Positions 1 to 64,000 of a DNA stretch of 64,000 nt are shown here, piece after piece. Location: the NCBI GenBank assembly GCA_030584065.1, contig CP129489.1, positions 706,640-770,639 of the forward strand. The letters run 5' to 3'. Both the position numbers and the translations under genes were made by a program. How positions within the stretch are numbered: position 1 is the stretch's first letter; each line of letters begins with the position of its first letter. The DNA is from Flavobacteriales bacterium (GTDB lineage Bacteria > Bacteroidota > Bacteroidia > Flavobacteriales_F > PHOS-HE28). Under the pieces are notes generated by a model. That model searched no databases. It was given only the letters and a program-made list of their open reading frames with translations, and was not told the origin of the DNA.

Positions 1-1
1 C

Positions 2-697
2 GTGAGCAAGGGCGAGACCCTCATCGACACGGTGAACAACATCCTGGCGATGAAGGTGGACATGGTGGTGATGCGTCACCCGGACCCTGGCGCAGCCCTG
101 TTCCTGAGCAGGCATGTGCGTGCGCGCATCGTCAACGCTGGCGATGGCACGCATGAGCATCCGACGCAGGGCCTGCTCGATGCCTACAGCATCCGCGAGC
201 GGCTCGGCCGCGTGAAGGGCGCGCGCATCGCCATCGTCGGGGACATCCTGCACTCGCGCGTGGCCCTCAGCAACATCTTCTGCCTGCAGAAGCTCGGAGC
301 GGAGGTGATGCTCTGCGGCCCACGGACCCTCATGCCCAAGGGCATCGCGGCGCTCGGCGTGAAGGTGGAGGCCGACCTCGACACGGCCCTGCGTTGGTGC
401 GACGCGGTGAACATGCTCCGCATCCAGCTCGAGCGCCAGGGCGGCGACGGACTGGCCAACTTCCCGAGCCTCAGGGAGTACGCCATGCTCTATGGCCTTG
501 ACCTTGCACGGTACAAGCGCATCGGGAAGGAGGTGGTGGTCATGCACCCGGGCCCCATCAACCGGGGCGTCGAGCTGACCAGCGAGGTGGCGGATCATGC
601 CAACAGCATCATCCTCGACCAGGTGGAGAACGGCGTTGCCATACGCATGGCCGTGCTCTACCTGCTGGCCGCGCGAATCCCACGGGCCGGTGTTTGA
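2..697 (+). CDS. pyrB: Aspartate carbamoyltransferase catalytic subunit, 3' part
   Basis: Second step of pyrimidine synthesis: transfers carbamoyl phosphate to aspartate in the cytoplasm. The visible 231 residues are the C-terminal three quarters of the roughly 305-residue family. They contain the motifs HPDPGAA, GDGTHEHPTQGLLDAY (carbamoyl-phosphate site; HPTQ is diagnostic) and HPGPINRGVE near the end (aspartate domain). The true start lies upstream of the window, so the N-terminal STRT motif is not visible; the GTG at position 2 is an internal valine codon. No pyrI regulatory-chain gene follows: the next gene is unrelated and 68 bases away with its own promoter. Confidence 0.96.
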   Translation: MSKGETLIDTVNNILAMKVDMVVMRHPDPGAALFLSRHVRARIVNAGDGTHEHPTQGLLDAYSIRERLGRVKGARIAIVGDILHSRVALSNIFCLQKLGAEVMLCGPRTLMPKGIAALGVKVEADLDTALRWCDAVNMLRIQLERQGGDGLANFPSLREYAMLYGLDLARYKRIGKEVVVMHPGPINRGVELTSEVADHANSIILDQVENGVAIRMAVLYLLAARIPRAGV

Positions 698-741
698 AAC
701 TGGCGGGCAGAGCCCGGGCTTCCAAGGTCGGAGACCCTGAT

Positions 742-749
742 TATCTTTG
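742..749 (+). promoter_or_regulatory. Bacteroidota -7 box (TATCTTTG) for the STAS gene
   Basis: Perfect match to TAnnTTTG, ending 16 bases before the ATG at 766. No TTG was found at the expected 17-23 base upstream spacing, so the -33 part is weak. Confidence 0.6.
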
Positions 750-765
750 ACCGGAAGCCATACCC

Positions 766-1140
766 ATGAATTTCACCATCGAGGACAAAGGGCGGTACAC
801 GCTCGTCACCAGCAATGCCGACAAGCTCGATACCAGTTGCGCGCCCGAATTGAAGAGCGAGCTCGTTTACCTCAACAAGACGGGCGTGCGCAATGTGATC
901 ATCGACCTGGCGGCCACCCGCTATTGCGATTCCTCCGGATTGAGCGCCCTGCTCGTCGCCAATCGCCTGTGCAAGAGCGTGGGCGGAAGCTTGGTGGTCT
1001 GCGGATTGCAGGAGCCGGTGATGAAGCTCGTCCAGATCTCCCAGTTGGAGAGCGTGCTCTCCATCACACCCACAGCGGCCGAGGCGGTCGACCTCCTGTA
1101 CATGGAGGAGATCGAGAAGGACGTGAAGAAGGACCAATAA
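766..1140 (+). CDS. STAS-domain protein (anti-sigma factor antagonist type)
   Basis: A 124-residue protein made almost entirely of one STAS domain, the fold of SpoIIAA-type anti-anti-sigma factors and related regulatory scaffolds. The conserved loop at residues 54-59 reads CDSSGL; in SpoIIAA-like proteins a serine of this DSSG motif is phosphorylated by a partner anti-sigma kinase. The C-terminus is short and acidic/basic (EEIEKDVKKDQ). No anti-sigma kinase or alternative sigma gene is adjacent, so the partner is unknown. A T9SS-cargo gene begins 11 bases downstream and may share its transcript. The fold assignment is firm; the pathway is not. Confidence 0.9.
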   Translation: MNFTIEDKGRYTLVTSNADKLDTSCAPELKSELVYLNKTGVRNVIIDLAATRYCDSSGLSALLVANRLCKSVGGSLVVCGLQEPVMKLVQISQLESVLSITPTAAEAVDLLYMEEIEKDVKKDQ

Positions 1141-1151
1141 CCCAACGCCGC

Positions 1152-1913
1152 ATGATCCGCAACGCTCTACTCTTCCTTGCGCTCGCCGCCAGTGCATCAG
1201 TGCTGGCGCAGCCCTGCACCCCCAACCCGCTGTATGCCGACAGCGTTTTCGGCGTATGGCCGGATACCCTTGAGAATTTTGCGCCGGCCACCTTGGGCCA
1301 GCCCTATAGCCAGGACCTCAACCTGATCGTTCCCCTGAACGCCCAGGACATCGATCCCACATTCCCGGCCGTGCAGATCGATTCGGTGGTGTTCGTGGGC
1401 GTCACCGGCCTGCCGGATGGACTGTCGGTCGCTTGTGCCTCCCAGACCCCGGCGCCCTGCACCTACCTGCCATCGGTGCTCGGCTGCGGCCTCATCTCCG
1501 GCACGCCGACCGTGGCTGATACATTCCCGCTCACCTTGGATGTGACGGGCTATTTCACCCTCTTCGGATCGGCGGTGCCTTACCCGCTCAGCTTTACCGG
1601 CTATCGCATCATCGTCACGGAGGATTTCTCAGGGACCGAGGAGCTGGCGGCACTGGGCCTGGCGGGCGTACGCAACGTCCCCAATCCGGTGCAGGGCCGC
1701 ACGCACATCGAGTTCCAGCTGAATCGCTCCAGCGAGGTGCGCGTGCGCGTCTTCAACCTGCTCGGCGATGAGCTCTGGAGTTTCAGGTCCTTGGCTAAGG
1801 CTGGCCTGAACCGTGTACCCTTCGAAGCCGGCGCCATGCCCGAAGGCGTGTACCTCTACAAGGTGGAAACGGGGCGCGAGGCATTCACGGGACGAATGAT
1901 GGTGAGCCGGTGA
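1152..1913 (+). CDS. Secreted protein with T9SS type A sorting domain
   Basis: 253 residues. The ATG at 1152 gives a clean signal peptide (residues 1-19, ending VLAQ). The central part (about 25-165) is a putative-Ig-type module with GLPDGLSVAC and CGLISGTPTVADTFPLTLDV, resembling GLPxGL...GTPT modules of cadherin-like domains. The last 80 residues are a T9SS type A sorting domain: NVPNPVQG, VRVFNLLGDELW, and MPEGVYLYKVE before the basic end. It should be exported by Sec, passed through the T9SS and anchored or released at the cell surface. It follows the STAS gene by 11 bases. No enzymatic motif was seen. Confidence 0.88.
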   Translation: MIRNALLFLALAASASVLAQPCTPNPLYADSVFGVWPDTLENFAPATLGQPYSQDLNLIVPLNAQDIDPTFPAVQIDSVVFVGVTGLPDGLSVACASQTPAPCTYLPSVLGCGLISGTPTVADTFPLTLDVTGYFTLFGSAVPYPLSFTGYRIIVTEDFSGTEELAALGLAGVRNVPNPVQGRTHIEFQLNRSSEVRVRVFNLLGDELWSFRSLAKAGLNRVPFEAGAMPEGVYLYKVETGREAFTGRMMVSR

Positions 1914-1936
1914 GCCGATCCCTTCAGTGAATATCC

Positions 1937-1960
1937 GGAAGGCCCCGCGAGGGGCCTTCC
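1937..1960 (+). terminator. Perfect 10-bp hairpin with GCGA loop before rnz
   Basis: GGAAGGCCCC (1937-1946), loop GCGA, GGGGCCTTCC (1951-1960). It lies 23 bases after the T9SS-cargo stop and only 7 bases before the rnz start. No T-run follows, so it may be an attenuator or mRNA-end structure and not a classical intrinsic terminator. Confidence 0.6.
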
Positions 1961-1967
1961 GCCTTCC

Positions 1968-2900
1968 ATGGGCCATCGACGGTTCGAATTGATCACGCTT
2001 GGCACCGGTGCTGCACTGCCGGCGCGCGGCAGGCATCCGTCGGCTCAGCTGCTCATCGTGCATGAAGAGCCCTACCTCATCGATTGCGGCGAGGGCACCC
2101 AGGAGCGCCTGCGGTCCATCGGCGCCAATTTCATGCGCATCGGCCATGTCTTCATCAGCCACCTGCACGGCGATCATTACCTGGGCCTCATGGGGCTCAT
2201 CAGCTCCATGCACCTGATGGGGCGAACCGCGCGATTGCACGTGCACGGCCCAGCGGAGCTCCGCGGCATCATCGATGTCCAGCTGCGGGCATCGCAGACC
2301 TACCTGCGCTACCCCTTGGAGTTCCATGCCATTGAACCCCTTTCGGGCGCCGTGGCCTGGCAAGATGCCCGCGTGAAGGTGTCGCTGCTGGCTTTGCGGC
2401 ATCGGATTCCCTGCACGGGCTTCGTCTTCGAGGAGACGCCCGCGCTCCGCTCCCTGCGGCCGGAAGCCCTCCGGTCTGTTCCGACCTTCATGCGTGCGCG
2501 CGTGAAGGCCGGCGAGGACCTGCAGCTGCCGGATGGCACCGTGCTGCCGAATTCAGCGCTGACCCATGCCCCGCCGCCGCCGAGGCGCTATGCCTATTGC
2601 TCCGATACCGCCTTCGCCCCGGAGCTCTTGCCCTTCATCCACGGCGTTGACCTGCTCTACCACGAGGCCACGTTCACCAGCCAGATGGCCAGGCGCGCGC
2701 GGGAGACCATGCACTCCACGGCCGCAGAGGCTGCGCGCATGGCCCTCGATGCCGGAGCCGGGCGCCTGCTGCTCGGCCATTTCAGCTCGCGCTACAAGAG
2801 CGCCGCTGAGCTCCTGGCCGAGGCCCTGCCCATATTCCCCAACACCGAGCTGAGCGAGGAGGGGCGGGGCTATCCGGTGATCGAACGATCGGCCGTGTAG
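1968..2900 (+). CDS. rnz: Ribonuclease Z
   Basis: tRNA 3'-end endonuclease of the metallo-beta-lactamase superfamily; cuts 3' trailers from tRNA precursors. 310 residues, the usual length of short RNase Z. The zinc motif SHLHGDHYLGL (H65, H67, D69, H70) is intact, preceded by LITLGTGAALP and IDCGEGTQ. The C-terminal half has CSDTAF and HEATF, then LLLGHFSSRY, supplying the other metal ligands and the arm region. The ATG at 1968 sits just after a strong hairpin. A small hairpin with a T-run follows the stop. Confidence 0.96.
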   Translation: MGHRRFELITLGTGAALPARGRHPSAQLLIVHEEPYLIDCGEGTQERLRSIGANFMRIGHVFISHLHGDHYLGLMGLISSMHLMGRTARLHVHGPAELRGIIDVQLRASQTYLRYPLEFHAIEPLSGAVAWQDARVKVSLLALRHRIPCTGFVFEETPALRSLRPEALRSVPTFMRARVKAGEDLQLPDGTVLPNSALTHAPPPPRRYAYCSDTAFAPELLPFIHGVDLLYHEATFTSQMARRARETMHSTAAEAARMALDAGAGRLLLGHFSSRYKSAAELLAEALPIFPNTELSEEGRGYPVIERSAV

Positions 2901-2916
2901 AACATGTGCGCGGTCG

Positions 2917-2937
2917 AGGGGCTTGTGCCCCTATTTT
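2917..2937 (+). terminator. Putative rnz terminator
   Basis: AGGGGC (2917-2922), loop TTGT, GCCCCT (2927-2932), then ATTTTC. It is a short but GC-only stem followed by T residues. The same bases (2932-2939, TATTTTCG) could be read as a one-mismatch -7 box for the response-regulator gene, so its role is ambiguous. Confidence 0.5.
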
Positions 2938-2965
2938 CGCGGTCTATCTGGAATCGGTCTAAATA

Positions 2966-3649
2966 ATGGCGTCCATCAAGCTCCTCTTGGCCGATCATGG
3001 CGAGTTGGCCCTGCTGGCCCTGCGCGCGGTCTTCGAAGCCGTGCCCGGTGTGGAGGTCGCGGGCAGCGCGCGGGACGGTATCTCACTTCAGGCGCTGCTG
3101 GTCCGGCATCGCCCGGACGTGGTGCTGATCGACCATACCTCGGACGGCTTCGCGGCCCGGGATATCCGGGAGGGCCTCAAGCGCGCGCCCCGCGCACGGT
3201 TCGTGGCCATCTCGCACGCGCCCTCCTCCTTGGCGATCATGAATGCCGTGAGGGCCGGGGCCACCAGCTACGTGAAGAAGGACTGCGACCTCAAGGAGAT
3301 CATCGACGCCGTCTCCACTGCGGCGAAGGGGCAGCGGTTCTTCTGCGGCAAGGTGCTGGAGACCCTGCGCCGCGCAGGCCATGATGCGGCCCGCTTCGCC
3401 GAGGAGCCGCTCTCGTGCGCTCCGGTCATCCTCAGCGACCGGGAATGCGAGATCATCGGGCTCATTGCAGAGGGCAACTCCTATACACGCATCGCCGAAC
3501 GCCTTCACCTCAGTGCGCATACGATCACCACGCACCGCAGGAACATCATGCAGAAGCTGGGCGTGAACAGCACGGCTGCCATCGTGCTCTATGCGGTGCG
3601 CAACGGGTTGGCCAGCCCGAACCACTTCCTCTTCAACGCCGGTCGCTAG
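2966..3649 (+). CDS. NarL/FixJ-type response regulator
   Basis: 227-residue two-component transcription factor. The receiver domain (about 1-125) has the probable phospho-acceptor D56 in VVLIDH and the lysine in SYVKKD. A short linker leads to a LuxR-type helix-turn-helix (about 153-215) with LSDRECEII, IAERLHLSAHTITTHRRNIMQKLGV. The acidic pocket near the N-terminus reads LLADHGE, so one of the usual paired acidic residues is replaced by histidine (ADH in place of DD/ED). No histidine kinase is adjacent. A sugar-kinase-like gene begins 23 bases downstream and is probably co-transcribed. Confidence 0.92.
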   Translation: MASIKLLLADHGELALLALRAVFEAVPGVEVAGSARDGISLQALLVRHRPDVVLIDHTSDGFAARDIREGLKRAPRARFVAISHAPSSLAIMNAVRAGATSYVKKDCDLKEIIDAVSTAAKGQRFFCGKVLETLRRAGHDAARFAEEPLSCAPVILSDRECEIIGLIAEGNSYTRIAERLHLSAHTITTHRRNIMQKLGVNSTAAIVLYAVRNGLASPNHFLFNAGR

Positions 3650-3672
3650 CCGGCAAGGCCGATCTTCGCTCC

Positions 3673-4563
3673 ATGGCACGGCTGATCGCGGAGATCGGGG
3701 GCAGTTCCTCGCGCTGGGCTGTCCTCCTGGATGGCCGGGACCCGTTGGTGCTCCCAAGGCCGGGCGATGCCATGCCGGGATTCAATCCGCTGAGCGGTGA
3801 TGCCGAGGCCTTCGCGCAAGGTATCGTCGCCCGGTTCCAGGCTGCGGCGCCCGGGGCGCTCTCAGCAGCGGTGGTGGAAGCCTATGGTGCCGGCTGCGGC
3901 AGCGCTGAGCGGGCGGCGGTCATGGAAAGCGCGCTCCGGCAGATCTGGCCATCCGCGGCGATCACCGTGCGCACCGACCTGGAGGGGGCCGCGCGGGGGC
4001 TCATGGGCGCAGCGCAAGGCCTGGTCGTCATCCTGGGCACCGGCGCCAATGTGGGCTGGTACGACGGTGCCGCGGTGCATCAGATGGTGCCCTCGCTGGG
4101 GTACATCCTCGGTGATGAGGGCAGCGGTGCAGACATTGGCCGCACGCTCCTCCAGGATGCCTTCTACAGGCGCATGCCGGAAGAGGTGCGGGTGGCGCTC
4201 TTCGGCCACGGCGGTCCCGACCTGGGGACGGTGCTCCATGAGGTGTACCGCTCCCCCTTCCCGTCAAAGGCCTTGGCGGCCCATGCCGGCCGGCTTTCGG
4301 GGATGACTGAGGTGCCCTACGTCCGAGAGCTCATCACGGCCCGCTTCCAAGCGTTCATCGAGGCCTTCAAGCCATTCCATCCGCTGGAGCAGCGCGAGCG
4401 CGTGCATGCCACCGGTTCCGTGGCGTGGGGGTTCCGCGACATCCTCGCCAACTGCCTGCTCGATCACGGCATGGAACTCGTGGCTGTGGAGCGCGACCCG
4501 CTCAATGGGCTGGTCCGCTGGCATCGGCAATCGCCGGGGCAGCACCGGCAAGGGCCTCGGTGA
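3673..4563 (+). CDS. BadF/NagK-type ATPase, probable N-acetylglucosamine kinase
   Basis: 296 residues of the ASKHA (actin/sugar kinase) fold. Start chosen at ATG 3673, giving MARLIAEIGGSSSRW as the phosphate-1 strand. In relatives this reads like IADSGSTKTDW, so the usual aspartate is glutamate here, a notable change. The phosphate-2 segment VVILGTGANVGWYDG and the LGYILGDEGSGADIGR motif are intact, as is ATGSVAWGF near the adenosine site. Bacteroidota homologues are usually called N-acetylglucosamine kinase; substrate is inferred. The 3' end overlaps the convergent patatin gene by 62 bases. Confidence 0.82.
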   Translation: MARLIAEIGGSSSRWAVLLDGRDPLVLPRPGDAMPGFNPLSGDAEAFAQGIVARFQAAAPGALSAAVVEAYGAGCGSAERAAVMESALRQIWPSAAITVRTDLEGAARGLMGAAQGLVVILGTGANVGWYDGAAVHQMVPSLGYILGDEGSGADIGRTLLQDAFYRRMPEEVRVALFGHGGPDLGTVLHEVYRSPFPSKALAAHAGRLSGMTEVPYVRELITARFQAFIEAFKPFHPLEQRERVHATGSVAWGFRDILANCLLDHGMELVAVERDPLNGLVRWHRQSPGQHRQGPR

Positions 4564-6853
4564 GCCTTTGGAAGGCCCGGCGGTTCACCGGGCTGCCCAC
4601 GGTGCGCAGCACGCGCTCGCGCTCCACACGCGTCAGGTGCCAGCTCAGGGAGATGCGCTCTTCGGCACCGTGCCACAGCTGCACATCGATCACCTCCAGC
4701 GGTGCACCGCCCTCCGGATCGTGCAGGCGGAGCATGAGGTCATAGTCCTGGTCCTGCATCCTCACGAAGTTGTCGTACACGCTGCCGATGGGGTCGAGCA
4801 CGCGCCCCAGCAGGGATGAGCTGCTTGGGTGGACCTCCAGTTCCTTCTGCGTGTCACGTAGCTGCAGCACCACCACGCCGCTGGTGTGCTCGGCGATCCA
4901 GTCGCGGAAGGCATGCAGGAACGCCAAAGTGGTCCGGTACCCGTAGTTATCGCGGGCACCGGCATCCATCACCCGCATGGCCGGTGCGCTGGGCAGTGTC
5001 GTCACGGGCGTGATGTACGGGAAGCTCGCGCTCATCCGGAGCATGCTCGTGAGGCGCAGGCTGTCCGGATCGTGGTCGGCGAACAGGCGGCGGAATTCGA
5101 TGGATTCAGCCTGGCTGTTCACGACCAGGTCCGCATCGGGCCGGATTGAGGTGAGGTGTGCCGCCGGCAGTGCAGAGATCACCAGCCGCCGGCCATCATT
5201 GATGCTGACCGGCGCAGCCACGAGCAACGGCACCCGGGCCTCGCGCTCGGGCTGAGCCATCCGCCCGAGCCGGATGTCGAGCAGCCCCCGCGTGTTGGCG
5301 CTGAGCCGGCGCTCGAAGGCCGTGGCGCGGTCGAGCGTATAGCGGCGGTGCCCATCCTGAATCGTGCGGTAGCGGATGAACATATCGTTGGTTGCGAAGC
5401 TGAACGCCACCGGATTCAGCATGTCTGTGGACACTTCGCGCACCAAGGCCGGATCGAAGCGCTGATCGGTGCCATTGGCGCGGTCAGCGAAGTACAGCTG
5501 GCGGTAGTAGGCGGCGCCGATTAGCCCGCCCGAAGATCCCGTGATGAGCGCAGCGCGCTCCATGAGGTCGCCTCCGAGCATGCTGTCAGCGGCCTGCAGG
5601 CATCGGAAGCTCCAGAGCATGCTGCGCAGGCCCCCGCCGCTCGTATTGACGATAACCAGCTTCGGTTTGCCGCTGGCATCGGCATGGCGGCGGTTGTTCG
5701 CCAGCCACTGGTCCAGTGTGGCGCGCATCGCCTGCGCATCGGCCTGGGCGGCCAGCGTGTCGTTGGCCATGCGCGTGATGCCGGCCTGGTCGTAGGCGGT
5801 CGGCGGGGCATCATAGTCGAGCCCGTAGGCGTGCGTGTCGTAGAGGAAGCGATCCGTGCGATGGCTGAGCAGGTGCAGGGTGAGAATGGCGAGCAGTATC
5901 AGGGTGCCTGTCCATCCCTGCAGCCAGCTGAAGAGAGCGCTGATGAGCATGAGGGCCATGGTGAGCAGAAGGAAGGCGATGGCGCCGGCGGGCAGGGCGA
6001 AGAAGGGCACATCGCTGAAAGCGCCCAACAGGATGAAGGTGAGCACCACCACCACCTCGAAGATGGACCCGTTGATGTGGTTCTGCCACAGCACGTCCCG
6101 CAGCAGGTCCTGGTCGTAGTGCGCGCTGCTGCGTGCCAGCATGACCCGCAGCCGGGGGGTGAGGTAGGTCTCCACCCGCCACTTCTCGCTGCGCTGCTGC
6201 CGCTTCAACCAGCGCATGGCCCGGCGGCGCTCGCTGGGCCTCTGCGGCGGGGCATCATGGTGGGGACCGAGGATGTCCATCAAGGGCTCTTCGGGCCGAT
6301 ACTCCTCCGGCGCCTTGCCGAGCAGCTTCACGATGTCGGTGTTGGTGCGGGTGAAGTAGACCAGCGCAATCCCCAGGAAGAGCCCCATGCCCGAGAGCAG
6401 GCCTAGGAGATGGAGGGCCACGCGCGGGGCCGGCAGCAGTTCCTGTGTGAACTGGAACCGCGCGGCGCAGATGAGGTAGGTGAGGGTGAAGACCGCCGGG
6501 ATGACGGCGTTATTGACGTTGAACTTCAGGAAAGGGCGCGCGATGGTGGCGATGAAAGGGAACCGATAGCCATGCATCGCGTAGCTGTATAGGTTGAAGG
6601 CGGTGATGAACCCGCCCAGCGCGAAGCCCGTGATCACGTGGGAAAGGAGGTCGACTCGCCCGAAGTACTCGGGGAACAGGAAGAGGTAGGGGATGCCGTA
6701 CTTCACGCCCAGGCTCTCGGTCACATAGGCGAAGAGCAGCACCCAGGCCAGCAACAGCAAGTGGTTCTTCTTCAGGTGCAGCAGCAGCAGCTGGAACGGG
6801 AAGAAGTAGACCAAGCGGCGCCACCACTGGCGGAAGGTGAGGCGGGCGTTCAT
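4502..6853 (-). CDS. Patatin-like phospholipase with a large N-terminal membrane region
   Basis: 783 residues from the ATG at 6853 (a GTG five codons upstream is less likely). The N-terminal 370 residues hold several hydrophobic segments (around 20-45, 60-80, 90-105, 125-150, 165-185, and two or three near 285-350), so it is an integral membrane protein. The C-terminal half is a patatin lipase domain: oxyanion loop SGGGLRS at 405-411, nucleophile elbow GSSGG with S441, and the catalytic aspartate D630 in DAGARDNYG. It would hydrolyse acyl esters of phospholipids at the membrane. Its 3' end overlaps the sugar-kinase gene tail to tail. Confidence 0.88.
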   Translation of the reverse strand: MNARLTFRQWWRRLVYFFPFQLLLLHLKKNHLLLLAWVLLFAYVTESLGVKYGIPYLFLFPEYFGRVDLLSHVITGFALGGFITAFNLYSYAMHGYRFPFIATIARPFLKFNVNNAVIPAVFTLTYLICAARFQFTQELLPAPRVALHLLGLLSGMGLFLGIALVYFTRTNTDIVKLLGKAPEEYRPEEPLMDILGPHHDAPPQRPSERRRAMRWLKRQQRSEKWRVETYLTPRLRVMLARSSAHYDQDLLRDVLWQNHINGSIFEVVVVLTFILLGAFSDVPFFALPAGAIAFLLLTMALMLISALFSWLQGWTGTLILLAILTLHLLSHRTDRFLYDTHAYGLDYDAPPTAYDQAGITRMANDTLAAQADAQAMRATLDQWLANNRRHADASGKPKLVIVNTSGGGLRSMLWSFRCLQAADSMLGGDLMERAALITGSSGGLIGAAYYRQLYFADRANGTDQRFDPALVREVSTDMLNPVAFSFATNDMFIRYRTIQDGHRRYTLDRATAFERRLSANTRGLLDIRLGRMAQPEREARVPLLVAAPVSINDGRRLVISALPAAHLTSIRPDADLVVNSQAESIEFRRLFADHDPDSLRLTSMLRMSASFPYITPVTTLPSAPAMRVMDAGARDNYGYRTTLAFLHAFRDWIAEHTSGVVVLQLRDTQKELEVHPSSSSLLGRVLDPIGSVYDNFVRMQDQDYDLMLRLHDPEGGAPLEVIDVQLWHGAEERISLSWHLTRVERERVLRTVGSPVNRRAFQRLTEALAGAAPAIADASGPAH

Positions 6854-6870
6854 GGCGGCGGCGTTCACAC

Positions 6871-6878
6871 CAATGATA
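6871..6878 (-). promoter_or_regulatory. Probable -7 box (TATCATTG) for the patatin gene
   Basis: Minus-strand TATCATTG, one mismatch to TAnnTTTG, 17 bases before the ATG at 6853. The position fits, but no clear TTG element was found upstream. Confidence 0.45.
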
Positions 6879-6989
6879 CGGCCTCATGCCGTCCACTGTT
6901 GTGACGTTCGGCAGGCTGCTGTGCCCGGCAGGGGAGCGGGACGGTCTTCCCTCGCACCGATCCGGCTGGAGCGGCTGGGGAAGAGGCGC

Positions 6990-8684
6990 TCAGACCTTCG
7001 CCAGGGTCATGGTCATCACTTCGGCCTCCAGCGCTTCGGCCTGGGCCTTCAGCGCTTCGGCCCGCGCGAGGACGTCTGCCTTGAAGGCCTCGTCGTCAAG
7101 CCCGGCGCAGTTGATGCGCACATTGAGGTAGCCGCCGATGGCTCCGGTGCGTGCACAGAGGGCCCCGACACCGGCGTCGCTCACGCTGGCAGGCAGGCCA
7201 TGCTCGGCCATGGCCTTCATCAGGGCCATGCTCTCCACGCATACCTCGATGGTGCGGAGCGGGGTGTTGATGGCTCCTTTGGTCGCCTCGGTGATGGCCG
7301 CCTTGCGGGCGGCTCTCTCCGCATCGGTGCCCTTGGGCATGCCGAAGCAGGCGATGATGCGGTCGTAGGCCCGGGTATCCTCGTCCACCAAGCGGAGCAG
7401 TTCCGTGCGGAGCCGCTCGCCCCGCTGCGCCCATTGGCTGAACTCCTCCCAACGGTGGTCCCAGCCCCGCTTGTGGGCGCTGAGGTTGGCCACCATGGTG
7501 CCGAGCGATACCCCCAGCGCACCCACGTATGCGGCTACGGAGCCGCCCCCAGGGGCGGGGCTCTCGGCGGCGGTCTCTTCGCTGAAGCGCTTCAGGTCCA
7601 TGCGCACCAAGCGCTCGCTCCCCGCATCCTCGAGCATGTATTCGATCACCTTCTTCTGCGGGTCGAAGGGGGCGAGGTCGTCAAGCCCTAGGCTCTTCAC
7701 CGCGATCCTCATCTTCTCGCGCTCGGGGATGCCAAGGCTGCGCTCCTGACGCCTCAGGTAGAAGTCCGCGGCATCCAGCAGCGCCTGTTTCGGGATCAGG
7801 CCCACCAGTTCGCTGCCCGTGACACGGATGCCGCGCTCGGCTGCGCTCTTGCAGGCCTCATCGAAAGCCACATGGACCGGCGTCACCGTGATGTCCGTGA
7901 GGTTCAGCGATAGCTGCGCGATGCCGTACTCGTCGATGTACCAGCCTATGCCCTTGACGGCCTTGAGCTTGCCAGGGATCTTCTTCGGCTCGCCGTTCTC
8001 GTCCAGGATGGGCTTGCCGGTGAGCGGATCGCCCTCGCGCAGCACGCGCCCTGCTTCGCGGATATCGAAGGCGATGGCGTTGGCCCGGCGGGTGCTCGTG
8101 GTATTCAGGTTCACGTTGTAGGCCACGAGGAAATTCCGCGCCCCGATGGCGATGGCGCCGCTGCGGGCCACGCTTTCGTTGAACTCCACCGGGCCGAAGT
8201 CCGGCCTCCAGGCGGCATCCTTCAGCTTCTTCGGCAGGCCCTCGTACTCGCCGCTGCGGTTGTTGGCCAGGTTGCGGCGCTTCTCCTCGCTGGCCGCGAA
8301 CTCGTAGAGGTAGACCGGGATGCCCAGTTCACTGCCCACGCGCTGCCCGAGCTGCTTGGCGAAGGCCGCGCACTCGGCCATGCTCACCCCGCTGATGGGC
8401 ACCAGCGGGCAGACATCGGTGGCTCCGAAGCGCGGATGCTCGCCCTTGTGCAGCCGCATGTCGATCAGCTCCTGCGCCTTCTTCACGAGCCGGAAGGCCG
8501 CTTCGCACACCTGCTCGGGCTCCCCCACGAAGGTGATCACCGTGCGGTTGGTGGCCTTGCCGGGGTCCACATCGAGCAGCCGCACGCCCTCCACGGTCTC
8601 CACAACGGCTGCGATGGCGTCGATCTTGGCACGGTCGCGGCCCTCGCTGATGTTCGGCACGCATTCGATGAGACGTCGTTGCAT
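6990..8684 (-). CDS. ftcD: Glutamate formimidoyltransferase / formimidoyl-THF cyclodeaminase (fused)
   Basis: 564 residues carrying both activities of late histidine breakdown: transfer of the formimino group from formiminoglutamate to tetrahydrofolate, then cyclisation with ammonia release. The N-terminal transferase (about 1-320) starts MQRRLIECVPNISEGRD and has HPRFGATDVCPLVPI. The cyclodeaminase (about 355-555) has ESPAPGGGSVAAYVGALG near residue 375. The length equals that of the fused FTCD proteins. hutI lies upstream on the same strand, with a CPBP protease gene between; ftcD has its own perfect -7 box. hutH and hutU are not in the window. Confidence 0.95.
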   Translation of the reverse strand: MQRRLIECVPNISEGRDRAKIDAIAAVVETVEGVRLLDVDPGKATNRTVITFVGEPEQVCEAAFRLVKKAQELIDMRLHKGEHPRFGATDVCPLVPISGVSMAECAAFAKQLGQRVGSELGIPVYLYEFAASEEKRRNLANNRSGEYEGLPKKLKDAAWRPDFGPVEFNESVARSGAIAIGARNFLVAYNVNLNTTSTRRANAIAFDIREAGRVLREGDPLTGKPILDENGEPKKIPGKLKAVKGIGWYIDEYGIAQLSLNLTDITVTPVHVAFDEACKSAAERGIRVTGSELVGLIPKQALLDAADFYLRRQERSLGIPEREKMRIAVKSLGLDDLAPFDPQKKVIEYMLEDAGSERLVRMDLKRFSEETAAESPAPGGGSVAAYVGALGVSLGTMVANLSAHKRGWDHRWEEFSQWAQRGERLRTELLRLVDEDTRAYDRIIACFGMPKGTDAERAARKAAITEATKGAINTPLRTIEVCVESMALMKAMAEHGLPASVSDAGVGALCARTGAIGGYLNVRINCAGLDDEAFKADVLARAEALKAQAEALEAEVMTMTLAKV

Positions 8685-8725
8685 GATGGTCTGATGGTTT
8701 GGCCGCTGGTGCGGCGCAGTGGCGG

Positions 8726-8733
8726 CAAAGCTA
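8726..8733 (-). promoter_or_regulatory. -7 box (TAGCTTTG) for ftcD
   Basis: Minus-strand TAGCTTTG, a perfect TAnnTTTG, 41 bases before the ftcD ATG and inside the CPBP-ftcD gap. It suggests ftcD can be transcribed independently of hutI. Confidence 0.55.
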
Positions 8734-8765
8734 GGCGCGGCAGCGGAGCCGAGCGGGGATGGCGG

Positions 8766-9557
8766 CTACGGCCAGATCACCGTGAGGCCGTTGTTCACCA
8801 TGTGCAGGAGCACGGGCACCCAGATGGATCCGCTCCGCGATCGCGCGTAGCCGAGCACCACGCCCATGGGCAGGATGAGCAGCATGATGGGCAGGCTGTA
8901 CTGCAGATGCATGAGGGCGAAGACGCCTGCGGTCACGGCTACGCTCACATGCTCGTCGGCGATATGGCGGAGGGTGCCATAGAGGAGCCCGCGGAGGAGG
9001 AGCTCCTCGAAGAGGGGGCCCAGCACCACCACCCCCGCGATGAGGAGCGGCCAGTTCGTGGTGCTGCCCACCACGCGCTGCATGAAGTCGGTCTGGAAGG
9101 CCGGGGTGAACTGGGCCAGCGCCTCCACGCCGAGCATCAGCGCGGCGAAGAGCCCGAACCAGCGCAGGAACGCTGCGGCTCGCGGCAGCCCTAGGCCCAG
9201 GAATGCACGGACCCGACCCCGCTTCCAGAGGCCGCAGGTGATGAGGATGAACGCCGCGCAGATGCCGCCGCTCCAAGCTGACTCCGCACCGACCAGGTCG
9301 CCGTTGAAGGCGAGCTCGGTGATGCGCTGCTGGAAGACCGGGTCCTGCAGCCATCCCATGCTGAACGGCTCCGAGGCGAACTCGGGGCTGCGCCTTGCCA
9401 CGCCGGTCACGAGGGCCACCGATTGGACGATGAAGAAGGCGATCAGGGCCATGGCGAACAGCGAAACACCCATGGAGAATTCCAGCGCCGGCGGACGCCC
9501 GGGCTCGGTCGGATGGAATTCAACGGAGTGCTGCTCCGGAGCGGACTGGTTCTCCAT
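8766..9557 (-). CDS. CPBP-family intramembrane metalloprotease (CAAX protease-like)
   Basis: 263 residues from the ATG at 9557; an in-frame ATG at 9596 would add 13 residues. About six membrane segments. The family motifs are present: EELLLRG (paired glutamates and arginine), FALMHLQY (histidine) and LLHMVNNGL (histidine and asparagine) near the C-terminus. These proteins are Abi/CAAX-prenyl-protease-like membrane glutamic-type proteases; the substrate is unknown. The start overlaps the hutI 3' end by 38 bases, so translation is probably coupled to hutI, although no link to histidine degradation is obvious. Confidence 0.88.
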   Translation of the reverse strand: MENQSAPEQHSVEFHPTEPGRPPALEFSMGVSLFAMALIAFFIVQSVALVTGVARRSPEFASEPFSMGWLQDPVFQQRITELAFNGDLVGAESAWSGGICAAFILITCGLWKRGRVRAFLGLGLPRAAAFLRWFGLFAALMLGVEALAQFTPAFQTDFMQRVVGSTTNWPLLIAGVVVLGPLFEELLLRGLLYGTLRHIADEHVSVAVTAGVFALMHLQYSLPIMLLILPMGVVLGYARSRSGSIWVPVLLHMVNNGLTVIWP

Positions 9558-10800
9558 CGATGATGACGGTGTCGATATGGTCGGCCCCGAATGCATAGGG
9601 CAGGTAGGCCAGTGAGGGGACTTCGCGCGTGATGATGAGGCTGGCGCGCTTGCCGATGGTGAGCCCGCCCAATTCGTGCTCCAGCCTCATGGCTGCGGCC
9701 GCGTTGAGCGTGAGCGCAGCAACCGCCTCCTCCGGCAGCATGCGCAGGTGGATGCACGCCAGCGAGAGCACCAGGTTGAGGTTCCCGCTCGGCGTGCTCC
9801 CTGGATTGTGGTCGGAAGCCAGGGCGATGGGCAGGCCGCGGTCGATGAGCGCACGCGCGGGGGCGTATGGGATGCGCAGGAAGAAGGAACAGCTGGGGAG
9901 CAGGGTGGGCATGGGCACCGCAGCGGCAGGCAAAGCGGCCAAAGCGTCGATATCGCCGGGCTCCATCACCTCCAAATGGTCCACGCTCAGGGCGCTGTGC
10001 GCGATTGCTGCCTGGATGCCGCCGATGCTGGTGAACTGGTTCACATGCACCTTGCCGGGAAGCCCATGCCGCACGCCGGCTTCCAGCAGGCGATCCATCT
10101 CCGTTGGGGTGAAGTAGTCGGTCTCGCAGAATGCATCCACATGATCCGCCAGCCCTTCCGCCGCCACCTGAGGTATCAACTCACTGCAGATGAGGTCGAT
10201 GTATCCGGCACGGTCATCCTTGAATTCCGGTGGCAGAGCATGCGCCGCGAGCAGGGTGGTGCGCACTTGGAGGGGCAGTGCTTCCTTCAGCCGGCGCGCC
10301 ACCCGCAGCATCTTGAGCTCACTTTCCACGGTGAGCCCGTAGCCGCTCTTGATCTCCACGGCCACGGTGCCGGTGCGCATCATCTCTTCCAGCCGGGTCC
10401 TGGCCCGGGCGAAGAGGTCCTCCTCGTCCATGGCCCGCAGCTTGCGCGCGCTGTTGAGGATGCCGCCCCCCCGCGCGGCGATCTCCTGGTAGGTGAGCCC
10501 TTTGATCTTGTGGACGAATTCCTCTTCCCGCGGCGCGGCGAAGATGACATGCGTGTGCGGGTCGCACCAGCCGGGCAGCACGAAGCGCCCGCCGGCATCG
10601 ATCACCATGAGGTCGCGCCAGTCCGTCACGCCCTGGAAATCATCCATTGTCCCCAGCCCCGTGATGCGGCCGTCCTCGGCCAGCAGCCAGCCCTCATCGA
10701 TCCGGGGCAGCCGCGCCATGTCGGCACCGGCCATCCGCCGAGCTCCGCTCGGATAGGTGCCCAGCAGGGCCTTTGCGTTCTTGATGAGCAGCCGCCGCAC
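9520..10800 (-). CDS. hutI: Imidazolonepropionase
   Basis: Third step of histidine degradation: hydrolyses imidazolone-5-propionate to N-formimino-L-glutamate, the substrate of FtcD. 426 residues, an amidohydrolase with the first metal motif CDPHTHVIFA, the substrate-loop KSGYGL, histidine in LLAAHALP, HVNQFTSIGG, and the metal aspartate in LASDHNPGS. Length is typical. It heads a minus-strand group (hutI, CPBP protease, ftcD) and is divergent from aroC across an 82-base gap that holds a -7-like box for each. Confidence 0.95.
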   Translation of the reverse strand: MRRLLIKNAKALLGTYPSGARRMAGADMARLPRIDEGWLLAEDGRITGLGTMDDFQGVTDWRDLMVIDAGGRFVLPGWCDPHTHVIFAAPREEEFVHKIKGLTYQEIAARGGGILNSARKLRAMDEEDLFARARTRLEEMMRTGTVAVEIKSGYGLTVESELKMLRVARRLKEALPLQVRTTLLAAHALPPEFKDDRAGYIDLICSELIPQVAAEGLADHVDAFCETDYFTPTEMDRLLEAGVRHGLPGKVHVNQFTSIGGIQAAIAHSALSVDHLEVMEPGDIDALAALPAAAVPMPTLLPSCSFFLRIPYAPARALIDRGLPIALASDHNPGSTPSGNLNLVLSLACIHLRMLPEEAVAALTLNAAAAMRLEHELGGLTIGKRASLIITREVPSLAYLPYAFGADHIDTVIIDGEPVRSGAALR

Positions 10801-10804
10801 GGGG

Positions 10805-10812
10805 CAAAGAAA
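10805..10812 (-). promoter_or_regulatory. Possible -7 box (TTTCTTTG) for hutI
   Basis: Minus-strand TTTCTTTG, one mismatch to TAnnTTTG, ending 4 bases before the hutI ATG. The same very short spacing is seen at aroC, guaB and the 19855 epimerase. Confidence 0.4.
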
Positions 10813-10870
10813 GGCAGGTGGGGGGCATCCTGGGCCGACGTCCGCCTGGACCTGTCCTCATCGGGCCCGC

Positions 10871-10878
10871 TACTTTCG
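10871..10878 (+). promoter_or_regulatory. -7 box (TACTTTCG) for aroC
   Basis: One mismatch to TAnnTTTG, ending 4 bases before the ATG at 10883. A transcription start 5-7 bases after the box would fall at or inside the ATG, implying a leaderless mRNA. Confidence 0.5.
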
Positions 10879-10882
10879 TCGC

Positions 10883-11917
10883 ATGGCAGGCAATTCCATC
10901 GGGCAGGTCCTTCGGCTGACCACTTTCGGCGAGAGCCATGGCGCGGCCATCGGCGGTGTCCTTGACGGCTATCCGGCGGATGCGGCACCGGACCTGGACG
11001 CGGTTCAAGAGGAGCTGGACCGGCGACGGCCCGGAGGCAATCGGCTGGGCACGTCCCGCATGGAGGCCGACCGGGTGGAATGGCTCAGCGGGCTGTTCGA
11101 AGGGCGCACAATGGGCACGCCCATCGCCTTCCTCATCCGCAACGCCGATCAGCGCAGCGGCGACTACGATGCCCTGCGAGAGGTGTACCGTCCGGGGCAT
11201 GCCGACCGTGCGTGGGAGCTCAAGTTCGGGGTGCGCGACCACCGCGGCGGCGGCCGCAGCAGCGCGCGCGTAACGGCCGCCTGCGTGGCTGCGGGCGCGC
11301 TGGCCCGGCAGCTGATCGGCCGGGAGGGCGTCACCGTGGAGGCCTTTGTCAGCGCCGTCGGGAATCTGGCGCTGGAGGCCACCCCGGCCGATCTATCCCA
11401 GCGGTGGAGGAATGAAGCGCGTTGTCCTGATGGCGCGCTGGCCGACCGCATGGCCGAGCTGATCGAGGCGGTGCGCGCGGCGGGCGACAGCGTCGGGGGC
11501 GTGGTCACCTGCATCATCCGGGGGCTTCCCGCCGGCCTCGGCGAGCCGGTGTTCGACCGGCTCGATGCCGACCTGGCCAAGGCCATGATCGGGATCAACG
11601 CGGTCAAGGGCTTCCAGATGGGCAAAGGCTTCGCGGCAGCCGCGCTGCGCGGTTCGCAGCACAACCGGGAGCCGCAAGGGGGGGTGCTGGGCGGCATCAG
11701 CGATGGCGGCCTGCTGCGATTCGATGTGGCCTTCAAGCCACCGGCCACCATCGCCCAAGCCCAGCAGACGGTGAACCGGGCGGGCGACACGGTGGTGCTG
11801 GAGGCCAAGGGGCGCCATGATCCCTGCGTGGTGCCCCGGGCTGTGCCCATCGTGGAGGCCATGGCCTGCCTGGTGCTCGGCGATCACCTGCTGCGGCAAC
11901 GGCTCTCGCGGGTCTGA
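10883..11917 (+). CDS. aroC: Chorismate synthase
   Basis: Last shikimate-pathway step: converts EPSP to chorismate using reduced FMN. 344 residues. Signatures seen: FGESHGAAIGGVLDGYPA at the N-terminus, GRSSARVTAACVAAG (residue about 130), GFQMGKGF and the C-terminal GRHDPCVVPRAVPIVEAMA. The ATG at 10883 gives the canonical MAGNSIGQVLRLTTFGESHG start. No other aro gene is adjacent. The next gene starts 42 bases downstream behind its own weak promoter. Confidence 0.97.
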   Translation: MAGNSIGQVLRLTTFGESHGAAIGGVLDGYPADAAPDLDAVQEELDRRRPGGNRLGTSRMEADRVEWLSGLFEGRTMGTPIAFLIRNADQRSGDYDALREVYRPGHADRAWELKFGVRDHRGGGRSSARVTAACVAAGALARQLIGREGVTVEAFVSAVGNLALEATPADLSQRWRNEARCPDGALADRMAELIEAVRAAGDSVGGVVTCIIRGLPAGLGEPVFDRLDADLAKAMIGINAVKGFQMGKGFAAAALRGSQHNREPQGGVLGGISDGGLLRFDVAFKPPATIAQAQQTVNRAGDTVVLEAKGRHDPCVVPRAVPIVEAMACLVLGDHLLRQRLSRV

Positions 11918-11937
11918 CCGGCGTGGCCGCGGTCCGG

Positions 11938-11944
11938 TAACTTG
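11938..11944 (+). promoter_or_regulatory. Possible -7 box (TAACTTG) of the glycosyltransferase operon
   Basis: TAACTTG resembles TAnnTTTG with one T missing. It ends 15 bases before the ATG at 11960 and would drive the long glycosyltransferase operon if real. Confidence 0.35.
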
Positions 11945-11959
11945 CCCGCGCTACCCGGC

Positions 11960-14059
11960 ATGCCGCGCGTCACGGTTCTCACCACGCTCTACAACAAGGG
12001 TCCCTTCGTGGAAGAGGCCGTGCGCAGTGCGCTGGCCAGCACCTTCACGGACCTTGAGGTCCTTGTGGTGGACGATGGAAGCACCGATGATGGCCCCGGA
12101 CGCGTGGCCGCCATCACCGACTCCCGTGTGCGCCTGTTACGCAGCGTGGCCAATGCCGGAAGGCCTGCTGCGGCCAACCGTGGCTTCGCGGAGGCCCGGG
12201 GCGAGTTCATCGCGGTGCTCGATGCCGATGACCTGATGCATCCCCAGCGGATCGCGAAGCAGGTCGCATTCCTGGATGCCCACACGGAAGTGGGTGCCGT
12301 CGGTACCGCGCTCAGCGTGTTCGGTGAGAAGTCGGAACAGTGGTCCTGGCCGGAGCATGACGAGGAAGCGCGCGGCCGTATGCTCTTCAGCGATCCCGTG
12401 TGCTACGGCACCTCCATGATCCGCCGGAGCTTGCTGCTGGACAATGGCCTGCGCTGCAACGAGGCCTGGCTGAGGCCCGGCATGGACTATCTGTTCCTGC
12501 TCTCCTTGGCGCAGCACACGCGCTTCGCCAACATCATGGAGCCGCTCACCTTCTATCGCGTGGGCGCTCAGAACATGCGCCATGGCCGTGATCCCGTGGA
12601 GGACCGGGCGCGCATCTATGCCGAGCAGTTCCGGGTCTTCGGGATACCCGCCACCGAAGAGGAGGTCCGATTGCAGTTGATGCTGCACCGCCTCTTCAGG
12701 CGGCCCCCGAATGCAGCGGATGTGCGCGCCTTGCGTGCCTGGATAAGCCGGCTGAAGGCGATGAACCGCTCATCCGGCACGTTCCCGGTGCCTGTATTCG
12801 AGGCGGAACTCGATCGCCGGTGGCAGGACATCTTTCATCCGGTGGCCGACTCCAGCGCGGCAGCGGCTTGGGCTCATCTGCGGCTCAGTCACGGCTGGTC
12901 AGCGGCGCGGCTGCGCTATCTAGCCGCCGCGGTGATCGCCCGTTGGCGGGGAGCGGGGCGCGTATCAGGCACCAGTGAGCCGATAAGGATCCATGCTCCG
13001 GCGGTGGGCACGGCGGTGCACGCGGACCGGACGAGGCCGGACCCGGCCATCCGGTACCCGCGCATCACGCTCGTCACCCCGAGCTTCGAGCAGGCCCAGT
13101 ACCTTGAGGAGTGCCTTTCTTCCGTGAAGGAGCAGGCTTATCCTGACCTTGAGCACATCGTGGTGGACGGCGGCAGCAGCGATGGCTCGGCGGGCATCAT
13201 CGCACGCCATGCCGATGACCTGGCATGGTGGTGCAGTGAGCGCGATGATGGGCAGAGCGATGCCATCACCAAAGGGGCGGCCAAGGGCAGCGGCGCAGTG
13301 TTCGGCTGGCTAAACAGCGATGACCTGCTGCTTCCCGGGGCGCTGCTGCGCGTAGGGGAGGCCTTCGCCCGCGATCCGTCCATGGCCGTGCTCTGCGGGG
13401 CCCGCATCCTTCGGAAGCCCGATGGCGATGTGGTGATCGCGCCGGAAGATGCTGAGCATCCGGAGACCTTCTTCACCGCTCCTCATGTCAACCAGCAGAG
13501 CACCTTCTACCGCATGGACGTGGTGCGCGAGATAGGATTCGTTGAGCGCAGGCTGGACTACGTGATGGACTACGAGCTTTGGCTCCAGGTGGTCTTCAGG
13601 CATGGGCCATCAGCGGTGCGCACTATCCCGGCGCCCCTATCCGTCTTCCGGCAGCATCCTGCCAGCAAGACGTCCCTTGTCCACCATCGCTTCCTCGATG
13701 AGATCGCCAGCGTCCTGCACGGGCTGTGCGCGTCCACCGGTCAGCGCGACCTTATGGCCGTGCTGGAACACGGGCATGTGATCACACCCGGCCTGCGCAG
13801 CATTCCCCTGCGCGATCCGGCGGCCGAGCGGGCCCGGGTCCGGGCCATGGTGGTCACCTTCCTCCTCAAGTGGCATTCCCGCATCTGGACGGCGCGTGAC
13901 TTCGGCATGATGCGGCTGTTCCGACGCACGATCGAGCTGGCGCCCCACGATGTGAACGAGGAGCAGCGTGCAGCCCTGGAGCGCCTGGATGCGCAGTTGC
14001 GTGTGCCGGGCTGGTGGGCATTCCGGGTGCGACGGAAACTGAATCATCTCTTGCGATGA
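11960..14059 (+). CDS. Double GT2 glycosyltransferase
   Basis: 699 residues with two GT-A (family 2) glycosyltransferase domains in one chain. Domain 1 (about 3-260): TVLTTLYNKGPF, VVDDGST, and the metal-binding DADD. Domain 2 (about 369-600): ITLVTPSFEQ, IVVDGGSSDGS, and NSDDLLLPGALL as the DXD equivalent. Start taken at ATG 11960, since a TTG upstream overlaps the possible promoter. It heads an operon with ATGA or GTGA overlaps through 19814, arguing for coordinated synthesis of a surface glycan. Donor and acceptor sugars cannot be told from sequence. Confidence 0.88.
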   Translation: MPRVTVLTTLYNKGPFVEEAVRSALASTFTDLEVLVVDDGSTDDGPGRVAAITDSRVRLLRSVANAGRPAAANRGFAEARGEFIAVLDADDLMHPQRIAKQVAFLDAHTEVGAVGTALSVFGEKSEQWSWPEHDEEARGRMLFSDPVCYGTSMIRRSLLLDNGLRCNEAWLRPGMDYLFLLSLAQHTRFANIMEPLTFYRVGAQNMRHGRDPVEDRARIYAEQFRVFGIPATEEEVRLQLMLHRLFRRPPNAADVRALRAWISRLKAMNRSSGTFPVPVFEAELDRRWQDIFHPVADSSAAAAWAHLRLSHGWSAARLRYLAAAVIARWRGAGRVSGTSEPIRIHAPAVGTAVHADRTRPDPAIRYPRITLVTPSFEQAQYLEECLSSVKEQAYPDLEHIVVDGGSSDGSAGIIARHADDLAWWCSERDDGQSDAITKGAAKGSGAVFGWLNSDDLLLPGALLRVGEAFARDPSMAVLCGARILRKPDGDVVIAPEDAEHPETFFTAPHVNQQSTFYRMDVVREIGFVERRLDYVMDYELWLQVVFRHGPSAVRTIPAPLSVFRQHPASKTSLVHHRFLDEIASVLHGLCASTGQRDLMAVLEHGHVITPGLRSIPLRDPAAERARVRAMVVTFLLKWHSRIWTARDFGMMRLFRRTIELAPHDVNEEQRAALERLDAQLRVPGWWAFRVRRKLNHLLR

Positions 14060-15045
14060 GGGTCAGCGTCGTCGTCCCGGTATACAACAAGGCTCCCTGG
14101 ATCCGGGAGAGCTTCGCCAGCATCTTCGCCCAGTCCTTTCGCGAAATCGAGGTGATCGCCGTGGACGATCGCAGCACCGACGAGAGCCTGGAGGTCCTCC
14201 GGAGCCTTGGCGATCCGCGGCTTCGGGTGGTGCAGCTCGAGCGGAACCTGGGCCCCGCTGGCGCAGCGCAGCGTGCCATGGATCTCGCCACGGGCGAGTA
14301 CGTGGTGCGGATGGACGCCGATGACATCATGTTCCCGGATCGCATCGCACAGCAAGTGGCGTTCATGGATGCGCATCCGGAATTGGGAGCAAGCGGCGGG
14401 CATCAGCTCGTGCTCGGGACGTCGGACCAGGTGATGCGCGCATCGCTGACCGATGCCGAATGCCGTGCAGGCCTGCTCTTCCAGATACCGATCTTCCAGC
14501 CCACCAGCATCTACCGGCGCAGCGTGCTGCTCACCCATGGCATCCGATTCCAGGATGAATGGCCCCGGTACGGCGAGGATTGGTGGATGCAGGCGCGCCT
14601 GTTGCAGGTGACGCAGATCGCCAACATCGACAGCCCGTTGATCCAGTATCGCGTGGGACCCCAGAACATCCGTGCGAGCAGCGACCGCACGGCCATGCTG
14701 AGCAGGCTGCACAGCGGGCTGTTCTCCTACATCGAATGGCCCATCGGTGAGGAGGGCCTGCGCGCCCACCTGCATGCGCTGAAATGGTTCCCCGAGCCTC
14801 TGGCCCCTGGCGATATCAGGGCAGTGGCCGTGCATCTCCATTGGCTCCGCGGCATGAATGCATCAACGGGCCGCTTCCCGGCAGAGGCATTCGAGGCCTG
14901 GGTGCTCAGGATCTGGCGTGAATTCGGCTATCGGCTGCCGCCCTTCGGCGTGCGCGCGATGCTGGCCTATTGCGGGGTCGACCCGAAGCCGACCTTCCCC
15001 CAGCTCAGGTACATGCTCACCTCATGGCTCACCGGCAGGGCATGA
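14056..15045 (+). CDS. GT2 family glycosyltransferase
   Basis: 329 residues, a single GT2 domain: VSVVVPVYNKAPWI at the N-terminus, IAVDDRSTDES and the DADD metal motif near residue 100. The C-terminal third (about 215-329) resembles the tail of the first domain in the upstream protein (YRVGPQNIRA and ALKWFPEP versus YRVGAQNMRH and MLHRLFRRP), so the two are paralogues by duplication. The ATG at 14056 overlaps the previous stop (ATGA). Specificity unknown. Confidence 0.87.
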   Translation: MRVSVVVPVYNKAPWIRESFASIFAQSFREIEVIAVDDRSTDESLEVLRSLGDPRLRVVQLERNLGPAGAAQRAMDLATGEYVVRMDADDIMFPDRIAQQVAFMDAHPELGASGGHQLVLGTSDQVMRASLTDAECRAGLLFQIPIFQPTSIYRRSVLLTHGIRFQDEWPRYGEDWWMQARLLQVTQIANIDSPLIQYRVGPQNIRASSDRTAMLSRLHSGLFSYIEWPIGEEGLRAHLHALKWFPEPLAPGDIRAVAVHLHWLRGMNASTGRFPAEAFEAWVLRIWREFGYRLPPFGVRAMLAYCGVDPKPTFPQLRYMLTSWLTGRA

Positions 15046-16001
15046 GTGCCGCAGGGAGAATGCAGCGCGTGGCGGTCATCGTGCCCTGCTTCAACGTGCG
15101 CCCTCATGTGGAGCGGGCGATGCGCTCGGCCCTGGAGCAAAGGGGCGTGGAGGTGGAGGTGATCGCCGTGGATGACGGGAGCAGCGATGGCACCCACGAG
15201 GCGCTCGTCGCTGTGGCGCGCACGCTCCCCTCCGCGATCCGTGTGCTGCGGCAGGCCAACCGCGGGGCCAGCGCGGCGCGCAACGCGGGATTGCGGGCCA
15301 CCGATGCCCCATGGATCCAGTTCCTCGATGCCGATGATGCGCTGCGCCCCGGCAAGCTCGCTGAGCAATGCGCGTTGGCCGGGGCTTGCGGCGGGGCAAT
15401 CGTGGCCGGCGCGTACAGCAACCATTTCGAGGATGGCCGCCCGGATGAGACGGTAGCGCCGCTGATGGGCGATCCGTGGGAGGCCCTGATCCGAACGCGC
15501 CTGGGAACGACCAGCGCTAATCTCTTTGAGCGTCGCGCCGTGCTGGATGCCGGTGGCTGGGAGGAGGGGCTGGGAAGCAGCCAGGACTATGAGCTCATGT
15601 TCCGCATGATGAAACGTGGAGCGACCGTTGCGTTCGACCCGGAGGTGAGGTGCGATGTGCTGAAGCGGAGCCAAGGATCCATCAGCCGTACCGGGGAGCG
15701 GGAGAACTGGTTGCGTTACCTGGAGCTCCGTAGGGCCATGCGCGATCATGTCAAAGGCCTTGGGCCACGTCATGCTGAGGCCGTGGCCATGGCCGATCAA
15801 TACTTGTTCATGGCGGTGCGCGTACTTTCGAGGCATGATCGCCAGGCGGCCTTCGCTGCATTCGACCGGCTGCTGCCGGCTGGCTTCGTTCCCAGCGTCA
15901 GCCCGGCCACCACGGCGGCATACGTCAAGGCTTATCGGTGGCTGGGGTTCCGAATGGCGGAGCGCTTGGCCGGGCTCATCGGCAGAATGACACGCGCATG
16001 A
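15042..16001 (+). CDS. GT2 family glycosyltransferase
   Basis: 319 residues, third GT2 enzyme of the operon: VAVIVPCFNVRPHV, IAVDDGSSDGTH, NRGASAARNAG and FLDADDALRPGK (metal site near residue 97). The sequence GSSQDYELMFRMMKRG in the middle is the usual acceptor-side ED-type motif. Start at ATG 15042 overlaps the preceding stop (ATGA); an upstream in-frame ATG would lie well inside the preceding gene. Specificity unknown. Confidence 0.87.
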   Translation: MSAAGRMQRVAVIVPCFNVRPHVERAMRSALEQRGVEVEVIAVDDGSSDGTHEALVAVARTLPSAIRVLRQANRGASAARNAGLRATDAPWIQFLDADDALRPGKLAEQCALAGACGGAIVAGAYSNHFEDGRPDETVAPLMGDPWEALIRTRLGTTSANLFERRAVLDAGGWEEGLGSSQDYELMFRMMKRGATVAFDPEVRCDVLKRSQGSISRTGERENWLRYLELRRAMRDHVKGLGPRHAEAVAMADQYLFMAVRVLSRHDRQAAFAAFDRLLPAGFVPSVSPATTAAYVKAYRWLGFRMAERLAGLIGRMTRA

Positions 16002-16579
16002 TCCGCAATCGGGAGGACCTGCACCGCTACCTCGAGGCCGACCGCATCGGGCTCCGGCGCATCGGCCCGAAACCGCTGCTGTATGACGAGGTCTGGACCT
16101 TCCAGCGGCTGCTGCGGCGGACGGAGTTCTACCATAACACGGCGGGCGGCCCTTGGCACCGCTTGTTGCGCAAGTACTGGTCCTGGCGGCTGCACCGGCA
16201 AGCGGTGCGCTGCGGTTTCGAGATCCCGCTCAACACCTTCGGCCCCGGCCTCTCCATCGCTCATCGGGGCACCATCGTGGTGCATCCCGATGCCCGGATC
16301 GGAGCCAATTGCCGCATCCATGTGGACGTGGTCATCGGCACCCGGCCCGGTCCTCCGCCGGAGCCGGCGCCGCGCATCGGCGACAACTGCTACATCGGTC
16401 CCGGGGCCAAGGTCTACGGCGATTTGCTGCTGGGGCCCCACCTCGTGGTGGGCGCCAACTCCGTAGTGAACGCCTCATTCCCCGATGGGCATTGCACCAT
16501 CGCTGGCGCTCCGGCGCGGCGCATCAGTGATACACCGAGCGATGCCTACATCATCGCCACACGCTCCAAGCCGGCATGA
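15998..16579 (+). CDS. Serine acetyltransferase-like hexapeptide-repeat protein
   Basis: 193 residues with a left-handed beta-helix in the C-terminal half (LSIAHRGTIVVHPDARIGANCRI, PRIGDNCYIGPGAKVYGDLLLGPHLVVGANSVV). The order and the HRGTIVV segment match CysE-like serine O-acetyltransferases often found in polysaccharide loci, where they probably acetylate a sugar. No cysK lies nearby, which favours glycan modification over cysteine synthesis; this is an inference. ATGA overlaps on both sides (starts 15998, next gene 16576). Confidence 0.82.
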   Translation: MIRNREDLHRYLEADRIGLRRIGPKPLLYDEVWTFQRLLRRTEFYHNTAGGPWHRLLRKYWSWRLHRQAVRCGFEIPLNTFGPGLSIAHRGTIVVHPDARIGANCRIHVDVVIGTRPGPPPEPAPRIGDNCYIGPGAKVYGDLLLGPHLVVGANSVVNASFPDGHCTIAGAPARRISDTPSDAYIIATRSKPA

Positions 16580-17667
16580 AGCGGATAATCGTGGTGGTGG
16601 GCACCCGCCCGAATTTCATGAAGGTGACGCGCCTCAAGCAGGTGGCGCAGCGGTCCGGCGGGATCGACTTCGAGCTGGTCCACACGGGGCAGCATGCCGA
16701 TGGCCGCATGAGCACCGTCTTCTTCGAGCAGTTCGGGCTCACCCCGGATCGGCTCCTGAGCGTGCCGGAAGGCAGCCCTGCGGCCCGCCTTGGTCATCTG
16801 ATGCTGGCGCTGGAGCCCGTGATGCGCGAGCGGCGCCCCGATGCCGTGATGGTGGTGGGCGATGTGGACAGCACGTTGGCCGGCGCCCTTGCAGCGAACA
16901 AGCTGGGGCTGCCGATCGTGCACCTGGAGAGCGGCCTGCGGAGCGGCGACATGGGCATGCCCGAGGAGGTGAACCGGATCCTCACCGACCGCATCAGCTG
17001 GCTCTGCCTGATCACCGAGCCCAGCGGGCACACCAACCTGCTCAGGGAGGGCACCGCCGAGGACCGCATCGTGATGGTGGGAAACACCATGATCGACACG
17101 CTTGTGGCCTTCGATGCGGAGATCGCGCGCTCGCCGGTGATGCATGAGCTCGGCCTCAGCGAGGGTGGGCATGCGCTGATCACCATGCACCGGCCTGACA
17201 ATGTGGACCATGAGGAGCCGCTCAACCGGCTGGTCGGCCTCATCGCGCTGGTGGCTGCATGGCGGCAAGTGGTGTTCCCCGTCCATCCTCGCACGGCCAG
17301 GAACCTTGAGCGCTTCGGCCTGCTTGGAAGGTTGCGGGCCATGCCAGGCGTGGTGCTGTGCGAGCCGCTCGACTATTTCAGGTTCCAGCGTCTCATCGCC
17401 ACAAGCGCCTTCGTCATCACCGATAGCGGCGGCATCCAGGAGGAAACGACCTTCAGGCGCATCCCCTGCCTCACCCTGCGTCCGAGCACCGAGCGCCCCG
17501 TCACGATCACAGAAGGGACCAACGAGCTCATCACCTTCGACCTCGACGCGCTTGCCGGTGCCCTCGAACGGATCGAGGGCGGCACCTTCAAGAAGGGGCG
17601 CATCCCATCGCTCTGGGACGGTCATGCGACCGAGCGTGTGGTGGAGGCCATCAAGCACGCGCTGTGA
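16576..17667 (+). CDS. wecB: UDP-N-acetylglucosamine 2-epimerase (non-hydrolysing)
   Basis: Interconverts UDP-GlcNAc and UDP-ManNAc, supplying ManNAc-type donors for the glycan made by this operon. 363 residues, normal length. Motifs: VVGTRPNFMKV at the N-terminus, VHTGQHAD, VGDVDSTLAGALAA, ESGLRSGDMGMPEEVNR, HRPDNVDH and the UDP-binding TDSGGIQEE. Start overlaps the previous stop (ATGA) and its stop overlaps the next start (GTGA). No WecC dehydrogenase was found in the window, so ManNAc is probably used directly or processed elsewhere. Confidence 0.93.
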   Translation: MKRIIVVVGTRPNFMKVTRLKQVAQRSGGIDFELVHTGQHADGRMSTVFFEQFGLTPDRLLSVPEGSPAARLGHLMLALEPVMRERRPDAVMVVGDVDSTLAGALAANKLGLPIVHLESGLRSGDMGMPEEVNRILTDRISWLCLITEPSGHTNLLREGTAEDRIVMVGNTMIDTLVAFDAEIARSPVMHELGLSEGGHALITMHRPDNVDHEEPLNRLVGLIALVAAWRQVVFPVHPRTARNLERFGLLGRLRAMPGVVLCEPLDYFRFQRLIATSAFVITDSGGIQEETTFRRIPCLTLRPSTERPVTITEGTNELITFDLDALAGALERIEGGTFKKGRIPSLWDGHATERVVEAIKHAL

Positions 17668-19814
17668 TCCTCTACGTCACTTACAACGATCAGCCCAGCG
17701 GCGTCTATTGGAGCCAGGTGACCGATGTGGTCGATCACCTGAATGCGCTTGGCGGACAGCCGGTGCGCTTGGTGGCATTGGTTTCCTTGCGCGGCTACCT
17801 CCGCTCCCGGCGGCTCATCCGCGAACGCAGCCCTTCGGCCATCGTCCTGCCCATGGTTCCGCGGCAGCACAATTGGCGCGTGAACTGGATCTGGCTCTGG
17901 GTCGTCTGTCGGCTGCTCAGGCCATCCGGGGCAATCTGCAGGGGCATCTTTGCCACGGCGCTCGCCCTGCGGCTGCGAGACCGCGGCCTGCTGGCCCAGG
18001 TCTGCTTCGATGCGCGCGCCGCCTATGGCGCGGAATGGCAGGAGTACCGGGTGGTGGACGACGATCGCCTCATCGCCGAATGCGTTCAGCTGGAGCGCGA
18101 TGTGGTGGGCCAGGCCGACCTGCGAATGGCCGTGAGCGAGGCGCTGGTGGAGCATTGGCGCAAGACCCTCGGGTACGATGCTACCCGGCATCTGGTGATT
18201 CCCTGCACGCTGGGTCGCAGCGTGGAGGCCTTGCCCAAGCGGCAGCAGAATGGCTTGCGGAAGGAGCTGGGATGGAGCCCGGATGATGTGGTGGTGGTCT
18301 ATTCGGGCACGGCCGTGGGCTGGCAATCGCTCGAGCTCGCCGAGCAAGTGGTCTCCCCGTGGCTGGCGGCCGATGCGCGGCACCGTATGCTCTTCCTCAG
18401 CACGGGCCATCCGGTGATCGAGCGCATGAAGGCCCGGTTCCCCCAGCAAGTGGACCACCGCTGGGTGCCTCACCGCCGCGTGCGTGCCATGCTCCAGGAC
18501 TGCGATATCGGCCTGCTGCTGCGAGAGGATCGCATCACGAACCGGGTGGCTTCGCCCACCAAGTTCGCGGAGTACCTCAGCGCAGGCCTTGCGGTCGCCA
18601 TATCCGATCACGTGGGCGACTTCAGTGACCTGGTGCAGCGGGAGCGGCTCGGGCAGGTGCTGCGCGCTGGCGACGGCCTTGCCCTTGGCAAGCCCCCTGA
18701 TGCCGATGCGGAGCGGCTCATGGCCTTCGCGCGGGAGCGATTCACCAAGGAGGCCTTCGACACGGCCTACCGGATGGTGAAGGCATGCATGGCGGCCGAG
18801 CCCGAGCTGCCCGCTTCCTCGCCCTTCGCCACCCATGAGCCGGGCCCTGCGGTTTCCATCATCGTCCCCAGCTTCAACAAAAGGGGGTTCATCGGCGATA
18901 TGGTCCGCAGCGTGCAGGCACAGACCGATGGCCGATGGGAGCTGATCATCGTGGACGATGCGAGCTCCGATGGCAGCGTGCAGCTGTTGCAAGGCATGGC
19001 GGCGGTCGATCCGCGCATCGTGGTCATTCCCCTGGAGACCAATCACGGCGCCAACCACTGCCGCAACCTGGGCATCGGCCGTGCACGGGGAAGGTGCATC
19101 ATCTTCCTCGATGCCGATGACCTGCTCGCTCCCCATTGCGTGGCCCGGCGCATGGCGGTCATGGAAGGGAGCGGTTTCCATTTCTCGGTGTCGACCATGG
19201 AGGTCTTCAGGGATCGTCCTGGTGATGCGGGGCACCGTTGGGTGCCGCTCACGCGCGACCCTATCGGCGACTTCTTCAGCCACAAGCTCCCCTGGCAGAC
19301 GATGCAGCCCATCTGGGATCGCTCCTTCCTGCAGGTCCTCGGCGGCTTCGATCCGGCATTCTCCCGGCACCAGGACGTGGAGCTCCATACCCGGGCGCTC
19401 CTGGCGCCCGGGGTCCGGTTCCGGCTGCGGCTCACTGAGCCGGATTGCTACTACCGGATCGCCGAGGAGCGCAAGGTGATCGACCCCCAGCGGCTCCTGC
19501 GGAGCTTCGCGGAGTCGGCTGTGCTGTACCGCCGCAAGTTCACGCAGGACGCTGAGCGGCTCGGCCGAACCGACCTCCTGCTGGGGATCATCCACCGCAC
19601 CTACCTGCAGATGCTGCTCTATGCGAAGCTGCGCCGGATAGACGGCGCTGTCCTCGCCGCTCTCGAGGATGTGCTATTGGGACCCGGCGGCCGCTCCATC
19701 CCTCCGGGCAAGCGCTGGCTCTTCGCGGTCACGCGGTGGTACAACCTGCTCCCGATGCGCATCCCCGGGGTCAACCTCGTGATCTCCAAGCTCATCACGG
19801 GAGTCCGGCGATGA
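17664..19814 (+). CDS. GT4-GT2 fusion glycosyltransferase
   Basis: 716 residues from a GTG that overlaps the wecB stop. The N-terminal part (about 1-375) is a GT-B (family 4-like) transferase with VVVYSGTAVGWQS and ASPTKFAEYLSAGLAVAIS as the nucleotide-sugar site. From residue 393 a GT-A family 2 domain follows (VSIIVPSFNKRGF, IIVDDASSDGS, FLDADDLLAPH). Two transferases of different fold in one chain suggest consecutive sugar additions. The C-terminal 120 residues are basic and amphipathic, possibly membrane-associating. It ends the overlap-coupled part of the operon. Confidence 0.86.
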   Translation: MILYVTYNDQPSGVYWSQVTDVVDHLNALGGQPVRLVALVSLRGYLRSRRLIRERSPSAIVLPMVPRQHNWRVNWIWLWVVCRLLRPSGAICRGIFATALALRLRDRGLLAQVCFDARAAYGAEWQEYRVVDDDRLIAECVQLERDVVGQADLRMAVSEALVEHWRKTLGYDATRHLVIPCTLGRSVEALPKRQQNGLRKELGWSPDDVVVVYSGTAVGWQSLELAEQVVSPWLAADARHRMLFLSTGHPVIERMKARFPQQVDHRWVPHRRVRAMLQDCDIGLLLREDRITNRVASPTKFAEYLSAGLAVAISDHVGDFSDLVQRERLGQVLRAGDGLALGKPPDADAERLMAFARERFTKEAFDTAYRMVKACMAAEPELPASSPFATHEPGPAVSIIVPSFNKRGFIGDMVRSVQAQTDGRWELIIVDDASSDGSVQLLQGMAAVDPRIVVIPLETNHGANHCRNLGIGRARGRCIIFLDADDLLAPHCVARRMAVMEGSGFHFSVSTMEVFRDRPGDAGHRWVPLTRDPIGDFFSHKLPWQTMQPIWDRSFLQVLGGFDPAFSRHQDVELHTRALLAPGVRFRLRLTEPDCYYRIAEERKVIDPQRLLRSFAESAVLYRRKFTQDAERLGRTDLLLGIIHRTYLQMLLYAKLRRIDGAVLAALEDVLLGPGGRSIPPGKRWLFAVTRWYNLLPMRIPGVNLVISKLITGVRR

Positions 19815-19842
19815 CCAGGCCCATCCGGAGCGGCGCTCCGCC

Positions 19843-19850
19843 TACTTTAG
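19843..19850 (+). promoter_or_regulatory. Possible -7 box (TACTTTAG) before the 19855 epimerase
   Basis: One mismatch to TAnnTTTG, ending 4 bases before the ATG at 19855, the same geometry as aroC. It may re-initiate transcription within the cluster. Confidence 0.4.
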
Positions 19851-19854
19851 CGCC

Positions 19855-20802
19855 ATGGCTGAAAGGGTCCTGATCACAGGGGGCGCGGGCTTCATCGGCT
19901 CTGCGCTGGCGGGTAGATTGGCCCACTCGGGCCGCGAAGTGTGGGTGATGGACAACCTCAGCTTCGGCCGCCGCGAGCTCGCCCCGGTGTCCGACGAGCG
20001 GTTCTTGGAAGTGGACATCCGCGATCGCGGTGCCGTGAGCCGGGCGCTCCAGCGATGCAGTCCGGATTGGGTCCTGCACCTGGCCGCCATCCATTTCATC
20101 CCTTACTGCAATGCGCACCCCATTGAGGCTGCGGATGTGAATGTGACCGGTACGATCAACGTGCTGGATGCCTGCGCGGCGGGCGGTAAGGTCAAGCAGG
20201 CCTTCGTGGCCAGCACCGCGGCGGTCTATCCCATCGCAGATGGGCCGCTGGGGGAGGAGCATCCCACCGGTCCCCTCGACATCTACGGCATCACCAAGCT
20301 GGCCGCCGAGCGGATCGCCGGCGAGTTCGCACTGCGCACCGGCATACCGACGATCATCGGCCGTTTCTTCAATGCATTCGGGCCGAACGAGACCAACCCG
20401 CACTTGATTCCCGAGATCCAGCGGCAGGTGCTCGCAGGTTCGCGCACGCTTCACTTGGGCAACCTCGACCCCAAGCGCGATTTCATCCACACGGAGGACA
20501 TGGCGCGTGCCATGGAGGCGCTGCTCACCGCAGGAGTGAGGGGCTGCGATGTGTTCAACATCGGCCGCGGCATCGAATACAGCGTTCGGGACATCGTTGC
20601 GGCATTCGAGCGGCAACTCGGTGAGCCCCTCTCCATCGAGGTGGATGCCAAGCGGGTGCGCAAAGTGGAGCGGATGCACCTGCTGGCCGATGTATCCAAG
20701 CTCAAGCGCATCACCGGTTGGGAGCCCCGCTGGGGCATCGATGAAGGGGTGGCCACGCTGCTCCGGGAGACGCCTGCCGAATGGAAGATGGCGATTCCTT
20801 GA
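19855..20802 (+). CDS. NAD-dependent sugar-nucleotide epimerase/dehydratase
   Basis: 315 residues of the extended short-chain dehydrogenase family acting on UDP- or dTDP-sugars. Rossmann motif GGAGFIGS at the N-terminus, serine in ASTAAVY, and the catalytic pair YGITK. The segment GRFFNAFGPNETN and the cofactor/substrate FIHTEDMARA match UDP-glucose 4-epimerase-like proteins, but exact specificity cannot be assigned. It follows the fusion transferase by 40 bases behind a possible own promoter; its 3' end overlaps the next gene by 22 bases. Confidence 0.88.
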   Translation: MAERVLITGGAGFIGSALAGRLAHSGREVWVMDNLSFGRRELAPVSDERFLEVDIRDRGAVSRALQRCSPDWVLHLAAIHFIPYCNAHPIEAADVNVTGTINVLDACAAGGKVKQAFVASTAAVYPIADGPLGEEHPTGPLDIYGITKLAAERIAGEFALRTGIPTIIGRFFNAFGPNETNPHLIPEIQRQVLAGSRTLHLGNLDPKRDFIHTEDMARAMEALLTAGVRGCDVFNIGRGIEYSVRDIVAAFERQLGEPLSIEVDAKRVRKVERMHLLADVSKLKRITGWEPRWGIDEGVATLLRETPAEWKMAIP

Positions 20803-21953
20803 CCAGCGGGAGGGGCACCGATCGCGTGCTGCGCGTCGTACTGTGCACCGATGGCGTGTTCCCGCATGCCTTGGGCGGCATGCAGCGCCATTCGCGGCTG
20901 CTGGCCGAGCACCTGGCCCGGACACCGGGCATCGAGATCACCGTGCTCCATCCGCACGATGTGCAGGTCTTCGCGCCTGCGTCAGGCATCCATGAGGCTC
21001 ACGTGGCCCCGCTCGATCCCGGCCGGAATTACCTGCTGGAGCTGTGGCGGTACAGCGGGCGAATGGCAGCCGCGGTCGAGGCGCTGAACCCCGATGCGGT
21101 CCTTTCCCAAGGGTTCAGCGTCTGGAAGGGCAGCCAGGCTTTCTCCGGTCGCTTGTTGGTGATGCCGCACGGGTTGGAGATGTTCCAGGGCTTGACCATG
21201 AGGGATCGGGTCATCGGATGGCCATTCCGCATCGCGCTGCGCAGCGTGGTGCGCAAGGCGGCGGTGGTGGTTTCGCTCGGCGGCCGCCTTACGCCCATCC
21301 TGGAACGCCTCACCCGCGGAAGCCGCGCCCGGGTCGCAGTGGTCCCCAACGCGGTCGAGGCCCCGGCCATCCCACCGCCGTTCCCAGTGGATCGCCGGCC
21401 GTTGAACCTGCTGTTCGTGGGGCGTTTCGCGTTCAACAAGGGAATCGATGTGCTCCTTCAGGTGGCACGCAGGCTGGTCGATGAGGGGCGAGGGGATGAG
21501 GTGCGGTTCGTGCTGGCCGGCGACGGCCCGGAGAAGGCGCGGATGGAGCGTGATGGGCTGCCATCCAACGTGATGCTCGCCGGGAAAGTGGATGATGCGC
21601 GGCTCGAGCAACTCTATGCCGAATGCCATGCGCTGGTGCTCCCCACGCGCTTCGAGGGCATGCCGACGGTGGTGCTGGAGGCCATGGCGCGCGCGCGACC
21701 CGTCATCGTCAGCGATGTGGGCGCCAGCGCGGAGCTGGTCGACTCCACCAACGGATGGCTCCTTCCGGCCGGGGATTCGCATGCGCTCCACCAAGCCATC
21801 CTCGGCATGCTCGCACTGCCGTTGGACTCCCTGAAGGCCAGGGGTGCGGCCGGCAGGTCACGGGTGACGGAACGGTTCACTTGGGAGAGGGTGGTGAACG
21901 CGTTCAGCGAGCTGCTGGCGGCGCCGTCGGTGAGCGACCCATCCCATCCATGA
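20781..21953 (+). CDS. GT4 family glycosyltransferase
   Basis: 390 residues, GT-B fold. N-terminal domain has the acceptor loop FPHALGGMQRHSRLLAEHL; the C-terminal domain has LLFVGRFAFNKGIDVLL, LAGDGPEKARME and the donor motif RFEGMPTVVLEAMARARPV (EX7E type). Start overlaps the epimerase by 22 bases. The 3' end overlaps the convergent SGNH gene by 50 bases, so transcripts of the two operons would be antisense at their ends. Sugar specificity unknown. Confidence 0.9.
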   Translation: MEDGDSLTSGRGTDRVLRVVLCTDGVFPHALGGMQRHSRLLAEHLARTPGIEITVLHPHDVQVFAPASGIHEAHVAPLDPGRNYLLELWRYSGRMAAAVEALNPDAVLSQGFSVWKGSQAFSGRLLVMPHGLEMFQGLTMRDRVIGWPFRIALRSVVRKAAVVVSLGGRLTPILERLTRGSRARVAVVPNAVEAPAIPPPFPVDRRPLNLLFVGRFAFNKGIDVLLQVARRLVDEGRGDEVRFVLAGDGPEKARMERDGLPSNVMLAGKVDDARLEQLYAECHALVLPTRFEGMPTVVLEAMARARPVIVSDVGASAELVDSTNGWLLPAGDSHALHQAILGMLALPLDSLKARGAAGRSRVTERFTWERVVNAFSELLAAPSVSDPSHP

Positions 21954-22797
21954 GCAGCCGTGTGAATCGCTTGGCTCCCTTGGCGTTCAAGTGGTCGCTG
22001 TTCGCGAACAGGCTGTCACCTCGGAAGAGGTCCAGGGAGCCGATGATCGCGATGCCCTGCTCGGCATACCGGCGGCCGAGCGAATCGAATCGCATCAGGT
22101 ATTCCGGAGGGATCCCTGCCAGATAGGATTCATGCACGGGGACCCTTGCGAGGTAGAGCGCGATACCGTCCTGCTCGCATCGGTTCACGATGGAGTCCAG
22201 GTAGGCGATGGCCTGCCCCGAAATGGGGGCGACTGCCCCGTCCGCTTCAAGGAAATGCCGCTCCAGGGCCTCCTGCGAGTCATTGCGGAACCGGGCACGC
22301 AGCCCGCTGAATTCGCCCAAATAATGGATATGCGTCTCCTTGGGCGCGGTGCAGAGCTGCATGAATACCGTGCGCAGGTAAGTCTTCTTGTGCAAGGGGA
22401 GCCGCATGGCTTCGCTGGCCGATAGCAACGGATAGGTGCGCATCATCAGCCGTTCGGTGGACCAACCGTGGTCCTTGAACCGGCGCGGGTCCTTCTCGCT
22501 GATATTGTGCGGTGCGAATCCGATGATGACCGTGTCGATGGGATTCGTTTCGAGCAGTTTGCGGAGCTTGAACCAGCTCAGCATATAGGGCTCAGCGGGC
22601 AGGGCGGCATTGCGCGCACCGATGAGCACCGCTGTGTCCACCGCGCAGCCGATGTGGGAGTCGCCTAAAGCGAGCGTGGCGTGCCTCAGCATCGGGCGCT
22701 CGTGCCGCATCTCCCGCAGGTTCCAGGTCGCCATCACCGCGGCCCAAATGCCTGCGATGCCCGCGAACCAGGCCAGCAGGGTGAGGAATCCGCGCAT
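21904..22797 (-). CDS. SGNH-fold partner of the MBOAT acyltransferase
   Basis: 297 residues: one N-terminal membrane anchor (about 3-25), then a periplasmic SGNH-hydrolase-like domain with the nucleophile block LALGDSHIG and the C-terminal NSDHLNAKGAKRF supplying the Asp-His pair. Proteins of this type (DltD, AlgJ/AlgX, PatB) work with an MBOAT protein to put acetyl or other acyl groups on extracellular polymers. It starts one base after the MBOAT stop, the usual pair arrangement. Identity to any named family is inferred from motif and context. Confidence 0.8.
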   Translation of the reverse strand: MRGFLTLLAWFAGIAGIWAAVMATWNLREMRHERPMLRHATLALGDSHIGCAVDTAVLIGARNAALPAEPYMLSWFKLRKLLETNPIDTVIIGFAPHNISEKDPRRFKDHGWSTERLMMRTYPLLSASEAMRLPLHKKTYLRTVFMQLCTAPKETHIHYLGEFSGLRARFRNDSQEALERHFLEADGAVAPISGQAIAYLDSIVNRCEQDGIALYLARVPVHESYLAGIPPEYLMRFDSLGRRYAEQGIAIIGSLDLFRGDSLFANSDHLNAKGAKRFTRLLMDGMGRSPTAPPAAR

Positions 22798-22798
22798 A

Positions 22799-24232
22799 TC
22801 AGAACTGGAAATAGATGAATTCCTGCTCCTTCCCTCCGAAGGCGATGATCCCCGCCAACAGCCCATAGTAGACGGCCCACCGGACGCTGCGCGAGGGTAC
22901 CCGGTTGAGCAGCTCCAACGGGTGCCTGAGCGTGCGTGAAGCCCATTCTGCGGCGACGAGGAACAGGATGATCGCGAAGACATCGAATGGCCTTACGGTG
23001 GGCACCGTGAATAGCGTAGGGCTCAGGATGCCTCCGATGTGGGTCAGCGCGGCATCCATGGTCTCGGCCCGGAAGAAGATCCAGGCAAGCACGGTGAGCA
23101 GGAAGGTCGTGGCCATCCCCCAGGCCTCCCTCAGGCTGGGCAGCAGTGCGCCCTGCGCCACGGTGTCAAGGTTCCTCCTGTTCCGGTCGGCCACGAGAAG
23201 TGGGATGAAGAAGGCCGCGTTCAGGGCGCCCCAGCAGATGAAGGTCCAATTGGCACCATGCCAGAATCCGCTGAGGACGAAGATGATCATCGTGTTGCGG
23301 ATGCGGTTCAAAGCAGATCCTCGGCTGCCCCCCAAGGGGATGTAAACGTAGTCGCGGAACCACGTGCTGAGGCTGATGTGCCATCGGCGCCAGAATTCGG
23401 CGATGTCGCGCGAGAAATAGGGGACGGCGAAGTTCCGCATCAGCTCGAATCCGAACAGCCGGGCGCAGCCGATGGCGATGTCGCTGTAGCCGCTGAAATC
23501 GCAGTAGATCTGGAAGGTGAACAGCAATGCGCCGACCAGGAGCGTGCTGCCCGTGTGCTCGCCGGGGGCATCGAAGATGACGTCGGCGAAGGATGCGCAA
23601 TTGTCAGCTACCACCACTTTCTTGAAGAGCCCCCAGAGCATCTGCCGCAGGCCATCGACCGCGAGCGCACGGTCGAAGGACTTCGCCACCTTGAACTGGG
23701 GCAGCAGGCTTATGGCGCGCTCGATGGGCCCGGCGACCAGCTGCGGGAAGAAACTGACATACGAGAGGAAGGCGACCGGATCACGCTCCGGACGCATCTG
23801 CCTGCGGTACACGTCGATCGTGTAGCTCATCGTCTGGAAGGTGTAGAAGCTGATTCCCACGGGCAGCACCACGTCAAGGTGGGGAAGCGCGAGGGGCTTG
23901 CCCAGCAGGCTGAACGCCTCTTCCACATTGGCGGCGAAGAAGTTGTAGTACTTGAATGCCCCGAGCATGCCCAGGTTCGCCCCTATGCTCAGCCAGAGGA
24001 GGGCCTTCCTTCTGCCGGCCCGCGCCTCACCGTCCAGAGCCAGAGCAACCATGTAGTCGATGCCGGAACTCAACGCGATCAAGCCGAGGAAGCGAGGGTC
24101 CCACCAGCCGTAGAAGACGTAGCTCGCCGCAAGGAGGAAGAGGTTCCGCGCTCCGACCGACTTGAATGCGAACCAGTACCCCGCGAACACGATGGGGAGG
24201 AATACCGCGAAATCGATGGAATTGAAGAGCAT
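22799..24232 (-). CDS. MBOAT-family O-acyltransferase (AlgI/PatA type)
   Basis: 477 residues, about 10-12 membrane segments. It moves acyl groups from a cytoplasmic donor across the membrane for modification of a surface polymer. Signatures: VLPVGISFYTFQTMSYTIDVYR, FFPQLVAGPIER, DFSGYSDIAIG, FWRRWHISLSTWFRDYVYIPLGG, and the catalytic histidine in SGFWHGANWTF. Length matches AlgI. It lies 39 bases after the third FGE-like gene and one base before the SGNH gene, inside one apparent minus-strand operon. Confidence 0.94.
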   Translation of the reverse strand: MLFNSIDFAVFLPIVFAGYWFAFKSVGARNLFLLAASYVFYGWWDPRFLGLIALSSGIDYMVALALDGEARAGRRKALLWLSIGANLGMLGAFKYYNFFAANVEEAFSLLGKPLALPHLDVVLPVGISFYTFQTMSYTIDVYRRQMRPERDPVAFLSYVSFFPQLVAGPIERAISLLPQFKVAKSFDRALAVDGLRQMLWGLFKKVVVADNCASFADVIFDAPGEHTGSTLLVGALLFTFQIYCDFSGYSDIAIGCARLFGFELMRNFAVPYFSRDIAEFWRRWHISLSTWFRDYVYIPLGGSRGSALNRIRNTMIIFVLSGFWHGANWTFICWGALNAAFFIPLLVADRNRRNLDTVAQGALLPSLREAWGMATTFLLTVLAWIFFRAETMDAALTHIGGILSPTLFTVPTVRPFDVFAIILFLVAAEWASRTLRHPLELLNRVPSRSVRWAVYYGLLAGIIAFGGKEQEFIYFQF

Positions 24233-24271
24233 CGGTCACATCAGCCTCCTATGGCCGAACGGAGGGCTGCA

Positions 24272-25051
24272 TCAACGCGTGTAGCAGCAGCGGTAGGATT
24301 GATGCTCATTGGACACGTACCAGGCCGTGGCATTCGAGCAGTTCGGCCCGACCAGCCTCACGGAGTTGTCCTCGTTGGCGGTGTCATCGGTGTACTCCCA
24401 GTTGTTCACCATGTTCGCCAGCCCCAAGGAACTCCGCAGCTGGCAGGCGTTGAACCACTCTCCCCAGGTGCAGAGCCGTTTGCCCTCTTGCGTGCATGCG
24501 GCTGCCGCATCGAAGAAGCTGATGGGGGACCGCTCATCCAGGTCGATGCAGAATTGCGAGGTGGCTGCGACCATGCCATCAGGGCATTCCTTCCGACGAT
24601 GGCTCACCCCGTTCATCACGTGGTATTCGGTTCCATCGAAGACCAGGGAGAGGAGCGTGCCCCCTGCGATCGAGGCGCCATCGATGGGTTCTCCGGCCCG
24701 CCAAACGACCGGGTAGGGGCCGGTGCCATTGAGTTCAAGTGTCACTCCACCTGCAGGGAGGGCATCCGGCACGGTCACCACGACATTCATCCCGGGCGTC
24801 GGCGCTCCATCCAAGGCGGGGAGCGCAAGCGACCAGGCTGAGCCACTCGGTGCAATGATGGACCGATGCGTACCGCTTTGATCCTGTGCGGCGCTCAGGA
24901 TCGCTCCCGGGACGGATACGGGCGGCACGCCGAGCACTTGGCGATCCGAGGCGGCCTGGCCGTCGAACTGCAGCGGTTTGTCGATGCCGATCTGCGGCAG
25001 GCACGGCAATGCGAGCAGGAGGCAGATGCCGGTGATCGGTAAGCGTGGCAT
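24272..25051 (-). CDS. Secreted eight-cysteine FGE/C-lectin-like protein (copy 3)
   Basis: 259 residues with a signal peptide (about 1-18). Three parts: an N-terminal stretch (PLQFDGQAASDRQVLGV) shared with its two neighbours; a middle beta module (about 85-150; GVTLELNGTGPYPVV, LVFDGTEYHVM) resembling repeats of phage tail fibres; and a C-terminal FGE-sulfatase/C-lectin-like domain with QFCIDLDE, GKRLCTWGEWFNAC, RLVGPNC and terminal YRCCYTR. The cysteine order C-C-C-C-C-C-CC is identical in all three copies. Starts one base after the upstream copy. It probably binds a ligand; no formylglycine-generating chemistry is claimed. Confidence 0.72.
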   Translation of the reverse strand: MPRLPITGICLLLALPCLPQIGIDKPLQFDGQAASDRQVLGVPPVSVPGAILSAAQDQSGTHRSIIAPSGSAWSLALPALDGAPTPGMNVVVTVPDALPAGGVTLELNGTGPYPVVWRAGEPIDGASIAGGTLLSLVFDGTEYHVMNGVSHRRKECPDGMVAATSQFCIDLDERSPISFFDAAAACTQEGKRLCTWGEWFNACQLRSSLGLANMVNNWEYTDDTANEDNSVRLVGPNCSNATAWYVSNEHQSYRCCYTR

Positions 25052-25052
25052 G

Positions 25053-25829
25053 TCAACGGAGGTGATAGCAGCACCGTGCGCGGCCGGGTTGGCTTACCAA
25101 GGTGGTGCGCTGGCTCATGCACGTGGTCCGGCCGGCCTGGTCTGCGCCATGGGTATGGTTGCTCGTATCATCGATCCATTCCCAGCTGCTGAACATGCCC
25201 GAGAGCTGGTTGCCCAAGAGCATGCAGGCGCTGGCGTATTCGCCCCATGTGCACAAGCGGCCTCCGCGTGAGGCGCATTGGCCGATGGCCCATAGCCAGG
25301 TGCCTTGGGCGGACCCGGGCGATGATTCAATGCAATAGCTGGGGTTGACCTGGACGAAGCCGCTAGGGCAGGAGCGCTCAGCAGCGGATAGCAGGGTGAA
25401 TCGGCCCTCTGCCTGGATCACCTCGGCCACTGTGCCGGCTTCGAGCTGCCCGAGCGCAACGGGCAATCCATCGGGGCGTACCAGCGGCAAGGGGGGCAGG
25501 CCGTCCACGGCTATGTGCAGCTGGCCCGCCAAGGGGCCGGGCACGCGGAACCTGACCAGCATCCCTTCTGCATAGGAAGTTGCTGGAGGCGAGAGCTGCA
25601 AGGCAATCACCGTGTCCTGAATGGTGGGCTCGCCCCACGCCCAAGCGGCGCGCACCGATCCGCCAACGGTAATCGCAGCGGTACCAGAGGCCGGTTCGGC
25701 CAGGTTCACCACCGCGCGCTCCTGTTCCGGCCCGGTGAGCACCAGTGGCACATCAAGGCGTACCTGTGCGCTCACGGTCTGAGCTGCGGTCACAAGGCTG
25801 AAGGCCAATGGCAGGGTCCGCTTCATCAT
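25053..25829 (-). CDS. Secreted eight-cysteine FGE/C-lectin-like protein (copy 2)
   Basis: 258 residues from the ATG at 25829 (MMKRTLPLAF, signal peptide ending VSAQ). Same three-part build as its neighbours: N-terminal LVLTGPEQERAVVNL, tail-fibre-like module (about 95-155; SYAEGMLVRFRV), then the cysteine-rich domain with SYCIESS, GGRLCTWGEYASAC, EWIDDTSNHT and ARCCYHLR. The start overlaps the upstream stop (ATGA). Divergence between copies is large outside the cysteines and the RLCT(W/F)xE(W/Y) motif, consistent with different ligands. Function unknown. Confidence 0.72.
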   Translation of the reverse strand: MMKRTLPLAFSLVTAAQTVSAQVRLDVPLVLTGPEQERAVVNLAEPASGTAAITVGGSVRAAWAWGEPTIQDTVIALQLSPPATSYAEGMLVRFRVPGPLAGQLHIAVDGLPPLPLVRPDGLPVALGQLEAGTVAEVIQAEGRFTLLSAAERSCPSGFVQVNPSYCIESSPGSAQGTWLWAIGQCASRGGRLCTWGEYASACMLLGNQLSGMFSSWEWIDDTSNHTHGADQAGRTTCMSQRTTLVSQPGRARCCYHLR

Positions 25830-26620
25830 CGGTGCGTGCAGCAGCGGAATCTCCCGCGTCCGTTCGAGATGCTCGCTTGGCCGCCATGTCCGCAATTGAT
25901 GCCCACGGGGCTTCCAGCGGTCCCGTCTCCTCCGTTGCCCACCAGCTTGGCCCCGTTCGCGTTGTTGGCAGCGCTATCTACCCACTCGTAGTCCAGGACG
26001 GTTCCGATGAACCCCGGATTCGATTGGCACGTGTGAACCCATTCAGCGAATGTGCAGAGCCGTGCATCCTTGGAGCGGCAATGCTGCAAGGCGGCGAGGA
26101 AGGTGGTGTCGGCTTGGGCGCTGTCCTCGATGCAGAACTCCCTGGCCCCGATGGAGTAACCTTGTCGGCAGGGGAGGTAGGTGGATGACAGCACCCGGAA
26201 GGCCTGACCATCGTAGGCCATTCGCACCGGGACGCCAGGAACAAGATCCGCACTGTCCAGCGGCAGCCCCCCATGCTTCAAGAGCAATCGAGGTCCAAGA
26301 CCATTGAGGCTCACGGTGGCAGCCGCGCTGTTCGATTCCGTGAGCACCATCGTCACCAGCATGCCGGCGGTATATGCCGATGGGGCGGGGGACAGGTCGC
26401 CCTCCAGCACAGCGCTCCCATTCACTTCCACGAAGGAGGTTGCCTGATTCCTCGCTGCATCCACGCTCACCGCGGCATCAGCGGATACAGGATAGGCCAA
26501 CCCCTCCACTTGACGCTGCTCGGGTGCGGAGCCGGTCAGCACCAAGCGTGCGGCGGATTCAAGCTGAGCCTGTCCAGTAAATGGCAGGGCGATCAGCAGT
26601 ATGGCGCCGAGCGGTTTCAT
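25826..26620 (-). CDS. Secreted eight-cysteine FGE/C-lectin-like protein (copy 1)
   Basis: 264 residues, signal peptide about 1-19 (ends GQAQ). N-terminal RLVLTGSAPEQRQVEGL, then the clearest tail-fibre-like module of the three (about 80-150: SAYTAGMLVTMVL, AATVSLNGLGPRLLL, VRMAYDGQAFRVL), then the cysteine-rich domain with EFCIEDS, DARLCTFAEWVHTC, YEWVDSAANN, KLVGNGGDG and FRCCTHR. Start overlaps the stop of the upstream T9SS cargo (ATGA). It has no T9SS sorting domain itself, so it is periplasmic, or depends on a partner for surface display. Confidence 0.73.
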   Translation of the reverse strand: MKPLGAILLIALPFTGQAQLESAARLVLTGSAPEQRQVEGLAYPVSADAAVSVDAARNQATSFVEVNGSAVLEGDLSPAPSAYTAGMLVTMVLTESNSAAATVSLNGLGPRLLLKHGGLPLDSADLVPGVPVRMAYDGQAFRVLSSTYLPCRQGYSIGAREFCIEDSAQADTTFLAALQHCRSKDARLCTFAEWVHTCQSNPGFIGTVLDYEWVDSAANNANGAKLVGNGGDGTAGSPVGINCGHGGQASISNGRGRFRCCTHR

Positions 26621-27504
26621 TCCCGGATCGCTTTCAGCATCGCCTGGCCTTGATTCACACGGATGATGTAAGCCCCTGGGGGTAGACCAGGCAACTGCAC
26701 CAACACTGACCGGCTCTGTTCAGGGCGGATATCCCGGAGCACCCGGCCTTGGCCATCCAGGACCTCGATTCGGTCGATCGGTCCACTGCGTAGGGCCTCT
26801 ATCCGGAGTTGATCCTCAAAGGGAGACGGCCAGCACAGGAAGGCCTTCTTATCCATGTCGAGGATGGCAGCCCCCGTGGCGCCAACCAGGTCGAACGCTG
26901 TGAAGTGGGTCTCAGGAGCGGGTCCTGTGGCAAGAAGCGTTTGGCTTGGGATGTCGTTCGATGTGGCCAGCGGCAGCCATGGGCCATCGGGACTCGGCGC
27001 TGCGAAGACCGCAAGCGCGGAAGGCAGTATTCCGGAGAGCTCGGTCACATCGTACCGCAGCGCGATCTCGACCCCTTCCGCTGTGGGAACGGGAGTGGTC
27101 ACGCGATACCACCTGGCGATCCCCACGGATCCGTTGGAACTGGTGCGGGGCAGGTGCCCCCGTTCCACGGTCAGCCCGCCCTGTGCGTAGGCCGAACTAA
27201 TAGTGAGACCCAACCCGCCAGGCTGCTCCCCGGCCAATGGTCCAGGTTCAGCACGCAGCGCCCGCTCAAAGCCGGAGCCAGTGATCGGATACCCCTGCGC
27301 TTCAGCGAGGATTCCCTCTCCACCTAGATCAATAAGGCCGTGATTCGTGACTCCTGCGCCCGGGCTCAGGTTCAGGTTCACGGGACCGAGGAACGATACT
27401 GTTGTTCCCGCCTCCACCGTCAGATGGCCTCCCAATAGAGCAGCATCCTGACCGACCGACGCGGCCGAGTGAATCCCAACCATGAGTGCGAGGGCCACGC
27501 GCAT
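26617..27504 (-). CDS. Secreted protein with T9SS type A sorting domain, first gene of the FGE-like operon
   Basis: 295 residues from the ATG at 27504 (MRVALALMVGIHSAASVGQ signal peptide). The body has a fillable beta pattern common in Bacteroidota autotransporter-like cargo (GGHLTVEAGTTVSFLGPVNL, VTNHGLIDLGGEG). The last 80 residues are a T9SS type A domain (CWPSPFEDQLRIEA, IEVLDGQGRVLRDI, LPPGAYIIRV). It is the only member of this operon with a T9SS signal and overlaps the first FGE-like gene by 4 bases, so it could be the surface anchor or carrier for them; this is inference. Confidence 0.82.
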   Translation of the reverse strand: MRVALALMVGIHSAASVGQDAALLGGHLTVEAGTTVSFLGPVNLNLSPGAGVTNHGLIDLGGEGILAEAQGYPITGSGFERALRAEPGPLAGEQPGGLGLTISSAYAQGGLTVERGHLPRTSSNGSVGIARWYRVTTPVPTAEGVEIALRYDVTELSGILPSALAVFAAPSPDGPWLPLATSNDIPSQTLLATGPAPETHFTAFDLVGATGAAILDMDKKAFLCWPSPFEDQLRIEALRSGPIDRIEVLDGQGRVLRDIRPEQSRSVLVQLPGLPPGAYIIRVNQGQAMLKAIRE

Positions 27505-27510
27505 GCACCG

Positions 27511-27518
27511 CAAACATA
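27511..27518 (-). promoter_or_regulatory. -7 box (TATGTTTG) of the FGE-like/acyltransferase operon
   Basis: Minus-strand TATGTTTG, perfect TAnnTTTG, 6 bases before the ATG at 27504. With the plus-strand box at 27580 it makes this 101-base gap a bidirectional promoter. Confidence 0.6.
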
Positions 27519-27579
27519 GATGAATCGCTTGCGGGTCCGTCTGCCGAAGGCTTAACCCATCAGGCCCCGCCACGTTGCC

Positions 27580-27587
27580 TAGTTTTG
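27580..27587 (+). promoter_or_regulatory. -7 box (TAGTTTTG) of the CotH/polymerase operon
   Basis: Perfect TAnnTTTG, 18 bases before the ATG at 27606. No TTG at standard spacing upstream. Confidence 0.58.
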
Positions 27588-27605
27588 GCCTCACACCAGC
27601 CAAGC

Positions 27606-28007
27606 ATGGACATCATTGGGTTCGTCGCCGACAACATGGGGCATTTCGCGCCCTTCGATATCGCGCTCCTGGTCTTCCAGGTGCTGCTGGCCGCCCTCCT
27701 TGGCTACCTGCTGGCCCGTTTCGGGGCCAGGGCAGACGGGGATGCCGCCCGTGAACTCGTGCTTTGGGCCGCATCGGCCGCCTTGGCGGCCGGCCTGGTG
27801 CGCACCCAGCTCCCCTTGGCGGTCATGCTGCTGGCCTTCGTGATGCTGGTGAAGGGGAGCGATGCAGGCGGGCGCGACCGCATCGTCCGGTTCATGGCCC
27901 TGGTGCTGGGCCTCGGCTGCGGCAGTGGCGCCGGACTGGTTACCGCAGCTGTGGCCGTGCCCTTCATCATCGTGGTGCGCATGGCATTCCCTGGCCAGCG
28001 GCCCTGA
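27606..28007 (+). CDS. Small membrane protein of the CotH operon
   Basis: 133 residues from the ATG at 27606. About four hydrophobic segments (around 15-37, 50-75, 80-92, 95-128) joined by short charged loops (ARFGARADGDAAREL, KGSDAGGRDRI). CotH genes in Bacteroidota often lie beside a small polytopic DUF4956-type protein; this one is shorter and I could not confirm that family. It is three bases upstream of the first CotH gene. Function not recognised. Confidence 0.7.
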   Translation: MDIIGFVADNMGHFAPFDIALLVFQVLLAALLGYLLARFGARADGDAARELVLWAASAALAAGLVRTQLPLAVMLLAFVMLVKGSDAGGRDRIVRFMALVLGLGCGSGAGLVTAAVAVPFIIVVRMAFPGQRP

Positions 28008-28010
28008 GGC

Positions 28011-29672
28011 ATGGGCGTATTCGGCCCGGATAGTCGTGCTTGGCTCGTGCTCGGTTGCGCCGTTGCGATGAGCGCGGTGCTGGCCGCCTCCTTGGATCGG
28101 CCATCCGGACCGGCTCGACCCACGGCCAGTGGCCGCGCACCGGTCATCCTCCCCGATAATGCCCGCATCCAGGAAGGCGCACAGGTCACGGTTGAGGCAC
28201 AGGGCGCGGCCCGTCTCTGGCTGACGCTCGGGAATGACCCTATGGAAGCGAGGCCCGGTCAGGACCGCATCTCCTTTCCCGCTCATCCCCAACGCGTACA
28301 GGTGGCCCGCATGCTCGCCACACCGACGGCCATGCAATGGCGGCACCCCAGGCCGGGTCTGCCTTCCGCCTTGGTGGTCCGGGCAGCGCAGTCCGATGAG
28401 GCCGGCGCTCCCGGTCCCTTCACCATGCAGACTTACCTGTTCGCAGGTCACGGTGAGCTGCCGGTGGTTTCCATCAGCTGCCTCCCACAGGACCTTATCG
28501 GTGAGGAGCAAGGCCTTCTCGTTCCCGGCAACGGCATCCTGCGCCTGCCGCAGGGGCAGCTTGATTCCTATGCGCTGGATCCGCGTTGGTGGAAGTATCC
28601 GGGCAACTACCATGGCCGTGGCGATGCTTGGGAACGGTCCGGCCGCTTGCAGGTCATCGATCCCAGCGGCACCGAGCGTTTCCAGGCCGACATCCGCTTG
28701 CGCATCAATGGGCAGATGACCCGGGGATTCCCGCAGCACGCGCTCAGGCTCCTCTTCAATGAGCCGCTGCGGGCAGGCGTCTTCGGTGCGGGGGATGCCG
28801 GCCGCGAGGCCTTGGTCCTGAGGGCTGCAGGGAACGACCAGGTGAAGGCCATGCTGCGCGATGCCTTCCAGCACCGGCTCTGCGAGGGGCTCCCGTTCAC
28901 CACCAGTGCGGTGCTGACCTGCGTGGCGTACATCAACGGGGCCTATCAGGGCGTGCACCACCTGCGCGAGCGGATCGATGAGGTGGAACTGGCGCGCCGC
29001 CACGGTGTCCCGCCCAAGCGCATCACCATTCTCGAGGACAGGAGTGAACTCTACCGGGGGGACAGCGCGGACATCAGGCGCTTCAATCGCCTGATGGGCC
29101 GCACCGAGCGCTGGGATGGGCTTGATCCCGCATGGCTGGATACGCTGGAGGCCCAGTTGGATGTAAGCGGCTTCCTCACCTACATGGCCTCGCAGATGAT
29201 CCTCGGGAACATGGATTGGCCGAAGCAGAATGTGAAGTACTGGCGGTACACAGGGCCGCCGCGGCCGGAGGCGCCGCTCGACGGCCGATGGCGCTTCATC
29301 ATGGGCGATTCGGACCTGGGGTTCGGAGCCAACGCGGGACCGGATGCCGACCTCTTCGCCACCGTGCGCGATGCCGGGGTCCCCGTCTCTCGCCTCTTCC
29401 TGGCCATGATGCGGTCCCCGGAGCTCAGGAAGCGCTTCGTTGACGCTGGCTTGGGCCTGTTGGATGGCCCTCTGTCTCCCGAGCGCTGCATGGCGGTCCT
29501 TGATGGCATGGCGGCACAGATGGCGCCCGAGATGGACCGCCACACCGCGCGTTGGCGGAAGCCGGCCGATCGGGCGCAATGGGAGCGAGAGGTGCAGCTG
29601 ATGCGCGATTATGCCCAACGAAGGGCCGTCCACGCGCGCCGGCAGCTCAATGCATACATCGAGCGCCGATAG
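28011..29672 (+). CDS. CotH-family protein kinase-like protein (first)
   Basis: 553 residues with an N-terminal membrane segment (about 10-27), so extracytoplasmic. CotH proteins are atypical protein kinases first known from Bacillus spore coats. Seen here: LRINGQMTRGFPQHALRLLF, VAYINGAYQGVHHLRERIDEVELARR, GNMDWPKQNVKYWR and the metal-loop FIMGDSDLGFG. An extracellular N-terminal beta region (about 45-150) precedes the kinase-like core. It starts three bases after the small membrane gene and lies 12 bases before an O-antigen polymerase/ligase gene. Substrate unknown. Confidence 0.88.
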   Translation: MGVFGPDSRAWLVLGCAVAMSAVLAASLDRPSGPARPTASGRAPVILPDNARIQEGAQVTVEAQGAARLWLTLGNDPMEARPGQDRISFPAHPQRVQVARMLATPTAMQWRHPRPGLPSALVVRAAQSDEAGAPGPFTMQTYLFAGHGELPVVSISCLPQDLIGEEQGLLVPGNGILRLPQGQLDSYALDPRWWKYPGNYHGRGDAWERSGRLQVIDPSGTERFQADIRLRINGQMTRGFPQHALRLLFNEPLRAGVFGAGDAGREALVLRAAGNDQVKAMLRDAFQHRLCEGLPFTTSAVLTCVAYINGAYQGVHHLRERIDEVELARRHGVPPKRITILEDRSELYRGDSADIRRFNRLMGRTERWDGLDPAWLDTLEAQLDVSGFLTYMASQMILGNMDWPKQNVKYWRYTGPPRPEAPLDGRWRFIMGDSDLGFGANAGPDADLFATVRDAGVPVSRLFLAMMRSPELRKRFVDAGLGLLDGPLSPERCMAVLDGMAAQMAPEMDRHTARWRKPADRAQWEREVQLMRDYAQRRAVHARRQLNAYIERR

Positions 29673-29684
29673 ACCGATGGAGCC

Positions 29685-31031
29685 ATGCTGACCTTCCTGC
29701 GCGGACATTGGCAGCTGATCCTGGTGATGCTCATCTGGCTCGCCACGGGATTCTACCTCCAGCAGGCGGTTTTCGCGCTGCTCCCGCTCTCCGTCTTCTT
29801 CTTCAAGTCCCGCGATCTGTGGCCGGAGGTGCTCTTCGGCATGCTCATCGTGCTCGTCCTCTCCGACATGCAGAAGGACATGTTCCTGAAGATGATGGTG
29901 TTCAAGGATGCGAAGAACTTCTACATCCTCGCTGTTGCGGGCATTTTCCTGGTGGAGACGCGCCGCTTCGCGCCGCTCTCCTCGGTGTTCAATGTCTTCA
30001 TCCCGTTCTTCGTCTACAGCATCTTCCCGTTGGTGTTCAGCAACAGCATTTTCGTTGGCCTCCAGAAGACGATCTCGTATGCCCTCATGTTCATGGTGGT
30101 TCCCAATTACGTGCTCTACTGCTACCGCCGTGCGGGGTGGTCGTTCTTCCGGAACCTGGTCCTGTTCATGACGGTCATCCTGCTCTTCGGCTTCGTGCTG
30201 CAATGGATGGATCCGCGGTACTCCCACGTGAATGGCCGCTTCAGGGGGCTCTTCGGCAATCCGAACGGAATGGCCATCTACTGCTACCTGCTCTTCATGC
30301 TCTCGGCCGTAGTCAACTCGATAAACCCGAGGCTCTTCAATTGGCGCGAGAAGGCCCTCATCTTCGGGGTCATCGTCTACTTCCTCATCAGCTCAGGCTC
30401 ACGGGCCTCGCTCGCCTCCACGCTCATCTTCCTGATTTTCCATCGCTTCTTCTCCTATTCGGTCTTCCTCGGCCTGGTGGGCCTGGTGGGGCTCATCCTC
30501 GCGGTGGAGATGATCAGCTCCAACTTCGAGGCGATCATCATCGCCCTCGGCCTCCAGGAGTATTTCCGGCTCGAGACGCTGGACGAGGGCAGCGGCCGCT
30601 ATTTCGCATGGGAGTTCGCCTGGCAGCATGTGCAGCGCTATTTCGTATTCGGCGGCGGATTCGCCAACGATGAGACCATCATGCGGCGCTACCGCGAGTA
30701 CCTCGAGAGCCAGGGCCACCAAGGCGGGGTTCACAACACCTATCTGAGCATGTGGCTCAATGTGGGCATCGTTGGCCTGCTCATCTACCTGCGCAGCCTC
30801 TTCCTGATCTTCTTCAAGGCCAGCAAGCTCGTTCCGATGAGCCTGGCCATCATGTTCTCCGTGCTGTTCAGCATCATGTACGAATCATGGCTCGTAGGCT
30901 CGCTGAACCCTTACACCATCGTCCTCCTCATGATCATGACCGTGGTCACGGAGCCCGAGATCGTGCAAGGGCTGCCGGCTTTGGATGAGGATGGAGAGGT
31001 GGAGGCCGAAGGGGTGCCGGCACCGGCCTGA
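29685..31031 (+). CDS. O-antigen polymerase/ligase-like membrane protein
   Basis: 448 residues with about 11 membrane segments and the signatures of the Wzy/WaaL superfamily: GLFGNPNGMAIYCYLLFML, SSGSRASLASTL, and the large periplasmic loop near 300-355 ending in GGVHNTYLSMWLNVGIVGLLIYL. It would polymerise lipid-linked repeat units or ligate finished chains; the two activities cannot be separated by sequence. It sits between two CotH-type kinases. Neither a flippase (Wzx) nor an initiating sugar-phosphate transferase was found in the window. Confidence 0.87.
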   Translation: MLTFLRGHWQLILVMLIWLATGFYLQQAVFALLPLSVFFFKSRDLWPEVLFGMLIVLVLSDMQKDMFLKMMVFKDAKNFYILAVAGIFLVETRRFAPLSSVFNVFIPFFVYSIFPLVFSNSIFVGLQKTISYALMFMVVPNYVLYCYRRAGWSFFRNLVLFMTVILLFGFVLQWMDPRYSHVNGRFRGLFGNPNGMAIYCYLLFMLSAVVNSINPRLFNWREKALIFGVIVYFLISSGSRASLASTLIFLIFHRFFSYSVFLGLVGLVGLILAVEMISSNFEAIIIALGLQEYFRLETLDEGSGRYFAWEFAWQHVQRYFVFGGGFANDETIMRRYREYLESQGHQGGVHNTYLSMWLNVGIVGLLIYLRSLFLIFFKASKLVPMSLAIMFSVLFSIMYESWLVGSLNPYTIVLLMIMTVVTEPEIVQGLPALDEDGEVEAEGVPAPA

Positions 31032-31041
31032 GCGAACGGGC

Positions 31042-31049
31042 TACATTGG
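31042..31049 (+). promoter_or_regulatory. Possible -7 box (TACATTGG) for the second CotH gene
   Basis: One mismatch to TAnnTTTG, 8 bases before the ATG at 31058. It overlaps an in-frame TTG, which argues for the later ATG as the true start. Confidence 0.35.
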
Positions 31050-31057
31050 TCGCCGGA

Positions 31058-33562
31058 ATGGAAGACCGCAAGAGGAGGGGCGTCCCGCAGGGGCGTGGCA
31101 GACGAAGGCGCTGGCTCTACATCGCAGGCCTGCTCCTGGTCCTTGCGGGTGCGGGCGCTTGGCTGGGCGACCGCCTGCTGAAGGAGCGGGATCATCCGGG
31201 GCTGCGTGTATTCGTGCGCCAATGGATGCGGAACTACCCCGCCAGCTTCGCGGTGGAGCCCGTCCGCCTTTCGATTACCGTGGACGACCACGACATGCAG
31301 GAGCTCCAGCGCGTGGTGGATGAGGCCCGCGAGCGGGGCGTCATCCTGCCCGAGGGCAACAGCTATGTGCCGGCCACGATCGGCAGCGATGGGGAGTCCT
31401 TCAAGGCCAAGTTGCGCATCAAGGGCAAGCTCACCGACCATGTACAGGGCAGCAAATGGAGCTTCCGCGTGGTGGCCAGGAAGGATGGCGGCTTCATGGG
31501 CATGAAGCGCTTCTCGCTGCAACACCCCGGCACGCGCAACTACCTCTGCGACTGGCTCTACCATCGCCTGATGGCCGCCGAGGGTGTGGCGGCGCTGCGC
31601 TACGGCTTCATCCGCGTGGAGTTCAATGGGGAGGACCTGGGGATCTACGCCTTCGAGGAGCACTTCGGCCCCGAACTGCTGCAGCGGAATGGAAGGGCGG
31701 AGGGCCCCATCTTCCGGTTCGACCCCGCCCTGTTCTGGGAGCACCGCCTCAATCAGATGAACGGGCTGAGCTACGATGAGCCGTTCGCGGCCTATCAGGC
31801 GGGCGCCGTGGATGCGTTCGGGAGCAGCGATATCGCCAAGGACAAACAGGCCAGGGAGCGATTCGAGGAAGCCGTGGGGCTGATGGACGCCTTCCGCCGT
31901 GGCCGGCTCACCGCATCGCAGGTCTTTGACGTGGACCGGTTGGCCAGGCACCACGCCGTCCTCGACCTCGTCGGTGGCCACCACAGCATGGACTGGAGCG
32001 ATGTGAAGTTCTACTACGACCCCATCCTGCGCCGCGTGGAGCCCATCGCCTACGAAAGCTTCAGTGCGCACCCCATCCGCACGCTGGCCGGGAGCAATAA
32101 ATGGGTGGGTGCCACGGAGTCGTCCATGGACCTCCATACCCAGTGGTTCAATGATGAGGGCCTCTTCCGCGCCTACGTGCGGCATCTGGAGCGGGTGTCG
32201 CGCACCAGCTGGTTGGACAGCGCCTTCGCGGCCCTGAAGCCGGCGCTCGATAGCGCCAGCGCCACGCTGTACCGCGAATTCCCCTACAAGGAGCTCGACC
32301 GCCAGGTGTACTACCGGAATCAACGGATCATCCGCAAGCTGCTCGATCCCCCCAAGCCCTTCCATGCCTACCTGGACGACAGCGGTCCGGATACCGTCCG
32401 CATCACCGTCGTTCCCATCGAGGGGCTGCCCATGGAGGTGCATGCGCTGCTGCTGCCCGACGGGAAGGCCATTCCGCCGGTCCAGGCTGCCGTGGTCCCG
32501 GTGCGGAAGCCCGGCAAGGTGGGGGCGCCCATGGTCATTCGCTTCCCCAATCCGGGCAAGGTGGAGCGCGAGGGCCTCAGGATCACGTGCTCCGTGCTCG
32601 GCTCCTCGGTGCAGCGCCACGTGGATGTGTTCGCCCATGGCCTTATGCCCGCAGAGGAAGCGGTGCGCCTAGCGCTCGATCCGATCGATGTGCGCAGCCT
32701 GCCTTGGCTGGAGATCGATGAGGAGTCCCGGTCGATCCTCATCAGGCCGGGTGCTGCGGTGGTGAGCCGCGATGTGGAGATACCGCCGGGGTACACCTTG
32801 CACGCGCGAGCCCCGCTCACCCTGACGATCCAGAAGGGGGTGCGCTTCACCTCCCGCTCCCCGGTCCGGTGGGAGGGTGATGCCGAGGCGCGCATCGAGT
32901 TGGTCAACGATGGCGCAGTGCAGCTGGTTGGCGCAGCCGGACGCTCACTGCTGAGAGAGGTCGACATCCAAGGGGCCGGCCAGTTGGTGGTGCAGGAAAC
33001 GATGGTGAAGCTGGATGCATGCGCGCTGCGCAGCACGACGGAAGGCCCGGTTCTGACCGCTGTCCGGTCGCGATTGGAACTGGAAGCCGTGGAGATTGAA
33101 GGCGGCAGGGACGGCCTAATGGCGGTGGCCAGCGAGGTGAAGGCGAGCGGATCGGCGGTGCTTGCCCCTGCGGATGACGGCGTGGTGCTGCGAGGAGGCC
33201 GTCTGGAGTGGTCCGGAGGAGCCTTGGAGGGTGGCCAAGGCGCGGCGCTCAAGATGGGCGTTCATGCCATTGCCGCCTTCGAGGGCGCAGCGCTGCGAGG
33301 CGGCGCCAATGGCGCGGAGGTGCGGGAAGGCGCTCAACTATCCCTCAAGGGAGGGGAGGTGAAGGCCAAGGCCATCGTGCTGCTGGTCAAGGACCGGCAG
33401 CGCATCGCAGGCCCATCGCGCGTGAGGATCGAGGCGGTGCGGATCGATGCTGGACAGCGGATGGACCCTGGCTCGGGGAATGAAGTGGCGGTGGATGGTG
33501 CTGTGCTGCCGCAGGCCGGGGAGCAGCAACCCACAGAACCGGCCGGGGCCGAGCAGGAATGA
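31058..33562 (+). CDS. CotH-family protein (second), with C-terminal beta-helix-like region
   Basis: 834 residues. N-terminal anchor (about 20-42) after a run of basic residues. The CotH-like core (about 60-480) has LRIKGKLTDHV, IRVEFNGEDLGIYAFEEHFG, DLVGGHHSMDWSDVKFYYDPI and VEPIAYESFS. In the last motif the usual metal-binding Asp is Glu, so catalysis may differ. Residues about 570-830 are short repeats (GVVLRGGRLEWSGG, GANGAEVREGAQLSLKGG) typical of a right-handed beta-helix. Ends with an ATGA overlap into a phosphoesterase-like gene. Kinase activity is inferred from the family only. Confidence 0.83.
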   Translation: MEDRKRRGVPQGRGRRRRWLYIAGLLLVLAGAGAWLGDRLLKERDHPGLRVFVRQWMRNYPASFAVEPVRLSITVDDHDMQELQRVVDEARERGVILPEGNSYVPATIGSDGESFKAKLRIKGKLTDHVQGSKWSFRVVARKDGGFMGMKRFSLQHPGTRNYLCDWLYHRLMAAEGVAALRYGFIRVEFNGEDLGIYAFEEHFGPELLQRNGRAEGPIFRFDPALFWEHRLNQMNGLSYDEPFAAYQAGAVDAFGSSDIAKDKQARERFEEAVGLMDAFRRGRLTASQVFDVDRLARHHAVLDLVGGHHSMDWSDVKFYYDPILRRVEPIAYESFSAHPIRTLAGSNKWVGATESSMDLHTQWFNDEGLFRAYVRHLERVSRTSWLDSAFAALKPALDSASATLYREFPYKELDRQVYYRNQRIIRKLLDPPKPFHAYLDDSGPDTVRITVVPIEGLPMEVHALLLPDGKAIPPVQAAVVPVRKPGKVGAPMVIRFPNPGKVEREGLRITCSVLGSSVQRHVDVFAHGLMPAEEAVRLALDPIDVRSLPWLEIDEESRSILIRPGAAVVSRDVEIPPGYTLHARAPLTLTIQKGVRFTSRSPVRWEGDAEARIELVNDGAVQLVGAAGRSLLREVDIQGAGQLVVQETMVKLDACALRSTTEGPVLTAVRSRLELEAVEIEGGRDGLMAVASEVKASGSAVLAPADDGVVLRGGRLEWSGGALEGGQGAALKMGVHAIAAFEGAALRGGANGAEVREGAQLSLKGGEVKAKAIVLLVKDRQRIAGPSRVRIEAVRIDAGQRMDPGSGNEVAVDGAVLPQAGEQQPTEPAGAEQE

Positions 33563-34581
33563 CTCATCTCGCGGCAACGGCATTCGGTGTCCTGGTCGCA
33601 TTCGGGGCCTGGGCCCAGCGTTCATCGTTCAACGGGCAGGTGGTGGTGCCGGCCGACTCCACCGGCCATTACCGCCTCCTCATCGGTGGGCACTTCCACG
33701 GGGAGAGCACCAATCGAAGCGGCTATCCGGCAAGCACCTTGCTCGCCAGTCTGGACACGATCAACGGCCTCGGTGCGCACCTCTTCCTGAGTACCGGCGA
33801 CCTTTTCATGGATGGCGGGAAGGACCGGCCCCGCTATGCCCGAGCGCTCTTCTCCAAGCTGCGCATCCCGCTGTTCAATGCCCCAGGCAATCATGACCTG
33901 AACGGCGCGGTGGGCGACGAAGCCGTGGAGCTCGGACGGATCGGGATCGGGCGCGACCTCATCTTCATCCTCAATACGGAAGCCAACGATGGCTCACTCA
34001 GCCCGGAGGCGGTGCGCCACATGGCGGCGGTGCTCGAGGGGGAGGATCCCGAACGGCCTCAGCGCCTCTTCATCATCTCCCACCGGCCCATCTGGGCGGA
34101 GGACGACGAGCAGTACCGCGACCTGTTCAAGGACAATACGCGCTCGCTCACAGGCAACAATTTCAGGAAGGAGGTGTATCCCGTCCTGCAACGCATGGCG
34201 CAGCAGGCTGAAGTGTACTGGATCAGCGGCAGCCTGGGGGGCGATGCACCGAGCAGCATCTTCTTCCAGCGGCACGCGCCCAACATCACGTTCATCCAGT
34301 GCGCCATCCGCGATCTGCCCCGCGATGCGCTGCTGATCGCCGATGTCCTCCCCGATACGGTGAGGTGGAGCGCGCTCTCGCTCACCGGCCAGCAGCTGCT
34401 GGCTCCTGAGGCCTATGACGCGGCGTGGTGGCGCGCCCAGCGCGGCAAAGGCGCGCCATTCAATTGGCGGCTGATGCCCTACCTCATCCGCAAGACCCTG
34501 CTCAGCCCGGCGTTCTGGTGGGGCGCGGCGGCGGCGCTGCTGCTCGGATTCCTCGTTCGCAGGATGCTCGCCCGCTGGTAG
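33559..34581 (+). CDS. Metallophosphoesterase-like protein with degenerate metal sites
   Basis: 340 residues. Signal peptide about 1-19 (FGAWAQ) and a C-terminal membrane helix (about 312-333), so the domain faces the periplasm. The calcineurin-type motifs are only partly kept: STGDLFMDGG and APGNHDLNG are intact and ISHRPIW provides the histidine. The first D-x-H reads GGHFHG, and the final GHxH is missing (ISGSLGGD). It may therefore bind fewer metals or act as a binding protein. It overlaps the upstream CotH gene (ATGA), which suggests a linked role. Confidence 0.8.
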   Translation: MTHLAATAFGVLVAFGAWAQRSSFNGQVVVPADSTGHYRLLIGGHFHGESTNRSGYPASTLLASLDTINGLGAHLFLSTGDLFMDGGKDRPRYARALFSKLRIPLFNAPGNHDLNGAVGDEAVELGRIGIGRDLIFILNTEANDGSLSPEAVRHMAAVLEGEDPERPQRLFIISHRPIWAEDDEQYRDLFKDNTRSLTGNNFRKEVYPVLQRMAQQAEVYWISGSLGGDAPSSIFFQRHAPNITFIQCAIRDLPRDALLIADVLPDTVRWSALSLTGQQLLAPEAYDAAWWRAQRGKGAPFNWRLMPYLIRKTLLSPAFWWGAAAALLLGFLVRRMLARW

Positions 34582-34608
34582 CGGTTACCTTCACGGCCTC
34601 CGATCCGC

Positions 34609-35544
34609 ATGGCACGCATCCTCGTCACCGGCGGCGCCGGCTTCATCGCCAGCGACCTGGCCATCAAGCTCGCCTCCGACCCCAAGAACGAAGTCACGGT
34701 GGTGGACAACCTCCTCACCGGCGACCGCCGCAAGCTCCCCGCCGAGCTGCCGCACAACCTGCATTTCATCAAGTGCGACGTGAACCGTTACGAGGACATC
34801 AGCGCCGTGTTCTTCGCCAACCGGTTCGAGCACGTCTTCCACTACGCTGCCGTGGTGGGCGTGAAGCGGACCATCGAGAACCCGGTGATGGTGCTGCAGG
34901 ACATCGACGGCCTGCGCAACATCCTCGACCTATCGAAGAATACCGGCGTGAAGCGGGTGATCTACAGCAGCAGCAGCGAGGTTTACGGCGAGCCGGTGGA
35001 GATTCCGCAGAACGAGCGCACCACGCCGCTCAACAGCAAGCTGCCCTATGCCATCGTGAAGAACATCGGCGAGGCCTTCCTGCGGAGCTACCACAAGGAA
35101 TACGGGCTGGATTACACCGTGTTCCGCTTCTTCAACACCTATGGCCCCAAGCAGAGCCGTGACTTCGTGGTGAGCAAGTTCATCCGGATGGCGCTGGCCG
35201 GCGATGACATCACCATCTACGGCGATGGCCAGCAGACCCGCACCTTCTGCTACATCGATGACAACATCGACGCCTGCCTGGCCGCCTACACCCGCAACGA
35301 GGTGCTCAACGATGTGGTGAACATCGGCAGCGACGCGGAGATCACCATCAAGGCCCTGGCGCGGCTGATCGTGGAGCTCACCGGGAGCCCGTCGCGGATC
35401 ATCCACCTCCCGCCTTTGGAGGAAGGCGATATGACGCGCCGCATGCCCGACATCACGCGCATGCGCAAGCTCCTGGGCCGCGATCTCCTGCCGCTCCGCA
35501 CAGGCTTGGAGCGCATCTTGGCGCTAACCCCGGTGGCCCGCTAG
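34609..35544 (+). CDS. NAD-dependent epimerase/dehydratase (UDP-sugar type)
   Basis: 311 residues, extended SDR fold. The dinucleotide motif is GGAGFIAS (third glycine replaced by alanine), with SSSSEVYGE and the catalytic YAIVK pair, FFNTYGPKQSRDFV and the later CYIDDNIDACLAA. Closest in style to UDP-glucuronate decarboxylase or UDP-glucose 4-epimerase relatives; specificity not assignable. 27 bases after the phosphoesterase gene and 21 before asnB, in the same direction, so part of the polysaccharide operon. Confidence 0.88.
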   Translation: MARILVTGGAGFIASDLAIKLASDPKNEVTVVDNLLTGDRRKLPAELPHNLHFIKCDVNRYEDISAVFFANRFEHVFHYAAVVGVKRTIENPVMVLQDIDGLRNILDLSKNTGVKRVIYSSSSEVYGEPVEIPQNERTTPLNSKLPYAIVKNIGEAFLRSYHKEYGLDYTVFRFFNTYGPKQSRDFVVSKFIRMALAGDDITIYGDGQQTRTFCYIDDNIDACLAAYTRNEVLNDVVNIGSDAEITIKALARLIVELTGSPSRIIHLPPLEEGDMTRRMPDITRMRKLLGRDLLPLRTGLERILALTPVAR

Positions 35545-35565
35545 CGTGGGCCCCGCCGAGCAGCC

Positions 35566-37440
35566 ATGTGCGGCATAGCTGGCATACACGGGCTCGAAGG
35601 CCTCGCCGATGCGGAGTCCGTGATGCGCCGCATGTGCGGCGCCATGGCCCATCGCGGGCCGGACGCCGAGGGCGTGGCACGGCTGGGCAACAATGTGCTG
35701 GGCCATCGGCGGCTCAGCATCATCGACCTCTCCGCCGCCAGCAACCAGCCCTTCACCAGCGCCGATGGCCGCTACACCATCGCCTTCAACGGCGAGATCT
35801 ACAACTACCGCGAGCTCAAGCGCGAGCTGGACGGCCATCCGTGGCGCACCGGCTCCGATACGGAGGTGCTGCTCGTCGCTTTCGCGCGTTGGGGAGAGGG
35901 CTGCCTGAACCGCCTGCACGGGATGTTCGCCTTCGCCGTGCACGACCGCATGACGGATGAGCTCTTCCTGGCGCGCGACCGGATGGGAATCAAGCCCCTC
36001 TATTGGTACCGGGATGACCAGCGCGTGCTCTTCGCCAGCGAGGTGCGCGCATTGCTGGCATCCGGCCTCGTTCCGCGCCGCCTCGATTCCGATGCGCTCG
36101 TGGATCACCTGCGCTACCAGACCGTTCGCGCTCCGGAAACGCTCATCCAGGGCGTTCGCATGCTGGAAGCCGGACATTGGATGCGGATCGGCGACCAGGA
36201 GGTGACCACCGTTCGCTGGTACGACCTGGTCCGGGCCGTGCACCGCGATGCTGAGGCCATGCCGCTGCCCGAGGTGCATCGGACGATCCGGGCGCGCCTT
36301 GCCGGCGCGGTGGAGAAGCGGCTGGTGAGCGACGTGCCGTTCGGGGCCTTCCTTTCCGGCGGCATCGACAGTAGCGCCATCGTCGGGCTCATGGCCCAGG
36401 CAAGCACTGCCCCGGTGCACACGTTCTCCGTGGTCTTCGACGAGTCCGAGTTCTCCGAGGAGCGCTACGCGCGGATGGTGGCCGATCGCTTCCGCACGCG
36501 CCACACGGCCATCCGCCTGAAGCCGGAGGACATGCTGCGCATGCTGCCCGATGCCTTGGCCGCAATGGATCACCCCAGTGCCGATGGCCCCAATACCTAC
36601 GTGGTGTCGAAGGTCACCAAAGGGGCGGGGGTCACCATGGCGCTCAGCGGGCTGGGTGGCGATGAGGTGTTCGCGGGCTACCCCGTCTTTCCCCGTACCA
36701 TCGAGCTCTGGAACAAGCGCTGGATCACGCAGTTCCCGAAGCCCTTACGCGTGGCGGCGGCGGCTCTGATGGCCACGGCACGGCCATCAATCGCCTCGGA
36801 TAAGCTCGGCGAGCTCCTGCGGCGGGATGCTTTCACGGTGGATGAGACCTTCCCCGTCTCGCGACTGGTCTTCACCGACCGTGACCTCCGAGGACTCCTG
36901 GCCCGGCAGGCATTGCCCCCCAGCCGCGTGGCCGCCACCCTGCACCGGCTCATCCGCACCGATGCCGGGCATGACCTGCCGCTCCTCAGCCAGGTGTCTT
37001 TGGGCGAACTGGGCACCTACCTGCAGGATGTCCTGCTGCGCGATACGGACCAGATGAGCATGGCGCATGCCCTGGAGGTGCGTGTGCCCTTCCTTGACCA
37101 TGACCTTGTGGAATTCGTGCTCGGCGTGAGCGACCGCCTCAAGTATCCGGTCACGCCCAAGAAGCTCCTGGTTGATGCCTTGGGCGACCTGCTCCCCAGC
37201 GAGATCGTCCACCGCCCCAAGATGGGCTTCACCCTGCCCTGGGAGCTCTGGATGCGGAACGAGCTGAGGCCCTTCTGCGAAGAACGCCTGCACCGGCTCG
37301 ACCGTCGGCCGCAATTCCGGCCGGGCGCCATCGTATCGCTCTGGGACCGCTTCCTTGCAGGGGACAAGCGCGTCAACTGGGCCCGGGTCTGGTCACAGGT
37401 GGTGCTGGAGGATTGGATGTCGAGGAACGGGGTGGAATAG
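35566..37440 (+). CDS. asnB: Asparagine synthase (glutamine-hydrolysing)
   Basis: 624 residues. N-terminal class II glutaminase domain with the nucleophile Cys2 (MCGIAGIHG), HRRLSIIDLS and NGEIYNYREL. The C-terminal synthetase has the PP-loop SGGIDSS starting at residue 264 and GLGGDEVFAGY. In Bacteroidota polysaccharide loci AsnB homologues often amidate sugar acids and do not make free asparagine; both roles are possible here. It is the last gene of the plus-strand surface operon and is followed by a strong bidirectional terminator. Confidence 0.93.
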   Translation: MCGIAGIHGLEGLADAESVMRRMCGAMAHRGPDAEGVARLGNNVLGHRRLSIIDLSAASNQPFTSADGRYTIAFNGEIYNYRELKRELDGHPWRTGSDTEVLLVAFARWGEGCLNRLHGMFAFAVHDRMTDELFLARDRMGIKPLYWYRDDQRVLFASEVRALLASGLVPRRLDSDALVDHLRYQTVRAPETLIQGVRMLEAGHWMRIGDQEVTTVRWYDLVRAVHRDAEAMPLPEVHRTIRARLAGAVEKRLVSDVPFGAFLSGGIDSSAIVGLMAQASTAPVHTFSVVFDESEFSEERYARMVADRFRTRHTAIRLKPEDMLRMLPDALAAMDHPSADGPNTYVVSKVTKGAGVTMALSGLGGDEVFAGYPVFPRTIELWNKRWITQFPKPLRVAAAALMATARPSIASDKLGELLRRDAFTVDETFPVSRLVFTDRDLRGLLARQALPPSRVAATLHRLIRTDAGHDLPLLSQVSLGELGTYLQDVLLRDTDQMSMAHALEVRVPFLDHDLVEFVLGVSDRLKYPVTPKKLLVDALGDLLPSEIVHRPKMGFTLPWELWMRNELRPFCEERLHRLDRRPQFRPGAIVSLWDRFLAGDKRVNWARVWSQVVLEDWMSRNGVE

Positions 37441-37481
37441 GAATCGCCTCGCACCGCCGGATTCCAACGCAGGCGGCCGGA

Positions 37482-37516
37482 ATGAAAGAGCGGGGGCATA
37501 GCCCCCGCTCTTTCAT
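37482..37516. terminator. Bidirectional terminator, perfect 16-bp stem
   Basis: ATGAAAGAGCGGGGGC (37482-37497), loop ATA, GCCCCCGCTCTTTCAT (37501-37516). It separates convergent asnB and the PorG-like gene. The A/T-rich outer stem gives CTTTCAT-type tails on both strands, suiting termination from either side. Confidence 0.85.
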
Positions 37517-37529
37517 GCAAGCGATGCGA

Positions 37530-38462
37530 TCAGAACTTGGCGCGTGACTTACGGCCGACCCGTTTCGTGCCCCGGATCCAGCTGTAGCGCTGACGGTAGA
37601 AGTTCGATTGCCCACGGAGCACGTAGCTATACGTGAAGGTCATCGTCAGGTAGCTGTCGTTGTGGGTGGGATCGCCCCTGATGGCCCCAGGCGCATAGTT
37701 GTTCGGATGGGGGAGCGTGGGGTCCAGCGCGTAGGCAAACGAAGTCTGGTTCGCCAGATTGATGGCGTCCTGATTGGGGAGCAGCGCCGGATCAGCGTAG
37801 GTCGTGCTCACATCGTCCAGATAGTCGGTGAAGGTCGTCCTCCAGCCCATATCCCAGCCGAAGCGATGGCGGCGGCGTTTGGTGAAGTGGAACCCGATTC
37901 CCGCAGGAATGCTCACCCCGAACCGCGAGTAATCCACCAGTTCCGTGGTCAGGGGCTGCAGCGCATAGAAGTCGCCTTCCCGGTTGATCTGCCCTTTGGG
38001 ATTGTGGTAGTAGAGCGCTGCGCCGACATAGCCGAAGAGGCGGAAGTCCGTGCGATATCGTCCGCGTCCGCCAAGGTCATTGTCCTGGTAGATGGTGAAC
38101 TCGGGGCGGATGTACCACTCCAAGAGGTCGTTGCGGAAGTTGAGGTTCCGGCCGCGTCGGGGACGATAGCTCTCCGTCAATGCATCGGCGCCTTGCAGCC
38201 GCAGATACAGGAGGCCGGTATTCACTGAAATCAAGCGATTGATCTTCCTGCGGGCGAAGCCGCCGACGGCCCAACGGGTCTGGCTCAGCTTCATGTCCCA
38301 GATGAAGTCCCGGCGGGGCTGATCCTTGCCGCCCATCTCGCCGAGATAGTTGGCCCCGCCCAGATGGAAGCCGACATCCCAAGCGTATTGGGCATCAGCC
38401 GTTACCGCCACGCCCGCAAGAAGGGTGGCAATGGCAAACGGTCGAATCATGGTGAGGCGCAT
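37530..38462 (-). CDS. PorG/DUF6089-like outer-membrane beta-barrel protein
   Basis: 310 residues from the ATG at 38462 (a second ATG at 38450 is possible). A signal peptide ends at ADAQ. The mature start YAWDVGFHLGGANYLGEMGGK is typical of DUF6089/PorG proteins of the T9SS/gliding machinery. Alternating amphipathic strands with tyrosine- and arginine-rich turns follow (LLEWYIRPEFTIYQ, RLFGYVGAALYYHN, GVSIPAGIGFHFTKRRRHRFGWDMGWR), giving about 8-10 barrel strands. The end is basic (RGTKRVGRKSRAKF). Family assignment rests on remembered pattern; PorG identity is inferred. Confidence 0.7.
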   Translation of the reverse strand: MRLTMIRPFAIATLLAGVAVTADAQYAWDVGFHLGGANYLGEMGGKDQPRRDFIWDMKLSQTRWAVGGFARRKINRLISVNTGLLYLRLQGADALTESYRPRRGRNLNFRNDLLEWYIRPEFTIYQDNDLGGRGRYRTDFRLFGYVGAALYYHNPKGQINREGDFYALQPLTTELVDYSRFGVSIPAGIGFHFTKRRRHRFGWDMGWRTTFTDYLDDVSTTYADPALLPNQDAINLANQTSFAYALDPTLPHPNNYAPGAIRGDPTHNDSYLTMTFTYSYVLRGQSNFYRQRYSWIRGTKRVGRKSRAKF

Positions 38463-38493
38463 GCGCGTGATGAGGAGGCGTTCGGTTGACGGG

Positions 38494-38501
38494 CAAACAT
38501 A
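38494..38501 (-). promoter_or_regulatory. -7 box (TATGTTTG) for the PorG-like gene
   Basis: Minus-strand TATGTTTG, perfect TAnnTTTG, 31 bases before the ATG at 38462. Confidence 0.58.
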
Positions 38502-38584
38502 ACAAAGTTCCCCCGCCTTGGTACGGACCCGGCTGAGCCCGGTTATCAACGATCCCTGTCGCAGAATGCCAGCCCCGAAGCCGA

Positions 38585-38592
38585 TAGCTTTG
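38585..38592 (+). promoter_or_regulatory. -7 box (TAGCTTTG) for the nitronate monooxygenase gene
   Basis: Perfect TAnnTTTG, 17 bases before the ATG at 38610, facing the minus-strand box at 38494. No TTG at standard spacing. Confidence 0.58.
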
Positions 38593-38609
38593 GCCCCTCG
38601 ATATCCGGC

Positions 38610-39551
38610 ATGAGAACCGCGGCCACCGAGTTGTTCGGAATCCAGTACCCCATTGTGCAGGCTGGCATGATTTGGTGCTCCGGCTGGCGTTTGGCCTCCG
38701 CTGTGAGCAATGCCGGTGGATTGGGCATCATCGGGGCCGGCAGCATGTATCCGGAGGTGCTCCGCGATCATGTGCGGAAGTGCAGGGCCGCCACGGACAG
38801 GCCGTTCGCCGTGAACCTGCCGATGCTCTATCCGGACATCGAGCAGCATATGGCCACCATCGCTGAAGAAAAGGTGCCCATCGTGTTCACCTCGGCGGGA
38901 AACCCCGCCGCATGGACCGGCTGGTTGAAGGAGCGTGGCGTGAAGGTGGTGCATGTGGTGAGCAGCGTAAGGTTCGCCAGAAAGGCAGAGACCGCTGGGG
39001 TTGACGCCGTGGTGGCGGAAGGCTTCGAGGCCGGAGGACATAATGGACGCGAGGAGACGACGACGCTCGTGCTCGTGCCCATGGTCAGGGATGCCGTCCG
39101 CATCCCGGTCATCGCAGCAGGCGGCATTTCCGATGGCCGGAGCATGCTGGCCGCAATGGCCTTGGGGGCCGATGCCGTGCAGGTAGGGAGCCGCTTCGTG
39201 TGTTCCGACGAGAGTTCCGCCCACCCTGCATTCAAGCAGCGCATCACCGATGCTGGCGAAGGGGATACGCTTCTGACGTTGAAGGAGTTGACCCCTGTAC
39301 GGTTGCTGCGGAACGGATTCTTCGATCAGGTGCAGCAAGCATACTCCAAAGGCGCGAGCGTGGAGGAGCTGCGGAGCCTGCTGGGCCGGGGGAGGGCGAA
39401 GCGGGGCATGTTCGAAGGCGACTTGGTGGAAGGAGAGCTGGAAATTGGGCAGGTCAGCGGGCGCATCTCCAATGTGATGCCTGCCGCACGGATCGTGCAA
39501 GAGTTCATGCAGGAATACGAATCGGCCCGGCAGGGCCTCCCCAAGGCCTGA
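38610..39551 (+). CDS. Nitronate monooxygenase (2-nitropropane dioxygenase family)
   Basis: 313-residue FMN-dependent TIM-barrel enzyme that oxidises alkyl nitronates; many family members have other, unknown substrates. Signatures: FGIQYPIVQAGMIWCSG at the N-terminus, SNAGGLGIIGAGSM, AEGFEAGGHNG with the catalytic-position histidine, IPVIAAGGISDGRSM and ALGADAVQVGSRF. Length is normal for the class lacking extra domains. A surface-protein gene begins 53 bases downstream. The family is clear; the physiological substrate is not. Confidence 0.9.
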   Translation: MRTAATELFGIQYPIVQAGMIWCSGWRLASAVSNAGGLGIIGAGSMYPEVLRDHVRKCRAATDRPFAVNLPMLYPDIEQHMATIAEEKVPIVFTSAGNPAAWTGWLKERGVKVVHVVSSVRFARKAETAGVDAVVAEGFEAGGHNGREETTTLVLVPMVRDAVRIPVIAAGGISDGRSMLAAMALGADAVQVGSRFVCSDESSAHPAFKQRITDAGEGDTLLTLKELTPVRLLRNGFFDQVQQAYSKGASVEELRSLLGRGRAKRGMFEGDLVEGELEIGQVSGRISNVMPAARIVQEFMQEYESARQGLPKA

Positions 39552-39603
39552 GTGCTTGCGCATGCGCCATCGGCAACATCCACCCTCCGGTAAGCGTCTA
39601 TGC

Positions 39604-41672
39604 ATGGCAATGGCTTCGTTCCTGCGCCCTTTGGCTTGGGGTTGGCTTTCAGCGGCATCGGTGCTGGTGGGCATGGCCCAGCCGCTCGACCCGCCCGCAC
39701 TGCGCTGCGCCTCGGTGAACGTAGCCGGTAATGTCACCCTGACCTGGACGCCGCCCGTCGATCCGAATGGGGACTTCCAGGCGTACGAGATTTGGTCGGC
39801 CAACAACCCGCTGGGCCCGTTTTCTGTCATTTCGACCGTGGCTGTGTATGGGCAAACCACCTTCTTCCATGCGGGTGCAGGCGCCAACGCCGGCCCCCAG
39901 TTCTACTTCATGACGACCCTCTCCGGCGGGCCGCCTCCAGAGACCTCCCTGGCCAGCGACACGGTGGCCACCTTGTTCCTTCAGGTGTTCCAGAGCACGC
40001 CCTTGGGCAATGCGAATCTTTCCTGGAATGCTCCTGCCATATCCAGTTCATCATCAAATGTTTATTCCATTTGGCTTGAATATCCAGTAGGAGTTTGGAG
40101 CCAGGTGGCCTCTGTTCCCGTAACCACCTTCTCGTATCAATGGCCGGTATCCATCTGCGAGGATTCACTCACCTTCAGGGTAGGGCTGTCCGACCTCTCC
40201 GGCTGCGTCTCCTTCAGCAACCGCGACGGGGAGGTGTTCCAGGATGTGACCCCTCCATCGGTACCTGTCATTGTGGCCGCTTCTGTGGATAGCATCACCG
40301 GACTCTCAACGGTGAGTTGGACGGCGAGCCCCGAGCCGGATACGGATGGTTACATCATCGTGTACAACGGACCGGGAGGCGGTGTCATCATCGACACGGT
40401 CTTTGGCCAGTTCAACACCTCCTATGCCTGGCCGGATAGCTGGCCTTTCGGATCGTCGGAGTCCTTCACCATCGCGGCCTTCGATACCTGCGAGACCGGT
40501 ACGCCCCCCAGCCCCAATACCAGCGCCACCGGTCCGCCGCATGCCACGATGCTGGCCGAAACCACCTACGACCGGTGCGGAGCCCGCATGCGCATCACCT
40601 GGTCGCCCTATGTCGGCTGGAGCCCCCAATCGCACCAGATCCTGGCGCAATACGATGGCGGGGCATGGGTCCTGTTGGCGAATCTGCCTGCTGCGGCGAA
40701 CAGCTACGAGCACGACGTTCAGCCCGGGCATCAGTACTGCTACATCGTCAAGGCCATTCAGGCGCCGGGGCAGGCTTTCTCGCTCAGCAACGAGGCATGC
40801 CGGTTCACGGACTACCCGCCGTTGCCCGGCGGGAATTACCTCCGGACGGTAACGGTCACGAGCCCGTCGACCATTCTCATCGTCGATAGCGTGGATGTCA
40901 CCGCGCAGGTCAGCGCTTATCGCCTTGAGCGGTCGGTGAACGGAGGGGCCTTCGAGATGCAAGCCACCTTCCCGGGTAGCGCAGGCCCGGTAATTACCTA
41001 CGTTGACGAGGATGTTGCGCCTTCCCAGAATGGATACCGCTACCGGATGCTGGTTCAGGATAGCTGCGGGCGCCCCTCGGTGACGAGCAATCTGGGGGGC
41101 AACATCCTGCTGCGGGCCGTTCCGGGGCTCGATGGCATCAACCGGCTGGATTGGAACGGCTACCAGGCCTGGGCGGGAGCGGTGGCGGGCTATGGCATCC
41201 ACCGTAGCATCGACCGCGGGACCTTCGAGCTCATTGCCGTCTTGCCGCCCGACCCATGGACCTATGCCGACGATGTGAATGCGTTCGTGGGCCTGACGGG
41301 CGACTTCTGCTACCGGGTGGAGGCCATCGAGGCGGGCAACCCTTCCGGGGTCAATGCCACCTCCATGAGCAACGAGGCCTGCGCATTCCAGGAGGAGCTG
41401 GTCTACATCCCCAATGCCTTCATCATCGGAAGCGCCTATAACCCGGTGTTCAAGCCGGTGATCGGATTCGTGGATATCGCTGAGTACCGCTTGCTCATCA
41501 TCAACCGCTGGGGGCAGGTGGTCTGGGAGACCGAGGATCCCGGTCAGGCCTGGGATGGCATCGTGGGGAGCCAGGTCATGCCCATCGGGGTCTACGGCTA
41601 CTATTGCAGCGTTCGGAACGGTGCGGGAAAGCTGGTGGAGAAGCACGGCACTGTCACCCTCCTGCGGGCGGA

Positions 41673-41676
<4 letters not shown>
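39604..41676 (+). CDS. Secreted fibronectin-III-like protein with type B (gliding-type) sorting domain
   Basis: 690 residues from the ATG at 39604, which gives a good signal peptide (MAMASFLRPLAWGW, ending GMAQ). The body is a string of about five fibronectin-III/Ig-like modules (repeated patterns such as YEIWSANNPLGPF, YIIVYNGPGG, HQILAQYDGGAWVLL, YRLERSVNGGAFEM, YGIHRSIDRGTFELI). The C-terminus is a gliding-motility-associated (T9SS type B) domain: YIPNAFIIGS, YRLLIINRWGQVVWET, WDGIVGSQVMPIGVYGYY and GTVTLLR. The usual NGDGxND-type segment is replaced by IIGSAYNPVF. Probable surface adhesin or matrix protein. Confidence 0.85.
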
Positions 41677-43236
<1,560 letters not shown>

Positions 43237-43306
43237 GGCCGCCGGCGCGGTTCAGCTTGGTTTTTTTAACGTCTGGCGGGTGCCGCCGGCGCCAAGCCGC
43301 AACGGT

Positions 43307-43314
43307 TACATTTG
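43307..43314 (+). promoter_or_regulatory. -7 box (TACATTTG) for the SurA-like operon
   Basis: Perfect TAnnTTTG, 10 bases before the ATG at 43325 and 31 before the ATG at 43346. A T7 run at 43260-43267, after guaB, lies upstream and may aid guaB termination. Confidence 0.58.
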
Positions 43315-43324
43315 GCACCCTTTC

Positions 43325-45511
43325 ATGGACCTTACCCTCAGCCGAATGATGCCGAAGAAGTTCCTCGCCACCGCGCTTTGCGGCCTATGCCTGCTGCCTG
43401 CATTCGCCCAGAACGGCGAATCGGACCCGGTGCTGATGACCGTTGACGGCCAGCCCGTGACCCGCGCGGAATTCGAAGCCATCTACAAGAAGAACAACAA
43501 GGAAGCCTCCGTTTCAAAGGAAGCGCTGGACGACTACCTCGAGCTCTTCATCAACTACAAGCTCAAGGTGCGCGAAGCCGAGAAGCTCGGCATGGATACC
43601 ATCGGCAAGTTCCGGTCAGAGCTCGACGGCTATCGCAAGCAGCTCTCCAGGCCCTACCTCATCGACCGCGAGCTGAACGATGCGCTCATCCGCGAGGCCT
43701 ATGACCGAAGCCAGCAGGAGGTCCGGGCGAGCCACATTCTGGTGCAGGTGGCGCCCGAGGCCACGCCCGAGGATACCATGGCCGCTTGGCGGAGGATCAG
43801 CGCCCTGCGCGACCGCGTGGTGCGCGGGGAGGACTTCGCCACGGTGGCGAAGGGCGTGGGCGGCAGCGAGGACCCCAGCGCCCAGAAGAATGGGGGGGAC
43901 CTCGGCTGGTTCAGCGCGCTGCAGATGGTCTATCCCTTCGAGAATGCAGCTTACAGCACCCCGGTCGGCGAAGTGAGCAAGCCGGTGCGCACCCGGTTCG
44001 GCTACCACATCCTGAAGGTGGCCGGCAAGCGCCCTGCGCGCGGACAGGTGAAGGTGGCGCACATCATGCTCCGCAGCACGGAGCAGGACAGCCCTGAGAA
44101 GCAGCGGCAGGCCGATGAGCGGATCCACGAGATCCACAAGCAGATTGAGGCCGGCACCCTCACCTTCGCCGATGCAGCGCTGAAATTCAGCGAGGACGAG
44201 AGCACCAACACGAAAGGCGGGGAGCTGCCCCAGTTCGGCACCGGCAAGATGATCGAGGAGTTCGAGGACGCCGCCTTCGCGCTGAAGTCACCCGGTCAGA
44301 TCAGCGCACCCATCAAGTCGCGCTTCGGCTGGCACATCATCAAGAGCATCGAGGTCATCCCCCCCGCGTCGTTCGAAACGGCCAAGGCGGAACTGAAGAC
44401 CAAGATCGCGCGCGACAGCCGCGCCGAGATCACGCGCAAGGCCTTCCTCGAGCGCCTGCGGAAGGAATATGCATTCGTCAGCTATCCGCAGAACCTCAAA
44501 GCCGTTTACGCGATGGTGGATACCACCGTGTTCAAGAAAGGGACCGCGGTCACCGACACCATCCTGCGCAAGCAGTTCGTGGAGGGCCCGTTCGTGAAGG
44601 GCAAGGGCGCCAAGGCCATCCGCTACCGCCGCGAATTGGCCGGGGCCATCAGTGGCGGGCGCATGCTTGCCGTGCGCAGCAGGCCCTATGAGGAGATGAC
44701 CCAGACCATGGACGATACCGTTGTGGTGCGCGAGGTCATGGAAGGGTGGGCCTACGACCGCAAGAAAGCCGCCAAGCTCACCAAGCCGGTCTTTTCCTTC
44801 GCAGGCGGCACGGTGACGCAGAAGGACCTGCTGGACCAGATCGAGAGCCGCCAGCGTCGCGAGCGCGTGGTGGCCATCCCGGCTTACGTCGATGCGCGCC
44901 TCAATGACTACGCGGAGGAGCGGATCCTGGCCTACGAGGATGCCAACCTCGAGACGAAGTACCCGGAGTTCCGGATGCTCATGAAGGAATACCGCGACGG
45001 CATCCTGCTCTTCGAACTCACCGACCAGAAGGTGTGGGGCAAGGCCGTGAAGGACAGCGCAGGCCTTGACGCCTTCCTCAAGGCGCATCCGGACAGGTTC
45101 ATGTGGCCTACCCGCTACGAGTGCGACCTCTATGCCTGCACCGATGCCGCCACCGCCAAGCTGGTGCGCGCGCAGCTTCGCAAAGGCAAGCGTGGCAAGG
45201 AGCTCATGGATATCGCCAATAAAGCGAACGCGCTCGCGCTCAGCATCGACGGGGGCGTGTTCACGGCCGAGGACAAGCCCTACCTGACCGGCCTCACCGC
45301 CACCGGCCTCAGCAAGGACATCCCCCACGACGGCAAGGTGATGCTCGTGGACCTGAAGAAGCTGATGGCGCCCGCGCCGAAGGCCTTGGATGAGGCGCGC
45401 GGCCTCATCACTGCGGCCTACCAGGATCAGCTGGAGAAGGATTGGATCCAGGAGCTCCGCGCCAAGTATCCCGTTACGGTGGACAAATCCGTCCTCTACT
45501 CCATCAAGTGA
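43325..45511 (+). CDS. Periplasmic peptidylprolyl isomerase with tandem parvulin domains
   Basis: 728 residues from ATG 43325; ATGs at 43346 and 43349 give a tighter signal peptide (MMPKKFLATALCGLCLLPAFAQ). An N-terminal SurA-like chaperone segment (MTVDGQPVTRAEFEAIYKKNN) precedes two parvulin domains (about 125-230, VRASHILVQV and RFGYHILKVAG; about 235-345, VKVAHIMLRS and RFGWHIIKSIEV). A long C-terminal alpha-rich region follows. It should assist outer-membrane protein folding. It opens a four-gene unit with the lipoprotein, SurA and MoxR genes. Confidence 0.9.
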   Translation: MDLTLSRMMPKKFLATALCGLCLLPAFAQNGESDPVLMTVDGQPVTRAEFEAIYKKNNKEASVSKEALDDYLELFINYKLKVREAEKLGMDTIGKFRSELDGYRKQLSRPYLIDRELNDALIREAYDRSQQEVRASHILVQVAPEATPEDTMAAWRRISALRDRVVRGEDFATVAKGVGGSEDPSAQKNGGDLGWFSALQMVYPFENAAYSTPVGEVSKPVRTRFGYHILKVAGKRPARGQVKVAHIMLRSTEQDSPEKQRQADERIHEIHKQIEAGTLTFADAALKFSEDESTNTKGGELPQFGTGKMIEEFEDAAFALKSPGQISAPIKSRFGWHIIKSIEVIPPASFETAKAELKTKIARDSRAEITRKAFLERLRKEYAFVSYPQNLKAVYAMVDTTVFKKGTAVTDTILRKQFVEGPFVKGKGAKAIRYRRELAGAISGGRMLAVRSRPYEEMTQTMDDTVVVREVMEGWAYDRKKAAKLTKPVFSFAGGTVTQKDLLDQIESRQRRERVVAIPAYVDARLNDYAEERILAYEDANLETKYPEFRMLMKEYRDGILLFELTDQKVWGKAVKDSAGLDAFLKAHPDRFMWPTRYECDLYACTDAATAKLVRAQLRKGKRGKELMDIANKANALALSIDGGVFTAEDKPYLTGLTATGLSKDIPHDGKVMLVDLKKLMAPAPKALDEARGLITAAYQDQLEKDWIQELRAKYPVTVDKSVLYSIK

Positions 45512-46359
45512 TCGGACGGGTATGCCGGACTTGGCGCGGGTGGGGAGCCGCCGGTCTGCTGGCAGTGGCTGTCGCAGGCTGCGCTGACGCCTCGGATGAG
45601 GAGGACCCGGTGGTGGCGCGGGCCTATGACCGCTACCTGCGGTGGAGCGACGTGCGCCAGCTGGTGCCGGTGGGTGCGAGCCCTGCGGATAGCAGCGCCA
45701 TGGTGCAGGCCTACGTGGCCAATTGGGTCCGCCAGCAGGTGGAGCTCAGGCACGCCGAGCTGAACCTGGCCGAGGCGCGCAAGCAGTTCGAGGCCGAGCT
45801 GCGCGACTACCGGAACTCACTGCTGCTGCATGCCTACGAGGAGGAGCTGGTCCGGCAGCGTCTGGACACGGCCATCGGTCCGGAGGAGGTGGAGGGCTTC
45901 TACGAGCGGAACACCGAGCGCTTCGACCTGCAGGACGATATCCTGCGCGTGCGGTGGTTCAAGGTCCCCGATGACGACAAGCGTGCGCTGAAGCGGATGG
46001 AGGAGCGATTCCGGAGCGGCGACCCCGCACAGATGCGGGAGGTGGAGCTGCAACTGGCCAGCCGCGGCATCACCATCCAGGACCGCAGCGCGGCATGGAC
46101 CACCCTTGCCGAGCTGCGCAATGAGGTGCCGCTGGAGGCTGCAGCAGGGACGGGCCGCTCGGTGATCCGCTCGGATTCGGCGGCTTGGTTCCTCGATATC
46201 GTCGAACTTCGTCCCCGCCTTTCACCTGCCCCCATTGAACTGGTGCGGCAGGAGATCCGGTCCATACTGCTGAATGAGCGGAAGCTCCGGCTCATCGAGC
46301 GGATGCGTGATGACCTATACCGTGAAGCCCTTGCAGCCAACGAGATCGAGACGCATTGA
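45508..46359 (+). CDS. SurA-like lipoprotein lacking a parvulin domain
   Basis: 283 residues from a GTG that overlaps the previous stop (GTGA). A lipobox AVAGC places the lipidated cysteine at residue 25. The rest is alpha-helical and charged (YLRWSDVRQLVP, VANWVRQQVELRHAEL, RLDTAIGPEEVEGFYERN), resembling the chaperone part of SurA/PpiD proteins; no parvulin motif was found. It probably works with its neighbours in moving or folding outer-membrane proteins; this is inferred from context. The 3' end overlaps the surA-like gene by 50 bases. Confidence 0.8.
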   Translation: MIGRVCRTWRGWGAAGLLAVAVAGCADASDEEDPVVARAYDRYLRWSDVRQLVPVGASPADSSAMVQAYVANWVRQQVELRHAELNLAEARKQFEAELRDYRNSLLLHAYEEELVRQRLDTAIGPEEVEGFYERNTERFDLQDDILRVRWFKVPDDDKRALKRMEERFRSGDPAQMREVELQLASRGITIQDRSAAWTTLAELRNEVPLEAAAGTGRSVIRSDSAAWFLDIVELRPRLSPAPIELVRQEIRSILLNERKLRLIERMRDDLYREALAANEIETH

Positions 46360-47704
46360 GGCCTGGGCGCTCGCCCTGCTGCTACCGGCGCTCCACGTAT
46401 GCGGGCAGCCCAAGCCGTTGCTTATCGACAAGGTGGCGGCTGTGGTCGGCCGGGAGCCCGTGCTGTTCTCCGAAGTGGTGACGAAGGCCGAGCAGGCGCG
46501 CCAATCCGGTGCGGCAGGCCCGGGCGTCGAATGCGAGTCACTGGAGGACCTGCTCTACGAGCGGCTGCTGGTGGAGCAGGGAAAGCTGGACAGCGTGCAG
46601 GTGGACGAGGGCCAGGTGAATGCGGAGCTCGATCGCCGTATCCGCTATTTCGCCCAGCAATTGGGCGGCGAGCGCAAGCTGGAGGAGTTCTATGGCAAGA
46701 GCGTCGCTGAGATCAAATCGGACTTCAAGCAGCAGGTGCATGATCAGCTGCTCACTCAGCAGATGCACCAGCGCATCACCGCGGATATGACCTTGACACC
46801 GAAGGAGGTGCGCCGCTTCTACGAGCGCATCCCAGAGGACAGTGTCCCGCTCATCGGCGCGGAGGTGGAGTACGCGCTCATCCTGCGGATCCCGAAGCCC
46901 ACGGAGGAAGAGGACCGCCGCGTGAGGCGGAAGATGGAGGAGTTCCGCGAGGCCGTGGCGAAGGGAGAGAAGGACTTCTGCACCGTGGCCATCCTCTACT
47001 CCGAGGACCCCGGCTCCGCCAAGGATTGCGGGGAGTTGGGCCTCGTACCGCCGGGCGTGATGGTACCCGAATTCGATGCGGTGGCCATGAGCCTCAAGGA
47101 AGGGGAGGTGTCGCAGGTGTTCAAGACACAGTTCGGGTGGCACTTCATGCAGATGATTGAGCGGCGCGGAGAGCAATACAATGCCCGCCATGTGCTCATG
47201 CGCCCGCAGGTGTCCCCGTCCGACCTGCTGCGTCAGCGCGACTTCCTCGACAGCCTGCGCACCGCCATCCGGGACGGCCGCACCACATTCGGCCAGGCGG
47301 CACTCGAGCATAGCGATGATGAGGAGAGCCGAAGCACCAACGGCATTATGGTGGAACCCAACTCGAACGGTGTGCGCTGGGACCTGAAGGAGCTCGACCA
47401 GCAGACCTTCTTCGTCCTCGATAGGCTGAAGCCCGGCGAGGTGAGCGAGCCGCAGGTACTCGTCATGCCCGATGCCACCAAGGCCTACCGGCTCCTCCAG
47501 CTCATCGCACGCACCGACCCGCACCGTGCCAATCTGCGGGATGACTATCGGCTCATCCAGCAGGCTGCCGAGGGCAAGAAGCGCTCCGAGGCCGTTGACC
47601 GATGGGTGAATGAGCACATCGCCACCACCTACGTCCGCATCGACCCGGCCTATGCCGAATGTCCCTTCACCCACCCTTGGAACAAGGCCGCCAAGGGCCA
47701 ATGA
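46310..47704 (+). CDS. surA: SurA-type peptidylprolyl isomerase
   Basis: 464 residues from ATG 46310, with a signal peptide after a basic start (RSRRIEAWALALLLPALHVCGQ). The SurA N-terminal chaperone domain (about 38-180) has DKVAAVVGREPVLFSEV and the FYGKSVAEIKSDFKQQV segment. A first parvulin domain (about 185-300) has CGELGLVPPGVMVPEFD and TQFGWHFMQMIERRG; a second, more degenerate one follows (NARHVLM, SEPQVLVMPDATKAYRLL). Periplasmic chaperone for outer-membrane proteins. It begins inside the lipoprotein gene and is followed by moxR after nine bases. Confidence 0.9.
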   Translation: MTYTVKPLQPTRSRRIEAWALALLLPALHVCGQPKPLLIDKVAAVVGREPVLFSEVVTKAEQARQSGAAGPGVECESLEDLLYERLLVEQGKLDSVQVDEGQVNAELDRRIRYFAQQLGGERKLEEFYGKSVAEIKSDFKQQVHDQLLTQQMHQRITADMTLTPKEVRRFYERIPEDSVPLIGAEVEYALILRIPKPTEEEDRRVRRKMEEFREAVAKGEKDFCTVAILYSEDPGSAKDCGELGLVPPGVMVPEFDAVAMSLKEGEVSQVFKTQFGWHFMQMIERRGEQYNARHVLMRPQVSPSDLLRQRDFLDSLRTAIRDGRTTFGQAALEHSDDEESRSTNGIMVEPNSNGVRWDLKELDQQTFFVLDRLKPGEVSEPQVLVMPDATKAYRLLQLIARTDPHRANLRDDYRLIQQAAEGKKRSEAVDRWVNEHIATTYVRIDPAYAECPFTHPWNKAAKGQ

Positions 47705-47713
47705 ACACCGTAC

Positions 47714-48673
47714 ATGGCGACCAGTGACGTGCAATCCGTAGAACGTTTCGGCGAGCGGTACAGACTGCTGAAGAGCGAGGTGAACAAGGTCATCATCGGC
47801 CAGGACGCGGTGGTGGACCATGTCCTGCTCGGCATTTTCGGCCGCGGGCATTGCCTGCTGGTTGGGGTGCCCGGACTGGCCAAGACACTCCTGGTGAACA
47901 CCGTGGCGCGCGCGCTTGGCCTGTCGTTCAACCGCATCCAGTTCACGCCAGACCTCATGCCCAGTGACATCATTGGGTCCGAGATCCTCGGGGAGGACCG
48001 CCATTTCAGATTCATCAAGGGCCCCCTTTTCGCCAACCTGGTCCTCGCTGACGAGATCAACCGGACGCCGCCCAAGACCCAGGCCGCGCTCCTCGAGGCG
48101 ATGCAGGAGCGCGCGGTCACCGCAGCCGGCCAGACGCACCGCCTGCCGGAACCCTTCTTCGTCCTGGCCACCCAGAATCCCATTGAGCAGGAGGGGACTT
48201 ACCCCTTGCCCGAGGCGCAGCTGGACCGTTTCATGTTCGATATCCGGGTCGACTACCCGACGTTCGCTGAAGAGCTGGCTGTCGTCCGGGCAACGACGGG
48301 CGACGTGCAGCCCGCCATCCAGCCCGTACTCACCGCAGAGGAGATCGTGCACTTCCAAGGCCTCGTGCGCCGTGTGCCGGTGACGGACAATGTGCTCGAG
48401 TACGCGGTGCGGCTGGCTACGCGCACCCGGCCGGGCCTGCCCCAGGCTCCGGCCATCATCAACGACCATGTGGCGTGGGGCGCGGGCCCCCGGGCTTCGC
48501 AATACCTGGTGATCGCCGCCAAGGCCCATGCGCTCGCCCATGGGCGCTTCTCCCCGGATATCGCCGATGTGCAGGCCATCGCGCTGCCCATCCTGCGCCA
48601 CCGCATCGTGCGGAACTACAAGGCCGAGGCCGAAGGCGTAACGGTGGACCGCATCGTGGAGGCCATCCTGTAG
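47714..48673 (+). CDS. MoxR-family AAA ATPase
   Basis: 319 residues. Walker A GVPGLAKT at 51-58, Walker B LVLADEINR, and the family signature ATQNPIEQEGTYPLPEAQLDRF; the C-terminal lid domain contains RASQYLVIAAKAHAL. MoxR proteins act as chaperone-like ATPases, usually beside VWA-domain genes that are absent here. Instead it is the last gene after the SurA group, nine bases after surA, suggesting an envelope-assembly role. Followed by a new promoter. Confidence 0.94.
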   Translation: MATSDVQSVERFGERYRLLKSEVNKVIIGQDAVVDHVLLGIFGRGHCLLVGVPGLAKTLLVNTVARALGLSFNRIQFTPDLMPSDIIGSEILGEDRHFRFIKGPLFANLVLADEINRTPPKTQAALLEAMQERAVTAAGQTHRLPEPFFVLATQNPIEQEGTYPLPEAQLDRFMFDIRVDYPTFAEELAVVRATTGDVQPAIQPVLTAEEIVHFQGLVRRVPVTDNVLEYAVRLATRTRPGLPQAPAIINDHVAWGAGPRASQYLVIAAKAHALAHGRFSPDIADVQAIALPILRHRIVRNYKAEAEGVTVDRIVEAIL

Positions 48674-48731
48674 CGTGCCCGCTGGCCATCCGGTATGAAC
48701 ATCCGCATGCACGGATCCTGACGGGACTCCC

Positions 48732-48759
48732 TTGGGTGGCCCGCTTCATCGTAGTTTTG
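48732..48759 (+). promoter_or_regulatory. Consensus promoter (TTG - 17 bases - TAGTTTTG)
   Basis: TTG at 48732-48734 and a perfect -7 box at 48752-48759, 17 bases before the ATG at 48777. Best promoter in the window; it drives the two small surface-protein genes. Confidence 0.75.
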
Positions 48760-48776
48760 GAATCTAAGCTTGCCGC

Positions 48777-49592
48777 ATGCGCGCAGATTCCTATCCGCTG
48801 CTCCTGTCCCTCGCCCTGCTTTGCCCGGCCATCCCTTCCATGGCCCAGCTGCCTGTGGTGGATATCCGCTTCGAGCATGACCAGGGGAATGACCAGATCC
48901 TGATCAGCCTGCGCGGCAATGACCACGATTTCGGCGGGGTGATCAGCAACCTGGTCTTCACCGTCCGCTGGCCCGAAAGCTCCCCGGCCACGCTCGGGTT
49001 CGGTACCAGCGCATGGTGCCCGCCGCCATCCGTGGCCTTCTCGCCGGTGCCATCGGCAGCCGTCAGCCCGGGCAATGGCTTCAAATACCGAACGTGGAAT
49101 CACGTCGGGCTCTCGCTCATCTCGGACATCATTGATGATGGGGGCTGCGGCCAGACCTTGCTGGCGGATACCTGGACCCCTGTTTTCACCATCCCCGTGA
49201 ACAACGATCCGGGAGGCACGGTCTTCGAATTGGCGGATGATCAGTTCGTGCTGGATGATAACCGGTCCTTCTTCGTATCACTCGGCGGGCAGGCCAGCAC
49301 GGGAGGCATATTTTCCATTTCTACAGGTGTCGAGGGCGCGGGTGGTGCCCAGTTGGGCCCTCGGCTCATGCCCAATCCGGCCAGTACGGAGGTTACCGTA
49401 CTTCTTGATGCGCCCGCCACGGGTGCATGGGCTGCGGAGGTGCTGGATGCAGCAGGCCGCATCGTGCTGGCTGAGCAGGGGACAGGCGCCGCTATGCGGA
49501 TGCGGGTGGCCGCGTTGCCGGCTGGCGCTTATCGGGTGAGGGTGGTATCGGAGAATGGCACGGCGATCCTTCCCCTCATCGTGGAGCGCTGA
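48777..49592 (+). CDS. Secreted T9SS cargo sharing a domain with the giant repeat protein
   Basis: 271 residues; signal peptide about 1-22 (ending SMAQ). Residues 25-185 form a beta domain (VVDIRFEHDQGNDQ, LVFTVRWPESSPATL, SAWCPPP, GNGFKYRTW, DDGGCG, NRSFFVSLGG) that matches the N-terminal domain of the 1959-residue protein at 53580 position by position. A T9SS type A domain ends the chain (LMPNPASTEVTVLL, AEVLDAAGRIVLAE, LPAGAYRVRVV). Two bases separate it from the next gene. Confidence 0.86.
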   Translation: MRADSYPLLLSLALLCPAIPSMAQLPVVDIRFEHDQGNDQILISLRGNDHDFGGVISNLVFTVRWPESSPATLGFGTSAWCPPPSVAFSPVPSAAVSPGNGFKYRTWNHVGLSLISDIIDDGGCGQTLLADTWTPVFTIPVNNDPGGTVFELADDQFVLDDNRSFFVSLGGQASTGGIFSISTGVEGAGGAQLGPRLMPNPASTEVTVLLDAPATGAWAAEVLDAAGRIVLAEQGTGAAMRMRVAALPAGAYRVRVVSENGTAILPLIVER

Positions 49593-49594
49593 CC

Positions 49595-50857
49595 ATGATT
49601 CGGATGAAGGCATTCCTTCCCCTGATGATGGCCATCCAAGTGGGCGGCGGGCTGCATGCGCAGTCATGGATCACCTATAACATGGCCAATGCCGGTTTCC
49701 CAAGCAATACCGTCGTCGATATCGCATTGGAGGCGGATGGCGATGCCTGGGTGGCCACCGACTGGGGGCTTTGCCGGCTCCAGGCCGGCGAATGGACCAC
49801 CTTTCAGGTGTCCAACTCAGGCCTCCCGGACAACTACCTGCGCTGCCTGGCGTTGGATCACCAAGGTCGATTATGGGTGGGCACCTCGGTCGGTGGTGCG
49901 GCGGTGTTCGATGGGCAGGATTGGGAGGTGTATGACACCGGGAACTCTCCGCTGCCTGACGACCAGGTGAACCGAATCCATGTCGATCATCAAGGATCGG
50001 TCTGGTTGGGTACCGTGGGCGGACTGGCATGCTTCACGGGGAGCGAATGGCGCATCTACGACTCAAGCCCGGACAGCCACAACGGACGGATCCTCAATGG
50101 AGACCACATCCTTTCCATCGACACGCGGTCTGATGGGCTGGTGGCACTGGGCACCCTCAACGGAGGCTTCCACTTCCTTACGGACACCTCGGTTCAGTTC
50201 TTCACCACGTTCAACTTCGGATTCTTCGACAACACCCAGAACGCGGTGCTCTTGGACACCGTTGCCAATGAGCGCTGGGTGGCCTGCCCGGCCGGGGGAC
50301 TGGTGCGCCAGATCGGGGATTGGTACGGGGGGAGCTGGTTCCAGTACACCGTCTTCAATTCGGACCTGCCCTCCAATGCACTGACGGATATCGCACGGGA
50401 CGCGTCCGGGAGGCTGTGGCTCGGGACCCAGACGGCTGGTCTGGTGCGTAGGGACCCCAACGGCAGCTACACGGTCTACGATGAGAGCGGATCAGGCTTG
50501 CCGGCCAATGAGGTGAATGCGGTGACGGTGGCACCGGATGGTGCGGTGTGGGTCGGTCTCTTCGACGGCGGAGCGGCGCGGCTCGATCTCACCTCCTCGG
50601 TGGCACAGGCCACAGCCCCGCAATCCTTGCGCATTCTCCCCACCATCAACAACGGGTCGTTCAGGGTGGCTGGCCTTCCCGTTGGCCAAGCGCTGCCTTG
50701 GCGCATCATCGATGCAGCGGGGAGGACCGTGGCCAGCGGGGCCATTACCAGCGGTTCGGAAGCGCCTGAGATCATCACCAGCCTAGGCGCAGGAACCTAC
50801 GTCATGCTGGTCCATGGCCTTGGGAACGCAATGATCGGCCGGTTTGTGGTCCATTGA
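49595..50857 (+). CDS. Secreted beta-propeller T9SS cargo
   Basis: 420 residues. Signal peptide about 1-22. Repeats of the two-component-regulator-propeller type (GDAWVATDWGLCRLQAGEW, GRLWVGTSVGGAAVFDGQDW, GSVWLGTVGGLACFTGSEW, GRLWLGTQTAGLVRRDPNG, GAVWVGLFDGGAARLD), enough for one seven-bladed propeller. The C-terminus is a T9SS type A domain (ILPTINNGSFRV, WRIIDAAGRTVASG, LGAGTYVMLV). No kinase or DNA-binding domain, so it is a surface protein and not a hybrid sensor. Co-transcribed with the preceding cargo gene. Confidence 0.88.
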   Translation: MIRMKAFLPLMMAIQVGGGLHAQSWITYNMANAGFPSNTVVDIALEADGDAWVATDWGLCRLQAGEWTTFQVSNSGLPDNYLRCLALDHQGRLWVGTSVGGAAVFDGQDWEVYDTGNSPLPDDQVNRIHVDHQGSVWLGTVGGLACFTGSEWRIYDSSPDSHNGRILNGDHILSIDTRSDGLVALGTLNGGFHFLTDTSVQFFTTFNFGFFDNTQNAVLLDTVANERWVACPAGGLVRQIGDWYGGSWFQYTVFNSDLPSNALTDIARDASGRLWLGTQTAGLVRRDPNGSYTVYDESGSGLPANEVNAVTVAPDGAVWVGLFDGGAARLDLTSSVAQATAPQSLRILPTINNGSFRVAGLPVGQALPWRIIDAAGRTVASGAITSGSEAPEIITSLGAGTYVMLVHGLGNAMIGRFVVH

Positions 50858-50883
50858 CGTTCACGGGCCGTTGGGGTATATTG
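50854..50883 (+). promoter_or_regulatory. Promoter of the lysyl-oxidase-like gene (TTG - 20 bases - TATATTG)
   Basis: TTG at 50854-50856 and TATATTG at 50877-50883 (one T short of TAnnTTTG), 36 bases before the ATG at 50920. The TTG overlaps the 3' end of the preceding gene. Confidence 0.55.
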
Positions 50884-50919
50884 CGCTTCACACGTCCCCA
50901 ACCAATCGAACGCGTTCAG

Positions 50920-53502
50920 ATGAAGGTCTATACCCCAGTGCTCGGCTGGGCGCTGCTCCTTTCGGCCTTTGCGCCCACCAGGTCAGCGGCCCAATGCACC
51001 ACCACCAACGCGACCACCTGCCAGTGCAAGACTGCTGGCCAGACGAATTGCGAGCTGCTGCCTGACATCCAGATCAGCTGGTATGCGCTGGCCACATACG
51101 CAGGAGGCCCGAGCCAGTATGCGCAGAACGCCAGCAGCAATGCCGGTAGGCTTCGGGTAAGCGGTAGTACGCCGAACCAGGGCTTCGGCCCGCTCGAAGT
51201 GCGCGGCGTGAACAGCGCCGGCCAGCGGACCTTCATCTGCGGCAGCGACACCATCACGGTGAACAACCTGCCGAACGACAACAATGGGTTCACCTGCCCC
51301 AATGGATACGAGGCCCGTCAGCGGCTCTATCAGCGCGTGTACAGGAAGACGGGCAACACGATGACCTATACCGAGGAGCTTCGTGGGACCATGACCTATC
51401 ACCCCACGCACAATCACTACCACGTGGACGATTGGACCACGATGACCCTGCGCATACAGCAGGCTGGGGTGTCTGATCCCCGGCAATGGCCGGTCGTGGC
51501 CACGGGAGCCAAGCTGGGCTTCTGCCTGATGGACTTGAGCACCTGCAGCAGCAGAAACGGGGATTGCCGCACGAGCCAGGTCTATAATCAGGGCACGCCG
51601 CTCACCAATTCCAGCTTCCCCAACTACGGACTGGGGCTTAGCTACACCTGCTCGGAGAACTATCAGGGCATCAGTTCCGGGAAGACGGATATCTACGATG
51701 AGAGCTTGGACGGCATGTGGATCAATCTGCTTCCCGGGGATCCCGGCCAAGCCGTGCTCTGCAACGGGAACTATTGGATCGTGGCCGAGGTGGATCCGAG
51801 GAATGCTTGGCGCGAGGAGAACGAGGACAACAACTTCACCGCGATTCCCGTGTCCATCACCACACAGAAAGCAGCCAACAGCGGCGGCACAGGCAGCGTG
51901 CTCGCCGATAAGCGCGCGCTGCTGGCTCCGGGCGAGAGCATCACGCTCACCGCCACACCGGGCTACAGCTACCTGTGGAACACGGGAGCAACGACCCGGT
52001 CGATCACGACCTCCACGCCGGGGACCTATTCCTGCACGGTGACGGCCCCGTGCGGCTCCATTTCCACACCGAGCATCACCGTGAGCGTGCTGCCCGCCCC
52101 GGCACCGCCGGTGGGCACGGACGCCACGGTGCTTGGGCCTTCGGCGGCGGTGCTGGGCGCCACCGGCACCAATGTGCGCTGGTATGATGCACCCGCCGGA
52201 GGGAACCTGGTGGGCACCGGCAATAGCTTCACCACGCCGGTTCTCGGTTCTACCGCGTCGTATTGGGCTTCCGCAGCCGCTGTATCCCCCGGCGTCACCG
52301 TCAATGCGGGAAAAGCGGACAACTCCGGCGGCGGTGGCTATTTCAACGGGAAGCACTGGCTCTACTTCGATGCCTTTGAGCCGTTCAAGCTCCGGTCCTT
52401 CAAGGTCTACGCCAACTCCTTCGGAAAGCGCCAGTTCGTGCTCCGCGACCAGCTCGGCAACCTCATCGCGGAGAAGTTCGTGGAACTCCCCAGCGGCATG
52501 AGTGTGGTTACGGTGGATTGGGACGTTCCTGCGGGCACCCAGCATGCCATCACCGCATTCGATGACAACAGCGATGTTTTCCAGGACCTGTACAGGAACA
52601 ATGCCGGCGTTGCTTATCCCTACGCGATCGGCACCGTCGGCAGCATCACCGGCTCTTCGGGAGGTCCGGGCGTCTATTATTTCCTCTACGATTGGCAGGT
52701 GACCACGAATGAGGTGGTGGCGGAGAGCGCGCGCACCATGGTCACCGCCAACGTCACCGAGGGCGTGCTGCTGGATGCCAAGGCGATCCTAGACGGTCCC
52801 TTCGATGGCCTCTCCGGCCTGATGGGCGACGGACTCCGCGCCTCCGGTTTGATTCCGGGTACCGAGCCATACACAGGCATGGGTTTCGCACAAGCAGCGA
52901 GCGGGGGAGGGGAGACGGTGTCTCCGACCGTCCTTCAGCAGACCGGTGCGTCCGCCATCGTGGACTGGGTGCTGCTGGAATTGCGCAGCGCCGCGAACCC
53001 GGCCCAGCTGCTGGCCACCCGGGCCGCTCTGCTCACGCGCTCGGGCAATGTCGTCTCGGGCTCCGGTGGACCGGTGCGCTTCGCGGTGGCGGATGGGAAC
53101 TATTACGTGGCCATCCGTCATCGGAACCACTTCTCAGCGATGACCGCGGCACCGGTAGCCCTGCATGCGGCATCAGCCGCCACCATCGATTTCCGCAGCG
53201 CGGCGATGTCCACTTGGGGTACGGAGGCGCGTCGGGCGAACGGAGGCGTCATGACCCTCTGGTCGGGGAACGTGGAGCGCAACACCGACCTCAAGTACGT
53301 GGGAGAGCTGAATGATCGCGACCCCATCCTTACCGCCATCGGTGGTGCCGTCCCCACCAACACCGTCACCGGCTACCGCAGGGAGGACATCAACCTCGAC
53401 GGTGTGGTCAAGTATGTGGGTGAAGCCAATGACCGTGACCCGATCCTGCAGAACCTCGGCGGCTCCATCCCCACGAACGTGCGCCTCGAGCAGCTGCCCT
53501 GA
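50920..53502 (+). CDS. Secreted lysyl-oxidase-like protein with duplicated dockerin-like C-terminus
   Basis: 860 residues, signal peptide about 1-25. The lysyl-oxidase domain (about 80-310) keeps the copper motif HPTHNHYH (H164, H166, H168), then GAKLGFCLMD with K198 aligned to the LTQ lysine, and KTDIYDE with Y259 aligned to the LTQ tyrosine, plus QGISSG and NEDNNF. An Ig-like module follows (ITLTATPGYSYLWNTGA). The C-terminus carries two copies of a calcium-loop-like unit (KYVGELNDRDPIL and DINLDGVVKYVGEANDRDPIL) in place of a T9SS domain. It could oxidise lysines to cross-link surface proteins. ATG 50920 chosen because the upstream TTG is in the promoter. Confidence 0.82.
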   Translation: MKVYTPVLGWALLLSAFAPTRSAAQCTTTNATTCQCKTAGQTNCELLPDIQISWYALATYAGGPSQYAQNASSNAGRLRVSGSTPNQGFGPLEVRGVNSAGQRTFICGSDTITVNNLPNDNNGFTCPNGYEARQRLYQRVYRKTGNTMTYTEELRGTMTYHPTHNHYHVDDWTTMTLRIQQAGVSDPRQWPVVATGAKLGFCLMDLSTCSSRNGDCRTSQVYNQGTPLTNSSFPNYGLGLSYTCSENYQGISSGKTDIYDESLDGMWINLLPGDPGQAVLCNGNYWIVAEVDPRNAWREENEDNNFTAIPVSITTQKAANSGGTGSVLADKRALLAPGESITLTATPGYSYLWNTGATTRSITTSTPGTYSCTVTAPCGSISTPSITVSVLPAPAPPVGTDATVLGPSAAVLGATGTNVRWYDAPAGGNLVGTGNSFTTPVLGSTASYWASAAAVSPGVTVNAGKADNSGGGGYFNGKHWLYFDAFEPFKLRSFKVYANSFGKRQFVLRDQLGNLIAEKFVELPSGMSVVTVDWDVPAGTQHAITAFDDNSDVFQDLYRNNAGVAYPYAIGTVGSITGSSGGPGVYYFLYDWQVTTNEVVAESARTMVTANVTEGVLLDAKAILDGPFDGLSGLMGDGLRASGLIPGTEPYTGMGFAQAASGGGETVSPTVLQQTGASAIVDWVLLELRSAANPAQLLATRAALLTRSGNVVSGSGGPVRFAVADGNYYVAIRHRNHFSAMTAAPVALHAASAATIDFRSAAMSTWGTEARRANGGVMTLWSGNVERNTDLKYVGELNDRDPILTAIGGAVPTNTVTGYRREDINLDGVVKYVGEANDRDPILQNLGGSIPTNVRLEQLP

Positions 53503-53520
53503 GCACATACTCTAGTGCGC

Positions 53521-53550
53521 TTGCCGGTGCCGAATACTCTCTTACTTTTC
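53521..53550 (+). promoter_or_regulatory. Promoter of the giant repeat protein (TTG - 19 bases - TACTTTTC)
   Basis: TTG at 53521-53523 and TACTTTTC at 53543-53550 (one mismatch), 29 bases before the ATG at 53580. Confidence 0.6.
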
Positions 53551-53579
53551 CGCCCCCCAAACCACCAACCCCCTTGTTC

Positions 53580-56500
53580 ATGTTCACACGTTTCAATTCG
53601 CTCCTGAGCCGGTACCTGGGCGCTTCCGCTCTTGCCCTCGGCATCACAGGGAGCGCGTGGGCCCAGGTGCCCTCCTCGGTCGATATCGATCTCGCTCCTG
53701 GCGCATCGGCCAACCAGCTCAACGTGCTCATGCGGGCCAACGGGAACCCGTTCAGCGAGGTGTTCTCCGGACTGACCTTCACCATCCGCTATGCGGAGGC
53801 CTCCACGGCCACGCTGAGTGCCGGTAGCTCCGCTTGGTGCCCCGGCCCGGCGTTCCCGATAGCCCCCACAGCTGTGGTGCAGCCAGGCAATGGGTTCAAG
53901 TACCGGACCTACAATAGCGTTTCGTTGCTGTCCATGGAGAACGTGGACGACGGCGGTTGCGGTGCTGTGCTCCCGGTTGGTGAGTGGGTGGTTGTTCACA
54001 CCATCACGGTCAGCAACAACCCGAACTGCACGGAGTTCCAGATCGTGAACGATACATGGACCCAGCAGAACAACAGGAACTTCTTCGTTTCACTGAACGG
54101 TGTGCAGGGCCTGGCAGGTACCATCGAGCCCACACCCGTGCAGCGCGGCAACTGCACCGCCGATTGCGCAGGTGTGATCGGAGGCACCGCCACCATCGAT
54201 GGATGCGGCGTGTGCTCCGGCGGCACTACGGGCATCACCCCTCAGCAGCCCGCATCGGCCTCTTTCAGCTATGCTGGAACCCCCTATTGCAGCAACGCGG
54301 GGACGGTGAACCCCACCTTCAGCGGGACTACCGGTGGGACCTTCAGCAGCACGGCCGGCTTGAGCATCGATTCCGGGACCGGTGCCGTGAACACGGGTTC
54401 GAGCACTGCAGGCAGCTACACCGTCACCTATACGGTGTCGGCGTACGGCACATGCCCGCAATTCCAGACCACGGCGCCGATCACGATCTCGGCACTGCCG
54501 GTGGCCGGCACACTGAGCGGCAATCAGTCGATCTGCGTGGGCGGAGCCACCGCCTTCAGCAGCACGGTCAGCGGCGGTACATGGAGCAGCAGCAATGAAG
54601 CGGTGGCCTCGGTGGACCCTTCCACTGGCGCAATCACGGGCGTAAGCGCTGGCAGTGCGACGATGACCTACACTGTAACCGCTGCTGGCTGCCCGGATGC
54701 AACGGCGACACGCTCGGTGACGGTGACGGCTGCCCCGGTGGCCGGCACGATCAGCGGCACCCCGCAGGGCATCTGCGTGGGCGGCACCACCACCTACACG
54801 ATCAGCGGCAACAGCGCCACGGGCACCTGGGGCACGGACAACCCGGCCGTGGCCACGGTGGTCAACGGGGTGGTGACGGGCCAGGGGGCTGGCACCACGA
54901 ACATCACCTACACGGTTCCGGGCACGGGCGGCTGCGCTCCTGCAACGACCTCGCGCTCGGTGACGGTGACGGCTGCCCCGGTGGCCGGCACGATCAGCGG
55001 CACCCCGCAGGGCATCTGCGTGGGCGGCACCACCACCTACACGATCAGCGGCAACAGCGCCACGGGCACTTGGGGCACGGACAACCCGGCCGTGGCCACG
55101 GTGGTCAACGGGGTGGTGACGGGCCAGGGGGCTGGCACCACGAACATCACCTACACGGTTCCGGGCACGGGCGGCTGCGCTCCTGCAACGACCTCGCGCT
55201 CGGTGACAGTGACGGCTACCCCGGTGGCCGGCACGATCAGCGGCACCCCGCAGGGCATCTGCGTGGGCGGCACCACCACCTACACGATCAGCGGCAACAG
55301 CGCCACGGGCACTTGGGGCACGGACAACCCGGCCGTGGCCACGGTGGTCAACGGGGTGGTGACGGGCCAGGGGGCCGGCACCACGAACATCACCTACACG
55401 GTTCCGGGCACGGGCGGCTGCGCTCCTGCAACGACCTCGCGCTCGGTGACGGTGACGGCTGCCCCGGTGGCCGGCACGATCAGCGGCACCCCGCAGGGCA
55501 TCTGCGTGGGCGGCACCACCACCTATGCGATCAGCGGCAACAGCGCCACGGGCACCTGGGGCACGGACAACCCGGCCGTGGCCACGGTGGTCAACGGGGT
55601 GGTGACGGGCCAGGGGGCCGGGACCACGAACATCACCTACACGGTTCCGGGCACGGGCGGCTGCGCTCCTGCAACGACCTCGCGCTCGGTGACGGTGACG
55701 GCTGCCCCGGTGGCCGGCACGATCAGCGGCACCCCGCAGGGCATCTGCGTGGGCGGCACCACCACCTATACGATCAGCGGCAACAGCGCCACGGGCACCT
55801 GGGGCACGGACAACCCGGCCGTGGCCACGGTGGTCAACGGGGTGGTGACGGGCCAGGGGGCCGGCACCACGAACATCACCTACACGGTTCCGGGCACGGG
55901 CGGCTGCGCTCCTGCAACGACCTCGCGCTCGGTGACGGTGACGGCGACGACCAACAACACGACCACGGAAAGCGCATGCGACAGCTACACCTGGTCGGTG
56001 AATGGGGTCACCTACAACCAGAGCGGCACCTACACCAATACGGTGGGCTGCGCAACCGAGACCTTGGTGCTCACCATCACGCCGAGCACGGGCAACACGA
56101 CCACCCTGACCGAGTGCGACAGCTACATCTGGCCGGTGAACGGGGTGACCTACACCCAGAGCGGCACCTACACCAGCGTGAGCGGCTGCAATACCGAGAC
56201 GCTGGTGCTCACCATCGTGACCAGCACCAGCAACACGACCACGGTGAGTGAGTGCGACAGTTACACGTGGAATGTCAATGGACAGACCTATACGGAAAGC
56301 GGCACGTACACGAGCGTGAGCGGTTGCGGCACCCAGACCCTGATTCTGACCATCACGCCGAGCACGAACAACACCACCACGGAGAGCGCCTGCGACAGCT
56401 ACACCTGGGCGGTGAACGGTGTGACTTACAATCAGAGCGGCACCTACACCAATACGGTGGGCTGCGCAACCGAGACGCTGGTGCTGACCATCACGCCGAG

Positions 56501-59459
56501 CACGAACAACACCACCACGGAAAGTGCCTGCGACAGCTACACCTGGGCAGTGAACGGTGTGACCTATAATCAGAGCGGCACCTACACCAATACGGTGGGC
56601 TGCGCAACCGAGACCCTGGTGCTGACCATCACGCCGAGCACGAACAACACCACCACGGAGAGCGCCTGCGACAGCTATACCTGGAGCGTGAACGGTGTGA
56701 CCTACAACCAGAGCGGCACCTATACCAATACGGTGGGCTGCGCAACCGAGACCTTGGTGTTGACCATCACGCCGAGCACGAACAACACCACCACGGAGAG
56801 CGCCTGCGATAGCTACACCTGGGCAGTGAACGGAGTGACCTACAACCAGAGCGGCACCTATACCAATACGGTGGGCTGCGCAACCGAGACCCTGGTGCTG
56901 ACCATCACGCCGAGCACGACGAACACCGTGACCCAGAGCGCCTGCGACAGCTACACCTGGGCGGAGAACGGTGTGACCTACAACCAGAGCGGCACCTATA
57001 CCAGCACGGTGGGCTGCGAAACGGATGTGCTGGTCCTGACGATCGTGCCCAGCACGAGCAACACCACCACGGAGAGCGCCTGCGACAGCTACACCTGGGC
57101 GGTGAATGGGGTGACATACACCCAGAGCGGCCAGTACAGCGTGACCAACGGGTGCGACACGCAGATCTTGGACCTCACGATCACGCCGAGCACGAGTTCC
57201 ACCACAACGGAATTCGCCTGCAACAGCTACACCTGGGCGGTGAACGGGGTGACCTACACCCAGAGCGGTACCTACACCTTCACGGCGGGCTGCGACACGG
57301 AGATCCTGGAGCTGACGATCAGTACCGGTGGCACGAACACCACCACGGAGAGCGCCTGCGACAGCTTCACGTGGGCGGTGAACGGGGTGACCTACACCCA
57401 GAGCGGCACCTACACGGAGAGCACGGGCTGCAGCACGGAGATCCTGGTGCTTACGATTACCCCCAGTTCCTCCTCCACTACCACGGAGGTGGCTTGCGAC
57501 AGTTACACATGGGCGGTGAATGGGGTGACCTACAGCCAGAGCGGCACCTACACCAACACGGTGGGCTGCGACACCGAGATCCTGGAGCTGACGATCATCC
57601 CAACCACGAGCAACACCACCACGGAGAGCGCCTGCGACAGTTACACCTGGAGCGTGAACGGGGTGACCTACAGCGAAAGCGGCACCTACACGGTCGTGAA
57701 CGGCTGCGCGACGGAGATCCTCGTCCTCACGATCCTCCAGAGCGGCACCAACACCACCACGGAGAGCGCCTGCGACAGCTACACCTGGGCGGTGAACGGC
57801 GTGACGTACACCCAGAGCGGCACCTACACGGAAGTGACCGGCTGCAGCACGGAGATCCTGGTGCTGACGATCACCGCGAGCAGCACGCAAAGCGAGAGCG
57901 TGACGGCGTGCGGGACATCCTACACCTGGAGCGTGAACGGCCAGGCCTACGCGCAGAGCGGCACCTACACCAGCGTGAACGGCTGCGTGACCAGCACGCT
58001 GAACCTGACGCTGAACGTTCCGGGCACGCCCTGCGATGATGGTGATGAGAACACCATCAACGATGCGCTCAACATCAATTGCGTCTGTGAAGGCACTCCG
58101 GTGGGTCCCGGCTGCGACTTCAACGAGCTGGAGATCGAGATCGTGACCGACGGCGCCAGCACCACCCTTTGGGAGATCCGTGCGCAAGGCACGAATGCGC
58201 TCGCGATCAGCGGAGGTCAGCTCTACCCGCAAGGCACCTTCACCGAGAGCATCTGCCTGCCAGATGGCTGCTACTACCTGGTGGTGACCGATGATGCCGG
58301 TGACGGGATCAGCGGAGGCGGTTACGTGCTGCGCCGCCCGAATGACCGCCGGATCATCGACAACCGCGGGAACTTCAGCGTGGGCTACACCAGCCAGATC
58401 GCGAATGGCGAGGGCTTCTGCCTGCCCATGGGCACGGACCGCCTGATCGCCACCTCTTGCGACCGCGAGTGGTGGACCGGTGGCCCCGAGTACGTCGTTG
58501 CGAACGGCAACCCTGCGGTCACCGCCATCTGGAACAGCTTCCCGGCCGGTTCCACCGAGCGGGCCACCACGGGCTACCAGATGTGGTGGTTCGACCCCAA
58601 CGGCGGCTACAGCTTCAAGCGCTTCCAGAGCCATAGCACGTCCAACGGGCTGCCAGCCTCGGCCACGCGTGCCTGCCACTTCCTCGTGAACGGATGGGCG
58701 GGCAACCAGCTGCAGGCCGGTGTGCTCTATAACGTGCGCGTCCGCAGCCGCGTGCTGGGCGCCTACGCCGAATTCGGCCCCACTTGCCGCTTCCGGATCG
58801 ATGCCACCCTGGCCCAGTGCCCGCCGACCCAGTTGGTGAACAGCCAGGGCTTCGCTGAGTTCTCCTGCGGTGTGGTGCGCCAGTTCCCGTCGAGCAACAA
58901 GATCTGGGCATGGTCGCGCCCCGGTGCCAACAAGTACCAGTTCGAGTTCTCCATCCCGGCAGAAGGCATCCTGTTCACGCGCAACTCCAATACCAACTGG
59001 ATTGCCCTGAGCTGGAGCTCGGGCACCCAGCTGTTGGACGGACGGACCTACAATGTGCGTGTGCGCGTCTCCAAGACCAATGGCGCCACCTGGTGCCCCT
59101 GGGGCGAGACCTGCACCGTAGCCATCAACAACGGAAGCTCGGGCATGGCCGCAGAGACCAACGCACCCGTGTCCGGAACCGAAGCCACGATCAGCGACCG
59201 TCTGCTCGTGTGGCCGAACCCCAACCGCGGTGAGCAGCTGAACCTGCGCATCGACGGCCTCACCAGCGCCGCCGGTACCATGACGGTGGACCTCTACGAC
59301 CTCGTCGGGAACCGCGTGATGGCCCTCACCAAGGCGGTGCAGGATGGCCATGTGAACGGTGCGATTGAGCTTCCCGCTGATCTGTCCACCGGCATGTACA
59401 TGCTGCAAGTCAACGGCGCAGGCCGAACCTGGACCGAGCGGGTCGTGATTCAGCGCTGA
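53580..59459 (+). CDS. Giant repeat-rich T9SS surface protein (1959 residues)
   Basis: Signal peptide about 1-24 (ending AWAQ). In order: the beta domain shared with the 48777 protein (25-185); a cysteine-rich CTADCAGVIGG...CGVCSGG stretch (about 192-217); Ig-like modules; five near-identical 81-residue Ig-like repeats (380-784); fourteen 46-residue repeats (794-1437), each with two cysteines 24 residues apart, plus a degenerate fifteenth. Then come a CDDGDENTINDALNINCVCEG segment, a DDAGDGISGGGY domain, two paired modules (YNVRVRSRV, YNVRVRVSK) and a T9SS type A domain (WPNPNRGEQLNLRI). Probable adhesin or matrix filament. Start at ATG 53580. Confidence 0.9.
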   Translation: MFTRFNSLLSRYLGASALALGITGSAWAQVPSSVDIDLAPGASANQLNVLMRANGNPFSEVFSGLTFTIRYAEASTATLSAGSSAWCPGPAFPIAPTAVVQPGNGFKYRTYNSVSLLSMENVDDGGCGAVLPVGEWVVVHTITVSNNPNCTEFQIVNDTWTQQNNRNFFVSLNGVQGLAGTIEPTPVQRGNCTADCAGVIGGTATIDGCGVCSGGTTGITPQQPASASFSYAGTPYCSNAGTVNPTFSGTTGGTFSSTAGLSIDSGTGAVNTGSSTAGSYTVTYTVSAYGTCPQFQTTAPITISALPVAGTLSGNQSICVGGATAFSSTVSGGTWSSSNEAVASVDPSTGAITGVSAGSATMTYTVTAAGCPDATATRSVTVTAAPVAGTISGTPQGICVGGTTTYTISGNSATGTWGTDNPAVATVVNGVVTGQGAGTTNITYTVPGTGGCAPATTSRSVTVTAAPVAGTISGTPQGICVGGTTTYTISGNSATGTWGTDNPAVATVVNGVVTGQGAGTTNITYTVPGTGGCAPATTSRSVTVTATPVAGTISGTPQGICVGGTTTYTISGNSATGTWGTDNPAVATVVNGVVTGQGAGTTNITYTVPGTGGCAPATTSRSVTVTAAPVAGTISGTPQGICVGGTTTYAISGNSATGTWGTDNPAVATVVNGVVTGQGAGTTNITYTVPGTGGCAPATTSRSVTVTAAPVAGTISGTPQGICVGGTTTYTISGNSATGTWGTDNPAVATVVNGVVTGQGAGTTNITYTVPGTGGCAPATTSRSVTVTATTNNTTTESACDSYTWSVNGVTYNQSGTYTNTVGCATETLVLTITPSTGNTTTLTECDSYIWPVNGVTYTQSGTYTSVSGCNTETLVLTIVTSTSNTTTVSECDSYTWNVNGQTYTESGTYTSVSGCGTQTLILTITPSTNNTTTESACDSYTWAVNGVTYNQSGTYTNTVGCATETLVLTITPSTNNTTTESACDSYTWAVNGVTYNQSGTYTNTVGCATETLVLTITPSTNNTTTESACDSYTWSVNGVTYNQSGTYTNTVGCATETLVLTITPSTNNTTTESACDSYTWAVNGVTYNQSGTYTNTVGCATETLVLTITPSTTNTVTQSACDSYTWAENGVTYNQSGTYTSTVGCETDVLVLTIVPSTSNTTTESACDSYTWAVNGVTYTQSGQYSVTNGCDTQILDLTITPSTSSTTTEFACNSYTWAVNGVTYTQSGTYTFTAGCDTEILELTISTGGTNTTTESACDSFTWAVNGVTYTQSGTYTESTGCSTEILVLTITPSSSSTTTEVACDSYTWAVNGVTYSQSGTYTNTVGCDTEILELTIIPTTSNTTTESACDSYTWSVNGVTYSESGTYTVVNGCATEILVLTILQSGTNTTTESACDSYTWAVNGVTYTQSGTYTEVTGCSTEILVLTITASSTQSESVTACGTSYTWSVNGQAYAQSGTYTSVNGCVTSTLNLTLNVPGTPCDDGDENTINDALNINCVCEGTPVGPGCDFNELEIEIVTDGASTTLWEIRAQGTNALAISGGQLYPQGTFTESICLPDGCYYLVVTDDAGDGISGGGYVLRRPNDRRIIDNRGNFSVGYTSQIANGEGFCLPMGTDRLIATSCDREWWTGGPEYVVANGNPAVTAIWNSFPAGSTERATTGYQMWWFDPNGGYSFKRFQSHSTSNGLPASATRACHFLVNGWAGNQLQAGVLYNVRVRSRVLGAYAEFGPTCRFRIDATLAQCPPTQLVNSQGFAEFSCGVVRQFPSSNKIWAWSRPGANKYQFEFSIPAEGILFTRNSNTNWIALSWSSGTQLLDGRTYNVRVRVSKTNGATWCPWGETCTVAINNGSSGMAAETNAPVSGTEATISDRLLVWPNPNRGEQLNLRIDGLTSAAGTMTVDLYDLVGNRVMALTKAVQDGHVNGAIELPADLSTGMYMLQVNGAGRTWTERVVIQR
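54717..55931 (+). repeat. Five tandem 243-bp coding repeats
   Basis: Units start at 54717, 54960, 55203, 55446 and 55689, each exactly 243 bases (81 codons). They differ at only a few bases (for example GCC/ACC in AAPVAG versus ATPVAG, ACG/GCG in TYTIS versus TYAIS). Such identity implies recent duplication or gene conversion and makes copy number unstable. Confidence 0.95.
55959..57890 (+). repeat. Fourteen tandem 138-bp coding repeats
   Basis: Fourteen units of 138 bases (46 codons) from 55959 to 57890, and a diverged fifteenth to about 58017. Core: TTTESACDSYTWAVNGVTY. Units 4-7 are nearly identical; those at the ends are diverged, the pattern expected when the array expands from the middle. 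Confidence 0.95.
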
Positions 59460-59480
59460 CATACGGAGGACTGTTGTTTG

Positions 59481-59513
59481 CCGGGCCGCCCCAGAGGGCG
59501 GCCCGGTTCTTTT
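59481..59513 (+). terminator. Intrinsic terminator of the giant protein gene
   Basis: CCGGGCCGCCC (59481-59491), loop CAGA, GGGCGGCCCGG (59496-59506), then TTCTTTT. An 11-bp all-GC stem with a T-run, 22 bases after the stop. Confidence 0.88.
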
Positions 59514-59741
59514 CCAGGATTCCGGTTCAGCGAGCCATGGGTGGGGCATGGTGGACAAGCGCGCAGATGCGCGGTGCGCAGGGAGCCAGCCGGTAGTGCA
59601 GGATTCTGGCGGGGCTTCAGCCAGCACGACCATTGCGCCTGCTCCGGATGTTCGGATACCGGCTCAGCCGTGGTCATCGGGCAGCCTGGGCTGCCCATCG
59701 GAACAGGGAGCGGTCAACAATTGGCGCGGACAGAAATGACG

Positions 59742-59767
59742 AAGGCCCCTGCAGGAGCAGGGGCCTT
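59742..59767 (-). terminator. Terminator of the GAPDH gene
   Basis: AAGGCCCCTGC (59742-59752), loop AGGA, GCAGGGGCCTT (59757-59767). On the minus strand it lies 19 bases after the GAPDH stop and is followed by CGTCATTTC. Confidence 0.8.
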
Positions 59768-59786
59768 GCGCCGGGAAGGGGAACGC

Positions 59787-61241
59787 TCAGTAGTAGATCA
59801 GGCGGCGCACCTTGGCCACATGCTTGGCCAGTCGGATCACCTGCTTGGTGTAGCCGAACTCATTGTCGTACCAAGCGTAGAGCACAGCGGTCTTGCCATC
59901 CGGGCCAACGATGGTGGCATTGCTGTCGAACACGCTGCAGCAGGTGTCGCCGATGATGTCGCTGCTGACCAGCTCGGGGTCGATCTGGTAGTGGATCTGG
60001 TTCACCAGATCGCCGTTCAGGGCGGCGTGCCGGATCATCTCGTTCACCTCATCGCGGGTCACGGCGCGCTTCAGGTTCAGGCTCATGATGGCCAGCGAGC
60101 CGTTGGGGGTGGGAACGCGCACGGCGTTCGCGGTCAGCTTGTCCTTCAGGCTGGGGATGGCCTTGGTGACCGCGCTGCCCGCTCCGGTGCTGGTGATCAC
60201 CATGTTGATGGCGGCACTGCGCCCGCGGCGCGGCTTCTTGTGGTAGTTGTCCAGCAGGTTCTGGTCGTTGGTGTAGGCATGAACCGTCTCGATGTGCCCT
60301 TTCTCGATGCCCACGCTGTCCTCCATCACCTTCAGTACGGGGCAGATGGCATTGGTGGTGCAGCTGGCGGCGCTGATCAGCTGTTCATTGTCCACATCCA
60401 GATCCTTATGGTTGATGCCGTAGACGATATTCGGCATCTCCTTGCCGGGGGCAGTAAGGATGACCTTGTTGACGCCCTTGGCCTTCAGGTGGCGGCCGAG
60501 ATCGGCCTTCTTGGTGAAGGCCCCCGTGTTGTCGATGATGAGGGCGTTGCTGATGCCATAGGCCGTGTAGTCGACGTCCTCGGGGTTGTTGGCGGCGATG
60601 AGCTGCACGCGTTGCCCGTTGATGACCAGGGCCTTGCCGGCGATGTCCTCCACCACGCTGCCCTTGAAGGCTCCATGCACGCTGTCATTGCGCAGCAGGG
60701 CGGCGCGCTTCACGATCTCCTCGTCCGTGAGCGTGCGGGTGACGATGGCGCGGAGCCGGAGCTGCTGTCCCTTGCCGGCCTGCTTCACCAGCTCACGAGC
60801 GGCGATGCGGCCGATGCGGCCGAACCCGTAGAGCACCACATCGCGGGGCTCGAACTTGTGCTTATCGGCGCCGATGAACCCGCCGAGCGTGGAGTTGAGG
60901 AACCGGTCGAGGTCCTTCTTGCCGGCAGCGGTGAACTCCCATGTGAGCTTGCCGATGTCGATCTTGCTCGGGGCCAGGTCCAGCTCGAGCAGCGCCTTGG
61001 CCACCTGGCTGGCAGTGAACACGTCAATCGGCTTCTGCACCACGTTCTGCGCGTAGTTGAAGAGGTTCAGGGCCTCGCTGGTGCTGATGTCGAGCAGGTG
61101 GTTGCGGAAGAAGACGAGCTCAACGCCCTTGCCGTACATGAGCTGGCCGACGGCGCTCAGCATCTCTACCGCGGCACGCTCCCGTGCCACGAAATCCTTC
61201 AGTCCGGCCTCATAGCCGGTCTTCGCTTCGAGGGTTTCCAT
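59787..61241 (-). CDS. gap: Glyceraldehyde-3-phosphate dehydrogenase with N-terminal extension
   Basis: 484 residues, about 130 longer than standard GAPDH. The catalytic core starts at YGFGRIGR (138-145), with the nucleophile C294 in SAASCTTNA, then VHAYTNDQNLLDN, RRGRSAAINM, STGAG, RVPTPNGSLAIMSL and the C-terminal WYDNEFGY. The first 135 residues are alpha-helical (AAVEMLSAVGQLMYGKGVELVFF, EALNLFNYAQNVVQ) with no known motif. Long GAPDHs with this extension occur in Bacteroidota; its role is unknown. Cofactor preference cannot be settled by eye. It sits downstream of rpoD behind a terminator. Confidence 0.93.
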   Translation of the reverse strand: METLEAKTGYEAGLKDFVARERAAVEMLSAVGQLMYGKGVELVFFRNHLLDISTSEALNLFNYAQNVVQKPIDVFTASQVAKALLELDLAPSKIDIGKLTWEFTAAGKKDLDRFLNSTLGGFIGADKHKFEPRDVVLYGFGRIGRIAARELVKQAGKGQQLRLRAIVTRTLTDEEIVKRAALLRNDSVHGAFKGSVVEDIAGKALVINGQRVQLIAANNPEDVDYTAYGISNALIIDNTGAFTKKADLGRHLKAKGVNKVILTAPGKEMPNIVYGINHKDLDVDNEQLISAASCTTNAICPVLKVMEDSVGIEKGHIETVHAYTNDQNLLDNYHKKPRRGRSAAINMVITSTGAGSAVTKAIPSLKDKLTANAVRVPTPNGSLAIMSLNLKRAVTRDEVNEMIRHAALNGDLVNQIHYQIDPELVSSDIIGDTCCSVFDSNATIVGPDGKTAVLYAWYDNEFGYTKQVIRLAKHVAKVRRLIYY

Positions 61242-61284
61242 GGATGTTGATGGTGGTGTAATGAGTGGTCTGGTACGAAGACAA

Positions 61285-61306
61285 GCGCCCCGCGAAGGCG
61301 GGGCGC
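61285..61306 (-). terminator. Terminator of rpoD
   Basis: GCGCCCCGC (61285-61293), loop GAAG, GCGGGGCGC (61298-61306). On the minus strand it is 5 bases after the rpoD stop and is followed by TTGTCTT. Confidence 0.75.
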
Positions 61307-61311
61307 AAGGG

Positions 61312-62175
61312 TCATCCGAGGTAGGCCTTCAGCAGCTTGCTGCGGCTGGTGTGCCGCAATCGCCTGATGGCCTTCTCCTTGATCTGGCGCACCCGCTCGC
61401 GGGTGAGGTCGAACTTGGCGCCGATCTCCTCCAGGGTGAGGCCGTGGTTGATGCCGATGCCGAAGAAGAGCTTCACCACGTCGCGCTCGCGCTCGGTGAG
61501 GGTGCTGAGGGCGCGCTCGATCTCCTTGCTCAGCGACTCGTTGAGCAGAAGGCGATCGGCGGGGGTGCTATCGTTGTTGGGCAGCACATCGAGCAGGCTG
61601 TTGCTCTCGCCCTCCACGAAGGGAGCATCCATGCTGATGTGACGGCCGCTCACCTTCATGGTGTCAGCCACCTTCTCGGGGGGCAGGTCGAGGCTGGCGG
61701 CGAGCTCATCGGCGCTTGGCGGGCGCTCGAACTCCTGCTCCAGCTTGGCGAAGGCCTTGTTGATCTTGTTCAGCGAGCCCACCTGGTTGAGCGGCAGGCG
61801 CACGATGCGGCTCTGTTCGGCCAGCGCCTGAAGGATGCTCTGGCGGATCCACCACACGGCATAGCTGATGAACTTGAAGCCGCGCGTCTCATCGAAGCGC
61901 TGTGCCGCCTTGATCAGGCCCAGGTTGCCCTCGTTGATGAGGTCGGGCAGGCTAAGGCCCTGGTTCTGGTACTGCTTGGCCACAGAAACCACGAAGCGGA
62001 GGTTGGCCTTCACCAGCTTCTCCAAGGCTTTGTTATCCCCTTCCTTGATGCGCCGCGCGAGCTCCACCTCCTGATCGGCGGTGATCAGGCCTTCCTTGCC
62101 GATTTCCTGCAGGTATTTGTCCAGCGACTGGCTTTCCCTGTTGGTGATCGACTTGGTAATCTTGAGTTGACGCAT
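61312..62175 (-). CDS. rpoD: RNA polymerase primary sigma factor
   Basis: 287 residues, the short primary sigma of Bacteroidota: region 1.1 is absent and the protein begins [22 protein letters not shown] directly before region 1.2. Region 2 has [32 protein letters not shown] and [16 protein letters not shown] (-7 recognition); region 3 has [10 protein letters not shown] and DAPFVEGE; region 4 has [29 protein letters not shown] (-33 recognition). ATG 62175 chosen over an upstream GTG at 62187. It fits the TAnnTTTG promoters seen throughout the window. Confidence 0.96.
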
Positions 62176-62264
62176 CCTTGATGCCACGGTCGTCTGGGTC
62201 TTAGAGGGTTACAGTGCGCAATGCTCGCCCGGATTGACTTGGGGCGAACCAAGGAGCCGGGCTG

Positions 62265-62296
62265 CGAAGGTAGCAGGCCCCGCCCTCATCGGACAA
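62265..62296 (-). promoter_or_regulatory. rpoD promoter (TTG - 21 bases - TACCTTCG)
   Basis: Minus-strand TTG (62296-62294), 21 bases, TACCTTCG (62272-62265; one mismatch to TAnnTTTG). It leaves an 89-base 5' leader before the ATG at 62175, the longest predicted in the window. Confidence 0.6.
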
Positions 62297-62344
62297 GGGC
62301 CGCGCTCACCTTTTCCGGATGCGGCTGATTGCCTTGGGGTTGGC

Positions 62345-63805
62345 TCATAGGCCCAGCCCGTAATAGGCCTTCATGCCGTTGGGGTAGACCCCTTCCACCA
62401 GCACGCCGCCGCGTTTGCCGTTGAGCGCCTTTTCCACGTCAGCCGGTGCCGCAATCACCGATTGGTCGATGCGGGTGATGATGAAGCCCTCGCGGATGCC
62501 GCTGGCCCGGAACTTCCCGCCGTTCACCGCGGTCACCTTCACCCCGCTCTTGAGCTTCAGGGAGCGGAGTTCCTCGTCGGTCGCGGCCCTGAATTCGGCG
62601 CCGAGGGCCTCCATGCGATCATTGCGCCCCCTCACCGCAGCGGTGGTGGCGCCCTCTCGTCCGCGAAGGGTCAGCTCCACCACGCTCTCCCGGCCATCGC
62701 GCAGGATGGTGACCGGCACCCGGTCGCCGGGCTTGAACTTGCCCACCTGCTCCTGCAGCTGCGGCACGTTGTTCACTGCGATGTTGCCCACCCGCACGAT
62801 CACATCTCCTTTCTCCAGGCCGGCGTCCTGCGCTGCACCGCCATCCGTCAGACCGTTCACGAACACCCCGCGAGGGCGGTCGAGTTGCAACTCCTGCGCC
62901 AGGGCCTGGTCCATGTCGCGGATGCTCACGCCGAGGTAGGCGCGCTGCACGCTGCCGTACTCCACAAGGTCGCTGGTCACCTTCTTCACGATGTTCACCG
63001 GGATGGCGAAGGAGTAACCCGTGTAGGATCCGGTGGTGCTGGCGATGGCGCTGTTGATGCCCACCAGCTCGCCCTTGGCGTTCACCAGGGCGCCGCCGCT
63101 GTTGCCGGGGTTCACGGCGGCATCCGTCTGGATGAAGCTCTCGATGGGGAAGATGTCGCGCTCGGGGTTGTACTGGAGGATGTTGATGTTCCGGGCCTTG
63201 GCGCTCACGATGCCGGCCGTTACTGTGCTGGTGAGGTTCATGGGGTTGCCCACGGCTAGCACCCATTCGCCCACCCGAACCTCATCGCTGTTCCCGTACT
63301 CCAATGTGGCCAGGTCGGTGGCCTCCACCTTCAGCACGGCCAGGTCGGTGCTTGGGTCGCGGCCCACGATCCGCGCCTCGAAGTTGCGGCGGTCATTGAG
63401 GTGCACCACGATCTTGTCAGCGCCCTCCACCACGTGGTTGTTGGTGATGATGTAGCCATCGGGGCTGATGATCACGCCGGAGCCCGCACCCTGCTGCTGG
63501 CGCTGCTGGCTGGGCGCGCGGTAGCCCCAGAAGAAATCGGCGAAGGGGTCGCGCACGTTGACGGTGGTCTGCGTGGTCACGTGCACCACGGCATTCACCG
63601 TCCGCTCGGCTGCATCGGTGAAATCCACAGCCACCACCGGCGCGGAGCCGGTCGCGGGCAGTGACACGTACCGGACCGGAGCCGGCTCAGCGGCTGCCTC
63701 CGATGGCGCTGCAACCGTCTCCCGCTTGAGGAACCGCTCATTCACGCCCAGCGCCACCATGGCGCCGGCCATACCCACTGCGAAGTAGCCCAGTGCTCGT
63801 TTCAT
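62345..63805 (-). CDS. degP: DegP/HtrA-type periplasmic serine protease
   Basis: 486 residues: N-terminal signal/anchor (about 1-22), trypsin-like domain with catalytic triad H124 (TNNHVVEG), D154 (STDLAVLKV) and S236 (NPGNSGGAL), then two PDZ domains (about 285-375, YLGVSIRDMDQALAQELQL; about 395-480). Degrades or refolds damaged envelope proteins, matching the large export load of the genome. Starts 170 bases upstream of rpoD on the same strand. A glutamine-rich loop (APSQQRQQQG) precedes the catalytic histidine region, as in DegP. Confidence 0.95.
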   Translation of the reverse strand: MKRALGYFAVGMAGAMVALGVNERFLKRETVAAPSEAAAEPAPVRYVSLPATGSAPVVAVDFTDAAERTVNAVVHVTTQTTVNVRDPFADFFWGYRAPSQQRQQQGAGSGVIISPDGYIITNNHVVEGADKIVVHLNDRRNFEARIVGRDPSTDLAVLKVEATDLATLEYGNSDEVRVGEWVLAVGNPMNLTSTVTAGIVSAKARNINILQYNPERDIFPIESFIQTDAAVNPGNSGGALVNAKGELVGINSAIASTTGSYTGYSFAIPVNIVKKVTSDLVEYGSVQRAYLGVSIRDMDQALAQELQLDRPRGVFVNGLTDGGAAQDAGLEKGDVIVRVGNIAVNNVPQLQEQVGKFKPGDRVPVTILRDGRESVVELTLRGREGATTAAVRGRNDRMEALGAEFRAATDEELRSLKLKSGVKVTAVNGGKFRASGIREGFIITRIDQSVIAAPADVEKALNGKRGGVLVEGVYPNGMKAYYGLGL

Positions 63806-64000
63806 TTCGTTCTGCTTGTTGTGGTCATGCGATCAAACGCCATGCCCTGTGATACCAAACAACGTTCTGGCAGGGGGGAGGTGACGCCCTGTCGCGTTAA
63901 GAAGTGTTGATCGGAGCGCTGGGAGCGCACCGGCTATCCCGTGCCGCAGGCCCAGGGCATCCTTACGGGATCATGGCCGAGGCGCATGGGGGCAGGCCAC
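63806..64000. other. Intergenic region upstream of degP
   Basis: 195 bases to the window end. It should hold the degP promoter; only a weak candidate is seen (minus-strand TTTG and GGCGTTTG about 15 bases apart near 63830-63870). No coding sequence could be supported. Confidence 0.4.

Follow-up and report, generated by a model that had tools for sequence, protein, structure and literature searches.

Conserved gene order and equal chain numbers suggest a mixed three-chain lectin-fold fibre encoded beside a type IX secretion cargo in environmental Bacteroidota

In Bordetella phage, the tip of Mtd is a trimer with a C-type-lectin fold and is varied by a diversity-generating retroelement. Complement C1q, with its A, B and C chains, is a heterotrimer of three paralogues, and DltB/DltD and AlgI/AlgJ-type proteins are acylation pairs of an MBOAT and an SGNH protein. 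MAT fibres, e.g., Bd2740 of Bdellovibrio (627 aa; tip structure 8OKS), are secreted, long single-gene trimers that combine modules of phage type with a tip of C-type-lectin fold; the superfamily has a conserved beta-rich N-terminal domain of ~130 aa after the signal peptide, without a PDB structure, and Bd2740 does not bind calcium (PMC10769870). Lcl of Legionella (PDB 8Q4E), a type II secretion substrate with a collagen stalk and a single type of chain, has a trimeric C-terminal domain of related fold that binds sulphated glycans (PMC11162425). The archaeal PCNA of Metallosphaera is a heterotrimer of three paralogues (PMC4894655).

The locus described here resembles MAT fibres in that secreted proteins carry phage-like modules and a C-type-lectin-fold tip, and Bd2740 gives the best fold match of its third chain. 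In contrast to the long Bd2740, however, it encodes three short chains (258-264 aa), whose genes keep the fixed order ABC next to that of a T9SS cargo within a polysaccharide locus; Lcl has no such A/B/C chains. C1q and Metallosphaera PCNA share its principle, in that each of three paralogous genes contributes one chain to every fibre or ring, although the proteins are unrelated and the stoichiometry is in our case one that we infer. As in the DltB/DltD and AlgI/AlgJ systems, MBOAT and SGNH-like genes are adjacent (the former matching DltB 6BUG by sequence), but here the pair is optional beside the triad. Our partial coverage of the literature on heterotrimeric lectin-fold fibres, CotH proteins in exopolysaccharide loci and T9SS-linked lectins yielded nothing on this system; new here are the genus-wide occurrence of the chains, their position-matched clades, the (ABC)n order and the co-occurrence with CotH genes.

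The window, i.e., the whole stretch of DNA analysed, comprises 64,000 nt of contig CP129489.1 of a Flavobacteriales bacterium (GCA_030584065.1), and all coordinates are positions in it (Table 1). On its minus strand, positions 24272-27504 encode the T9SS cargo X and the three secreted paralogues A, B and C, with an MBOAT and then an SGNH-like gene downstream of C on the same strand, so that all six genes of the earlier note were found where it had placed them. X and A overlap by 4 bases (26617-26620), as do A and B (25826-25829); the gaps are 1 base between B and C, 39 between C and MBOAT, and 1 between MBOAT and the SGNH-like gene. Transcription from one promoter, also proposed at the time, is plausible: a TAnnTTTG box precedes X and is seen near that place in other loci, the motif occurring in 13 of 23 X upstream regions compared with 0.7% of random windows.

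Table 1. Positions of the triad genes, their neighbours and the candidate promoter box in the window
Feature	Position	Strand	Description
X	26617..27504	-	Predicted T9SS type A cargo, 295 aa; ~200-aa beta-rich domain and sorting domain (residues 220-295)
Chain A	25826..26620	-	Operon position 1, 264 aa; signal peptide, tail-fibre-like module and eight-cysteine lectin-fold tip
Chain B	25053..25829	-	Operon position 2, 258 aa
Chain C	24272..25051	-	Operon position 3, 259 aa; tip = residues 153-259, C-type-lectin fold (predicted)
MBOAT	22799..24232	-	O-acyltransferase, DltB-like, 477 aa; optional neighbour
SGNH-like	21904..22797	-	MBOAT partner, 297 aa; optional; GDSH and D-x-x-H-type end motif read in sequence
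c8	27606..28007	+	Hydrophobic protein of 133 aa, encoded divergently from X; belongs to the co-occurring block
CotH1	28011..29672	+	CotH-family kinase, 553 aa; Pfam CotH 8.8e-38
Wzy/O-antigen-ligase-like protein	29685..31031	+	448 aa; genus-wide polysaccharide gene; Pfam Wzy_C 1.1e-13
CotH2	31058..33562	+	Second CotH-family protein, 834 aa; Pfam CotH 3e-6
TATGTTTG	27511..27518	-	Candidate promoter box of the Bacteroidota -7 type, 14 bases upstream of the X start codon

The paralogues are present in 31 of the 45 genomes of the genus (environmental Bacteroidota), and the arrangement, which recurs in ~30 genomes, is more than chance. An unsupervised tree of ~118 proteins from the 31 genomes (~40 sequences per chain) split into three clades that correspond to operon positions 1, 2 and 3, and each full-length chain scores >100 bits better for its own class, a comparison that is partly circular because operon position had defined the class profiles. 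Both flanks are present for 24 arrays, of which 17 have the order ABC and 5 ABCABC; the remaining two, AC and BC, come from one genome, G036, which still has all three chains, and every array apart from those of G036 spells a piece of (ABC)n. Coupled starts are kept as well (4-base overlap of A and B in 29/35, of B and C in 23/35), and the double triads stay matched between blocks, the observed pairing of chains ranking 1-2 of 32 possible swaps. Elsewhere in the class Bacteroidia the tip is found at the end of single proteins, which are often long.

Among close relatives the tips are better conserved than the rest of the chains, and they are under purifying selection; between two assemblies of the same species, A, B and C differ by one residue in total. 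A hypervariable binder was rejected in view of this conservation and near-identity within the species. No reverse transcriptase (PF00078) was detected in the single-contig genome, in a search that did detect the controls; with the one-residue difference, this led us to reject a scaffold diversified by a retroelement, in which the locus differs from Mtd. Since A, B and C are orthologous by position, kept together, copied as whole ABC blocks and conserved at their tips, one multi-chain complex fits better than the three binders of different specificity that the earlier note had envisaged; its secreted lectin-fold proteins joined to a T9SS cargo are borne out, and their gene order is conserved. 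Order and equal numbers suggest one mixed three-chain surface fibre, although an operon with coupled translation, inherited vertically, could keep this order even if the chains do not assemble.

If the chains instead formed three separate homotrimeric adhesins of different specificity, they would descend from an old triplication and stay together only through their common operon. This we consider unlikely, although the closest structural relatives (Bd2740, Lcl and Mtd) are homotrimers (PMC10769870) and the chains show no more than 31-34% identity to the first sequence in a three-way alignment, with chain-specific invariant or highly conserved residues (R58, W199 and K232 in chain A, P0004 numbering; H227, H229 and W64 in chain B, in 100%, 86% and 97% of sequences, respectively) that are expected from old paralogues anyway. 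Against it, 22 of the 24 complete arrays show no loss or duplication of a single chain though their neighbours come and go, the blocks duplicate whole, and the tips of near relatives have not diversified. Eight cysteines are common to the three chains, and two more of chain C fall inside its signal peptide; extra cysteines of chain B were rejected as inter-chain bonds, being scattered in position and confined to a minority of sequences.

The C-terminal sorting domain of X is weak by sequence (Pfam E 1e-4; 23 vs. 27 bits, just below the cut-off), but residues 220-295 of its AF2 model (pLDDT 87.6) match RemA-CTD (Z 10.0, rmsd 2.0 over 73), and this predicted fold supports X as a T9SS type A cargo, as previously read. 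An X homologue stands directly before A in nearly all loci, and with a coupled start beside nearly all first triads, and its N-terminal domain is almost confined to triad genomes. X is missing beside the triad in genome G012, which keeps ABC, and in locus L042, and second triads also lack it; thus X is not always needed, and of the "one surface carrier" of the earlier note the T9SS cargo stands while an obligate role as carrier is doubtful. Neither Pfam nor NCBIfam detected a C-terminal sorting domain in A, B or C, whose C-terminus is the lectin-fold tip, so that surface export of these chains is a guess.

X-A-B-C lies inside a syntenic, conserved polysaccharide (Wzy/glycosyltransferase) locus, around whose triads X, MBOAT/SGNH and glycosyltransferases have been gained and lost. 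The co-occurring partners of the set are two CotH-family kinase genes, which the earlier note had not linked to it: CotH1 orthologues are present in 29/31 triad genomes vs. 1/14 others, and CotH2 orthologues in 29/31 vs. 2/14 (Fisher tests, which treat the genomes as unrelated), with 131 and 27.4 bits, respectively, against a Pfam cut-off of 23.8. The MBOAT protein is well matched (Pfam 1.8e-31; DltB structures 5e-26), and the SGNH-like protein had no Pfam or PDB match above noise but is homologous to its positional counterparts in other loci (hhalign 96.7%). The acyltransferase pair, taken earlier as joined to the set, does recur 24-39 bases downstream of C in several other species, but is optional, found in only ~10 loci and absent beside the rest.

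The absence of a T9SS signal from A, B and C, their place in a Wzy/glycosyltransferase locus and the dispensability of X might also indicate an accessory complex of the periplasm or outer membrane that handles the polymer in a lectin-like way during polysaccharide synthesis or export, with no surface adhesin and with X an unrelated surface protein of the same operon. We regard this as improbable, because X is so closely tied to first triads and triad genomes, and because triad-less genomes keep the polysaccharide locus including the Wzy-like gene (c8 is absent from the matching region), so that ABC is not needed for synthesis.

The tip was compared with known structures using AF2 predictions of single chains. 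The model of chain C (pLDDT 89.6) has a tip whose best match is 8OKS (Z 13.6, rmsd 1.9 over 98), followed by Lcl (Z 12.5) and many C-type lectins (Z 10.5-12), with an rmsd of 1.6 over 105 to Mtd; it aligns over the whole domain with solved C-type-lectin domains, so that the C-type-lectin fold is predicted for this chain, and trimers are known for its tip-fold relatives (PMC10769870, PMC11162425). The matches also include FGE and EgtB chains, and the former designation as an FGE/C-lectin domain is upheld as a fold but not as the FGE family (PF03781: chain C 12 bits vs. a curated cut-off of 23.3; A and B no match). A set of FGE/EgtB-like catalytic domains that modify a substrate is therefore very improbable, the domain of ~105 residues being only part of the ~270-residue FGE fold, even though a WEW motif recalls the FGE family. 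The middle module is tail-fibre-like as claimed, matching phage fibre gp47 9b45 in a profile search (E 1.5e-5); sequence and predicted fold together give the chains the MAT-like layout of signal peptide, phage-like stalk and putatively adhesive C-terminal tip. That they are domesticated or decaying phage tail-fibre genes is scarcely credible, since this match is limited to the middle module (for which reason phage origin as such was rejected), all three chains have signal peptides, the annotated surroundings hold no phage genes, and the locus is stable across the genus under purifying selection.

For the mixed fibre we put at about even the chance that A, B and C assemble as obligate partners into one heteromeric, glycan-binding fibre, most likely a 1:1:1 trimer, displayed on the surface perhaps with X. 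Each chain would bring a signal peptide, a short trimerising module of tail-fibre type and a disulphide-rich tip, and because every chain supplies a lectin-fold tip, the fibre would end in a three-faced lectin-like head. X, whose translation immediately precedes that of A, would reach the outer surface via type IX secretion and probably serves as carrier or anchor of the fibre. The head may bind a glycan, most simply the polymer of the surrounding locus, in which case the complex would tether or organise this polymer or link it to a different surface; both adjoining CotH-family kinases may modify the chains, X or the polymer, which is probably also acylated where the MBOAT/SGNH pair is present. 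The full picture, a bacterial heterotrimeric lectin-fold fibre of C1q-like logic that leaves the cell with a T9SS carrier, is served by two kinases of the CotH family and holds or organises the cell's own polysaccharide, is more tentative, and we put it somewhat below an even chance.

The best-matching bacterial C-type-lectin-fold tips with solved structures sit on fibres of one chain type; if our reading is true, the three chains kept as a fixed set would make up a bacterial lectin fibre that is heteromeric. One would then have to ask by what route chains that lack a sorting signal are exported together with a T9SS partner, and the secreted CotH-family kinases of Bacteroidota would gain a candidate substrate system.

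The gene coordinates bear out the positions that the earlier note had given for six genes, all on the minus strand, and adjacent genes are tightly packed. X, encoding a T9SS type A cargo, overlaps A by four bases (ATGA) and A overlaps B in the same way, with gaps of 1, 39 and 1 bases between B and C, C and MBOAT, and MBOAT and the SGNH-like gene. The start of X is preceded, at 14 bases, by a TAnnTTTG box, a motif present in 13 of 23 X upstream regions (vs 0.7% of random windows); most of these boxes stand 13-16 bases before the start, which suggests that the X mRNA is leaderless or nearly so. No such box was seen when the 39-base C-MBOAT gap was read directly, and a single transcript for the operon, as proposed earlier, is plausible.

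Features of the window, with strand where reported
Feature	Position	Strand	Remark
SGNH-like	22797-21904	minus	acyltransferase pair
MBOAT	24232-22799	minus	acyltransferase pair
C	25051-24272	minus	paralogue, operon position 3
B	25829-25053	minus	paralogue, operon position 2
A	26620-25826	minus	paralogue, operon position 1
X	27504-26617	minus	T9SS type A cargo
TAnnTTTG box	27511-27518		before X
c8	27606-28007		co-occurs with X-A-B-C across the genus
CotH1	28011-29672		CotH-family; co-occurs with X-A-B-C across the genus
CotH2	31058-33562		CotH-family; co-occurs with X-A-B-C across the genus
PPIC-type peptidyl-prolyl isomerases (two genes)	43325-47704		flank an unassigned 283-aa protein; MoxR AAA gene next
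860-aa protein	50920-53502		Ig_7 and lysyl-oxidase-like domain
1959-aa T9SS cargo	53580-59459		match to hyaluronate-lyase N-terminal beta domain

The secreted paralogues A, B and C can be aligned end to end (31-34% identity to A in a three-way alignment) and share eight cysteines, all within the last ~105 residues. In a set of 118 homologues, all chains have fourteen positions in common at a level of 90% or more: the eight cysteines, E198, E219-W220, A182, G87 (P0004 numbering) and a Gln where the mature chain is predicted to begin. Signal-peptidase-I cleavage leaving an N-terminal Gln is common in Bacteroidota; the conserved Gln fits such cleavage, and the chains are thus probably not lipoproteins. 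Pfam and NCBIfam searches of the three chains gave no matches above cut-off, and a three-chain profile matched the phage tail-fibre protein gp47 in the middle module, or stalk (9b45, E 1.5e-5), and 8OKS in the C-terminal eight-cysteine domain, or tip (E 0.0017). In the AlphaFold2 model of chain C (53 sequences; pLDDT 89.6), a low pTM of 0.61 makes the relative placement of the domains uncertain; by Z score, the predicted fold of residues 153-259 comes nearest to 8OKS (13.6; rmsd 1.9 over 98), ahead of Legionella Lcl (12.5), snake C-type lectins (about 11-12) and FGE (about 10-11), and it superposes on Mtd with an rmsd of 1.6 over 105. The FGE/C-lectin-like domain of the earlier note therefore stands as a fold for chain C, and its FGE family label does not. 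The nearest solved structures to this tip are trimeric tips. In the model of X (pLDDT 87.6), the last 75 residues match the T9SS RemA-CTD (Z 10.0, predicted structure); A, B and C have no sorting domain of their own.

The comparison covered 45 genomes, the bulk of them MAGs, of one genus, the only one of its family and order in the collection searched. The paralogues are present in 31 of them, in three or six copies per genome save for contig-end cases and G036. A label-free tree gave three clades corresponding to operon positions 1, 2 and 3, and all arrays except those of G036 spell part of (ABC)n. Complete arrays, i.e., those with a gene on each side on the same contig (window species counted once), comprised 17 ABC, 5 ABCABC and two exceptions, both in G036 (72% complete, fragmented). 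In this genome, and in no other, the arrays are split: the main locus has X-A-C, and B-C stands ~10 kb from it in the midst of glycosyltransferase genes (L050, 1793-3362 and 13614-15142), so that all three chain types are still there. The coupled starts are kept (four-base A-B overlap in 29 of 35, B-C in 23 of 35), and where triads are doubled (five arrays) the actual pairing of blocks ranks best or second-best of 32 possible swaps by chain-distance agreement. The tree indicated one likely C-to-C exchange (G023), and no exchange between classes was seen.

A diversified binder looks unlikely in view of conserved tips (tip vs stalk in four close relatives: A 0.90 vs 0.71, C 0.83 vs 0.74, B 0.82 vs 0.79; equal to or above the stalk genus-wide), dN well under dS in the same relatives, near-identity of the chains in two window-species assemblies (one residue apart in A, none in B and C) and the absence of a reverse transcriptase from the genome of the window species. 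For independent adhesins in tandem one would expect copy number to vary, yet the chains are kept one-to-one-to-one over a range in which orthologues fall to about 30-50% identity, while neighbouring genes are gained or lost, which makes a heteromer the simplest reading. An obligate A-B-C heteromer, proposed here from genes and single-chain models, seems to us somewhat likelier than the contrary and, as the known tips are trimers, would probably be a trimer.

The gene order that the earlier note proposed to look for in other Bacteroidota recurs in most triad genomes of the genus. Among 395 evenly drawn genomes of the class, matches outside the genus were mostly to the tip or the middle module, not both. 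At the ten outside tip loci inspected, the tip forms the end of a lone protein (150 to 2600 residues), and the surrounding sequence retrieved contained no tandem partners. In other Bacteroidia families (L142-L149) such single tip proteins measure 200-2600 aa, and some of the eight cysteines are lost in several. Chain B patterns searched against 85,000 species genomes returned only Flavobacteriales/Bacteroidota metagenome assemblies, on contigs of the same lengths as in the genus search, and at the sensitivity of these searches the short three-chain form appears confined to this genus.

Gene calls and clustering showed a syntenic locus genus-wide, with glycosyltransferase/epimerase genes followed by C-B-A-X on the opposite strand and, divergently, c8 (133 aa), CotH1, a Wzy/O-antigen ligase, CotH2, a metallophosphoesterase and a further epimerase (Pfam). 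In genomes without a triad, Wzy and the glycosyltransferases remain, but the site has none of X, A, B, C, c8, CotH1 and CotH2. Co-occurrence is strong for CotH1 (29 of 31 triad genomes vs 1 of 14 others) and CotH2 (29 of 31 vs 2 of 14), with Fisher p about 2e-8 and 3e-7, both overstated by genome relatedness; most exceptions come from assemblies that are in fragments or incomplete. Bacillus CotH phosphorylates a coat protein (PMC7821199). Together, c8 and the two CotH-family genes possibly form an extracellular phosphorylation system. The MBOAT/SGNH pair, joined to the paralogues in the earlier note, starts 24-39 bases after C in the window species and in another eight (one of which has its contig stop after MBOAT) and lies 1.2 kb away in one more; its absence from the remaining triad loci makes it an optional add-on.

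Of the 31 triad genomes, 29 have X, as does a single genome without the triad. X is dispensable in G012, where the site is fully sequenced and A adjoins c8, and G007 has a second complete triad within a glycosyltransferase run without X (L038, 6023-8372). In the fragmented G035 (L138, 2712 onward), an X homologue has a glycosyltransferase next and no A, B or C behind it. The full account, of heteromer, display and glycan, we regard as evenly balanced between right and wrong: A-B-C would probably be displayed together with X through T9SS, and the polysaccharide-locus setting and the predicted lectin-like fold suggest that they may bind glycan.
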